Below the pieces are notes generated by a model that was not told where the DNA came from, searched no databases, and saw only the letters and a program-made list of their open reading frames with translations. Made by a program: the position numbers and the translations under genes. From a virus, in the IMG/VR virus record IMGVR_UViG_3300045970_000883, positions 1 through 42,000 of that record: a DNA stretch of 42,000 bases; one strand, given 5' to 3'. Shown in pieces: positions 1 through 42,000 of this stretch (positions are counted from its first letter, which is position 1; each line of letters opens with the position of its first letter).

Positions 1-45
1 CGGGAAATCTGCGCGGAGCGGAATCTCAGGGTGGCGGCCCCGTGA
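1..45 (+). CDS. 3' end of a small hypothetical gene (rest at 41558-41755)
   Basis: The last 14 codons plus TGA of the gene described at 41558-41800, seen again because the window overlaps itself. Its stop overlaps the GTG start of the next gene (GTGA). Confidence 0.5.
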   Translation, partial: REICAERNLRVAAP

Positions 46-236
46 CGCTCGTGGAGCTGAAGGTCGTTCGGTACGAGCTCGAGGACCGGGAGAAGGCCCT
101 CCTCGAGCACGAGAGGCGCGCGGCCGCGGGGAACCAGTGGGCCCAGAGGCGGGACCTGCGGGAACAGCGCCACCAGGTGGAGCTCCGGCGGGCCGAGGTG
201 GAGCGCCGCATCCGAGCGATGGAGGGAGGGGCGTGA
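42..236 (+). CDS. Small charged helical protein, function unknown
   Basis: A 64-residue protein rich in Glu and Arg, with a heptad-like pattern over nearly its whole length, so probably one long helix or a coiled coil. It starts at GTG 42, overlapping the upstream stop, and its own TGA overlaps the GTG of the next gene at 233. The same gene is present at 41797-41991. It sits in the early operon upstream of the replication gene. I recognise no family. A dimeric regulatory or scaffold role is only a guess. Confidence 0.7.
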   Translation: MTLVELKVVRYELEDREKALLEHERRAAAGNQWAQRRDLREQRHQVELRRAEVERRIRAMEGGA

Positions 237-595
237 ACCTCGAGTGCGGACACGACGAAGAGGCCGGCCTCGTCTGCGCGGCGTGCGCGGTGGAAGTCCT
301 CCGGGCCGGCACCAAGCTCGAGGAGGAGCTCCTCCGGGCCGGCGACCGCCTCGCCCTCGTCCGGCGCTTCGCGGGCGTCTGGAAGGCCTCCGGCGGCCCC
401 CTGAACCAGTACCTCGCCGGGAAGCTCCTGAAGGTGCTGGACGCCGACGAGGCGCAGCTCGAGGTCCTGAAGACGACGAAGGTCCTCGCGGCGCAGGAAG
501 GGGGCTTCGAGGGTGAGATCGAGGCCTCCACCGACTACGACCCGGGAGACAAGGTCATCAAGCGCCGGAAGCTGACGCTGGGAGAGACCCCGTGA
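233..595 (+). CDS. Hypothetical protein with N-terminal Cys/His cluster
   Basis: 120 residues. I chose GTG 233 because a GGAGGG-type ribosome site lies just upstream and the start overlaps the previous stop. The reading frame extends further upstream, but there it only shadows the previous gene. The N-terminus (ECGH, then CAAC by about residue 18) could bind one zinc ion. The remainder is helical and charged (EEELLRAGDRLALVRRF). The stop overlaps the GTG of the next gene. No family recognised. Confidence 0.7.
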   Translation: MNLECGHDEEAGLVCAACAVEVLRAGTKLEEELLRAGDRLALVRRFAGVWKASGGPLNQYLAGKLLKVLDADEAQLEVLKTTKVLAAQEGGFEGEIEASTDYDPGDKVIKRRKLTLGETP

Positions 596-786
596 TCCGC
601 TGCGGAGAGCCCGGGTGCGGAAAGCCCATCGTGGGAGAGGAACGTCCCCTGCGACAGGGAGAGACGGAGACCTGGGGCGGCCCGTGCCGCAAGTGCAGGG
701 GGAAGAGGGGAGCGGCCGCCATGCGGAGGACGCTCGCCATCCATCACCGAGGCTTCAAGGGAGCGAAGGGGAGGACGTTGCCGTGA
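592..786 (+). CDS. Small zinc-ribbon-like protein
   Basis: 64 residues with Cys pairs RCGEPGCGKP near residues 4-9 and CRKC near 32-35, a typical single zinc ribbon, followed by a basic tail. It starts at GTG 592, overlapping the upstream TGA, and overlaps the next gene by the GTGA at 783. The CGKP turn resembles the one in the protein at 4573. A nucleic-acid or protein-binding adaptor is plausible but unproven. Confidence 0.65.
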   Translation: MIRCGEPGCGKPIVGEERPLRQGETETWGGPCRKCRGKRGAAAMRRTLAIHHRGFKGAKGRTLP

Positions 787-1082
787 GGCACCGACTGGCG
801 GGAGAGGCGAAGGGCGTTCTCGAGGAGATCCTCCGGGACATCGACGAATTCCTCGAGGAACCAGGCCTCGAGCTTCCGGTGGAGAGCGAGGGGGAGCTGA
901 AGCGCATGGTCCGGGTGACCGGTCGGCCCCGGGTCATCCTCGTCCGGGAAATGGAACGAGCGGAGGCGGTCCGCTCGAGCATCACGGGCCGGGCCTTCGA
1001 GCCGCCTCCGACGTTCGGGACGCTCCTGCGTCTCGCACGGCTCGAGGTGAAGAGGGCGCTGGCGGAAGGCGCGGGGGCGTAG
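783..1082 (+). CDS. Hypothetical early protein
   Basis: 99 residues starting at GTG 783, in the GTGA overlap typical of this operon. The frame continues upstream only as a shadow of the previous gene. It is helical and acidic in its first half (AKGVLEEILRDIDEFLEEP) and basic in the second (VKRALAEGAGA). It ends 3 bases before the ATG of the replication gene, so it is probably translationally coupled to it. No family recognised. Confidence 0.65.
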   Translation: MRHRLAGEAKGVLEEILRDIDEFLEEPGLELPVESEGELKRMVRVTGRPRVILVREMERAEAVRSSITGRAFEPPPTFGTLLRLARLEVKRALAEGAGA

Positions 1083-1085
1083 CTC

Positions 1086-1898
1086 ATGCCCTCCGTGAAC
1101 CTAGACCTCGGCTACTTCGACCATCCAAAGACCGTACGTCTCGAGCTGCTCTTAGGACGTGGCGCGGCTGTACTCCCTATCCGCCTGTGGATCTACTGCG
1201 CGAGGTACCACCGGAAGGACGGAAGACTGACCGCGTACACGCCGGAGACCTTGGAGGCGGCGCTCGGGTGGCGCGGTAAGCCGGGCTCGGCTGTCACGGG
1301 ACTTCTCGATTGCGGGGCCCACATCGGACGAAAGGGCTTCCTCGAGCAGACTGATGACGGTTTCCGGGTTCATGACTGGGAAGAGCACCAGGGACACCTC
1401 GAGAAGTACCACGAGGCGGCGAAGGTGGCCGCGAACGCCCGGTGGAGCCGGCGGTCTCCACCTCCCGAGAGTGACCGCAATGCGGATTGCAATGCGGATC
1501 GCATTCCGGATTGCAATGCGGATCGCAATGCCCCGGCAGGGCAGGGCAATGCACTACTACCCCCCCCTACCCCCCGCTGGGGGGCGCCTTCGGCCCGAGC
1601 GCCACGACGGATCGCCCGGGCGCTGGTCGGAGCCCACCCGCCGGACGAAGGCCCACCGCTGCGGGAGGTCGACCAGGAGAGCCCGCTTTGGGTGATCGGC
1701 GTGGCGAAGGCGCTGGGCTCGCCGCTCCGGCCCGTGGTGCCGGATGGGCTGATGGGGGACTACCAGGCCTGGCGACGCGGACCGGCGGACGAGTGGAACG
1801 AGGAATTCGAGCCCGAGGGCTGGCGGGCAAAGTTGGAAGCCGCGTTCGAGGAAGCGGCAGTGGAAGACCGGCGGATGGCCGGAGGAGGAGGAAGGTGA
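1086..1898 (+). CDS. Replication initiator candidate with internal iterons
   Basis: 270 residues. The N-terminal 110 residues (start VNLDLGYFDHPKT, then AVLPIRLWIYCARY and TPETLEAALGW) resemble the winged-helix N-terminal domain of phage replisome-organizer proteins. AAKVAANARW is a common end of that domain. A low-complexity linker (NAD-R/C repeats, residues about 131-150) is encoded by a tandem 12-bp repeat, and a C-terminal helical region follows (AWRRGPADEWNEEFEPEGW). No helicase or polymerase gene is visible elsewhere, so this is the best candidate for starting DNA replication. Long C runs just after the repeats (1560-1575) are error-prone, so a sequencing frameshift there is possible, but the frame stays open and codon-like to the stop. 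It starts at ATG 1086. Confidence 0.7.
   Translation: MPSVNLDLGYFDHPKTVRLELLLGRGAAVLPIRLWIYCARYHRKDGRLTAYTPETLEAALGWRGKPGSAVTGLLDCGAHIGRKGFLEQTDDGFRVHDWEEHQGHLEKYHEAAKVAANARWSRRSPPPESDRNADCNADRIPDCNADRNAPAGQGNALLPPPTPRWGAPSARAPRRIARALVGAHPPDEGPPLREVDQESPLWVIGVAKALGSPLRPVVPDGLMGDYQAWRRGPADEWNEEFEPEGWRAKLEAAFEEAAVEDRRMAGGGGR
1477..1535 (+). repeat. 12-bp iterons inside the initiator gene, candidate replication origin
   Basis: The unit GCAATGCGGATY recurs with an exact 12-bp step at 1477, 1489, 1501 (degenerate, GCATTCCGGAT), 1513 and 1525 (partial, GCAATGC). A further GCAATGC lies at 1546. The segment at 1491-1505 also reads as an inverted repeat (AATGC-5-AATGC complement). Tandem sites inside an initiator gene are the layout of the lambda O gene origin. 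No AT-rich melting region is obvious next to them; a C-rich tract follows instead. Confidence 0.6.
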
Positions 1899-2131
1899 GC
1901 GTGAACGTGCAGGCCCTCTTCGACGATGTGATGCGCCAGAAGCCGAGCGATCGGCTGCGGCTCGCCGCGATGCTGCTCGACACGGACCCGACGAAGGCTG
2001 AGATGGCCCTCGGGATCGCGAAGAGCGCGTGTCACGAGATCGAGATGCCGATTCTGGACAGGAAGCTGGAGGCCTCCCGGAAGCGGCTCGAGGCGTCCCA
2101 TGTTTCGAACCGGGTGAAGACCGATGGGTGA
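1895..2131 (+). CDS. Small hypothetical protein after the initiator
   Basis: 78 residues starting at GTG 1895, in the GTGA overlap with the initiator stop and preceded by a strong GGAGGAGGA ribosome site. GTG 1901 is an alternative. It is mostly helical with a mixed-charge C-terminal half (DRKLEASRKRLEAS). Coupling to the initiator suggests an accessory replication role, but I recognise no family. Confidence 0.65.
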   Translation: MSVNVQALFDDVMRQKPSDRLRLAAMLLDTDPTKAEMALGIAKSACHEIEMPILDRKLEASRKRLEASHVSNRVKTDG

Positions 2132-3074
2132 CGGCACAGGGATCGCCTGGACGGACGCGACCTGGAATCCCGTCCGCGGCTGCTCGCGGGTCTCCGAGGG
2201 GTGCCGCAACTGCTACGCCGAGAGGATCGCGGCGCGGTTCTCCGGCCCTGGGAAGCCGTTCGAAGGGTTCGCGGAACATCCGGCCTACAGCCAGGGCACT
2301 CCCGCCGCCTGCCATCGGCCCGCGCGCCCGAGATGGACCGGGAAGGTCGCCCTCGTGCCCGAGAAACTCGACGAGCCGCTTCACTGGCGGAAGCCACGGC
2401 GCGTCTTCGTCAACTCCATGAGCGACCTGTTCCACGAGAGTCTTCCGTTCGAGGACATTGACCTCGTGTTTGCGGCGATGGCCCAAGCGCCCCGGCAGAC
2501 GTTCCAAGTGCTCACAAAGAGGCCGCAACGAGCCCGGGAGTATTTCTCGAAGAGGGATCCTCACCTCGCGATGACGAGATGCTTCCGGAACTTCAAGGAC
2601 TACGAGAAGCCGGTCGGCCCATGGCCCCTCCCGAACGTCTGGCTAGGCGTCTCCGCGGAGGATCAGGGCACCCTAAGAGAGCGAGCGTGGACCCTGCTAA
2701 AGACTCCGGCCGCCGTCCGGTTCATCTCGCTCGAGCCCCTCCTCGGCCCCGTCGATCTCAACGAGCCGGAGCTGCTCTGCGATGCGTGGCGAAGGGGCGG
2801 GACCATCGGGACCTACCTCGACTGGGTGATTGTTGGTGGGGAGTCCGGCCCGAAGGCCCGGCCCTGCGACGTCGCCTGGATTCGGCGCGTCGTCGAGCAG
2901 TGCCGGGAGACGAAGACGGCCGTTTTCGTGAAACAGCTCGGGGCGCGCCCGACCGGCGAACCGTGGGCCGTGAACCGGAAGTTCTCTCCCCTCGTGAACT
3001 CCCGTTCCGGCTCTGATCCTGCCGAGTGGCCGGAAGACCTCCGCGTGCGGGAGTTCCCGGAGGTGCGGGGATGA
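2124..3074 (+). CDS. DUF5131 (phage Gp37/Gp68 family) protein
   Basis: 316 residues with the full set of family hallmarks: WTDATWNPVRGC at the start, a CxxxxxxCxxC cluster at Cys20, Cys27 and Cys30, NSMSDLFHE, FQVLTKRP, NVWLGVSAEDQ, ISLEPLLGPV, DWVIVGGESG and FVKQLG near the end. The family (Pfam DUF5131, PF07505) is widespread in phages and has no settled function that I know of. The cysteine cluster followed by a barrel-like series of motifs suggests an iron-sulfur, radical-SAM-like enzyme, which is inference. The start overlaps the previous stop by 8 bases and the stop overlaps the next ATG (ATGA). Confidence 0.9.
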   Translation: MGDGTGIAWTDATWNPVRGCSRVSEGCRNCYAERIAARFSGPGKPFEGFAEHPAYSQGTPAACHRPARPRWTGKVALVPEKLDEPLHWRKPRRVFVNSMSDLFHESLPFEDIDLVFAAMAQAPRQTFQVLTKRPQRAREYFSKRDPHLAMTRCFRNFKDYEKPVGPWPLPNVWLGVSAEDQGTLRERAWTLLKTPAAVRFISLEPLLGPVDLNEPELLCDAWRRGGTIGTYLDWVIVGGESGPKARPCDVAWIRRVVEQCRETKTAVFVKQLGARPTGEPWAVNRKFSPLVNSRSGSDPAEWPEDLRVREFPEVRG

Positions 3075-3448
3075 GCATCGCCGACACGCACGAGCCCGCC
3101 CCGATCCCGAACGACCGCCCGGCCGTCTGGTCGCTCGTCATCGCCGACATGCAGGCCCGGGACGCCGAAGGCCGGCGGAAGTACGGGACGCCCCTCCAGC
3201 CCCACAACGGGCGAGATGCTCTCGTCGACGCGTACCAGGAAGCTCTCGACCTCGTCGTCTACCTGCGGCAGGCGATCGAGGAGCGGAAGGACGAAACCCG
3301 GCAACCTCGAGCCGTCGCCGAGGCGAAGGCCTTCCTCGAGGAAGGAATCATCCGGTCCTGCGGGCACCCCGACCCCGAGGAGGCATGGCGGATCCTCCAC
3401 CGGAACGCGGACCGTGCGCGCCTCGTGCTCGCGGAGGCGTTGTCGTGA
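3071..3448 (+). CDS. MazG-like all-alpha NTP pyrophosphohydrolase candidate
   Basis: 125 residues starting at ATG 3071 in an ATGA overlap. The frame runs upstream but only under the DUF5131 gene. The centre reads RRKYGTPLQPHNGRDALVDAYQEALDLVVYL. The E-A-x-D of YQEALDL fits the second metal-binding helix of all-alpha NTP pyrophosphatases (MazG/dUTPase-like). Enzymes of this kind adjust nucleotide pools during phage replication. It could be related to dATP/dGTP pyrophosphohydrolases, but no PurZ-like gene is present, so 2-aminoadenine DNA is not supported. The C-terminal 40 residues are helical and unassigned. Confidence 0.6.
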   Translation: MSIADTHEPAPIPNDRPAVWSLVIADMQARDAEGRRKYGTPLQPHNGRDALVDAYQEALDLVVYLRQAIEERKDETRQPRAVAEAKAFLEEGIIRSCGHPDPEEAWRILHRNADRARLVLAEALS

Positions 3449-3660
3449 TACCGACGATGTCCGGCTATCGGATCGCGCGGGACTGGGGCGAAGCACGAAT
3501 GTCGTCTCTCGAGCGCTTGCCCGAAAAGGAGTATCTGGAGCTCGTCCGGGACGTGCGAGAGGGACTCTGCGAGGTGATGGAGGCCGCGGTGGCGCCTCGC
3601 CTGGCTGCATGGGAGGCGTGCTGCGGAGCGGGGCGAGGGATCAGGAGAGCGGGTAAATGA
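3445..3660 (+). CDS. Small hypothetical protein
   Basis: 71 residues starting at GTG 3445 (GTGA overlap, GGAGG site upstream). It is helical with acidic patches (PEKEYLELVRDVREGLCEVMEAAV). Its TGA overlaps the ATG of the nuclease gene (ATGA at 3657). No family recognised. Confidence 0.6.
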   Translation: MIPTMSGYRIARDWGEARMSSLERLPEKEYLELVRDVREGLCEVMEAAVAPRLAAWEACCGAGRGIRRAGK

Positions 3661-4301
3661 CGCCTATCTTCGGAGGCCCGGGCGTCCTGGCCGATCTCGA
3701 GGCGAAGTCGAAGCGCGAGCGGTACGTCCTCGAGCTCGAGGCGCAGTTGGTGCGCGCAGGCGTGCCGGCTGCGGAGCGAGAGGTGAAGTTCCACCCGACT
3801 CGTAAGTGGCGTCTGGACTTCGCCTGGCCGGAGTGGAAGGTGGCGATCGAGTACCAGGGCGGCCTCTTCGCCGGAGCCAAGAAGGGGATGAAGGACGAGT
3901 GGAAGGACCGAGCCTCGCACCGGAGCCTCGCCGGGACCCTCCGGGACCACTGGAAGGGGAACGAGGCCCAGCTCCTCGGATGGGTCGTGATCCTCGCGAA
4001 CGCTCAGACCGTGGTGACTGGGCAGGTCCTCGCTTGGGCCGAGCGGGCGCTCGTCGCGCGCGGCTGGAAGGGGGCGCCCGGAAGGCCTGCGGCGGTCTGG
4101 GCCGACGGGGAGGCGGAGATAGCGGCGACGGAGAAGGGGCTCCGCGTCGTGGCGCGAAAGGGCTCTCAGAAGCGAAAGAAGAGGGTAGTTCTAATGGCCG
4201 GAGTGGCGGCGAGCGCGCTTCGCGGAGTGGCGGCTCTCGACGCCCACGAGGAGGAGTTCGAGGTGTTCAAGCGGTTCGTGAAGGCGAGGGTGCTGGGATG
4301 A
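3657..4301 (+). CDS. PD-(D/E)XK-like endonuclease
   Basis: 214 residues. The first 125 carry the nuclease signature: EREVKFHPTRKWRLDFAW with Asp54 on the first core strand, VAIEYQGG with Glu65-x-Gln67 on the next, and HWKGNEAQLLGWVVI on the following helix and strand. This resembles DUF559/Vsr-type and phage recombination-associated nucleases. The C-terminal 90 residues (basic, RKGSQKRKKR, then a helix) are unassigned. Placement after replication genes fits DNA processing, such as junction resolution, but the substrate is unknown. The Glu-x-Gln in place of Glu-x-Lys is a known variant of the fold. Confidence 0.7.
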   Translation: MTPIFGGPGVLADLEAKSKRERYVLELEAQLVRAGVPAAEREVKFHPTRKWRLDFAWPEWKVAIEYQGGLFAGAKKGMKDEWKDRASHRSLAGTLRDHWKGNEAQLLGWVVILANAQTVVTGQVLAWAERALVARGWKGAPGRPAAVWADGEAEIAATEKGLRVVARKGSQKRKKRVVLMAGVAASALRGVAALDAHEEEFEVFKRFVKARVLG

Positions 4302-4573
4302 TGGTGTCCTGCCACGAGCTCGAGCCGGCGGTCCTGCGGAAGTACCGGGAGCTGAAGCTCCTCGAAGGGCAAGCCGAAGCCCACGCTCTGGGGGCGATGG
4401 GCGCGGGCAGCACGGACTCCGCCGCACGGGACTTGTTCTCCGCGAGGTGCTACGCCGCCGCGGCGGAAGGCCTCGCGCGCACGGCGAGCCGGATCTACTC
4501 GAAAGCCGCCGGGTGGGAGATCACGTTTGACGGCGTTTCGTACCGCACGGCGCCGGCCGAGGGCGACGAGTAG
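4298..4573 (+). CDS. Small hypothetical helical protein
   Basis: 91 residues starting at ATG 4298 (overlap with the nuclease stop), with a second in-frame ATG directly after. It is helical and Ala-rich (FSARCYAAAAEGLARTASRIY) and ends in a beta-like segment (GWEITFDGVSYRT). Its TAG touches the next GTG. No family recognised. Confidence 0.6.
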   Translation: MMVSCHELEPAVLRKYRELKLLEGQAEAHALGAMGAGSTDSAARDLFSARCYAAAAEGLARTASRIYSKAAGWEITFDGVSYRTAPAEGDE

Positions 4574-4839
4574 TGGGGATGACGTTCTGCCCCGGCTGCG
4601 GAAAGCCGATGGTTCCCACGAAGGCCCGGATCCACGAAGAGCACGTCTCGGCGGTAGACGACGATCCACTCCGCTTCCGGCCCGTCTCGAATCGTCTCTG
4701 GACGTGCCCGGCGCCGGCCGGGTGCGGAAAGCGATGGCTTTTCCCGTGGGTGCAGCTCGACCCAGTCGAGACGAAGCTCCGCTCCCTTCCACCGGCTTTT
4801 AGTCCCGATCGGGGCCGGAAGAGGGTGACGCGCCGCTAA
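4573..4839 (+). CDS. Zinc-ribbon protein
   Basis: 88 residues with FCPGCGKPM near the N-terminus and WTCPAPAGCGKRW around residues 44-56, giving two Cys pairs for one zinc ion. The start could be GTG 4573 or ATG 4579. The Cys pattern suggests either. It is the last gene before the terminase and its CGKP turn resembles the 592 protein. It may recognise DNA or a protein partner, but no function is established. Confidence 0.65.
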   Translation: MGMTFCPGCGKPMVPTKARIHEEHVSAVDDDPLRFRPVSNRLWTCPAPAGCGKRWLFPWVQLDPVETKLRSLPPAFSPDRGRKRVTRR

Positions 4840-4860
4840 CCCCGGGCGGACCCTCGGGCC

Positions 4861-5547
4861 GTGAAGCCCGCCTCGAGAAACAAGCACCCGAAGCGACCGG
4901 CAGCGGTATCGGGGAGCGGCGTGCGGCCCGGGAAACTCCAGGCCGCCGCCGCGTCATCTTCGAAGGCGAAAGCGAAAGCGAAGGGACCGGCCCCTCGGCT
5001 CTCGACGTCGAAGGGGAAGTCCTCGCTAAACCCGACACCCCTACGCGCGCGTAAGGAACCCCTGCACCCGTGCGTCGGCAAGCCGGGCCCGAAGCCCTAC
5101 GACTGGCGCCCGATCTTCCTGAAGTCCATCCGGTACTCAGTCGGCGTCGTCCAGCCGGCCGCCGAAGCCGCCGCCATCTGCCGGGACACGGCGTACGAGG
5201 AGCGGAAGAAGAACCCGGACTTCGCGAAGGACTGGGAAACCGCCGTCCAGGCCGGCGTCGACGACCTCGAGCAACACGCGCTCGAGCTCGCCCGCGGCCG
5301 GATGGTCAAGGGGATCTACTACGAAGGGGAGCGAGTCGGGCAGGAGCCCGTCCAGTTCGAGAGGACCCTCCACAAGGCGCTCGCGAAGCACCGCCCGGAG
5401 TGGGGCGACCGCACCGAGCTCACCGGCAAGGGGGGGAAGCCTCTGATCCCCGGGAACCTACGCTCTTTCGACCTCGAAGCGATGTCCGACGAGGAACTGG
5501 ATGCTCTCCGCACAAAGCTCGACGACGCTGCCGCCACCGCGCATTGA
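4861..5547 (+). CDS. Terminase small subunit
   Basis: 228 residues starting at GTG 4861. A basic, Lys/Ser/Ala-rich N-terminal extension of about 70 residues precedes the usual small-terminase core. The helix-turn-helix-like part reads VVQPAAEAAAICRDTAYEE, followed by a helical oligomerisation region (AVQAGVDDLEQHALELARG) and the characteristic KHRPEWGDRTELTGKGG, which recurs in many small terminases. It recognises the packaging site and hands DNA to the large subunit. The large-subunit start lies 47 bases inside this gene. The disordered basic N-terminus is longer than usual. Confidence 0.85.
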   Translation: MKPASRNKHPKRPAAVSGSGVRPGKLQAAAASSSKAKAKAKGPAPRLSTSKGKSSLNPTPLRARKEPLHPCVGKPGPKPYDWRPIFLKSIRYSVGVVQPAAEAAAICRDTAYEERKKNPDFAKDWETAVQAGVDDLEQHALELARGRMVKGIYYEGERVGQEPVQFERTLHKALAKHRPEWGDRTELTGKGGKPLIPGNLRSFDLEAMSDEELDALRTKLDDAAATAH

Positions 5548-7057
5548 CGCGATGCGGGGAGCGGTCGCCGCGGAAGCGGAGCGACGTCGGCGTGCGCGTG
5601 CGTGGAAGCCGGACTTCCGCGGCGCCGCTCTCGAGGCGCAGAGCATCACGGACCACGAGTGGATCCTCAGCGGGCCGGCGGAGACGGGTAAGACCTGGGC
5701 CGCCTGCTGGCGTCTGGACAGTCTCCTCCGCACCACGCCGAACGCCACGGCCGCCCTTGTGCGGAAGGTCCGCGCCGACATGGGGAGCACGGTCCTCAAG
5801 ACCTACGAGCGCCTGGCGAAGACCCGAGGGGGAGTCGAGGCGTACGGCGGGAAGCATCCCGAGTGGTACGAGTACGAGAACGGCGCCGTCCTCTACATCG
5901 GCGGGATGGACCGTCCCGGCAAGGTCCTCTCCGGCGAGCGTGACTGGATCGTCGGGAACCAGCTCGAGGAATTCACCCTCGACGACTGGGAGACCCTCAC
6001 CACCCGCTGCACGGGCCGCGGCGCGAGGACGAAGACCCCGATGCTTTTCGGGGACTGCAACCCGGCCCAGCCTTCGCATTGGATCCTCAAGCGGCCGAGC
6101 CTGAAGGTCCTGCACTCCTTCCACCAGAACAACCCGAGCCTCTACACCGCGGACGGAGACCTCACCGAGCAGGGCATCCGCTCTATGGCGATTCTCGACG
6201 CCCTCACCGGCGTCCGGCGCGAGCGGCTCCGCTTCGGGAGGTGGGTCGCGGCCGAGGGGATCGTCTACGACGGCTTCTCGAGGGGCGTCCACCTGATTCC
6301 CCGCGACCAGGCCCCGGCGATCAAGCGGTGGGTCGGGTCGATCGACTGGGGATTCACGAATCCCTCCGTCTTCCAGCTCTGGGGGATCGACGGGGACGGC
6401 CGGATGTACCTCCTCCGGGAGCTCTACCGCACCCAGCGCCTCGCCGAGGACTTCGCCGAGGACATCAAGGCGCTCCTGAAGTCCGAGGGGATCTCCCTCG
6501 AGCGCGCCGGCACGGAGCGGGCTCTCGAGTGCATCGTCGCCGACCACGACGCCGAGGACCGGGCCACGATCGCCCGGCGAGGCCTTCCCACCCGAGCGGC
6601 CATCAAGGAGATCGGCGCCGGCATCCAGAAGGTGCAGGCACGGCTCCGGACGGCTGGTGACGGGAAGGCCCGGATCTACTTCCTCGAGGGAGCCCTCGCC
6701 GAGCGGGATGCCGACCTCGGGGAGCGCCACCTCCCGACCGGGACGGTGGACGAGCTCGAGGCCTACGCCTGGCCGAAGTCGCCCGATGGGAAGCCCGTCA
6801 AGGAGATCCCCGTCGACGTGAACAACCACGGGTGCGACGCCATGAGGTATGCCGTGGAGTACGTCGACCGCTCGCGCGGCCCCGAGGTCCCCTTCGCCGA
6901 ACGCGTGACCGCGAAGGTCGAAGAGAAGCAGATCCCGATCCAGGACATCACCGCCCGGCACCAGGCCTTCATCGAAGCGCAGGCCGAGGTGAAGAAGACC
7001 ACCCAGCGCCCCCGGTTCCTCCCCGCGAACCTCTCGCGCCTCCGGAGGCCCCGTTGA
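5501..7057 (+). CDS. terL: Terminase large subunit
   Basis: 518 residues. Packaging ATPase: Walker A GPAETGKT at residues 58-65, and a Walker-B-like strand ending in Glu156-Glu157 (WIVGNQLEEF). Nuclease (RNase-H-like) domain: Asp282 in SIDWGFTNP, Asp348 in VADHDAED and Asp446 in HGCDAMRYA. The size is normal for the family. ATG 5501 has a GAGGA site at a good distance; ATG 5552 is possible but has none. It cuts concatemeric DNA and drives it into the procapsid through the portal. Its stop overlaps a TTG start (TTGA). Confidence 0.95.
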   Translation: MLSAQSSTTLPPPRIDAMRGAVAAEAERRRRARAWKPDFRGAALEAQSITDHEWILSGPAETGKTWAACWRLDSLLRTTPNATAALVRKVRADMGSTVLKTYERLAKTRGGVEAYGGKHPEWYEYENGAVLYIGGMDRPGKVLSGERDWIVGNQLEEFTLDDWETLTTRCTGRGARTKTPMLFGDCNPAQPSHWILKRPSLKVLHSFHQNNPSLYTADGDLTEQGIRSMAILDALTGVRRERLRFGRWVAAEGIVYDGFSRGVHLIPRDQAPAIKRWVGSIDWGFTNPSVFQLWGIDGDGRMYLLRELYRTQRLAEDFAEDIKALLKSEGISLERAGTERALECIVADHDAEDRATIARRGLPTRAAIKEIGAGIQKVQARLRTAGDGKARIYFLEGALAERDADLGERHLPTGTVDELEAYAWPKSPDGKPVKEIPVDVNNHGCDAMRYAVEYVDRSRGPEVPFAERVTAKVEEKQIPIQDITARHQAFIEAQAEVKKTTQRPRFLPANLSRLRRPR

Positions 7058-7437
7058 GGCCCACCCCCGTCCTCCCGTCCTGCGGCCTCACTCCCCGCAG
7101 GCACTCCTTCCCCGGAGGGGCCGTCGATTCGCCCCGGCGGCCCCTCCACCTTTTCGTCCTCTTCACCGCCCTCCTCGCCGTCGGCTGCTCGAGCCCGGCG
7201 ACGAAGGTCCTCACGAGCGCGAACGCCTGGGCCTGGGCGAATGCCCGGTACGAGGAGCGGTGCGTGCTCGTCCCCGGCGCCGGGTGCGAGGGAACGCACG
7301 CGGCCCTCGCCGGCTGGCGTACCCGCCTCGACGAAGCCGAGCAGGCCCTCGAGAGGGGCGGAAGCCTCCCCCTGCAACTGAAGGAACTGGCCGGCGCCGA
7401 GAAGCGCGCCGTGGCCTCTCTCCCGAAGGAGAAGTGA
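7054..7437 (+). CDS. Phage lipoprotein
   Basis: 127 residues from TTG 7054, in a TTGA overlap with the terminase stop and with GGAGG 7 bases upstream; no ATG or GTG fits. After a 30-residue Pro/Arg-rich lead, the hydrophobic stretch LFVLFTALLAVGCSS ends in a good lipobox (AVGC), so the mature protein should be lipid-anchored. The mature part contains two further Cys (ERCVLVPGAGC) and a charged helix. A lipoprotein among membrane proteins could be an outer-membrane spanin partner, but the length and lack of a Pro-rich mature chain are not typical of Rz1. It is more likely an accessory envelope protein. Confidence 0.65.
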   Translation: MRPTPVLPSCGLTPRRHSFPGGAVDSPRRPLHLFVLFTALLAVGCSSPATKVLTSANAWAWANARYEERCVLVPGAGCEGTHAALAGWRTRLDEAEQALERGGSLPLQLKELAGAEKRAVASLPKEK

Positions 7438-7931
7438 TGTCGACCAAGGAAGAACTCGACGCCATCCGCGATCGGCTCGACGCCCTCGAGGCGAAGGCCC
7501 CCGCGGTCACCCCGAACACCGGAGGCCTCTTCGCCTTCGTCCGTCCGATCCCCTCCGCCCCCCGGCACGGCCTCGGGAGCCGGATGGACGGTCCCGACCT
7601 CTGGGAGGGCGTGAAGCGCGCGTGCTCCGGCGTGAACTATCAGGGGACGCAGGTCCACGGGACCGAGACCGAGGACGACGTCTGGCAGGAGATCGAGCGT
7701 CTGAAGATCGGCGACCCCGAGCTCCTCCCGAAGTACCAGGCCCTCGATCCGGCCTTCGTCGGCTTCGCCCTCCTCACCGGCCTGATCGACGTCGCGAAGT
7801 GGGATCCGCTCGGTTTCGGGATCAACGCCCGCAAGCGGGAGAACTTCGCCAAGACGGGGACGACGATCTCCTCCTGGCTCGAGGATCAGTTCCGGATCGG
7901 CAACGGCGGCCCGGGAATCGGCGGGGAGTGA
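7437..7931 (+). CDS. Hypothetical protein
   Basis: 164 residues starting at ATG 7437 (TGATG junction, GAAGGAGAAG upstream). It begins with a short coiled coil (TKEELDAIRDRLDALEAK) followed by a globular, mixed region (LLPKYQALDPAFVGFALLTG). No signal peptide, membrane segment or family recognised. It sits in the envelope-protein block between terminase and portal. Confidence 0.65.
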   Translation: MSTKEELDAIRDRLDALEAKAPAVTPNTGGLFAFVRPIPSAPRHGLGSRMDGPDLWEGVKRACSGVNYQGTQVHGTETEDDVWQEIERLKIGDPELLPKYQALDPAFVGFALLTGLIDVAKWDPLGFGINARKRENFAKTGTTISSWLEDQFRIGNGGPGIGGE

Positions 7932-8335
7932 ACCGGTGGGCCTGGCTCCTGGCGGCGCTCGTGGCGGTATCGGCGGAGGCGCAGTGGGTGCCCCCGCCGG
8001 TCGCCACGCGCACGCCGACACGCCGGCCACCGGCTACTGCCACGCCACGCCCGACGGCGACCCCCTCGCCTGCAACGTCCGCACCCACAACGACGCCGAG
8101 GCCTACTTCGACGCCCTCACCGCTGGGGACCTCTACGCCCTCGCCGCAGCCGACCACCACGAGTGGTGCGTCAACCAGTCGGGACCTGAAGGTGCGCCTC
8201 GTGGCGCCGGCGGGAGTGGCAGTCCCGGCTCTCGGGGAGCCGCTCCGATGGGCGGACGGCCCGGAGATCGAGGTCCTTGTCTACGTCCCGGAGGGGGCGT
8301 GGCCGATCTCGGTGCGTCTCGTGAGGCTGAGGTGA
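7928..8335 (+). CDS. Secreted Thr/Pro-rich protein
   Basis: 135 residues from GTG 7928 (GTGA overlap). A clear signal peptide, MNRWAWLLAALVAVSAEA, is followed by about 60 residues of Thr/Pro/Ser repeats (PTSTPSPLGTSTPSPQPTTT) and a compact C-terminal beta-like domain (DLKVRLVAPAGVAVPALG... WPISVRLVRLR). The Thr/Pro stretch looks like an extended stalk spanning the periplasm or cell wall. Exported stalked proteins are unusual in a head-gene region. A same-length frame at 7936-8343 lacks a signal peptide and a ribosome site, so I take it as a shadow. Confidence 0.6.
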   Translation: MNRWAWLLAALVAVSAEAQWVPPPVATRTPTRRPPATATPRPTATPSPATSAPTTTPRPTSTPSPLGTSTPSPQPTTTSGASTSRDLKVRLVAPAGVAVPALGEPLRWADGPEIEVLVYVPEGAWPISVRLVRLR

Positions 8336-8339
8336 TCCC

Positions 8340-8504
8340 GTGAAGGAAGCCCTCCTCGTCCTCCAGGGCCTCGTGACGCTCGGCAATTCGCCCGAGGGGA
8401 AAGCCGCTCTGCGGAAGCTCCTCGGCATGGACAACCCGAAGGCGGAGGACGTGAGGAAAACCCTCGCCGGCCTCCCGCCCCTGCACCCCCCCAAGGAGAA
8501 GTGA
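8340..8504 (+). CDS. 54-residue hypothetical protein
   Basis: A small gene from GTG 8340 to TGA 8504. It is helical and Leu-rich at first (KEALLVLQGLVTLGNSPEGK) and Pro-rich at the end (LPPLHPPKEK). It fills the gap between its neighbours exactly, 4 bases after the previous stop and sharing GTGATG with the next start. No family recognised. Confidence 0.6.
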   Translation: MKEALLVLQGLVTLGNSPEGKAALRKLLGMDNPKAEDVRKTLAGLPPLHPPKEK

Positions 8505-8710
8505 TGCCGCTCGACGGACAGGAAGCATTCGCCCTCGCGCTCGACGCTCTCGAGGTCGCGAAGTCGATCGACACGGCGATCAAGGGCCTTCCCCCGAAGG
8601 CGGAGCGGACCGCCGTTCACTACGCGGCCGCGTTCGGCGCCGCGCCGGGAACCCCGCTCTACCTCACGGCCGCCCTGATCGACAAGGCTGAGGCCGAGAT
8701 CAAGGACTGA
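8504..8710 (+). CDS. Small hypothetical protein
   Basis: 68 residues from ATG 8504 (or 69 from GTG 8501), with AAGGAG just upstream. The composition is Ala-rich and helical, with two amphipathic helices (FALALDALEVAKSID, YLTAALIDKAEAEI). No membrane segment is evident. No family recognised. Confidence 0.6.
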   Translation: MPLDGQEAFALALDALEVAKSIDTAIKGLPPKAERTAVHYAAAFGAAPGTPLYLTAALIDKAEAEIKD

Positions 8711-8711
8711 C

Positions 8712-9008
8712 GTGGGGGAGCCGCTCGTCGTCGTTCCCGCAACCCGCCCGCGCCGGCAGGGGGAGTTCTGGCTGATCGTCGTCGCGATCGCCCTCTGGTG
8801 TTTCCAGGGGATCGTCGCCCTCGCGGCGAATGCCGGGTACGCAGTCCCCAGAGCGCTCGGATTCTCGGGAGCGACCGCAGGGCTCCTCTTCGCCGGCCTC
8901 TCCATGCTCGCCCGCCTTGCGGCCCCGGAGACCCTCTCGGGTATCTGGGACCTCGACCGCAGCACCCGTGACGCGACCGTCCGGAGGGATCCGTGCCCGA
9001 AAACCTGA
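8712..9008 (+). CDS. Two-helix membrane protein, holin candidate
   Basis: 98 residues from GTG 8712. Two hydrophobic helices are visible: FWLIVVAIALWCFQGIVALA (about 19-38) and SGATAGLLFAGLSMLARLA (about 52-70). They are flanked by a basic N-terminus and a charged C-terminal tail. Size and topology fit a class II holin, which would release the endolysin by opening the inner membrane. The endolysin lies 26 kb away at 35562, so this is inference. The next gene overlaps it by 16 bases. Confidence 0.55.
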   Translation: MGEPLVVVPATRPRRQGEFWLIVVAIALWCFQGIVALAANAGYAVPRALGFSGATAGLLFAGLSMLARLAAPETLSGIWDLDRSTRDATVRRDPCPKT

Positions 9009-9400
9009 AGGATCTCGTCCAGGTCGTCGCCTTCATGGGCGCCGCCGCGGCCGCCGCGGTCGCCGCGTATCAGGGAGCCGTGCGGCAGACGGCGAGAGGG
9101 ATGCAGCCCCTCGTAGGGGACCCTCCCGTCCCCTCCGCCGTCCCCCTCTCGCAGCGCGTGGACGAAGCCCTCGCGTGGCTGCGCCGGCTCGAGGAGAGGC
9201 AGATGCAGTCCGAGCGGACCTCGTTCGACCTACGCGAAGACGTCGGGCGAAACACCCGGTCGATCGGCTCTCTCGACGAAACCTCCCGGGGCCACGAAAC
9301 GCGGATCTCGAGGCTCGAGCATCGGGTGGACAACGTCGAGCGCCGGTGCGGGATGAAGCACCGGGCCGAGGACGAACCGTTCGCGGGGAGCGCGGCGTGA
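8993..9400 (+). CDS. Membrane-anchored coiled-coil protein
   Basis: 135 residues from GTG 8993. An N-terminal hydrophobic Ala-rich segment (VVAFMGAAAAAAVAAYQGA) is followed by a long coiled coil from about residue 50 (RVDEALAWLRRLEERQMQ, then HETRISRLEHRVDNVERR). One membrane anchor plus a periplasmic coiled coil is the architecture of inner-membrane spanins, and also of many small holin-associated proteins. No family recognised. Confidence 0.55.
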   Translation: MPENLKDLVQVVAFMGAAAAAAVAAYQGAVRQTARGMQPLVGDPPVPSAVPLSQRVDEALAWLRRLEERQMQSERTSFDLREDVGRNTRSIGSLDETSRGHETRISRLEHRVDNVERRCGMKHRAEDEPFAGSAA

Positions 9401-9729
9401 TCGAGCATCTGGGCGTCTACGCGGTGCTGGCGGTCTGCGTGGCCGTCCTCCAGGCGCAGCTCACGACGCTCTCCCGGGCCCTTCGGGCGCTCCAGGACGG
9501 GCGCGAGAAAGATCGGAAAGCCGCGGACTCCTCGGCGGGCCATCCGTCGTTGGTGGAGTCGACGCACGAGAGTCCGCGGCCGACCCCTTCGACCGGAACG
9601 CCTCACCCTCCGCAGGCCCCCCGGCTCATCTCTCCGACCCGGGCAAAGCTCGAGATGGAACGGAAGTTCTCCCTGAAGGCCCAAGCCGCGGCCGTCCTCC
9701 GGCGCGCGGCTGAGGAGCAGGCCCGATGA
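9397..9729 (+). CDS. Membrane-anchored hypothetical protein
   Basis: 110 residues from GTG 9397 (GTGA overlap). An N-terminal hydrophobic segment (LGVYAVLAVCVAVLQAQ) is followed by a short charged helix, a Pro/Ser/Thr-rich stretch (SPRPTPSTGTPHPPQAP) and a charged C-terminal helix (LEMERKFSLKAQAAAVLRRA). Anchor plus Pro-rich spacer plus helix suggests an envelope-spanning role. The stop overlaps the portal ATG (ATGA). Confidence 0.55.
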   Translation: MIEHLGVYAVLAVCVAVLQAQLTTLSRALRALQDGREKDRKAADSSAGHPSLVESTHESPRPTPSTGTPHPPQAPRLISPTRAKLEMERKFSLKAQAAAVLRRAAEEQAR

Positions 9730-12182
9730 GTGCCATTCCCGAGGACCTGATCGAAGGCCTGATGGGCGGGGACTCCGAGGCCGACGAAGCGCGGACGCAG
9801 CAAAAGCAGCGCGGCCTCTACGTCGGAGACGACAACGCGGTCACCTACGAGCGCGCGGCGCTGGACCTCTCGATCGAGGAGGAGGCGGCCATCAAGGCGC
9901 TCCTCGTGGAGATCGAGCAGGCCGACGACGGGTTCCGGATGGAGGAGATCCGCCCGGCGCTCGAGAGGCGCGAGGCGTGGAATGGACGCCAGCTCCTCGC
10001 GTGGGACCCGGGGGAGCGGCGGTATGTGGACGTCATCCGGCAGATGGAAGACGACGCGGAGCCCGACCAGGACATCCCGAGCTTCCACACGGACAACTTC
10101 TTCACACCCTACGGGCTCGACTACGTCGCCCTGATGATCGCGTCGCCGATCCAGACCTCCTTCGCCCCCGGCGACCCGGACAAGCCCCGGGACGTCATCG
10201 CGGCCGAAGAGGCGGAGCGGTTCGTGGAGTGGCTCAACAAACAGAACGACTCCCTCACCCTCCGGCGCTGGCAAGCGTTCTACTTCTGGACCGACGGCTT
10301 CGCGGCCACCTACACCCGCCTCCGGGCCGACAAGGCGCGGTTCGGGTCGAAGCAGGAGCCGGAGATCGGGCTCGAGTACGGCGAGCTCCGGCCGGCGGGG
10401 ATGCGCTGCGCGCTCTGCTCCGGCGTCTCCTCGGTGGATTCGCCGGCGTGCGACGACTGCGGTACGCCGCACGGACCCGGCTCGTACATGGTGGCGCCGG
10501 AGATGGGACTCGTCCCCCGCGTGACGCGGATGCTCGAGATCCCGAAGTCCGGCGTGGTGAAGACCTCGCACGGGCTGATCGAAGTCCGGCGCTCGCCCGG
10601 CGCGCGCCTCGTGCGCGAGTGCGGGTACCTCATCCTCTCCGAGGACGTTCCCCGCGCCCACGCGATCAGCCTCTACCCGGAGAAGTCCGACGAGATCGGC
10701 AACCGCGACGAAGGGACGTCCGCCGAGGGGTACGAGACCTCGGCTCGCCGCGGCCTGATCTACGGCGGGAACCAGCGGTCCGGCCACCTCGTCACCTACA
10801 AGCGCGCGTGGATCCGCCCCTGGCAGCTCGAGGCGATCGGGAACGAGGAAGTCCGGGAAGCCCTGAAGCAGAAGGCCGTGGACGGTCTCCTCCTCGTCTT
10901 CATGGGCGGCGCGCTCTGCGAGGTCCTCGCCGAGTCGATGGACGAGCACTGGACTTTCCGCTTCATCTACCCGGGCCACGGCTCGGGAGTGGTGGCGGCC
11001 GGCTCGGCCACCTGGGAACTCCAGCAGACGGCGAACGAGCTCCTCAACCTGCGCGTCGAAGGTGCCCGACAGGGGATCCCGGCTCTCATCGTGAACAACG
11101 ACGTCCTCGATCCCGAGGCCTTCGCCGCCGGCCGCATCCAACCGGGCCTCATCTACCAGGCGAAGACCCCGACCGACGGCGGGAGCATCCAGAACGCGGT
11201 CGTGGCGACCCCCGTCGCGAACCTCCCGGCCGAAGTCGGCAACCTCGAGAACGAGCTCGGGAACCAGCGGGCGCAGCAGCGCAGCGGCCTCGTCCCGGCC
11301 CTCTGGGGCGGGCAGGCGGGCGGCGCCGGCAGGACCCTCGGCGGCTACCGCCTCATGCGGGACCAGGGCCTCATGCGGCACGGCATCCCGTGGAAGGAAC
11401 TCGAGGCGATCTCCTACGAGTCCGATCTCCAGGCCGTGAAGCTCTACGCCCGCGACGGCTACGACGACATCGAGATCACCGACCAGGGCGAAGCCGGCGA
11501 GTGGGGGAAGAGCGTCATCTCCATCGACTCCCTCTCCGGCGAGATCCGGATCGAGGCGGACGACGACGCCGGGTTCCCGATGTCGCCGGCCGAGCGGCGC
11601 GCGGCGTGGTTCGAGTACATGGGCAACCCCGGCCTCGCTCCGATGCTCATGGGGCCGCAGAACGAGTCGATGACGGCCGAGAACATGGGCCTTCGGGACC
11701 TGCGGTTCCCCGGACAGGACGCCCGCGAGCAGCAGCGCAAGGAGATCGACGAGCTTCTCCAGGGCGCTCCGATCCCCGACCCGATGACCGGGCAGCTCAC
11801 GAGCACGGTCGACGTGGACGTGGAGCTCGAGGACCACAGCGCGCACGCCCAGGCGATCGAAATCTGGGCGAACTCGAGGGATGGCGCGAAGACGAAGGAC
11901 GAGAACCCCGCCGGCTTCGCGAACGTGAAGGCCCATTGGGCGCAGCACCTCAAGGCGAAGACCCAGAAAGTGATGCTCGTGCAGGCCCTTTCCATGCCCC
12001 CGATGCCGATGGGGATGCCCGGCCTGCCGGGGATGCCCCCGGGCGGACCTCCGCCTCCGATGCCCCCCGGGCCGCCTCGTGGGCCCGTGGGACCCCCGAT
12101 CCGCAGAGAGAACCCGATGGACGCACCGATGGGACCCGGGGAAGCCCCCGGAGCCCCCGGCCTCGGCGCGCCCGTGATGTAG
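9726..12182 (+). CDS. Portal protein, P22-like, with zinc-ribbon insertion
   Basis: 818 residues, the long portal type of podoviruses. An N-terminal helical region (ALERREAWNGRQLLAWDPGERRY around 80-100) leads to the PSFHTDNFFTPYGLDYVALMI motif. The stem and crown regions follow (ANELLNLRVEGARQGIPALIV). A CxxC-x10-CxxC cluster (Cys228, 231, 242, 245) is inserted in the first half, which is unusual for portals. The last 70 residues are Met/Pro/Gly-rich (MPMGMPGLPGMPPGGPPPP) and probably disordered. It forms the dodecameric vertex ring for packaging and tail attachment. It is called by size, position after terL and overall pattern. Confidence 0.8.
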   Translation: MSAIPEDLIEGLMGGDSEADEARTQQKQRGLYVGDDNAVTYERAALDLSIEEEAAIKALLVEIEQADDGFRMEEIRPALERREAWNGRQLLAWDPGERRYVDVIRQMEDDAEPDQDIPSFHTDNFFTPYGLDYVALMIASPIQTSFAPGDPDKPRDVIAAEEAERFVEWLNKQNDSLTLRRWQAFYFWTDGFAATYTRLRADKARFGSKQEPEIGLEYGELRPAGMRCALCSGVSSVDSPACDDCGTPHGPGSYMVAPEMGLVPRVTRMLEIPKSGVVKTSHGLIEVRRSPGARLVRECGYLILSEDVPRAHAISLYPEKSDEIGNRDEGTSAEGYETSARRGLIYGGNQRSGHLVTYKRAWIRPWQLEAIGNEEVREALKQKAVDGLLLVFMGGALCEVLAESMDEHWTFRFIYPGHGSGVVAAGSATWELQQTANELLNLRVEGARQGIPALIVNNDVLDPEAFAAGRIQPGLIYQAKTPTDGGSIQNAVVATPVANLPAEVGNLENELGNQRAQQRSGLVPALWGGQAGGAGRTLGGYRLMRDQGLMRHGIPWKELEAISYESDLQAVKLYARDGYDDIEITDQGEAGEWGKSVISIDSLSGEIRIEADDDAGFPMSPAERRAAWFEYMGNPGLAPMLMGPQNESMTAENMGLRDLRFPGQDAREQQRKEIDELLQGAPIPDPMTGQLTSTVDVDVELEDHSAHAQAIEIWANSRDGAKTKDENPAGFANVKAHWAQHLKAKTQKVMLVQALSMPPMPMGMPGLPGMPPGGPPPPMPPGPPRGPVGPPIRRENPMDAPMGPGEAPGAPGLGAPVM

Positions 12183-12191
12183 GGAGACGAC

Positions 12192-12503
12192 ATGGCGCTC
12201 GAGAAGTCCATCACGATCCTCAACACCATCGGCGTCGCAACCGACGCGGACGGCGTCTGGAACTACGTCGGAAACGTGCGGGCGCCGTTCACCGTCCACG
12301 TGACCGGCTCCGGCGCGGGCGACACGATCACCATCAACGCCTCGTGCGCCGCGAAGCCCCTGAACACGACGCACGACGTGTCCGTCGGCGCGATCGTCGC
12401 TGACGGCTTCACCGTCATCTCCCAGCCCGTGAAGTGGATCAAGGCACGCAAGCCCGCGGCGACTCAGTCGTCCGCGGTCTTCCTGCACGGCCACCTCATC
12501 TAA
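12192..12503 (+). CDS. Small virion protein, decoration candidate
   Basis: 103 residues, all-beta in character with Thr/Val-rich strands (PFTVHVTGSGAGDTITI, GAIVADGFTVIS). Its place between portal and scaffold, and the repeated beta pattern, fit a head decoration or cement protein. I do not recognise a named family. The protein at 17206 has a similar beta-rich size and may have a related fold. Confidence 0.55.
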   Translation: MALEKSITILNTIGVATDADGVWNYVGNVRAPFTVHVTGSGAGDTITINASCAAKPLNTTHDVSVGAIVADGFTVISQPVKWIKARKPAATQSSAVFLHGHLI

Positions 12504-12511
12504 GAGCGCCC

Positions 12512-12561
12512 CGGGGAGCCCCTTCCCCGAAACCGGCAACGGGCGAGCCGAAAAACGCCCG
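12512..12561 (+). promoter_or_regulatory. Two tandem hairpins before the scaffold gene
   Basis: In the 70-base gap between genes, CGGGGA (12512-12517) pairs with TCCCCG (12524-12529), and CGGGCG (12540-12545) pairs with CGCCCG (12556-12561). The second stem ends directly against the ribosome site GGAGG (12562-12566) of the scaffold gene. No U-tract follows, so this is not a standard terminator. Control of scaffold translation or mRNA processing is inference. Confidence 0.4.
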
Positions 12562-12573
12562 GGAGGTCCTGAC

Positions 12574-13860
12574 ATGGCGGACGAAATTCAGACCGGGGCG
12601 AGCGCGGCCCCGACCGTAGACGCGGGAGCAGCCTCGCCGGCGCCAAGCGAGAGCTCTGCCGCCCCCGAGAAGACGTCCCTCTTCCAGGCCCTCATGGCCG
12701 AGGGGGAGGATGCGGGTGAGGACCCGGCCGAAGAGGCGGAAACCGACGTCGATGGGATGGACTCCGCTCCTGGCGAGACGCCGGAAGCGGACGCTGCGAC
12801 CGAAGAGGCGAAGTCCGAAGAGGACCCGACCGCCGAGGAGGACGTTCCGAAGGACCTGCGCGCGGTCCTGAAGAAGTTCCCCGAGCTGCGGGCGGCGCAC
12901 TTCTACAAACGGGACCTCGACTCCCTCGGCATCTCGGTCGACGAAGCGCAGGAGTACCGACAGAGCATCCAGTCTCTCGAGGACCTGCGGATGACGGTCA
13001 ACCGGGCGCAGCAGCTCGACGCGTTCGAAGGCCTCTTCACGCACCAGGACGCCGAAGCCCCGATCAGGTTCCTCGAGGGGCTCCGGGCGGTCGACAACAA
13101 CGCCGCGAACCGGTTCGTCCGCACCCTCGCGTCCCATCTCCCCGAGATCGCCCCCGAGGCGTACTACGAGATCGGAGGCCGCGCCTGGGAGGTCGGCCTG
13201 AAGAACCTCGAGGCGCTGGCGGCCGATGACCCGTTCCGCCGTGAGGCCCTGGCGGCCGTCCGGGAGATGGTCGCAGAGGTCGCCTCCAACCCTCAGACCC
13301 GCAAGCCCGAGGCGCCCAGGCTCGCCAACCCCGAAGCCGAGGAGCTCTCCGCGAGGCGGGCCCACGAGGAGCGGGCGACGGAGCAGTACTGGACGGGCCT
13401 TCGCAACCAGGCGAACCAGCACGCGGACCAGTCGGTGCGGGCGATCCTGGCCGACGTCGAGAAGCGGCGGGACCCGGACGGGATCCTCATGACCCCCGAC
13501 CTCCGCGAAAAGATCGTTCACGAGATCCACCGGACCGTAGCCGGCAACCGCACCATCCACGACCTCTTCACCCAGGCCCTCTACGACACCTCCGTTCACC
13601 CGTCCCAGCGGATCGCGAAAGCGGCCTCTCTGGTGTCGGCGCGGGCGAAGAACGTGGCCGATCTGGTCTTCAAGAGGAGCACGGACGGGATGGCGGACCG
13701 CATCCGGAAGGTCTCTCAGCAGAAGCTCGGGAAGGCCGCGAAGGTCGTCTCCATGCGCGAGGCCACGGGGGGCCGACCGGCATCCACGCCGGCCGCTCCT
13801 CTCCCTCGAGGCGCACGGGTGACGAGCCGCGACATCTTCCGGGCCGTCATGAAGGGGTAA
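12574..13860 (+). CDS. Scaffolding protein
   Basis: 428 residues. The first 110 are strikingly acidic and low in complexity (GEDAGEDPAEEAETDVD, PTAEEDVPKDL). The rest is helical, with coiled-coil-like stretches, and ends in a basic tail (PLPRGARVTSRDIFRAVMKG). An acidic, helical, basic-tailed protein directly before the capsid gene is typical of podovirus scaffolds, which organise capsid subunits and leave the procapsid. The basic C-terminus would bind the capsid protein. No protease gene is seen. It is called on position and composition. Confidence 0.7.
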   Translation: MADEIQTGASAAPTVDAGAASPAPSESSAAPEKTSLFQALMAEGEDAGEDPAEEAETDVDGMDSAPGETPEADAATEEAKSEEDPTAEEDVPKDLRAVLKKFPELRAAHFYKRDLDSLGISVDEAQEYRQSIQSLEDLRMTVNRAQQLDAFEGLFTHQDAEAPIRFLEGLRAVDNNAANRFVRTLASHLPEIAPEAYYEIGGRAWEVGLKNLEALAADDPFRREALAAVREMVAEVASNPQTRKPEAPRLANPEAEELSARRAHEERATEQYWTGLRNQANQHADQSVRAILADVEKRRDPDGILMTPDLREKIVHEIHRTVAGNRTIHDLFTQALYDTSVHPSQRIAKAASLVSARAKNVADLVFKRSTDGMADRIRKVSQQKLGKAAKVVSMREATGGRPASTPAAPLPRGARVTSRDIFRAVMKG

Positions 13861-13866
13861 CACACC

Positions 13867-15132
13867 ATGCCGATGGTCGACGCTGATGCCGTAGCGACCT
13901 ACCTCGAGAAGGTTCGGAAGAAGAACCCTCTCCCGAAGATGACGAACCAGGACTCCGACGTCTACAAGCTCCTGAAGACCAGGGGCGACGTCGTGACGAT
14001 CGGTTCGAAGGCCTACCGGGCGCCCATCTGGGTCCGCTCCGGCGGCCGCTTCTCCACCGCGAACCTCAACGGGGCGAACGCCCTCGGGCTCGGCAACGCC
14101 GGGATCCGGAAGGAGTACACCGCCTCGCCGTACGGGATCAAGCTCGCCAAGGAGCTCTCCCTCTCCGTCGAGTACCACTCCAACAGCCCCGAGAAGGCCG
14201 TGGAGAACATCGTCGAGAGCGAGATGGAGGACTCGAGCAAGATGATGGCGAGCGGCCTCGACATCATCTGCTTCACCGCGGGCAACGGCGTCCTCTCCGC
14301 CGTCGTCTCCGGCCAGACGACCACGACCCTCGTGGTGGCCGACGCCCGGCTCTTCCAGCCCGGCATGGCGGTCTCCTGCTACAACGCCGCGCAGAGCACC
14401 CAGCGCCTCACGGGCGCCTCCGCCACCGACGTCGAGGTCCTGACCGTCGACTACGAGACGAACACGATCACGACCTCCGTGGCGTTCGCCGCGCAGATCG
14501 CCACCGACGTCATGTGCCTCGGCGGCCTCGTCGGCGCGACCCCGGTCACGGTCGGCGGATTCCCCATGTGGCACAACGGCGCGGTCACCGGCCTCGTCGG
14601 CGGCCTCGACCGGGCGACCATCCCCGAGATCCGCACCCCGACCCTCGCCGCCGCGGCGCAGCTCACCCCCTCCCACGGCTACCAGCTCCTCACGAAGATG
14701 CGGCGCAAGAGGGGCAAGGACTCCGTCCGCAAGGGCCTCTGGATCGGCTCCCTCGCCACCTGGGCGGGGCAGGGCGAGTCCGCCACCCTCACGCAGACCC
14801 TCGACGGGCCGGCGAACGGCGACACCGTCCCCGACTTCGGGTTCGACATCGAGACCGACGGGAAGTTCTGCGGCCGGCCCTTCAAGCAGGCCACGCACGC
14901 CCCCGACGACCGCCTCGAGTACTTCGTCCCCGAGGCCTGGGCCCGCCTCGTCGTGGAGGACGTGAAGCTCCTGAAGATGGGGAACCAGACCATCTTCCCG
15001 CGCTACGACCCGACGACCGGTTCCCCGACCTCCGCGTACCTCTGGTACCTCTACTGGGAAGGCGCCTTCATGTGCGTCGACACCAGCGCCGGCGGGTACA
15101 TCTCCTCTCTGACCAAGCCGACCGGCTACTGA
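13867..15132 (+). CDS. Major capsid protein (HK97-like)
   Basis: 421 residues, in the canonical position after portal and scaffold. Features consistent with the HK97 fold are the N-arm (YLEKVRKKNPLPKM), an E-loop-like segment (APIWVRSGGRFSTANLNG), a spine helix (ENIVESEMEDSSKMMASGLDIICF) and a long P-domain/A-domain part ending in YLWYLYWEGAFMCVDTSAG. A Thr/Val-rich insertion sits between about 135 and 225. The MPMVDADAVATYLEK start is preceded by a weak ribosome site. It forms the icosahedral shell. Confidence 0.75.
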   Translation: MPMVDADAVATYLEKVRKKNPLPKMTNQDSDVYKLLKTRGDVVTIGSKAYRAPIWVRSGGRFSTANLNGANALGLGNAGIRKEYTASPYGIKLAKELSLSVEYHSNSPEKAVENIVESEMEDSSKMMASGLDIICFTAGNGVLSAVVSGQTTTTLVVADARLFQPGMAVSCYNAAQSTQRLTGASATDVEVLTVDYETNTITTSVAFAAQIATDVMCLGGLVGATPVTVGGFPMWHNGAVTGLVGGLDRATIPEIRTPTLAAAAQLTPSHGYQLLTKMRRKRGKDSVRKGLWIGSLATWAGQGESATLTQTLDGPANGDTVPDFGFDIETDGKFCGRPFKQATHAPDDRLEYFVPEAWARLVVEDVKLLKMGNQTIFPRYDPTTGSPTSAYLWYLYWEGAFMCVDTSAGGYISSLTKPTGY

Positions 15133-15848
15133 TGATGAAGGGCCTGGCGGACCTCGAAATGACGGCTCTGGATGGGAGGGGGGAGTCCGCCCCTCCCTCC
15201 CCTCGCTTCCCCCACGTTCTGGTCGTCCACGACTGGCAACCCGTGGCGGATCCCTCGTGGCAGCGCATCCTCACGGAGACTGCCGGAACGAACCTCTACG
15301 ACGAGCCGCACCTGCGGATCGTGAACGGAAGCTCTCGTCTCGAGCTCATCGGTGGCCTCTGGGTCAACGTCGAACGCGAAGACGCCGGCCTCCCGTCCCT
15401 CCGAAACCAGTGGGACCAGAAGTATCCCTGGCTCGAGGACTTCTGGATCGTCGAGGAGTGGTTCCCTCAGACCGTCTCTCGTGAGACCTGGGAAGCGCGC
15501 GAGCGCGAGACCGAGGACGGAATCACGTTCCTCGCGCATCCGCTCTACCCCTCTCGAGGGGAATACCTCTACTTCACGCACTTCCGGCGCCCCTCGGGCC
15601 TCGGAGAGGACCTCCCGGAGATCCCGACCCCTTCGGGCCTGCGGTTCCTGGCGGGCCTCTGGAGGCGAAGCAGGGACCTGAAGCCGCCCTCTCGCAGGGA
15701 GAGGGAGCGGCGAGCCACGGAGAAGCGCGAGCGCGCGGAAGCGGTCGCGAAGTCGAAACGTCGGGACATTTTCTACAACGAGGTCGGTGGCATGACGGGT
15801 CTGACCCCGAACGTGTCCCTCGCCGGCCTGGACATCCCGAAGGAATGA
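15132..15848 (+). CDS. Hypothetical protein after the capsid gene
   Basis: 238 residues from ATG 15132, sharing one base with the capsid stop; ATG 15135 is equally possible. The middle is rich in Trp, Glu and aromatics (WDQKYPWLEDFWIVEEWFP). A basic helix (SRRERERRATEKRERAEAVAKSKRR) precedes the C-terminus. Proteins of this kind next to capsid genes are usually virion or assembly components, but I recognise no family. Confidence 0.6.
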   Translation: MMKGLADLEMTALDGRGESAPPSPRFPHVLVVHDWQPVADPSWQRILTETAGTNLYDEPHLRIVNGSSRLELIGGLWVNVEREDAGLPSLRNQWDQKYPWLEDFWIVEEWFPQTVSRETWEARERETEDGITFLAHPLYPSRGEYLYFTHFRRPSGLGEDLPEIPTPSGLRFLAGLWRRSRDLKPPSRRERERRATEKRERAEAVAKSKRRDIFYNEVGGMTGLTPNVSLAGLDIPKE

Positions 15849-15862
15849 GGAAGGAAGGAAGC

Positions 15863-16513
15863 ATGGTCACCATCGTTTCGGTAGCGCACAAGCCCCTGAA
15901 TCTCTACAACGGCCCAGGCTACGGGCAGGTAGTCCTCCCGGGCCGCGGGGACGTCGGGGCGGAAGTGGGGCGGTACGTCACCACGACCCTCGCGGAGCAG
16001 ATCATCGAACCCGAGGACGTCGGCGGGCAGCGGCACATCGACCACGTTCGCGACGGCCGGACCGCGGCGATCGCCCTGGCCTCGCCCCACATCAACCGCG
16101 GCGTCTTCGTCGCGAAGGGGGAGGTCCCGACCGAGCCCGAGCTCGAGGCGGCCGAGGCGCTCTACACGGAGTACCTGCGGCAGAGCGTCGAGCAGGGCCT
16201 CAAGGCGTGGGAGAAGCGCCACCTCCCCCAGGACGTCGACGAGCACGCGAAGATCGGTGCCTACGTCTTCCGGATGAACGTCCCGTGGGGCGCGCCCCCG
16301 AGGACGCAGGCGACCATCGAATGCGAGGGGTGCGGCGAGCAGATCAGCCCGAAGCTCGCCTGGCACGGTGCCTGCGGCGCCATCTTCGACCGCGAGCGTG
16401 CGGCCGCCCTCGGCTACGGCCCGGCCCTGAAGTGGAAGGCCGACATGGCGGCCGCCGAGACCCTCCCGCCTCCCACCGAGAAGCTGAACGCCGGGAAGCA
16501 GGCGCGGCCCTAA
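15863..16513 (+). CDS. Head-region protein with Cys cluster
   Basis: 216 residues. I chose ATG 15863 because AGGAAGGAAG precedes it at good spacing; ATG 15845, overlapping the previous stop, has a ribosome site that is too close. Contents include a helical centre (ELEAAEALYTEYLRQSVEQGLKAW) and a zinc-ribbon-like CEGCGEQISPKLAWHGACG near residues 149-167. It lies between capsid and adaptor genes, so a connector or head-completion role is likely but not proven. Confidence 0.6.
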   Translation: MVTIVSVAHKPLNLYNGPGYGQVVLPGRGDVGAEVGRYVTTTLAEQIIEPEDVGGQRHIDHVRDGRTAAIALASPHINRGVFVAKGEVPTEPELEAAEALYTEYLRQSVEQGLKAWEKRHLPQDVDEHAKIGAYVFRMNVPWGAPPRTQATIECEGCGEQISPKLAWHGACGAIFDRERAAALGYGPALKWKADMAAAETLPPPTEKLNAGKQARP

Positions 16514-17194
16514 ATGGCCGACACCCTCGCGACGGTCACGGCCAAGGTCCGGGCCCACCTGAACGACCTCGACGTCCAGCAGTACACGGACTCGTACCTC
16601 GTGACCTACGTCGGCATGGCGCAGTCACAGCTCGATCAGTGGCTCGCGTCGAAGGGTTGCGACAGGTACCGGATCGAAGCCACCGTGACCGTGCCGGCGG
16701 GGACGAAGTTCATCAACTTCACCACGAGCCCGGCCCTCCCGGCCGACTTCCAGCAGCCGATCATCCTGCACGAGAGGAAGACGGGTTCCACGAGCGCCAA
16801 CGACTGGCGCGCGATGGTCCAGGTCCGCGAGGACCTCCCGAACCTCGAGCCGCGGGAGATCCTGGGCTTCTGGTCCTGGCAGGGAGGGGCGATCCGCTTC
16901 CTCGGCGCGACCACCTCCCGTGACGTCCAGCTCGACTACCTCAACGTGCCGGCCGAGGTGGCGCTCCCGACGGACGTCCTGCCGGTATCCGACTCCGCCG
17001 AAGCGGTCGCCTTCCGGACCGCCCAGCTCGTGACCCACGCGGCGGGCGAGCTGGAGATGGCGCAGTCGTTCGAGCGTCAGTACCTCACGGCTGCGAACAA
17101 CCTCTATTCCCTCGCGATGCGACAGAAGCAGCGGCGGGTCCTCCGCCGGCCGTTCTACTACCGGGGCCAGAAGCGGTCCCCCTACATCACCTGA
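16514..17194 (+). CDS. Head-tail adaptor-like protein
   Basis: 226 residues directly after the previous gene. It starts with a helical DLDVQQYTDSYLVTYVGMAQSQLDQWL segment, then beta-rich sequence (VTVPAGTKFINFTTSPALP), and ends in a long C-terminal helix (LEMAQSFERQYLTAANNLYSLAMRQKQRR). This helical-beta pattern and length resemble podovirus gp4-type adaptors that bind under the portal. The C-terminal YYRGQKRSPYIT would be the extended tail. It is called on pattern and position. Confidence 0.6.
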   Translation: MADTLATVTAKVRAHLNDLDVQQYTDSYLVTYVGMAQSQLDQWLASKGCDRYRIEATVTVPAGTKFINFTTSPALPADFQQPIILHERKTGSTSANDWRAMVQVREDLPNLEPREILGFWSWQGGAIRFLGATTSRDVQLDYLNVPAEVALPTDVLPVSDSAEAVAFRTAQLVTHAAGELEMAQSFERQYLTAANNLYSLAMRQKQRRVLRRPFYYRGQKRSPYIT

Positions 17195-17205
17195 CGGAGG
17201 CCGAA

Positions 17206-17544
17206 ATGGCGATGGCAGTCACGGTCTACAACGACCTCACCGAGGCCGGCAACAAGACCCTCAAGATTCGCGGAAAGCTCGTCTTCTCGGGCTCCTACGC
17301 GACCGGCGGGGAGACGTTCGACTTCACGAAGATCCCCGGCGTCAACGTGAAGAAGGACGCCCAGGCGCTCGTGAGCGTCTGGGGAAGCGGCGGCTACGGC
17401 TACGGCTGGGTCCCCGGCGCGACGCTTTCCGTCGGGAAGGTGAAGATCAGCACCACGGCCGCCACCGAGCTCACCGCAGGGGCCTACCCGGCCGGCGTCA
17501 CGAGCGACACGGTGTTCTTCGAGGTCTGCATCCCGAAGCACTGA
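17206..17544 (+). CDS. Small beta-rich virion protein
   Basis: 112 residues with GGAGG before ATG 17206. It is nearly all beta in composition (KTLKIRGKLVFSGSYATGG, GATLSVGKVKISTTAATEL). Position between adaptor and hub genes suggests a connector, decoration or head-completion protein. It resembles the 12192 protein in size and style. No family recognised. Confidence 0.55.
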   Translation: MAMAVTVYNDLTEAGNKTLKIRGKLVFSGSYATGGETFDFTKIPGVNVKKDAQALVSVWGSGGYGYGWVPGATLSVGKVKISTTAATELTAGAYPAGVTSDTVFFEVCIPKH

Positions 17545-17545
17545 G

Positions 17546-19942
17546 ATGACGTTCCGCGCCTCTCAGCCGATGGATCTGGAGTGGTTCGGCGGGCTCGACA
17601 GCCTGACCCCGCCGAACGACCTCCCGCCGTTCTCTGCCGTGCGGGCGGACAACTGCGTCTATCCGAGGAGCGGCGTGGGCTCGAGGAGCGGGTTCAGCGG
17701 CATCACGAACGCCAATCCGGGCAGCGGCGCGAACAGCCCAGCAAATAGCCTCGTGGTCGTCACCACGCGCAACGGCGCCGTGGCGGATCGGCAGCTCTTC
17801 ATCGGGTTCGAGAACGGAGAAGTCTCGAAGACTGCGCTGGATCCAACTCTAGGTGGACTAAGCGCGGTTCCCATGAGCCCCCTCGCCGCTACGCCGAACA
17901 TCCTGACGGCGACTCAGTATTACCAGCGAGCCGTGCTCTGCATGTCGGGTGCAGACGGCTACGGCCGCTTTGCGTCCGTCGCGGGCGCCTCGAGTCTTGG
18001 GGCCCTGCGGTTCTCGCCGCCGATCGCGCCTATTCTTTCGCTGACCGTCATCGGAAGCGGTTGCACTCCAGGCTCTCACCGGTTCGCCTTGATCTTTCAG
18101 TTCACGGACGGCTCCGAGAGTCCGATGGGGGCCGCAGGGTCGATCGTCACGACCGGCACCGAACAGGTGAACATCTCGTGGGCCGGCGCCGCTCAGTACG
18201 TCGGCCCCGACGTCGCATTCATCTACCTGTGTGTGACGACGGCGGGGGACCCGAACACCTTCCGGCGCCTTTCCAAGACCAACCCCTACTCCGCCATGTC
18301 GTTCGCGTTCAAGGACGACGTGCTCCAGACGTATCCGCTGATGGGAAACCAGACGCGGTACCGAAGCCCAAAGTTCCCAGCCCTCGGCGTCGAGTACTCC
18401 GGACGTGTCGCGTACTTCGGCGAGAAGCACCGGGCGGTCGCCGGGTGGGACACGGGAGGCTCTCAAGGGACCGACCTGTTCTTCGAGCCCGGCGTGTTCC
18501 GGACGTATGTTCCGGGTGGCTGGACGGTCGTCTCCGGCTTGGGTTGCGGCATCTCGGGGGTTTGGGGTGCCATCCAGTTCGACGGCGCCACGGCCGTCCG
18601 CGCGAAGCTGAAGAACGTCGGGACGGTCGTTAACGACCTGCCGGGAATCGCCCAGCTTCAGGCCTCGGGATGGTCGGGAACTTTCGGCATCCGGATCGCC
18701 TATTCAAAGAGTTCCGGCCTGACCTCCGGAAGCCTGAAATTCGGCCTCACGGGAACGACGGGCAGCACATCTCAGACGATTAACCTCGGGCCGCTCCTGG
18801 CGGATACGGTCTACGTCACGGAGTTCACGGCGAGCGGATCCTTCTCGAACGACATTTCCCTCTTCTACGAGGGGATCGGCCCCGGTATCTCGAGCGAGAT
18901 CGTCTCCATCGTCTTTCTCGAGTGCTTCGACCCGACGAACACCTCCCACCGCTCGACTGTCTGGTGGAGCGAGCCGACGATGCTCCGGACGATCGACACG
19001 CTCACCGGAGGGCAGACGTTCGGCGCGGCCGACGGGGAAACCGCCTGGCTCGGGTTCGAGTGGCAGGGGCGGTTCATGGTCGCCAAGGACACGAGCCTCT
19101 GGGTGACGCAGAGGTCCTCGTCCACGCCGAACGAATGGCCGATCGAGAAGCTCTCCGACCTGATGGGAGTCTGTGGCCGGCGCGCGATCGGCCACGGTCC
19201 GGACTTCAAGATCCTCGTGAACCGCGGCGGGTGCTGGCTCTTCCAGGGGAGCGCCGTCGGCCCGGACGGGAACATCGCGAACGAGATCCCGGTGGAGTGG
19301 ACGGCCATCAACTGGGCGCAGGCCTGGCAAATCTGGGTCGCCGTCGACGACATCGAACAGCGAATCACGATCGGCGTTCCGACCGGGGCCTCCACGTACT
19401 GCAACAGCATGTACGTCCTCGACTACTCCGGCGGCTTCGGACCGGCCGGCGAGGCCGGCGGGCGCCGTTGGTCTGTCTGGCCGATCGAAGCTCGAGGAGG
19501 AGTGGTCGCGCGCCGGGGCGAAGCGGGGCAGAGCGAACTCTGGATCGCCCGGTACGCTGCCGTGACTTCCATCGTGGGCTACCACGACCCGGCCGCAACG
19601 CTCGACTGGAATGCCGACGACATCCCCATGACCTATGAGACGGGCAAGATCGGGGCGAGCGACGGCGCGCTCGGGCTCTACCGCCGCGTGGCGCTCGCGG
19701 CCGAAGGGGACGGAATCCTCAGCGTGGCGCTGGTGAAGGCGGAAAACACCGTCGTCTCTCTCCCTGCGCCGACCCTCTACACGCCGATGAGGGGGACGCA
19801 GCACCTCCTCTGCAACGTCACCGACGAAAGAGTAGGGGTGCGGATCGCGACTGCCGGGAGTGGCGCGAAGGTCCTCCTTCACCGGCTCTCCGTCTGGATT
19901 CGTCGCAACCCCTTCCGCACCTACCGGCCGAGGACCCCATGA
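17546..19942 (+). CDS. Large tail-hub or connector protein
   Basis: 798 residues beginning FRASQPMDLEWFGGLDSLTPPNDLPP, with many beta repeats afterwards (LTVIGSGCTPGSHRFALIFQ, YSGRVAYFGEKHRAVAGWD). In the podovirus order (adaptor, this gene, accessory virion proteins) it corresponds to the gp10/hub-type protein that closes the portal and joins the tail. Base use is slightly less GC-rich around 17800-18450 than in neighbouring genes, perhaps a mosaic segment. Its stop overlaps the next ATG. A tail receptor-binding role cannot be excluded. Confidence 0.6.
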   Translation: MTFRASQPMDLEWFGGLDSLTPPNDLPPFSAVRADNCVYPRSGVGSRSGFSGITNANPGSGANSPANSLVVVTTRNGAVADRQLFIGFENGEVSKTALDPTLGGLSAVPMSPLAATPNILTATQYYQRAVLCMSGADGYGRFASVAGASSLGALRFSPPIAPILSLTVIGSGCTPGSHRFALIFQFTDGSESPMGAAGSIVTTGTEQVNISWAGAAQYVGPDVAFIYLCVTTAGDPNTFRRLSKTNPYSAMSFAFKDDVLQTYPLMGNQTRYRSPKFPALGVEYSGRVAYFGEKHRAVAGWDTGGSQGTDLFFEPGVFRTYVPGGWTVVSGLGCGISGVWGAIQFDGATAVRAKLKNVGTVVNDLPGIAQLQASGWSGTFGIRIAYSKSSGLTSGSLKFGLTGTTGSTSQTINLGPLLADTVYVTEFTASGSFSNDISLFYEGIGPGISSEIVSIVFLECFDPTNTSHRSTVWWSEPTMLRTIDTLTGGQTFGAADGETAWLGFEWQGRFMVAKDTSLWVTQRSSSTPNEWPIEKLSDLMGVCGRRAIGHGPDFKILVNRGGCWLFQGSAVGPDGNIANEIPVEWTAINWAQAWQIWVAVDDIEQRITIGVPTGASTYCNSMYVLDYSGGFGPAGEAGGRRWSVWPIEARGGVVARRGEAGQSELWIARYAAVTSIVGYHDPAATLDWNADDIPMTYETGKIGASDGALGLYRRVALAAEGDGILSVALVKAENTVVSLPAPTLYTPMRGTQHLLCNVTDERVGVRIATAGSGAKVLLHRLSVWIRRNPFRTYRPRTP

Positions 19943-20568
19943 GGCCGCTTCCCGGCACGGAGATCGAGGCGTTCCGCCGCGACCCGAAGCAGTACCAGGC
20001 CGTGAAGATGCTCCTCGACGGGGCGAACGACACGCGCGACGCGCTCGAGCGGGGGAACTACGTCGGCGATCCGCAGTACGGGCGCTGGGGCTCGGTCTCG
20101 TGCCCCTCCTGGGCGATGGTGCCGGGCTCCGTGGCGCCCCCCTTCCTCTACTGCATGGGCGTCTACTCCCCCCGCTTCAGGGTCAACGACTCGATGAGCG
20201 GGGGACTCGAGGTCCCGGCCGATCTCATCTCCGGGGGCCGGCTCTACCCGGCGCTCCGGGTGACCTTCGAAGACACGCTCACGGCCGGCGAGCTCGTGAC
20301 GTGGACGCTCCTCGTGAACGTGGCCCCACGCGGCGGGGTGTACGCCGCGGCGGCATGGTCGTCGACCATCGTGCAGACGATCGCCCTGGCCGACTACCGG
20401 AGGGACTGCATCCTGACCTTCCCTTCGATCGCGATGGACTTCCAGCCCCTCGGGCAAGTGGTCTTCAGCATCAACCGCGTCGGAGCCGCCACCTCCGCCA
20501 ACCCGTACCTATTCGGCGCCTCGTTCTCGTATCAGAAAGGCCCCTTCGGGCTCGAGGCGCAGCCGTGA
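19939..20568 (+). CDS. Virion-associated hypothetical protein
   Basis: 209 residues in an ATGA overlap with the hub gene. It begins with a helical lead (EIEAFRRDPKQYQAVKMLLDG). The remainder is beta-rich (RFRVNDSMSGGLEVPADL, WTLLVNVAPRGGVYAAAAW), consistent with a small tail or nozzle component. No family recognised. Confidence 0.6.
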   Translation: MRPLPGTEIEAFRRDPKQYQAVKMLLDGANDTRDALERGNYVGDPQYGRWGSVSCPSWAMVPGSVAPPFLYCMGVYSPRFRVNDSMSGGLEVPADLISGGRLYPALRVTFEDTLTAGELVTWTLLVNVAPRGGVYAAAAWSSTIVQTIALADYRRDCILTFPSIAMDFQPLGQVVFSINRVGAATSANPYLFGASFSYQKGPFGLEAQP

Positions 20569-20975
20569 AGGGACCGATGACGATTCGGCGGGCCACGCGC
20601 GAGGACGGGCCGACGCTCCAGGCGATCGCCGCGGAGAGCCCCGGCCTCACGTTCCCGGCCGACGTCCTCGCCTGGCCGACCGTGGAGTGCTACATCGTAG
20701 AGAGCGAGGGGGAGATCCTCGGGTTCGGATACCTCGAGGCGATCCCGGAAGCCCACTTCGTCACCCGTCGCAGGGGCCTGAAGGCCCAGGACAAGAGCCG
20801 GGTCCTCGGGTGCCTCCACGTTGCGGCCGAGGCCGTGCTCGAGCGCCTAGACCTCCCGGCGATCCGGTTCCCGGTGCGTCCAGACGTCCCGGCGCTTGCA
20901 ATCTCCATCTCGAGACTTCGACACGTTCAAGGGGACCCGCGAGTACACCTCGCGCTGGTTCGCGGAGGTGATTAA
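20565..20975 (+). CDS. GNAT-like acetyltransferase candidate, 3' end possibly frameshifted
   Basis: 136 residues from GTG 20565 (ATG 20577 possible). TIRRATREDGPTLQAIAAES, then CYIVESEGEILGFGYLEAIPE, matches the first strands and helices of GNAT N-acetyltransferases. The CoA-binding part is weak. After about 20905 the frame loses its strong G/C preference at third positions. The same stretch in another frame (20912-20970) is strongly biased and reads RDFDTFKGTREYTSRWFAE, like a GNAT C-terminus. The open frame stops only one base into the next gene. Phage-encoded acetyltransferases in this position are common, with unknown targets. Confidence 0.55.
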   Translation: MKGPMTIRRATREDGPTLQAIAAESPGLTFPADVLAWPTVECYIVESEGEILGFGYLEAIPEAHFVTRRRGLKAQDKSRVLGCLHVAAEAVLERLDLPAIRFPVRPDVPALAISISRLRHVQGDPRVHLALVRGGD

Positions 20976-21463
20976 TGGTCAAAATTGGGGCCGAAGCGGG
21001 CAGCAGCGAGAACAGCCAGCAGGTCAACTACCTCGGCGATCAGCCGGAGTACAAGCCGCAGATCGAGCTCTCGAAGTACCTCGCGAAGCTCGGGGTGCAG
21101 TACAAGACGCAGGCCGATGACCTCTACGGGGGCGTCGACAACGCGAAGAACTACGGCTCCGGGGGCTTCGGCTACAACCCCTTCGAGGCGTTCGATCCGA
21201 CTGGAAATCCGCCGCCTCCGGATGGTGTTGTGGATCCGCGGACGGGGAAGCCGCCGGAATGGATGGACACGCCGCAGACCGGTACGAAGGGCGGCACGAA
21301 GGGCGGCACGAAGGCCCCCGCGCCACCGGGTAACAGCATGACGGCGACCGCGCCGGTCACCACTCCGCCTCCGCCCGGGACGTCGATGACGGCCGCGCCC
21401 GCGTCGACCGGCCCGACTCCCGAGGAGCTCCTCGCGCAGTGGACTGCTGGAAAGAAGCGATAG
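20975..21463 (+). CDS. Low-complexity virion protein
   Basis: 162 residues from ATG 20975, with GGAGG 6 bases upstream. A helical N-terminus (YKPQIELSKYLAKLGVQYKT) leads into Pro/Gly/Thr-rich sequence with a short tandem (TKGGTKGGTKAPAPP). It starts a run of three disordered proteins before the ejection-type proteins. Likely a minor tail or internal virion component. No family recognised. Confidence 0.55.
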   Translation: MVKIGAEAGSSENSQQVNYLGDQPEYKPQIELSKYLAKLGVQYKTQADDLYGGVDNAKNYGSGGFGYNPFEAFDPTGNPPPPDGVVDPRTGKPPEWMDTPQTGTKGGTKGGTKAPAPPGNSMTATAPVTTPPPPGTSMTAAPASTGPTPEELLAQWTAGKKR

Positions 21464-21472
21464 GAGAAGACG

Positions 21473-22126
21473 ATGCCGAGGTTCCTGAACGATCCTTACT
21501 TCCAGCCGCCCCCGTTCGCCGGCCCCTCGCCGAAGGGCTATCCGAAGGATCCTTACTTCCAGCCGGCCTTCGGACCGCCTCCGCCGGCCGATAACCTGAT
21601 GCTCGGCCAGAAGGTGCCGGCCCCGGGTGGCGGATGGAATCCGGGCCCTCCCGGTCCGGCCCCGGGTGGCGGCACGCCCGACCCTCCCGGCCCTGGTTGG
21701 AACCCGGGTGGCGGATGGAATCCGGGCCCTCCCGGTCCGGCCCCGGGTGGCGGCACGCCCGACCCTCCCGGCCCTGGTTGGAACCCGGGTGGCGGATGGA
21801 TTCCGAGCCCTCCCGGTCCGGCCCCGGGTGGCGGCAGCGGCCAGAGCGGGACGTCGGGCGGCGGCCTCAGCACGCCGCGGCCGAGCCCGGAACAGATACC
21901 CCAGCCGGTCCCGGGCCCGCCTCCGCCGAACGACAACCTCAACCTCGGCCAGAAGATTCCGCCCGCGGGACCGCCGAACGATGGCAGCGGCCAGAGCGGC
22001 CAGTCGGCCGGGGGCTTGAGCACGCCGCGGCCCAGCCCGGCACAGGCCGGAGGCGCAGGGATCCCGCCGCCGCCCGATGCGCCCGGATCCGTTGCCGCGC
22101 GCGCCCGGCGCAACTACTACGGCTGA
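21473..22126 (+). CDS. Pro/Gly-rich repeat protein
   Basis: 217 residues, almost wholly Pro/Gly/Asn/Trp-rich and collagen-like in look, without strict Gly-X-Y. DPYFQP occurs twice near the start (residues about 7-12 and 26-31). DNLMLGQK and DNLNLGQK, and two GSGQSG...LSTPRPSP blocks, show internal duplication. The 81-bp tandem at 21631-21837 encodes a 27-residue unit. The C-terminus RRNYYG resembles the start of the next protein (SANYYG). Probably a disordered virion protein. Confidence 0.6.
   Translation: MPRFLNDPYFQPPPFAGPSPKGYPKDPYFQPAFGPPPPADNLMLGQKVPAPGGGWNPGPPGPAPGGGTPDPPGPGWNPGGGWNPGPPGPAPGGGTPDPPGPGWNPGGGWIPSPPGPAPGGGSGQSGTSGGGLSTPRPSPEQIPQPVPGPPPPNDNLNLGQKIPPAGPPNDGSGQSGQSAGGLSTPRPSPAQAGGAGIPPPPDAPGSVAARARRNYYG
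21631..21837 (+). repeat. 81-bp tandem repeat in the Pro/Gly-rich gene
   Basis: The same 81-bp unit begins at 21631 and 21712, and a third, partial copy begins at 21793 and diverges after about 45 bases. The first two copies are identical as far as I can check, so the duplication is recent or kept homogeneous. The unit is 27 codons, so copy-number change keeps the frame. Confidence 0.85.
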
Positions 22127-22136
22127 GGAGCCCACG

Positions 22137-22949
22137 ATGAGCGCGAACTACTACGGGCAGTCACAACCCGCGAGGAAGAACACCGCCGGAGTTCCGAACG
22201 GCCAGGCTTCGCCCTACTACATAGAGCCGCTCCCCGGCACGGAACCGCCTGTCGACGGTGACGGAGGCGGCACCGGCGGAGCCGGAGGCGGAGGTACCGG
22301 GGGCGGCGGCGGCGTCGGCGGCGGAGGCGCCGGGGGCCCCGGTCCCGGCAACGGCGGCCCCCCCGGCGGCGGGACCTCAGGCCCCGGCAACGCCAACGGC
22401 CCAATCCGCTTGGGAGACGGGGACGTCAAGGATCCGAAAACGAATTCGGGGGGGGGCGGCGGCGGCGGCGGGACCGACGGCCTCGTGGATGACTACGCGT
22501 CCCCCACGGGCGGACTCGTCGGCTACTACGGCCGGATGATGGGCTCGACGGGCATGTCGGAGGCCGAATACAACGCCCTGAACCAGTCGACGACGCTGCC
22601 GATCCAGCAGCAGCAGCGACAGGCCCAGGACGAGATGCTGCGGGTTCGGGCCGCCACCGGGAATGACGCCGGCATTTACGGCGGCCTCTCGGAAGTCACG
22701 AAGAACGCCGGGGCCCAGATCGCAGACCAGGGCCGGAAGAACGTGCTCGCGAATGCCGACATCAAGAGGCAGGAGCAGGCGGCCGGCGCCGCCGGCAACC
22801 TGAACCTCTACGGCCAGAACCAGACGCAGTCCATGGAATACCTCCGCATGCTCGCGAACGTGCTGGGCCGCACGAGCAGCACGAGCGGAAGCGGATCCAG
22901 CTCGGGAGTTACTGCCGGGATTGCTTGGAATCCCGGGGGCACGGCGTAG
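22137..22949 (+). CDS. Gly-rich candidate internal virion protein
   Basis: 270 residues from ATG 22137 with GAGGAG upstream; the frame extends 60 bases further up but without a site. SANYYGQSQPARK, then a long Gly/Pro tract (residues about 38-85), a GGGGGGGG run and a helical second half (NQSTTLPIQQQQRQAQDEML, AGAQIADQGRKNVLANADI). Helical C-terminal halves in this position are usual for ejection proteins that leave the head with the DNA. No family recognised. Confidence 0.55.
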   Translation: MSANYYGQSQPARKNTAGVPNGQASPYYIEPLPGTEPPVDGDGGGTGGAGGGGTGGGGGVGGGGAGGPGPGNGGPPGGGTSGPGNANGPIRLGDGDVKDPKTNSGGGGGGGGTDGLVDDYASPTGGLVGYYGRMMGSTGMSEAEYNALNQSTTLPIQQQQRQAQDEMLRVRAATGNDAGIYGGLSEVTKNAGAQIADQGRKNVLANADIKRQEQAAGAAGNLNLYGQNQTQSMEYLRMLANVLGRTSSTSGSGSSSGVTAGIAWNPGGTA

Positions 22950-22958
22950 GAGGCCACG

Positions 22959-23930
22959 GTGGGATTCGAAAATATCCTCGCCCAGGCGGCCGGCGCGAAT
23001 ATCTCTCCGAAGATTCGCGCGGATCTCAGCCGTCTCTTGCAGGAGCAGGGCGATGCTCCGCCCGTACAGATGAGCAGCCTTCTGGCGCTCTCCTCGGCAC
23101 CAGAGGGCGCCGCCCGACCCGACGAGACGGAGGCGTTGACTGGAGTGGTGATGCCCGGCGCGCCGCGATCGGGGACCGGGATGCCGGGCATCGGGTGGGA
23201 GCAGAAGGCGGAGCCGGCCGCCGCCGCGTCGAAGTCCATCGGCTTCCGTGACACGGCGGGCGGGAACATGGCTCTCGATCTCCTCGAAAAGCGGAAGAAG
23301 CTGCGTTGGTGGACGCCAGACTTCATGGCGAACAGAAACGAACGCGACCTCGATACCGCTCTCAAGCTCGCCCACGCCGAGATGAGCGGGAGCCAGGCTC
23401 AGTCCGGCGAAGCCCAGTCCTACGCGAAACTTCTCGATGAGAGGACGCAGCGCGATCAGTCTCAGACTAGGTGGCAGGCGCAGGCATCGGCCGAAGCCGC
23501 CGAGCGTGAAGCCGCGAACAAGCGGTTCCAGGAGAATCTCGAGCTCGATCGAAAGCGGTTCGCGGAATCCGTCCGGAACAACAACAGCAGCGACTCCGAC
23601 CGCGATGCCTCCCGGGCCTTCCAGGAGAAGGTCTTCGCCGCGAACCAGGCCGCGGCTGCCACGAAACAGAGCCCCACCTCGCAGTACGACCTCGGCGCCG
23701 CCGATCCGGCCTCCACCGGCGTCTTCGCGAAGTTCGCCGAGACCTTGCGGAAGGGGGATCCGATGGCGACGGGGGAGGACGTCTCCGCGGCTCAGGTCGA
23801 CGCATCCCGCGGCGGAGGCCTCCCGCCGATGATGAGCTCGCCGGCCAACCGGCCTCGAGTAGCCGTCAATCCGAAGACCAAGAAACGGTTCTACGTCTAC
23901 GCGAACGGGCGCGTGAGCCCGGCTCCGTGA
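22959..23930 (+). CDS. Coiled-coil candidate internal virion (ejection) protein
   Basis: 323 residues from GTG 22959. The N-terminal third is mixed (FENILAQAAGANISPKIRAD). The centre is a long, charged helix or coiled coil (RNERDLDTALKLAHAEM, then AAEREAANKRFQENLELDRK). The C-terminus is basic (NPKTKKRFYVYANGRV). This composition just before a giant polyvalent protein is typical of podovirus ejection proteins. The stop overlaps the start of the polyvalent gene. No family recognised. Confidence 0.6.
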   Translation: MGFENILAQAAGANISPKIRADLSRLLQEQGDAPPVQMSSLLALSSAPEGAARPDETEALTGVVMPGAPRSGTGMPGIGWEQKAEPAAAASKSIGFRDTAGGNMALDLLEKRKKLRWWTPDFMANRNERDLDTALKLAHAEMSGSQAQSGEAQSYAKLLDERTQRDQSQTRWQAQASAEAAEREAANKRFQENLELDRKRFAESVRNNNSSDSDRDASRAFQEKVFAANQAAAATKQSPTSQYDLGAADPASTGVFAKFAETLRKGDPMATGEDVSAAQVDASRGGGLPPMMSSPANRPRVAVNPKTKKRFYVYANGRVSPAP

Positions 23931-26900
23931 CCGGCGCTCCTCCGCCTCCCGGCCTCGTCTGGGAAGACGAATCTACGGCCCCCACCAGCGGGCCGCGCCC
24001 CGCGCTCGGGACACCCCCTCCAGGCCTCGTCTGGGAGGATCAGCTCCAGGCCTCTCCGGCCCCCTCACAGCCCGTCGCGCCCCCGGCGGGGCCTCCTTCC
24101 CCTGCCGGGGCGCTTCCTCCGGCCGGGCTTCCTCCCCCCGCCGGGGGCTCGGCTCTTCGTCCGGGCTCTCTCACGCCCCAGCTCATCCAGCCGGGGAATC
24201 CCCTCCGGGAGGCGATGCTCGGTCGCCAGCGGGAGGCCGGCGGAGCTCCTCTCGCGTCGCTCGGGCCGCAGGAGATCCAGGCGGCCGGCGCCGCGGCGGC
24301 TCCGCCGGAGCCCGAGATACCGCTCCCGGGCCTCTCCGCAGCCGCTCCGCTCGTGACGTCGGTAGCCCAGGCAACCCCGGGCCTCGTGGCAGGAATGGCG
24401 AGGATGGTCCCCGACACCCTCCAGCGGGTGAGGAGGGGACTGGTCGACGAGCTCGCCGACCAGACGGGGATGACGCCGCCACAGCGCGCGGCGATGCACG
24501 AAGTGACGAAGCTCGCGGCCGCCGCGCCTCCGTTCTTCGCTCCCGACTTCCAGGCCGATCTCCTCCGGAAGGCCGACGATGCGATCGTCCGGCCGATCGA
24601 GAGGGCCATCGGAAACACCGAGACCTCCCAGCGACTCGCGGCGAAGCGGAAGAACCAGAGCGTCGGTGAGGCTCTGAAGGATCCGGAACGATGGCAGGAC
24701 TGGGCCGGGTCTTCGATCCCTTCGATGGCGACCATGGCCGCGGTGAACGCTCTTGCCCCCGGCGCCGGCCTCCTCGCCTCGACGACGCTGATGGAAGGCG
24801 GGTCGAAGGTCCGGGAGATCGAGGACAAGGAGCGCCAGACCGGGAAGCGGTACAACGATCTCGGCGCCGCGGCCGTCGCGGTTGCGACCGGCGTGGTGAA
24901 CGGGTACCTCGAGAAGTTCGGCTTCGAGACCGCCGTCGGCAAGCTCGCGGAGTTCCTGCCGGCGAAAGCCAGGAACGGTTTCCTCGGGGCGATCTCGAGG
25001 GCCGTCCAGGGCGCCGTCGGAGAGATGGGGACGGAAGGCCTCCAGCAGGTGATCCCGAACGCCCTGACGAAGGCGCTCCTCGATTCGACCCAGGACATCT
25101 CCGAGGGCGTCTTCGATTCCATGATGGGCGGTCTCGTGGGCGGCGGCGGCATGGCCATGGTGAACACCGGCCAGCGGGCCGTCCGCGGCTCCGAGATCGA
25201 GCAGCGTAGGTCTGACCGTCGCGCGTGGAGGGCCGAGGACGGGCCCGGGACGCCGGCCGCCCCTGCACCCTTCGCGGAAGGCGGGCCGGGCCGCGGTGCC
25301 GTGCCGCAGGCGGATCTCGACGCCATCAACGAGGGCGTTCGCTCCCTCGAGCAGCCCCTCTCCCCGAGCCAGAAGCTCGAGCGCCTCAAGCTGCAGTCGG
25401 CGGCTCTCGACGCGCAGCTCCGTCGCCTTCAGAGCGAGATGGGGCATCCGACGAACGACCCGAGCATGCAGGCGCCCCAGCCCGCCGCACCCCTCGAGCA
25501 GCCCCTCGCCCCGCAGCCGGCGCACCGGCCGATCTCCATTGACACGCTCCTCGGCGCGCAGGCGCTCCGCGGCGTGGTGAAGGCGACCGACTTCCGAGAC
25601 CAGACCGCGGACGCGCGAGGACGCAACGTCTTGAACGCGGTGAACGCCGAGGAGCGCCAGCGGATAGCCGAGGCGCCGGGAGCGGCGCTTCGGATGATCC
25701 TCGGTGACGATCCGGCCTTCGCCATGGCGCCGGCTCCGGTCGCGGCGCCGGCCGATTCCTTCGCGGCCCCGTTGGAAACGACCTCCGCCGACCCCTCCGA
25801 GAAGCGGATGGCATCGACCCCCGTCCTCGACTGGCTCGACACGCGAAGCCAGGAAGCGGACGAGGATCGCAGGACCCTCCCGCCCGAGGAGTGGAGCCAC
25901 GATGAGGCGCGGTACTTCGCTCTCACGGATCCAGCGACTGGCCTTCCGAACCGAGCGGCGGTCGCGATCGCGGAGCGCCAGAGCCCGAACGCTACGCGGG
26001 GCACTCTCGACCTCGACGGTCTCAAGGCCTTCAACGACACCTACGGGCACGAAGCGGGAGACGAGTACATCGGCATGGTGCCGCTCTACGCCCGCCAACA
26101 CGGGATCCGCCTGTTCCGTCTCGGGGGAGACGAATTCGGCGTGCTGCACGACGGGACCGAAGAGGAGCTCGGCGGCATGCTCGAAAAGGCGAGAGAGGCC
26201 GTCGAAGGCGCTCGCGTTCCGGGCGCCACGGAGGCCGGCGAGGCGTATCCTCTTCACAAGGGATGGAGCCATGGCACTGGACGAGACTTCAGGACCGCCG
26301 ACGCTCGGGCCTACGAAGACAAGCGGAGACGGAAGGCCGAGCGGCCCGCGAGTAACCCTCAGCCCGTGGAAGTGGGCGGCAGCACGGGGGCTGAAGCCCC
26401 TGCCGGGCCGGGAGATTCCCCCGGAGTACCGCCACCTCTTCGCCGACCAGGGGGCGACGACTCCGGAAACTCCGGAGCCCCTCCCGCCGGCCCCGCTTCC
26501 CTTCCCCCGCCGGTAACCCCCGCCGCTCCGGCGGCCGCCGCGCGTGCGGAGACCTCTCCCGCGGCTCCGCCGGCCCCGGCGCCGGCCCCGAACCCCGCCC
26601 CGACCACCGAGGCCTTCACCCGCAAGGGGAAGACCGGCGAGGCCTTCACGGCCGACGGCGAGCGCGTAGGCACGCAGTGGGCGATCGCCGACGCCTTCGA
26701 CGATCTCGTCCCCTCTCACACGGAGAACGGCGTCGGGGACCTCGAGCCGAATCCGGCTTTCGCCCAGGTCCTTCAGCCCCGCAACCGCGAGCGCGTCGCC
26801 TCCCAGGACCAGATCGGGGAGATGGCGAAGAACATCCGGCCGGGCGCGCTCGGGGAGAGCTTCAACGCCTCGGATGGCGCCCCGATCGTCGGGCCGGATC

Positions 26901-29900
26901 GCCTCGTGGAGTCCGGCAACGGTCGAACCCTGGCGCTCCGGCGAGCCTTCCGCACCGGCAAGGGGGAGGCCTATCGCGCGTGGCTCGAGGAGCACGCGGC
27001 CGACTTCGGCCTCACCTCGGAGGACGTCCGCGCGGTCAAGAACCCCGTCCTCGTGCGCGTGCGGATCACGCCGACGTCCGACCGGGCCGAGCTCGTGAAG
27101 AAGTTCAACGTGGCGACGGTCGCGACGATGTCGGCCTCGGAGACGGCAGCGGCGGACGCCGATCGCCTCACGCCGGCCATGCTCGCGGGATTCGAGCCGG
27201 GAGCAGACGGGAACGCCATCCTCGCCGTCCGGAACCGCGGCTTCGTCGAGAAGTTCTTCTCGAGCGTCCCCGCGAACGAGCGCGGCCGCCTGATCGACTC
27301 CGAGGGGCAGCTCTCGCAGGACGGCGTCCGGCGCATCCAGGCCGCCCTCATGGCGAAGGCCTACGGATCCTCCCCCGTACTCGAGCGCCTGGCGGAGAGC
27401 ACCGACGACAACATCAAGAGCGTGTCCACCGCGCTCCTGAACGCGGCGCCCGGCATGGCCGCGGTGAAGGCCGGGATCGCCAAGGGGGACATCCTCCCAC
27501 TCGACCCGACCCCCGGGATAATCGAAGCAGCCGAGAAGCTCTCCCACCTTCGGGAGACGAAGACGACCGTTGCGGACTTCCTCGACCAGACCGGCCTCTT
27601 CGGCGACGACATGAGTCCGGCGGGGAAGGAGTTCCTCCGCACCTTCGAGGAGTACAAGCGGAGCGGAAAGAAGCTGTCCGAGGTCTTGACTTTCCTCTCG
27701 GAGAGCCTCATTACTGAGGGCGGTGCGAAGCAAGAAACCCTCTTCGACGATTCCCCGGCTCCACGTCTCGAGGACTTCATCCGTGCAGCTCGGAGAACCG
27801 TTTCTGATCGAGGGCAAGTTTCACTCTTTGGCGGAGAAGCTGATCTACGGACGGATGGTCCGAAGGGCGATCGCCCGGGACCTCTTCCTCCGGGAGGGCG
27901 CTCCGGTCCAGTAGACAAGCCCCGGGTCTCCCTGACTCAGGGTCGCAAGAGCACCCCGCCCACCCCTCGGCACGTCATGCTGATCGAGCGGTTCGCCCGC
28001 TCGCTTGCGGCATCGTGGAAAGACGCTCCGAAAATCGTCGTGGTCTCCACGGAGGCCGAGCTTCCGGAAGCTATTCGCGAGCGGGCCGAGTCGTTCGACG
28101 CCACGGGTGGCGTAGACGGCGTCTACATGGGGGCGAAGGACGACCGGGTGTTCCTCGTGGCCTCCCGCCTCAACAGCCGCGAGGACGTCGAGAGAGTCAT
28201 CCTGCACGAGGTTATGGGTCACGCCGGCCTCCGGCGAATCCTCGACCGCGCCACGTTCAACTCCGTTATGGATCAGATCGCCGAGTCGCTTCCGAAGGAC
28301 GTGGAGGCGAAGGCTCGGGAGTACGGCCTCAACCTGAAGGACGTCGGAGAACGCCGGGAAGCGGCGGACGAGGTCCTGGCGGAATGGGCGAGCCGGCCGG
28401 AGGCGGCCCCGCGCGCGATCACCCGGGCGATGGTCGCGATCCGCGGGTGGCTGCGACAGCACTTCCCGAACCTGAAATGGACGGAAGCCGACGTCCGCTC
28501 GCTCCTGGCGAAGGCGCGGACGAGGATCGAGAACGGAGCGGACGGAGAGGTCGTCGATGGGCCCGCACGGTTCTCTCGAGCCACAGGGGAGCCGACCCCC
28601 TTGGTGACTATTCGGCGGATGGTGGCCGACGCCAAGAAGACCTCCTCGTGGAAAGACTGGTACACGAGACACAAGAGCGTCATTGATGAGCTCTTCGGAG
28701 AGGACGCTCCGGTGTTCCGGCGCATCCTCGCCGCGACGTCGCAAGCGGCCTCTGTTGGGGCGAACGTCGGCCTCGCAGTCAAGGCGTACGAGCAGTACAT
28801 GAGGGGAGATCCGTTCGTCGGATACCTTCCTGCGGTGCGAGCGAACCTCGATCGAATCCGCGCCCAAGAGCGCCTCGAGGGACCGAAGATAACGGCCTAC
28901 GAAACGGCCGGAAGCCACAAGAGCGGAGCGTCTCAGGGCGCCCCGGTAGACCGCCACGTGGCGCGTTATATCTTCGGCGTCGACACCCCTTCCGCGGGGC
29001 AGACGGCGATGGCGCAGCGTATGATGGCGACTGCTGCGGAACGCCTCGGGTGGACGCCGCGGCAGACGCAGGCCGCTCTCTGGGCGTTCAAGATACTGGC
29101 CGACGCTTCCGAGAGAGGCGCGAAAGTAGAGGTCAAGAGCTATGCCGACTTCCTCGAGGCAAAGGCCGACCGAATCCGAGAGTTTCGACGCGGTTTCGCC
29201 GGGCAGTCTGGAGAAGAAGGAAGAGGCGTTCCGGCTGGCCGCGAAACTGCTCCGGGAGATGAAGGGCAAGTCCAACGGGCCCACGCCTCCGAAGAAGTAG
29301 ATCCGGCCGAAACGGGCGGCAGCGGGCCGCGGTTCTCGAGGAAGGCCCAGGAGCCGACGAAGACCCTCGTGGCTCTCCACAACACGAACGCCGAGGGCAT
29401 TCGAGCGATGGAGCGCCTCGGGGGCGTTCCGATCCCGAGCATAGGCGTCACCAAGCCGGGAATCTCTTTCGACAGCTACGGTTCCGTGACTCTGATTGGG
29501 GACCGCTCTCTCGTGGACCCGAAGAGAGACTCACGGAACCGGGTCTTCGAATCCGACATCTGGTCGCCTCGACAGCCGCTCCCGTCCCGGAAGTTCGACC
29601 GGAAGGCGTTCACGCGTTTCGGAGACAAGGTCAACGACCTTCTCGGGAACCCGAAGGAATGGGCCCAGCGTTTCGACCCGAACGCCATGGATCCGCCGCG
29701 GGACGAGGGCGGCTTTGACCGGCTCATCGAGACGTTCGACCGGTCCGGCTACAACTCCTTCCACGTCCAGCGGGCGTACCTCCTCTCGAGGGGCACCGAC
29801 GTCCCGCTCGTGATGCGGGAAGAGAACGGCCGACGAGAGGTCAACTACGGGGAGACGAGGGAAGCCCTCGACGCGGCGATCGAGCCCCATCGGGAGGACT

Positions 29901-32900
29901 TCCGGAAGTGGCTCGCCGCAGAGCTGGAACCGGTCTTCGGGCCGGAGCATCTCGCCGCCGGCCGGAAGCGCCTCCCCTACACGCTCGAGAACCTCGTGGA
30001 CGTGATGCGGAAGATGGGTCTTCGGGGATCCGAGCAGTCGATGTTCGAGTCCCTGGGGAAGCAGAAGGCGAAGTCCTCCCGCGAGCTGCGGTCCGTCGAA
30101 GCGATGCACCGGGCCGAGCGGAACCTGACGAGCGAGTTCGACATGGAGCAGGCGAAGGAGGCGATGAGCCTCGACTTCCACGCCTTCGCCGACGAGCTCG
30201 GGAAGAATCGGCTCTTCTCTGGTCCCTTCGCGCGGCTGGATGAGGCGAGCGCCTCCCTCGGCGATGCAATGAAGAGGGGTCTCTCCCCGGAGACGCTGAA
30301 GCGCGCCCTGATGGAGCGCGGCTTCCCAGAGCCGTCGGCGGAAACGCTCGATGCGGGCGTCGAAGTGGCGCGGTCGATTCAGCAGGCGCCGACGCAGTAT
30401 TTCGAGGCGAAGCCTCAGCGAGGGGTGCGCCTTACGGAGTTCCGGGGAGCCGTCATCCCGGAGGATTCGCCAGCCGACGTCCGCGGGATCCTCGAGCGGG
30501 CCGGCCTCGACGTCCGCACCTACAAGAGCGGCGACGCCGACTCGAGGCGGGAAGCGGTCGAAAGCCTCTCTGCGGAGCGGGACCTCCGTTTCTCGAGGAC
30601 CTCCTCCTCGGCCGAAGACCGCATCTACGATTCGATGATGGCCCGGGCCCGCGCGCGCGCCACGGCCGCGGCCGAAGCCACGAAGCGCGTCCAGGCCGAG
30701 CTCGAGGACCCGGGAGACGTCATGGAGGCCCGGCGCGACCCGAACCTCCCGGCGCACTCCAACGAGATCCAGAACCACATCCGGCCCTATGGCCCCCGCG
30801 AGACGGTCAAGGGCCTTCTCAACCCCGTCGAGACCCTCTACCAGCAACTCATCCGCCGGCACTTCGCCGTCGAGAAAGCCGGCGGAGCGATGGGAACGGA
30901 CAAGGGCCCGGCCCACCGTGACCCTGGCGTCGTGGCCGAGCTGGCCGCCGGGCACTCCGCTCGAGCCGAGCAGATGATCGCCGGGAGCGGCGGCTTCCGG
31001 AACGGAGCGGACGGGAACATCGAGTGGACGGGGAACCGGTCGCTCGAGTCGGTCCTCGGGGACCTCGGGCCCGGCCGCCTGAACGAGCTCCGCCGGTACC
31101 TCGTCGCCCGCCGCGCGATCGAGCTCCACCACCGCACGCCCCCCCAGCAGGAGCTCGGCGCCACGCAGGAGCGGACGATCTACTCCGGCATCACCGAGGC
31201 CGCCGCGCAGCAGGAAGTGGCCGGCGCGCCCCAGGACATCAAGGCGGCCGCGGAACAGGTCACGGCGCTCCTCGACGACGCTCTGCGGTACTGGGCGGAC
31301 GCCGGAGGCCTCTCGCCGGCCGCTGTGGACGTGATCCGGGACATGAACCGGGCCTACGTCCCCTTCTACCGGATCTTCGAGGGGAAGGAGCCCCAGAAGC
31401 AGGGGCGCCTCGTCCTCCCGGCGAAACGCGGCGTGGCGCTCCAGAGCGAGCAAGCGGTCAAGACGATCTTCGGCTCGCAGCGAGACATCCTCGACCCCCT
31501 CGTCGCGGTTGCCGACCACATCCAGCGGATGATCCGCGCCGCCGACCTCAACCGGGTCGGGAAGACCCTCGTCGAAGCCGCGGCCCTGAACCCGGAAGGC
31601 GCCTTCGGCCTCGTGGAAGAGGTCTCCAGCGGCCGCGGGACCGCCGAGGGAGTCACGAACGAAGGGAAGGCCCTCCAGGACGCCGCCATCAACTTCGGCG
31701 TGGAGGTCGACGACGAAGCCGCCTCCGCCCTCTCCTTCCTCTCCGACAAGAAGCTCTCGTACGCCGACGACCGGATCAAGGTCTGGCAGGGCGGGAAGCT
31801 GAAGGAGTACAGGGTCGCTCGAGAGATCGGGGAATCCCTCCGTGCGCTCGGGCCGGAAGAGGCGACGTTCTTCTCGAAGGCCGTCACCTTCCCGGCGCAG
31901 CTTCTCCGGGCCGGCGTCACGAAGAATCCGATCTTCCAGCTCCACAACTTCCTCCGCGACACCGCGGACGCCTCCGTCCAGACCCGGAACGGGTTCGTCC
32001 CCGTCCTCGACTCGATCCGCGGCTTCAAGGAAGCCCTCCGGGATGGAAGCCTTCGGCGGGAGTGGCTCGCGGCCGGCGGCGGCTTCGCGACGATCAGCGG
32101 TGGCGGGCTGAAGGGTGCGGAGAAGACGATTCGGGAGATCGCCCCCAGGACCCGGACGCAGAGCGTCCTCCGGACCGTGATCCATCCCCTCGATGCCCTC
32201 TCCATCTTCGGCCGGCCCTTCGAGGAAGCGGCCCGCCTCGGGGAGTTCCGGAAGGCCCGCCTCGCGGGGAAGACCGACACGGAAGCGGCTCTCGACGCCG
32301 CGCGCGTGACGACGAACTTCACCGTCCACGGTGCCGATGCGAAGTTCTGGTGGCTCGCGAAGGCCTCCGCATTCACGAACCCCGCGATCCAGGGCGCCGA
32401 CAAGGCGTTCCGGACCATCCTCGAGGCGCCCCGAGGCGAAACCCAGAGCGCGGGCCGGATCGGCCGGGCGGCGGCCGCAGTGGCCGTCCGCGGCCTCCTG
32501 AACGTCTCTCTCCTCTCCGCCGTCCTCTACGCCCTCAACTACGACGACAAGGAGATCGAGGAGCTCCGGAAGACGAAGTCCGGCGCCGTCTGGTGGTTCA
32601 TGAGGGTTCCGGGGACCCAGGTGATCCTCCGCTTCCCGAAGCCCTTCCTCTGGGGGCAGATGTTCGGGACCGGCATGGAGTCGATGGCCGACAAGGCTCG
32701 AGGCACCGACCCGGACGCGATGAAGCGTTGGCGGGACGAGGTCCTCGAGATGCTCACCGACAACGTGTTCCCGATCCCGACCCCGTTCAAGGAGTTCAAC
32801 GCTCAGACCTTCAACTTCGACCCTTTCTTTAAGCGGCCGATCGTTCCCCGCGGCCTCGAGGGGGCGGAGCCGGAAATGCAGGTCCAGCCGAGAACGGGGG

Positions 32901-33433
32901 AGACGGCCCGGCAGCTCGGCCGCGCCATCAACTACTCGCCAGCCAAGATCGAGCACGCGGTGGGCGGCCTGGGCGGAACGCTCTCCCGCGAAGCCCTGAA
33001 GCTCTCCGACTCCTTCCTCCGGGATCCCGGGTCCTCTCCGCCCGAGCGCCACCTCTCCGAGCTTCCCCTCGTCGGCCGCGCCTTCGCGACCGGCGGGACG
33101 ACGGGGACGTACTCGATCGAGCGTTTCTGGCGGGAGATGGACGCGGTACGAACCGCGAAGACGACTCTCCGGGAAAAGATGAAGTCCGACCCGAAGGGAG
33201 CCCGGCTCTACGCGAAGGAGAAAGCGACGCAGCTCCAGGCCTTCTCGACCTACGAATCCACCTCGGAGCGCCTCGGGGACCTCCGGAAGAGCATCGAAGC
33301 CGTCCGGAAGGCGCCGGACTCGAGATTCGCGCCGGCCGAGAAGACGCGCCGGATCGACGCCCTCCAGGCGCGGATGAACGACCTGGCGAAGAGGACGATC
33401 GAACGGAACCTCCTCGAGGAGAAACGACCGTGA
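23927..33433 (+). CDS. Giant polyvalent virion protein (GGDEF, ParB-like, zincin, LPD38)
   Basis: 3168 residues from GTG 23927, nearly a quarter of the genome. Order seen: PPPGLVWED twice (residues about 6-14 and 30-38); an Ala/Gly hydrophobic region (about 140-420); a GGDEF domain (about 664-800: DPATGLPNR, Asp695 and Asp697 in LDLDGLKAFNDTYGH, GGDEF at 733-737, no RxxD inhibitory site before it); a DdrB-like ParB domain (about 896-1190: LQPRNRERV at 949, VESGNGRTLALRRA at 994); a zincin peptidase (about 1340-1480) with HEVMGHAGLR from His1427; a conserved phage region with DRHVARYIFG at 1675; a further polyvalent-type region (LVALHNTNAEGI at 1814); and an LPD38-like region (NFLRDTADA near 2675). 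Such proteins are thought to enter the cell with phage DNA and protect it or reshape the host. The GGDEF, ParB and zincin active motifs are intact, so several activities are likely. Confidence 0.85.
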   Translation: MTGAPPPPGLVWEDESTAPTSGPRPALGTPPPGLVWEDQLQASPAPSQPVAPPAGPPSPAGALPPAGLPPPAGGSALRPGSLTPQLIQPGNPLREAMLGRQREAGGAPLASLGPQEIQAAGAAAAPPEPEIPLPGLSAAAPLVTSVAQATPGLVAGMARMVPDTLQRVRRGLVDELADQTGMTPPQRAAMHEVTKLAAAAPPFFAPDFQADLLRKADDAIVRPIERAIGNTETSQRLAAKRKNQSVGEALKDPERWQDWAGSSIPSMATMAAVNALAPGAGLLASTTLMEGGSKVREIEDKERQTGKRYNDLGAAAVAVATGVVNGYLEKFGFETAVGKLAEFLPAKARNGFLGAISRAVQGAVGEMGTEGLQQVIPNALTKALLDSTQDISEGVFDSMMGGLVGGGGMAMVNTGQRAVRGSEIEQRRSDRRAWRAEDGPGTPAAPAPFAEGGPGRGAVPQADLDAINEGVRSLEQPLSPSQKLERLKLQSAALDAQLRRLQSEMGHPTNDPSMQAPQPAAPLEQPLAPQPAHRPISIDTLLGAQALRGVVKATDFRDQTADARGRNVLNAVNAEERQRIAEAPGAALRMILGDDPAFAMAPAPVAAPADSFAAPLETTSADPSEKRMASTPVLDWLDTRSQEADEDRRTLPPEEWSHDEARYFALTDPATGLPNRAAVAIAERQSPNATRGTLDLDGLKAFNDTYGHEAGDEYIGMVPLYARQHGIRLFRLGGDEFGVLHDGTEEELGGMLEKAREAVEGARVPGATEAGEAYPLHKGWSHGTGRDFRTADARAYEDKRRRKAERPASNPQPVEVGGSTGAEAPAGPGDSPGVPPPLRRPGGDDSGNSGAPPAGPASLPPPVTPAAPAAAARAETSPAAPPAPAPAPNPAPTTEAFTRKGKTGEAFTADGERVGTQWAIADAFDDLVPSHTENGVGDLEPNPAFAQVLQPRNRERVASQDQIGEMAKNIRPGALGESFNASDGAPIVGPDRLVESGNGRTLALRRAFRTGKGEAYRAWLEEHAADFGLTSEDVRAVKNPVLVRVRITPTSDRAELVKKFNVATVATMSASETAAADADRLTPAMLAGFEPGADGNAILAVRNRGFVEKFFSSVPANERGRLIDSEGQLSQDGVRRIQAALMAKAYGSSPVLERLAESTDDNIKSVSTALLNAAPGMAAVKAGIAKGDILPLDPTPGIIEAAEKLSHLRETKTTVADFLDQTGLFGDDMSPAGKEFLRTFEEYKRSGKKLSEVLTFLSESLITEGGAKQETLFDDSPAPRLEDFIRAARRTVSDRGQVSLFGGEADLRTDGPKGDRPGPLPPGGRSGPVDKPRVSLTQGRKSTPPTPRHVMLIERFARSLAASWKDAPKIVVVSTEAELPEAIRERAESFDATGGVDGVYMGAKDDRVFLVASRLNSREDVERVILHEVMGHAGLRRILDRATFNSVMDQIAESLPKDVEAKAREYGLNLKDVGERREAADEVLAEWASRPEAAPRAITRAMVAIRGWLRQHFPNLKWTEADVRSLLAKARTRIENGADGEVVDGPARFSRATGEPTPLVTIRRMVADAKKTSSWKDWYTRHKSVIDELFGEDAPVFRRILAATSQAASVGANVGLAVKAYEQYMRGDPFVGYLPAVRANLDRIRAQERLEGPKITAYETAGSHKSGASQGAPVDRHVARYIFGVDTPSAGQTAMAQRMMATAAERLGWTPRQTQAALWAFKILADASERGAKVEVKSYADFLEAKADRIREFRRGFAGQSGEEGRGVPAGRETAPGDEGQVQRAHASEEVDPAETGGSGPRFSRKAQEPTKTLVALHNTNAEGIRAMERLGGVPIPSIGVTKPGISFDSYGSVTLIGDRSLVDPKRDSRNRVFESDIWSPRQPLPSRKFDRKAFTRFGDKVNDLLGNPKEWAQRFDPNAMDPPRDEGGFDRLIETFDRSGYNSFHVQRAYLLSRGTDVPLVMREENGRREVNYGETREALDAAIEPHREDFRKWLAAELEPVFGPEHLAAGRKRLPYTLENLVDVMRKMGLRGSEQSMFESLGKQKAKSSRELRSVEAMHRAERNLTSEFDMEQAKEAMSLDFHAFADELGKNRLFSGPFARLDEASASLGDAMKRGLSPETLKRALMERGFPEPSAETLDAGVEVARSIQQAPTQYFEAKPQRGVRLTEFRGAVIPEDSPADVRGILERAGLDVRTYKSGDADSRREAVESLSAERDLRFSRTSSSAEDRIYDSMMARARARATAAAEATKRVQAELEDPGDVMEARRDPNLPAHSNEIQNHIRPYGPRETVKGLLNPVETLYQQLIRRHFAVEKAGGAMGTDKGPAHRDPGVVAELAAGHSARAEQMIAGSGGFRNGADGNIEWTGNRSLESVLGDLGPGRLNELRRYLVARRAIELHHRTPPQQELGATQERTIYSGITEAAAQQEVAGAPQDIKAAAEQVTALLDDALRYWADAGGLSPAAVDVIRDMNRAYVPFYRIFEGKEPQKQGRLVLPAKRGVALQSEQAVKTIFGSQRDILDPLVAVADHIQRMIRAADLNRVGKTLVEAAALNPEGAFGLVEEVSSGRGTAEGVTNEGKALQDAAINFGVEVDDEAASALSFLSDKKLSYADDRIKVWQGGKLKEYRVAREIGESLRALGPEEATFFSKAVTFPAQLLRAGVTKNPIFQLHNFLRDTADASVQTRNGFVPVLDSIRGFKEALRDGSLRREWLAAGGGFATISGGGLKGAEKTIREIAPRTRTQSVLRTVIHPLDALSIFGRPFEEAARLGEFRKARLAGKTDTEAALDAARVTTNFTVHGADAKFWWLAKASAFTNPAIQGADKAFRTILEAPRGETQSAGRIGRAAAAVAVRGLLNVSLLSAVLYALNYDDKEIEELRKTKSGAVWWFMRVPGTQVILRFPKPFLWGQMFGTGMESMADKARGTDPDAMKRWRDEVLEMLTDNVFPIPTPFKEFNAQTFNFDPFFKRPIVPRGLEGAEPEMQVQPRTGETARQLGRAINYSPAKIEHAVGGLGGTLSREALKLSDSFLRDPGSSPPERHLSELPLVGRAFATGGTTGTYSIERFWREMDAVRTAKTTLREKMKSDPKGARLYAKEKATQLQAFSTYESTSERLGDLRKSIEAVRKAPDSRFAPAEKTRRIDALQARMNDLAKRTIERNLLEEKRP

Positions 33434-35550
33434 CGACCCTGACCGGCATCCTCCGGGACTCGGGAGGCAACCCGATCACCGGCACCCTCTGGCTCGAGAT
33501 CTCCCAGGCGGGGACCTTCAGCCCGGGGGCGATCCTCGTGACGCCCCTCCAGCCGAGCGTCTTCACCCTCACGGCCGGCTCGATCAGCGGCCCGGGCGGG
33601 GGCCCGTATTCCGTCTACGGGAACGACGGGATCACCCCGTCCGTCACCTTCTACCGCCTGACGGCGTTCGACGCCGCCGGCTCCCAGGTCCTCCGCCTGA
33701 ACGTCAACCTCACGGGCGCGTCCGTCGACATGGGGGCCATGACGATCGCCCCGACGCAGAGCTGGGTCTCGCCGCCCGGTTACATCCTCTCCCTCGGGGG
33801 AGACGTCACCGGTCCCTCGACCGGAGCCACCGTGACGAAGATCCAGGGGAAGTCCGTACTCGGGCCTCCGTGGACTCCGGGCCACCTGATGACCGTCCAG
33901 CCGGACGGGAGCCTCGCGCTCGTCGCCCTGGCCGTCCAGGACAAGGGCGGGCAGGTCTTCAACGTGAAGGCCTACGGTGCGACGGGGAACGGATCGACCG
34001 ACGACACGGCGGCCATCAACGCGACGATCGCCGCCGCGGCCGCCGTCACTCCTCGAGGAGTGGTCTTCTTCCCCCCGGGAACCTACCTCACCACGGGAGG
34101 GCACGACCTCAACGGCCTCTCGGGGCTCTCCATCGTCGGCTCCGGACAAGGCTCGACGGTCTTCCGGCTCGGGCACGCCACCAACGATCTCTTCTCGATC
34201 GGCGCGACGGTCACCGCGAACCTCGTCCTCCGGGACTTCTCGGTCACGTCCGACACCGTCACGCGGACCGGGGGATGGGTCTTCCACGTCAACAACGCTT
34301 ACAACGGCACGGGGATGCTCCGACGGTCCTACTTCGGCGGGCTCGAGCTGAGGAAGCAGTTCAACGGCCTCGGGATCAAGAAGTACGAATTCGTGATGGC
34401 CGAGAAGATCCTCGTCTGGGATCCGGCCTCCAGCACCACCGGCGTCGGCCTCCAGGCCGGCCAGGCGACGTCCTCGAACATCAACCAGGGCTCGGAGCTC
34501 CACCTCTCGGACGTCCAGATCTACGGGAACGACCTCGCTGGCGGGTCACCCTACTTCGGGTCGGCCTTCCGGATCGAAGACTGCGATGCGGTCTACATGG
34601 CGCGGTGCGGCGGAGCAGGCCTCTACGGGAAGGTCCTCAACCTCGTCGCGAACAGCGGCGGCCATACCCCCGCGAACCACTTCTTCATGCTCTGCGCCTT
34701 CGACGCCACGAAGACCGGGCCCTCGTGCCATGTTGGGGGAACGGGATCGTTCGAAAATCTCCAGTGGAACGGGTGCTGGTTCGCCTCGGCCGGCAAGCTG
34801 GCCGGAGGAACCGCATCCGCCCCGGCGTTCCTCGTCGACTGCACCGGCGCCGTCACCATGTCGAAGGTGACCGACTCGACCTTCTACGCTTCTGCCGGGA
34901 ACGGCCTGCGGGTCGCGTCCTCGAACCACGTCACGCTCCTCGTCGAAGGGAACACGTTCTCGTCCTGCGGCACCGGAGCGGTGGCCGGCAACAGGGCGGG
35001 CATCTACGTGAGCGTCCCGACCGGTTACCTCGCCCCGTCCATCGTCGGAAACCTCGAGGCGAACAGCGGGCTCTATTCGCTCGAGACGGCGGCCACGGCG
35101 ACGAAGGTCTGGGTGACGGGCAACAAGTTCCTGACCGCCGTTTCCTACGGCGTCGCCCCGGAGACCTCGCAGTTCATCATCGCCCGGGCGAAGTCCACCT
35201 ACATCGCCATCAACGCCACCGGCCTCGTGGACATCCCCTCGGCCACCGTCACCTTCACCCCGCCGATCAACTGCCGGGCCGCCGTGATGTTCGGCGTGGA
35301 TGCCTCCATGGCGGTCGCCGACACCCTCATCGTGAAGCTCGTGGTGAACGGCACCGTCCAGGACGTGGAAGTCGTCCTGAACCTCGCCGGAGCGGGCTCG
35401 CGGTGCACCGCGACGAATACCACCACCGTCGAGTTGACGGCCGGGACGTCCTACACGATCAAGCTCCAGGCTGCGATTGCGGTGGCCGGCAACTACAACG
35501 TCTTCGGACCGAATTCCGGGCTGACCGTCGTGGCGATCGGCCCGGCGTAG
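33430..35550 (+). CDS. Tailspike with pectate-lyase-like beta-helix
   Basis: 706 residues in a GTGA overlap. The first about 170 residues are a beta-rich particle-binding head (LTGILRDSGGNPITGTLWLEI is the usual N-terminal motif). VFNVKAYGATGNGSTDDTAA from about 176 starts the right-handed beta-helix of the pectate-lyase superfamily. Parallel-helix rungs follow (SIVGSGQGSTVFRLG, NLVLRDFSVTSDT), and the C-terminus is a beta-rich tip (VVNGTVQDVEVVLNLAG). A trimeric spike that binds and probably cuts host surface polysaccharide; the substrate is unknown. Podoviruses typically carry one such gene near the lysis genes. Confidence 0.85.
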   Translation: MTTLTGILRDSGGNPITGTLWLEISQAGTFSPGAILVTPLQPSVFTLTAGSISGPGGGPYSVYGNDGITPSVTFYRLTAFDAAGSQVLRLNVNLTGASVDMGAMTIAPTQSWVSPPGYILSLGGDVTGPSTGATVTKIQGKSVLGPPWTPGHLMTVQPDGSLALVALAVQDKGGQVFNVKAYGATGNGSTDDTAAINATIAAAAAVTPRGVVFFPPGTYLTTGGHDLNGLSGLSIVGSGQGSTVFRLGHATNDLFSIGATVTANLVLRDFSVTSDTVTRTGGWVFHVNNAYNGTGMLRRSYFGGLELRKQFNGLGIKKYEFVMAEKILVWDPASSTTGVGLQAGQATSSNINQGSELHLSDVQIYGNDLAGGSPYFGSAFRIEDCDAVYMARCGGAGLYGKVLNLVANSGGHTPANHFFMLCAFDATKTGPSCHVGGTGSFENLQWNGCWFASAGKLAGGTASAPAFLVDCTGAVTMSKVTDSTFYASAGNGLRVASSNHVTLLVEGNTFSSCGTGAVAGNRAGIYVSVPTGYLAPSIVGNLEANSGLYSLETAATATKVWVTGNKFLTAVSYGVAPETSQFIIARAKSTYIAINATGLVDIPSATVTFTPPINCRAAVMFGVDASMAVADTLIVKLVVNGTVQDVEVVLNLAGAGSRCTATNTTTVELTAGTSYTIKLQAAIAVAGNYNVFGPNSGLTVVAIGPA

Positions 35551-35561
35551 GGGAGGCGAAC

Positions 35562-36164
35562 GTGCAGAGCGACTTCGACGTAGCGCTCCGGCGGGTCCTC
35601 GAGTTCGAGGGCGGGAAGGTCGACGACCCGAACGACAAGGGCGGCCGGACGAACCGGGGGATCACGCAGCGCACCTACGATGGGTGGAGGAGAGACCAAA
35701 GTCTCCCTCCCCGGGACGTGTGGGAGCTCGAGGACGCCGAGCTGCGGGCGATCTACCGCAACCTCTACTGGTGGCCGGCGAAGGACCTCACGTTCCCGCT
35801 CAACCTCGTCGTCTTCGACTCCGCCGTCCTCTTCGGCCCGAGCCGCGCCGCCGGCTGGCTCGCGGCCGCTTCCTGGCACCCGGCCTCACCCGAGGCCCAG
35901 GCGTGGGCGATCCTCTGCATGAGGCGGGACCGGCACCGGGAGAACGTCGCGAAGGACCCGAGCCAGAAGCGGTTCCTCAACGGCTGGATGAACCGCCTCG
36001 AGGGCCTCGCGGAGGCCGTTTTCCCGAAGAATGGGAAGCAAGGGGGAGACAGGTGGCTGCAACCCGTGACAGGCGAGCAGATCGAATCCCTTGCCAAGGT
36101 AGATGTCGCGAGTTCGACCCTCGTGTCCCGCTCCAATTTAAACCCCTCTCCCGTAAAGGGTTAG
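35562..36164 (+). CDS. Endolysin, GH108 N-acetylmuramidase
   Basis: 200 residues from GTG 35562 with GGGAGG upstream. VLEFEGGKVDDPNDKGGRTN carries the GH108 catalytic motif (Glu16 of EGG, then the DPNDxGGxTNxGI stretch), followed by RTYDGW. The peptidoglycan-binding half reads YWWPAKDLTFPLNLVVFDSAV. It hydrolyses the glycan strand at lysis; no signal peptide, so it needs a holin. About 25 codons at the 3' end overlap a tRNA-Gly-like sequence (36089-36135), the probable attP core. Residues after about 175 are therefore att-derived and would change when the phage integrates. It is cut off from the membrane-protein block by 26 kb. Confidence 0.85.
   Translation: MQSDFDVALRRVLEFEGGKVDDPNDKGGRTNRGITQRTYDGWRRDQSLPPRDVWELEDAELRAIYRNLYWWPAKDLTFPLNLVVFDSAVLFGPSRAAGWLAAASWHPASPEAQAWAILCMRRDRHRENVAKDPSQKRFLNGWMNRLEGLAEAVFPKNGKQGGDRWLQPVTGEQIESLAKVDVASSTLVSRSNLNPSPVKG
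36089..36135 (+). other. attP core: 3' half of tRNA-Gly(GCC)
   Basis: From CCTTGCCAAGG (anticodon loop TTGCCAA, anticodon GCC) through the T-arm GCGAG-TTCGACC-CTCGT to GTCCCGCTCCA, this matches the 3' half of bacterial tRNA-Gly(GCC) closely. The 5' half of a tRNA (D-arm, anticodon 5' strand) is absent, so it is not a functional tRNA gene. With the integrase gene next door it is the expected attP: integration would restore the host tRNA gene. It lies inside the endolysin reading frame. Confidence 0.75.
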
Positions 36165-36170
36165 CGAAAA

Positions 36171-36200
36171 GGGCCGGCAGCAACGCCGGCCCTTCTTGCT
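36171..36200. terminator. Bidirectional rho-independent terminator
   Basis: GGGCCGGC (36171-36178) pairs with GCCGGCCC (36185-36192) around a 6-base loop. On the plus strand TTCTTGCTT follows; on the minus strand the tail is TTTTCGCT. It lies between two converging operons (endolysin and integrase), exactly where a shared terminator is expected. Confidence 0.8.
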
Positions 36201-36272
36201 TCCGGGGTGCGTCCGATAGGTAACGCACGGCGACGCACGGCGACGCGAAAACAGGAAGCACAGAGGAAGCAC
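36197..36272. repeat. Candidate integrase arm-type sites
   Basis: AGGAAGCAC at 36253-36261 and 36264-36272, with TGCTTCC (inverted GGAAGCA) at 36197-36203. Separately, ACGCACGGCG occurs twice head to tail at 36223-36242 with a partial third copy. Short direct repeats beside attP are typical of tyrosine-integrase arm-binding sites. Assignment is inference. Confidence 0.4.
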
Positions 36273-36276
36273 GGAA

Positions 36277-37320
36277 TTAGGAGGGGAGACGAGCGAGGAG
36301 CGCCTCGAGGGCCGAGTACCGGGCCTTCGCGTAGCGCCCCGCCACCCGCGTCGTCCGCTGCCCGAGGAGCGCCGCGATCAGCTCGAGCGACGTCCCGGCC
36401 TCGAGGAGCTCCACGGCCCAGGAGCGCCGGAGATCGTGAGGCGTCTTCCCGACGACCGGGGGATCCGCGGCCGCCGTGGCGGTCTGAATCACCCGGAGGA
36501 CCCGGTTGTAGGCCCGAGGGCCCTTCCGCGGCCCGGGGAAGACGAGCGGACCGGCCCGGGGAATCGTCTCGAGGACGGCCACGGCCTTCCGGGAGAGAGG
36601 AACGTCCAGCGGCTCGTCCGTCTTCTCCTGGCCTTGCAGGAGCCTCAGACGCCCTTCCTCGACCTGATCCCAGCGCAGGGTGAGGGCGTCGCCGATCCGG
36701 AGCCCGGACGCACGGAGGAAGCAAAGCAGGCCCGAGCACCAGGCCGGCGCGGCGGCGCAGGTCCGCCGGAGCTCGTCGTCCGACCAGAGGACGTGTCGTT
36801 CCGGGTACCCGAAAGAAACCGAGAGCTGGAGGGTAGGGTCGGAACCTATGTGACCGTCCCTCAGCCCACGGCGGAGCGCCGGCCGGAGGACGCCGAGGTA
36901 TCCGGCGACCGTCGCCTCCTTCCGGGTCTTCCGCAGCTCGAGGAGCGCCTCCTCGATCTCGCCGGCCCGTAGCTGGTCCGCCGGCCGGGCCCCGAACCGG
37001 CCCTGCCACCAGTGGATCCACGACTTCTTGTCCTTCCAGGTGGAAGGGGAGGCGTCGGCGAGGTACTTCTCGTACGACTCGAGGAGATCCCCGACCGTCT
37101 TTCCGTTCCCCGGCTTCGCCCCCCCACCCGGCCCCCAGGCGGCCGCCATCTCCCGCTGGAGGATCTCGTCGGCTACCTTCGCCGACGTCGTCCGGGGAAT
37201 GGCGAGGTGGGCGATCCGCCGGCCGTCCGGTGCGTCGAATTCGACGCTGAACCAGCGGTCGGTGTGGACGGAGCCGTCCGGGAGACGGCGCTTCCGGCGG
37301 AAGGCTCGGGCGCGGGGCAT
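36277..37320 (-). CDS. int: Tyrosine recombinase (integrase)
   Basis: 347 residues. The N-terminal part (residues about 1-65) resembles an arm-binding domain, then a core-binding domain with TVGDLLESYEKYLAD at about 75-89. The catalytic set is Arg208 (ASGLRIGDALTL), Lys233 (GQEKTDEPLDVPL), His295-x-x-Arg298 (TPHDLRRSWA) and the nucleophile Tyr330 (RVAGRYAKARY). The usual second His (LGH) is Gln321 (LLGQRTTRV), a variation seen in some recombinases. The gene begins 3 bases after the lipoprotein stop, so the two are likely co-transcribed. Its 3' end faces attP. Confidence 0.9.
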   Translation of the reverse strand: MPRARAFRRKRRLPDGSVHTDRWFSVEFDAPDGRRIAHLAIPRTTSAKVADEILQREMAAAWGPGGGAKPGNGKTVGDLLESYEKYLADASPSTWKDKKSWIHWWQGRFGARPADQLRAGEIEEALLELRKTRKEATVAGYLGVLRPALRRGLRDGHIGSDPTLQLSVSFGYPERHVLWSDDELRRTCAAAPAWCSGLLCFLRASGLRIGDALTLRWDQVEEGRLRLLQGQEKTDEPLDVPLSRKAVAVLETIPRAGPLVFPGPRKGPRAYNRVLRVIQTATAAADPPVVGKTPHDLRRSWAVELLEAGTSLELIAALLGQRTTRVAGRYAKARYSALEALLARLPS

Positions 37321-37323
37321 GGA

Positions 37324-37893
37324 TTAGCGCGTCCTCCGCTGAGGGGCTTGGCAGACCTCGGGAAGTGGAGAGATGGTGAAGGATTCGTTCGTCGCATTGC
37401 CCGGGTACCGCCGAAAGATCTGATCGAGGAACCCGTAGACGATGGGGATCGGGGAAGGATTGGAACCGGAGCTGATGACTTCCCCCTCCCAGAGAATCTT
37501 CAGCTTCTCGGTGGAGGTCGCATCGAAGACGTAAACGGTGAATGTTCTCTCCCAGACCCCGGTGGTCGTGATCTGGCTCTTGTCCTGCCAATGGGACGTA
37601 TCCCGAGAGCGGTATCCGATCGGAGTGCCGCCGTTGCTGAAGGCGAAAGCGACGACCGCGGCAGGGTCATTCTCCGGATCGACAAGCCTTAGACCTGCGG
37701 CTTCGAAGTGCCTGAGAAGGCATTCGTTGACGTTCTGTTCTTGAAGTGAAGGTGCCTCGCTCGTCTTTAAAAGAGCGAAGGTCGCGGGCTTTGTGCCTGG
37801 CGTCAACGCCCTCGCAGAGACCTTGCCGACGAGCGTTGTGCCGCAGCCACCAAGAGAGATGGTGGCGAGTAGAACGAGTGCACGTGTGAGCAC
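37324..37893 (-). CDS. Lipoprotein in the lysogeny operon
   Basis: 189 residues from GTG 37893, chosen because AAGGAGG lies 6 bases before it on the minus strand; the frame extends upstream without a site. MLTRALVLLATISLGGCGTT is a clear lipoprotein signal (lipobox LGGC). The mature chain (LVGKVSARAL..., FAFSNGGTPIGYR, GVWERTFTVYVFDA) resembles DUF4136-type lipoproteins, which are bacterial outer-membrane-associated. Base composition is less GC-rich than the rest of the genome. Position between the repressor candidate and the integrase, on the strand expected to be on in the prophage, suggests superinfection exclusion or lysogenic conversion. Confidence 0.75.
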   Translation of the reverse strand: MLTRALVLLATISLGGCGTTLVGKVSARALTPGTKPATFALLKTSEAPSLQEQNVNECLLRHFEAAGLRLVDPENDPAAVVAFAFSNGGTPIGYRSRDTSHWQDKSQITTTGVWERTFTVYVFDATSTEKLKILWEGEVISSGSNPSPIPIVYGFLDQIFRRYPGNATNESFTISPLPEVCQAPQRRTR

Positions 37894-38055
37894 GAATACC
37901 TCCTTGTCCGTGGCGTGTGTCGCGCGGCTTGCTTGGCCTGGGTCGTCCTTGGGTTTCTTAACGGCTTCGTCGGCAGGGAGGGCATCCGGGGCTGTCGCAG
38001 CGGTGGCAAGGAAGGGGAAAAAGCACGAGCTGACCCATCGCCCCGCCATCCACCC
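37894..38055. other. Spacer between RHH gene and lipoprotein gene
   Basis: 162 bases that are less GC-rich than the genome. On the minus strand the end holds AAGGAGGTATTC, the ribosome site of the lipoprotein. I see no convincing promoter or terminator. An open frame runs through in the lipoprotein frame, but no ribosome site supports a longer protein. Confidence 0.4.
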
Positions 38056-38307
38056 TCACGCTCCCTGCGCTCGTCGACGTCGTTTCTGCGGAGGCTCTGG
38101 ATTGGCCGCAGGAGCGCGCTCCTCTTGCTTCGGAACGCCTGGCCCCACCATCCCACGATGCTCTAGAGCTTCCCGCAGAAGCATCCCCACGACCTGCGAG
38201 CGGGTAATCCGATACGGCCCACCCGCGAGCGCGTCGATCGCACGCAGGGACTCGACATCCACTCGGCCAGAGACCGGTACCGATACATCAAGAGGCTCTT
38301 TCGCCAC
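38056..38307 (-). CDS. Ribbon-helix-helix repressor candidate
   Basis: 83 residues from GTG 38307. The first 50 residues (DVSVPVSGRVDVESLRAIDALAGGPYRITRSQVVGMLLREALE) have the strand-helix-helix pattern of Arc/CopG-type DNA-binding proteins: DVSVPVSGRVD is the strand, the rest two helices. The tail is basic and Pro-rich (EPPQKRRRRAQ). No CI-like repressor is present elsewhere, so this is the best candidate for maintaining lysogeny. It starts at or next to a predicted transcription start, suggesting a leaderless mRNA. Confidence 0.65.
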   Translation of the reverse strand: MAKEPLDVSVPVSGRVDVESLRAIDALAGGPYRITRSQVVGMLLREALEHRGMVGPGVPKQEERAPAANPEPPQKRRRRAQGA

Positions 38308-38342
38308 GTTTGAACCCTAACACCGCAAAAAACCCTTGACAA
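38307..38342 (-). promoter_or_regulatory. Leftward promoter of the lysogeny operon
   Basis: On the minus strand, TTGTCA (38342-38337) and TAGGGT (38319-38314) are 17 bases apart. The start expected 7 bases downstream falls at 38307, the first base of the repressor's GTG. This would give a leaderless message, as with lambda's maintenance promoter. Confidence 0.5.
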
Positions 38343-38371
38343 ACATCCGGATTGTGCCGATCGTACCGGAC
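38336..38371 (+). promoter_or_regulatory. Rightward early promoter
   Basis: TTGACA (38336-38341), 17 bases, then GATCGT (38359-38364), weak but with the key A2 and T6. The predicted start at about 38371 is one base before GTG 38372. The -35 box shares five bases with the leftward -35 (TTGACAA reads as both TTGACA and, reversed, TTGTCA), so the two promoters would compete. Confidence 0.45.
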
Positions 38372-38388
38372 GTGCCAGACGTAACGAT
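38353..38388 (+). repeat. Four 9-bp direct repeats, candidate operators
   Basis: TGTGCCGAT, CGTACCGGA, CGTGCCAGA and CGTAACGAT follow one another without gaps (38353, 38362, 38371, 38380), sharing a YGTRCCRG-like core. They cover the -10 region and start of the rightward promoter. Tandem short direct repeats are a usual operator form for ribbon-helix-helix repressors (for example omega). Assignment is inference. Confidence 0.5.
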
Positions 38389-38593
38389 CAAGACGAACGA
38401 GACGAATCGCTCGAACAGGGGCCGGCGGCGCACGCCGGGAGTGGTTACGTGGGTGCGCCTGCCCGAGGCGGTGCACGGTCGACTGAAGACCCGCGCCGAC
38501 CGCGTCGGTAGGCCCATGGCCGAACTGATCCGCGTGGCCGTTGAAATCTCGCTCCGGCGGCCTCTCGGCGTTCGCAGGAGGAAGGCGTCATGA
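38372..38593 (+). CDS. Second ribbon-helix-helix protein, first early gene
   Basis: 73 residues from GTG 38372 (79 from GTG 38354). GVVTWVRLPEAVHGRLKTRA followed by DRVGRPMAELIRVAVEISLRR is a clear RHH pattern: the strand VTWVRL, then two helices. The N-terminal 25 residues are basic and disordered and encoded over the operator-like repeats. A Cro-like antagonist of the divergent RHH repressor is likely. Its stop overlaps the next ATG (ATGA). Confidence 0.65.
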   Translation: MPDVTIKTNETNRSNRGRRRTPGVVTWVRLPEAVHGRLKTRADRVGRPMAELIRVAVEISLRRPLGVRRRKAS

Positions 38594-38985
38594 AGCTCCT
38601 GGCCTGGCTCACAGGTATAACTTCTGTCCCGGAAGCCGCCCCTGCCACGGGAAACCTCGTCCGCTTTTCCCGGGTCGGCGCCCTCGTCCCCCTCCGCCCG
38701 AACGGCCTCCCCTCGCCGAACAGCGCCGCGGCCGAGCTGGTAAGGGTCTTCCTCGAGCCCCGGGTCTCCGGTGGCGGGAACCTGAAGTCGATCGCGATGG
38801 AGCTGGGGCGGGAGCCCCGCCGGATCTACAACGAGGCGGAAGGGGAGTCGATCCTCTCCTGGGACATCGTCGACCGGGCCGGGGCGCTCCTCTCTCTCGA
38901 GGACCGGCTGATTCTTGGCCGCTTCCTGATGGACCGCTGGGGCCTTTCCGTGACCGTCGGACCGATCCCCCGGCTCGAGGCCTGA
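38590..38985 (+). CDS. Early regulator candidate, possibly HTH/CII-like
   Basis: 131 residues from ATG 38590. LKSIAMELGREPRRIYNEAEGESILSW in the middle resembles a helix-turn-helix of phage CII-type or regulatory proteins, and SLEDRLILGRFLMDRWGLSV would be a dimerisation helix. The N-terminal 45 residues are Pro-rich and unassigned. Second gene of the early operon, in the place of a lysis-lysogeny regulator. The assignment is weak. Confidence 0.5.
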   Translation: MKLLAWLTGITSVPEAAPATGNLVRFSRVGALVPLRPNGLPSPNSAAAELVRVFLEPRVSGGGNLKSIAMELGREPRRIYNEAEGESILSWDIVDRAGALLSLEDRLILGRFLMDRWGLSVTVGPIPRLEA

Positions 38986-38987
38986 CG

Positions 38988-39215
38988 ATGATGCTGGCGA
39001 ACGCCCGCACGGCCGACTCGACGACCGTCCACCACGGGATCCTGGCCCCCTGGCTACTGCGGCCCATACCCGACGGTGAGAGCGAGTGGGCCGGGGCTCT
39101 ATGCGCCTCGCGCCCTCCGTGGCTGGGCAGCGTCGACTTTCGCAACCTCAAGCGGACGAGGAAGCCGGTCACGTGCCTGCGGTGCCTCCGGATGGCCCGG
39201 CGGGGGAAGCCCTGA
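38988..39215 (+). CDS. Small Cys-containing early protein
   Basis: 75 residues from ATG 38988 (38991 possible). HHGILAPWLLRPIPDGES in the first half and TCLRCLRMARRGKP at the end. The three Cys suggest a single zinc site. The stop shares a base with the next ATG (TGATG). I know similar short proteins in phage early regions, but none with a function. Confidence 0.6.
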   Translation: MMLANARTADSTTVHHGILAPWLLRPIPDGESEWAGALCASRPPWLGSVDFRNLKRTRKPVTCLRCLRMARRGKP

Positions 39216-39469
39216 TGCCGGCCCGCGTGGCGCCCCCGAACAGCCGCGGACTCGTACCCGGCAAGGTCCTCCTCACCCTCGACGACGCCGCGTTCGCGCT
39301 CTCGTGCGGCCGGACGGTCGTCTACGAGCTCGTCCAGCGTGGCCGGTTGATCGCGGTGGGGAGCGGGCGCGGCCGGAAGGTGACGGCGACCTCGGTACGT
39401 CAGTACGTCGATGGGCTCGTCTCGGCCGTGCGCCGGGAGCGGGTGATGCCGGAGGTCCGGCAGCAGTAG
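39215..39469 (+). CDS. Excisionase-like HTH protein
   Basis: 84 residues from ATG 39215. LLTLDDAAFALSCGRTVVYEL, then VQRGRLIAVGSGRGRKVTAT, is the HTH_17 (MerR-like, excisionase-type) winged-helix: first helix, turn with GRTVVYELV, and the wing. A DNA-binding partner of the integrase or an early regulator. It lies 2 kb from int, on the lytic strand, as expected if expressed only on induction. Confidence 0.75.
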   Translation: MPARVAPPNSRGLVPGKVLLTLDDAAFALSCGRTVVYELVQRGRLIAVGSGRGRKVTATSVRQYVDGLVSAVRRERVMPEVRQQ

Positions 39470-39496
39470 TTCCAGGGGAAGGGAAGGAGAAGGGCG

Positions 39497-39844
39497 ATGG
39501 CGATGGAAGTGGGGCAGGACTGGTTCTTCGGAGAGGCGCAGGAGCGATTCCTCGCGTCCCCGGAGCTGACGAACGTGGCGATCCCCCTCCCGAGGGGCGC
39601 GGCCGCGGAGATGGACGCTCCGGAGGCTGAAGGCTGGCCCTGCGTGATCGAGGGCGAGCCCGCCGGCCGGGAGTTCGCGCGGAAGTACCGCGGCGAGATC
39701 GGCGCCGAGTGGGAGGTCCTCGAGGAGAACCTCGCGCTCCGCCTCCTGGCGTGCTCGGCATTCGACGTTCCGGCCGTGATCGCGGCCATGAAAAAGGGCG
39801 AGACGTTTCGGACCCGGTTCGCCGAGTACCGGCTCGTGAAGTAG
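39497..39844 (+). CDS. Hypothetical early protein
   Basis: 115 residues preceded by GGGAAGGAGAAGG. It is acidic, with helical ends (WEVLEENLALRLLACSAFDV, VIAAMKKGETFRTRFAEY). No family recognised. It lies 15 bases before the next gene's start and probably belongs with the DUF2303 cluster. Confidence 0.6.
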   Translation: MAMEVGQDWFFGEAQERFLASPELTNVAIPLPRGAAAEMDAPEAEGWPCVIEGEPAGREFARKYRGEIGAEWEVLEENLALRLLACSAFDVPAVIAAMKKGETFRTRFAEYRLVK

Positions 39845-39859
39845 GCAGAAGGAGGACTC

Positions 39860-40204
39860 TTGGCAGACATCCCGCAGGTGATGACCTTCACCCCTCTCTC
39901 GACGACGCTCCAGACCGTTCACCAGGGCCGCGCGAAGTTCCTCCTCGAGGCGATCGACGACGCCATCACCGAATGCGTGGCGGCCTCCTCGAGGCTCGGC
40001 GGCCCCAGCAAGGTGACGGTGAGCCTGACCTTCACCCCCGGGAAGGGCGCCATGAGCGTCGCCGGGCTCGTCAACCTGAAGAAGCCCGAGGGCGGGACCG
40101 TGCCGGCCCTCTTCTACGTCGACAAGGCGGGCCGCCTCGTGGAGGACGACCCGGAGCAGGAGCGCCTCCCGTTCGTGGAGTCGATCCGGAGGACTGACGG
40201 GTGA
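39860..40204 (+). CDS. Hypothetical protein linked to DUF2303
   Basis: 114 residues from TTG 39860, supported by GGAGGA 5 bases upstream; no ATG or GTG fits. An N-terminal helix (GRAKFLLEAIDDAITECVA) is followed by beta strands (KVTVSLTFTPGKG, ALFYVDKAGRL). It overlaps the DUF2303 gene by 4 bases, and I know similar small proteins next to DUF2303 genes, but none with a proven role. Confidence 0.6.
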   Translation: MADIPQVMTFTPLSTTLQTVHQGRAKFLLEAIDDAITECVAASSRLGGPSKVTVSLTFTPGKGAMSVAGLVNLKKPEGGTVPALFYVDKAGRLVEDDPEQERLPFVESIRRTDG

Positions 40205-41010
40205 TCGACACGACGTTCCTGACGAAGCTCGAGATGCTTGCCGTCGCCGCGAACCGGCAGACGATCATCACCCCCGACCACCGGACCTTCCTCTACCGCC
40301 CCGACCTCGACCGCTACGAGGAGCTCGAGCGCGTCGTGAAGCAGACCGGCAAGGTCGCGAACGTCGCGTGCCTCGAGGCGCTCGTCCTCGAGGAAGCTCG
40401 GCGCCGCCTGAACGTCGACGGCGAGTTCATGACCGTCTGCTTCACCGAGGGCGGGGCCTTCTTCTCGCCGGACGACCGGGAGCGGCTCGACGGCTACACC
40501 TACGAGCGGGTACTGGCGCCCGAGTGGAAGACGATCCGGGACTTCAACGGGAAGGTGATGAAGCACCAGGAGTTCCTCCGGCTGCTCCAGAGCCTCCGCT
40601 GGTGCCTCCAGGCGGCCGGCCCGGTCATCCGGTCCTTCCGCTCGGTGGACGTCTCGAGGGTCGCCCGGATCGCCTCCGCGCCAACGATGGTCGACGGGAA
40701 GGCCGGCGTCACGCTGGCCGTCGAGATCGCCGCGAAGGTCCAGGGCGGCGGTGAGGCCCAGGCCTCGCAGTCGCTCCCCGGCGAGCTCGTCTTCTCCGTC
40801 CCCTACGCCCGCGGGGATCAGGTCCCTCAGACGCTCGAGGCCGAGGTCGTGATCGAGATGGCGCGCGACGGGGAAAAGGACGTCGTCCTCTTCGGCTTCA
40901 TCGTCCCGGACATCCACGCGGTGGAGCGCAACGCGAAGACGGCCGAGGTGGCTTTCTTCCGCGAAGGCCTCAAGGCCCTTCCCCGCGTCCTCGTCCTCGA
41001 GAACTTCTAA
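40201..41010 (+). CDS. DUF2303 (YfdQ) family protein
   Basis: 269 residues in a GTGA overlap. The N-terminal quarter, TIITPDHRTFLYRPDLDRYEELERVV, the central WKTIRDFNGKVMKHQEFLRLLQ and the C-terminal beta-rich SLPGELVFSVPYARGDQVPQ match the YfdQ/DUF2303 family found in many temperate phages. Its biochemical role is unknown. It is often near recombination genes. The 3' end is followed by a strongly folded RNA (41027-41099). Confidence 0.85.
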   Translation: MIDTTFLTKLEMLAVAANRQTIITPDHRTFLYRPDLDRYEELERVVKQTGKVANVACLEALVLEEARRRLNVDGEFMTVCFTEGGAFFSPDDRERLDGYTYERVLAPEWKTIRDFNGKVMKHQEFLRLLQSLRWCLQAAGPVIRSFRSVDVSRVARIASAPTMVDGKAGVTLAVEIAAKVQGGGEAQASQSLPGELVFSVPYARGDQVPQTLEAEVVIEMARDGEKDVVLFGFIVPDIHAVERNAKTAEVAFFREGLKALPRVLVLENF

Positions 41011-41125
41011 CCCCGATGAGTCACATGGGCCCCCGGAGCCGGGCGTCCCGAGAGGGACACAAACATTCTGTTCGGCGTCTCGGAAACGAGCGGGGGCCCT
41101 TTCTCTTCTCTCGGAAGGAGCAGAC
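41011..41125 (+). promoter_or_regulatory. Leader and trailer around the structured RNA
   Basis: 115 bases between the DUF2303 stop and ATG 41126. Sixteen bases before the folded element carry CGATGAGTC. After it, TTTCTCTTCTCTC could act as a termination tail, and GGAAGGAG (41113-41120) is the next gene's ribosome site. Confidence 0.5.
41027..41099 (+). ncRNA. Candidate structured RNA with three-way junction
   Basis: Helix P1: GGGCCCCCG (41027-41035) with CGGGGGCCC (41091-41099), 9 pairs. P2: GCCGGGC (41038-41044) with GTTCGGC (41070-41076), 7 pairs including two G-U. P3: GTCCC (41045-41049) with GGGAC (41054-41058) around GAGA. P4: CTCG (41079-41082) with CGAG (41087-41090) around GAAA. Both hairpin loops are GNRA. 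The 11-base bulge ACAAACATTCT (41059-41069) is the only long unpaired part. A U/C-rich tract follows, then the ribosome site of the next gene. It fits no RNA family I know; a terminator with an unusual head or a regulatory RNA are the options. Confidence 0.6.
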
Positions 41126-41548
41126 ATGCGGGTGATCTTGCAGTTCGAAATGAGGGTCTCGGCGCCGACGAAGACGACGACCGGGATTTCCCTCGAGTGC
41201 CTCGGGGTGAAGGTGGAGCGGACGGCCGGCAGCGTGCAGCGTGCCGTGGAGGACGCGCTCTCCGTCTTCGGGCACGAGCTCCGGAAGCCCCTCCTGAAGG
41301 AAGCGCGGGACGCCCGGGCTCAGACCGCCCCGCCCGGGCCGCGGACGATCATCGACAAGAACCAGGAGCCGGAGGCGGAGGACATGGGCGGGGCTCTCCC
41401 CGAGACGTTCGTCCTCCCCCCGATCACCGTGCCGGCGCTGGAGGCTCTGATGGGGCAGAGCGCGCACCAGGACCCCGACACCGATCCCGGCTCCCTCTTC
41501 CACCCCGATTCCACCCAGCACGGGCCGCTCGTCCCGCAGGTGCCGTGA
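41126..41548 (+). CDS. Hypothetical protein downstream of the structured RNA
   Basis: 140 residues from ATG 41126, with GGAAGGAG 5 bases upstream. The N-terminal half is mixed alpha/beta (MRVILQFEMRVSA, GSVQRAVEDALSVFGHEL) and the C-terminal half is Pro/Asp-rich and probably disordered (SAHQDPDTDPGSLFHPDSTQ). No family recognised. Expression may be controlled by the preceding RNA fold. Confidence 0.6.
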   Translation: MRVILQFEMRVSAPTKTTTGISLECLGVKVERTAGSVQRAVEDALSVFGHELRKPLLKEARDARAQTAPPGPRTIIDKNQEPEAEDMGGALPETFVLPPITVPALEALMGQSAHQDPDTDPGSLFHPDSTQHGPLVPQVP

Positions 41549-41637
41549 GGACGCTTCGTGGCGCGGCCCTCGTCCTGGCGCTCCTTGCGCTCGCGGCGGT
41601 CGTCCGCGTCGTCGAGGCGCTCGTCCCAAAACGCTGA
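41545..41637 (+). CDS. 30-residue single-span membrane peptide
   Basis: GTG 41545 to TGA 41637, in the GTGA overlap with the previous stop. MRTLRGAALVLALLALAAVV with a basic start and VRVVEALVPKR end is one clear membrane helix. The ribosome site is weak. It overlaps the first third of the next gene in another frame, so one of the two may be a shadow. Confidence 0.4.
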   Translation: MRTLRGAALVLALLALAAVVRVVEALVPKR

Positions 41638-41800
41638 ACCCGTCGCGTTCATAAGAAAGGGGGAGAAGACGTGGGAGTGGGACATCTGGCGACCGGACGC
41701 GGGCGAACGTCCTCCGGACGGCCCGGTCGAATGGGTCTCTTCAAGGCGAGTCGCGCGGGAAATCTGCGCGGAGCGGAATCTCAGGGTGGCGGCCCCGTGA
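41558..41800 (+). CDS. Small hypothetical protein, start uncertain
   Basis: 80 residues if it starts at GTG 41558, which has GAGGA 6 bases upstream. The first 25 residues (Arg/Ser-rich) look like a shadow of the membrane peptide. The rest (GEKTWEWDIWRPDAGERPPD, then VEWVSSRRVAREICAERN) looks like a real domain, so a later start is possible. The stop overlaps the GTG of the next gene. No family recognised. Confidence 0.5.
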   Translation: MARPSSWRSLRSRRSSASSRRSSQNAEPVAFIRKGEKTWEWDIWRPDAGERPPDGPVEWVSSRRVAREICAERNLRVAAP

Positions 41801-41991
41801 CGCTCGTGGAGCTGAAGGTCGTTCGGTACGAGCTCGAGGACCGGGAGAAGGCCCTCCTCGAGCACGAGAGGCGCGCGGCCGCTGGGAACCAGTGGGCCCA
41901 GAGGCGGGACCTGCGGGAACAGCGCCACCAGGTGGAGCTCCGGCGGGCCGAGGTGGAGCGCCGCATCCGAGCGATGGAGGGAGGGGCGTGA
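41797..41991 (+). CDS. Second copy of the 42-236 gene (overlap)
   Basis: Encodes the same 64 residues as 42-236; the one base difference is silent. It is the same gene seen at the other end of the circular overlap, not a paralogue. Confidence 0.65.
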   Translation: MTLVELKVVRYELEDREKALLEHERRAAAGNQWAQRRDLREQRHQVELRRAEVERRIRAMEGGA

Positions 41992-42000
41992 ACCTCGAGT
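41988..42000 (+). CDS. 5' end of the 233-595 gene (overlap)
   Basis: GTG 41988 and the following 10 bases repeat the start of the gene at 233. The window ends here. Confidence 0.6.

Follow-up and report, generated by a model that had tools for sequence, protein, structure and literature searches.

A probable intrinsic terminator of branched shape behind the DUF2303-type gene of a phage early operon

The window analysed here is a stretch of 42,000 nucleotides of viral DNA, positions 1 to 42,000 of IMG/VR record IMGVR_UViG_3300045970_000883. Between two genes of its early operon, the segment 41027-41112 probably acts as an intrinsic (Rho-independent) terminator, and most likely as a partial one, that is, an attenuator. 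The best argument that the element is the local form of an intercistronic terminator is the recurrence of a hairpin after DUF2303 in other phages; many unrelated phages have a hairpin terminator at this position. Termination is further favoured by a U-led tail present on the + strand only and by the second-ranked terminator score. The site is thus best regarded as a further example of an intrinsic terminator, an ordinary signal in an unusual branched shape.

Gene context

The element lies behind a conserved gene pair and ahead of the next gene of the same operon:

39860-40204, + strand: phrog_204 gene (phrog_204, E 7.7e-11), first half of a conserved pair with DUF2303
40201-41010, + strand: DUF2303-type gene (phrog_210, E 8.6e-5), counterpart of E. 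coli yfdQ and JC1 gp10
41115-41120, + strand: Shine-Dalgarno sequence AAGGAG of the next gene, five bases before its start
41126-41548, + strand: next early-operon gene, 140 aa, with no family match

The product of 40201-41010 had no hit in the Pfam search and its direct match to JC1 gp10 is weak; by context, and with the conserved neighbour phrog_204 in support, it can be placed in the DUF2303/yfdQ family. An earlier note on this DNA had located the element between DUF2303 and the following gene, and the gap is indeed non-coding, as it runs from the DUF2303 stop codon (41008-41010) to the next start at 41126. The outer stem, P1, begins 16 nt past the stop and ends 26 nt before the start codon, a distance too short to hold a promoter between the stem and the 41126 gene.

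The genes behind 41126 continue across the contig ends toward the replication initiation gene at 1086-1898. Since the gap is too small for a promoter, these genes would need either readthrough or a promoter inside the structure itself; in 38000-42000 no sigma-70-type promoter was found, though the host may use promoters of another type. These two observations favour termination that is partial.

Two further features touch on this part of the record. About 244 bp are shared by positions 1-245 and 41757-42000, which showed a single difference and are identical over the last 117 nt, and because both ends repeat, the record looks circular or terminally redundant, with a length of about 41.76 kb. 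Inside the replication initiation gene, a 12-bp repeat (CGCAATGCGGAT) is present in 4.7 copies at 1476-1531, and these repeats look like origin iterons within the initiator gene.

Fold of the RNA

The RNA at 41027-41099 forms a hairpin of 73 nt in which P1 encloses a branched interior of 55 nt. Its parts, as given by the predicted fold and the pair probabilities, are the following:

41027-41035, + strand: 5' strand of P1, GGGCCCCCG
41091-41099, + strand: 3' strand of P1, CGGGGGCCC
41027-41035/41091-41099, + strand: P1 pairing, 9 bp, all G-C
41038-41076, + strand: P2/P3 arm, on the 5' side of the junction
41038-41044/41070-41076, + strand: P2, 7 bp
41045-41049/41054-41058, + strand: P3, 5 bp, with a GAGA loop
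41059-41069, + strand: unpaired stretch ACAAACATTCT, a one-sided bulge of the P2/P3 arm
41079-41082/41087-41090, + strand: P4, 4 bp, with a GAAA loop, abutting P1 with zero spacer

All four nested helices of the earlier note, with their GAGA and GAAA loops, were recovered where it had drawn them, together with the sole long unpaired stretch and the direct contact of P4 with P1. The note had also named comparison with shuffled sequence as a check, and here the fold held: the minimum free energy of 41027-41099 is -42.6 kcal/mol against -29.9 +/- 3.3 kcal/mol for dinucleotide shuffles (z -3.8), and none of 200 shuffles was as good. When the region is taken with 106 nt of context, z is -2.7. In the ensemble of 350 nt of mRNA, computed without ligand, the pair probabilities of P1-P4 are 0.91-1.0, and those of P1 are 0.92-1.0. 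As P4 abuts P1 without a spacer, the two could stack into one hairpin of about 13 bp closed by the GAAA loop, from which P2/P3 would project as a branch on the 5' side.

The sequence is 68.6% G+C across the genome, and the two strands of the window together hold about 24 further non-overlapping sites that fold equally well or better, so that the absolute stability of 41027-41099 is unexceptional. The 9-bp arms of P1 were then held fixed while the inner 55 nt were shuffled 1000 times. A multibranch loop appeared in 57.5% of these interiors, and 6% of the shuffles were at least as stable as the natural fold (p = 0.06); the three-way junction is therefore close to what chance would give. This undercuts the impression in the earlier note that the RNA is more designed than a simple terminator, as most shuffled interiors branch as well. 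The surplus over chance stems mainly from P1, a perfect 9-bp G+C stem with UUUCUCUUCUCUC immediately 3' of it, and the bulky branched interior is largely the product of chance folding in a G+C-rich loop.

Terminator signal

P1 is followed directly by a pyrimidine-rich segment:

41100-41112, + strand: U/C-rich tract UUUCUCUUCUCUC, a terminator-like tail

A U/C-rich tract followed by a ribosome site had been reported in the earlier note, and both are in place, with AAGGAG starting two bases behind the tract. The eight bases directly after P1, UUUCUCUU, contain 6 U; just three U lead the tail before C interruptions set in, and because of these the U tract is rated weak to moderate. On the minus strand the flank of P1 has no T-run (ATGTGACTCAT), and AUGUGACUCAU is what follows the stem there; the signal therefore has a single direction, that of the operon. 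The 3' end of the transcript would be expected at about 41102-41108.

Both strands were scanned with a d'Aubenton-Carafa-type score, which combines the stem energy per base with a weight for the U tract and covered closed stems up to about 100 nt. With 17.8, the P1 site is the second-best terminator locus in the window, after 36171-36192. In a dinucleotide-shuffled 42-kb sequence, 0.24 sites of such a score are expected per strand at any position, and 0.05 per strand when a length of at least 60 nt is also required, without any demand for a gene-end position. A simple consensus terminator scan did not list the P1 site because it allowed only loops of 3-8 nt; with its 73 nt and its branches, the hairpin exceeds the length that common terminator models accept.

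That the site is a G+C-rich intergenic stretch that merely folds is the least probable of the readings considered. In its favour are the 24 or so comparable sites and the near-chance interior; against it stand the combination of a perfect 9-bp stem, an adjacent U/C tract, a gene end and the right strand, the small number of long sites of such score expected per strand, and the recurrence of the position in other phages.

Set against the usual description of an intrinsic terminator, the stable G+C-rich stem is provided by the 9-bp P1 and by the -42.6 kcal/mol of the whole hairpin, the U-rich tract directly 3' of the stem by UUUCUCUU, weak to moderate as it is, and the location at a gene end on the gene's own strand by the 16-nt distance from the DUF2303 stop. 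A single hairpin with a short loop of about 3-8 nt is absent, as the interior is 55 nt long and branched. A short loop is typical of intrinsic terminators and is not strictly required for their function. The site is named a branched variant because the short loop is missing while stem, tail and position fit.

Intrinsic terminators have been predicted in Burkholderia phage JC1 (PMC9144972, Table 4). The P1 site shares with such terminators the G+C-rich stem, the gene end (16 nt past the stop), the adjacent U-led tract and the right strand, whereas it differs in its 55-nt branched "loop" in place of 3-8 nt, in a tail of 3 U before the first C and in its location inside an operon.

Hairpins after DUF2303 in other phages

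phrog_204 was found in 18/18 records searched, which are the window and 17 DUF2303 phages (JC1 and 16 others). In the annotated gene order of the DUF2303 phages it immediately precedes DUF2303, and in E. coli K-12 yfdP likewise precedes yfdQ. A stable hairpin begins 9-16 nt past the DUF2303 stop in JC1, BcepMigl, YeP6, Pm86, phi3LM21, RcapNL, Tarzan, LagS-V1, Soos, Caulobacter W2 and E. coli yfdQ (example loci are L039:7547-7641, L042:1681-1776 and L100:2058-2184, among others). The hosts of these phages include Burkholderia, Yersinia, Pasteurella, Caulobacter, Gordonia, Labrenzia and others, to which the E. coli prophage CPS-53 is added.

The hairpin of Pasteurella phage Pm86 is canonical, with GCCCGCUAUUUGCGGGC followed by UUUUUAUUU (GCCCGC-UAUUU-GCGGGC-UUUUUAUUU), and canonical terminator hairpins also follow DUF2303 in Yersinia phage YeP6 and yfdQ in E. 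coli. Tails of mixed C and U that resemble the one in the window are present in Caulobacter phage W2 (UUCUUCUCCCCC) and Gordonia phage Tarzan (UUCUCCCC). Compared with the hairpins of Pm86, YeP6, Tarzan, W2, LagS-V1, Soos, the Bcep phages and CPS-53, the P1 site has the same phrog_204-DUF2303 neighbours and begins at a comparable distance (9-16 nt) past the stop, often with the next start equally near; most of the others, in contrast, consist of one hairpin of 16-48 nt whose sequence is unrelated, and none has the three-way junction of the window. Since sequence and size differ in every genome, it is the position of the hairpin that is conserved and not an RNA family.

The DUF2303 end was then ranked by terminator score among all gene ends of each genome. 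In the 12 genomes that have a gap at this position, with 35-73 gene ends each, it ranks 1-3 in nine:

Window 2/35
YeP6 2/36
Pm86 1/73
phi3LM21 3/42
RcapNL 10/41
Tarzan 1/39
LagS-V1 3/47
Caulobacter W2 1/37
Soos 1/51
JC1 7/52
BcepMigl 1/51
Constance 31/41

Six records in which the next gene overlaps or nearly abuts gave mixed ranks (5/73, 32/60, 47/52, 12/45, 28/39 and 2/40). The Fisher combined p for the rank is 9e-5 over 16 records, a set that takes in those lacking a gap, and p is 9e-4 against gap-matched gene ends in 10 gap-bearing records, both values leaving out the window and BcepMigl (one of two Lessieviruses) and coming from comparison phages that are few and were chosen by DUF2303 similarity.

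A strong hairpin also occupies this position in JC1, RcapNL and Constance, with no good U tail behind it, and because of the poor tail these hairpins may act otherwise, through mRNA stability, Rho or pausing; part of the conserved role after DUF2303 might thus be related to mRNA stability or to Rho. For the window, the corresponding reading would be a hairpin that stabilises or processes an mRNA 3' end, shielding the phrog_204/DUF2303 message from 3' exonucleases or marking an intercistronic RNase cut without termination. The strong hairpins with poor U tails in JC1 and RcapNL and the high stability of the stem are in line with such a role, which is nonetheless unlikely given that in most of the compared phages the tail is U-led and the DUF2303 end scores as a terminator at or near the top of all gene ends.

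Searches for a known RNA family and for a switch

The earlier note knew of no RNA family of this shape, and Rfam 15 bears this out, as nothing in the window reached the gathering score; the top weak matches, with E from 0.8 to 5, fall to unrelated families on the other strand. Structure-like patterns retrieved no RNA homologue from contigs of viruses and genomes. An exact 18-mer taken out of the unpaired stretch matched viral contigs once, at an unrelated site that lacks the structure. The flanking genes were sought with peptide patterns in the viral contigs and the genome contigs and by tblastn against phages and plasmids, and no usable homologue came up. A covariance model (R1) run over 20 records recovered the window itself and a weak match in a cousin phage (16 bits, E 0.125), which was set aside as chance, being on the strand opposite to the genes of that phage and about 500 nt from its terminase gene. 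The closest cousin, IMGVR_UViG_3300025000_001858, has a major capsid protein 75% identical and an alignment that covers window 769-21185, and an identical fragment, IMGVR_UViG_3300045971_000417, aligns over window 4883-24504; neither extends to 41027-41099. In the literature searched, no phage terminator with a three-way junction and no terminator after DUF2303 was described.

The upstream sequence GAUGAGUC and the GAAA in P4 prompted a look for a ribozyme, and no hammerhead-like or other one was found in Rfam at a permissive threshold. The sequence ATGAGTCACAT that precedes P1 has no repeat elsewhere in the window.

The junction of three helices, its two GNRA loops and its A-rich bulge, together with a start codon 26 nt downstream and a pyrimidine tail that can pair weakly with the ribosome site, could also suggest a regulatory leader of 41126 (a riboswitch, an aptamer attenuator, or a protein-binding or antitermination site), in which P2/P3/P4 would sense a signal and control P1 or the ribosome site. 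The ensemble holds no mutually exclusive antiterminator fold; the only exact 7-nt alternative noticed, CCGAGAG/CUCUCGG (41048-41054 with 41108-41114), has an ensemble probability of 0, and P1 is almost always formed. The interior, moreover, is close to its shuffles once P1 is fixed, and neither an Rfam match nor a homologue was found, which makes such a leader quite improbable. Thus, among the three options of the earlier note, the elaborate terminator is the best supported, by its tail, its score rank and its positional recurrence, while the riboswitch-like leader or aptamer found no Rfam match or switch fold.

Proposed mechanism and meaning

From the fold and its context we infer termination, its leakiness and a contribution of P1-P4 stacking. 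Once RNA polymerase moves out of the DUF2303 gene, the P2/P3 arm would fold first and P4 next, and P1 would zip up starting beside P4 and advancing on the polymerase. Completion of P1 would leave the weak U-rich hybrid UUUCUCUU in the active site and lead to release of the polymerase, while some polymerases would read through and provide mRNA for the 41126 gene and those behind it. In this way the phrog_204/DUF2303 pair would reach a higher expression than the downstream genes, or be expressed independently of them.

Some terminators in early operons of the lambda type are leaky or overridden by antitermination. The site shares with them its location between early genes of one operon, and differs in that the window has no identified antitermination protein and no identified nut-like or put-like element. 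At imperfect terminators, NusG helps in B. subtilis and mycobacteria (PMC8060035). A more elaborate scheme, in which the conserved phrog_204-DUF2303 attenuator has here gained a branched P2/P3/P4 domain that binds a protein or an RNA and tunes readthrough into the early genes, is highly improbable.

The recurrent hairpin points to a phrog_204/DUF2303 pair whose expression is held at another level than that of its neighbours. Its recurrence across diverse phage hosts and in E. coli prophage CPS-53 is the more useful by-product of the analysis, modest and testable.

Other features of the window

The top-scoring site, 36171-36192 (GGGCCGGC-AGCAAC-GCCGGCCC), is a strong terminator of the bidirectional kind, and each strand has a T-led tail; it separates the last late gene from the convergent integrase, a place at which one would expect a terminator. 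Beside the integrase, 36088-36136 resembles the 3' half of a tRNA (GCGAGTTCGACCCTCGTGTCCCGCTCCA), with no complete tRNA found by ARAGORN, and is a likely attP core. In the structural gene region, 21622-21836 holds an 81-bp tandem repeat in 2.7 copies at 98%.
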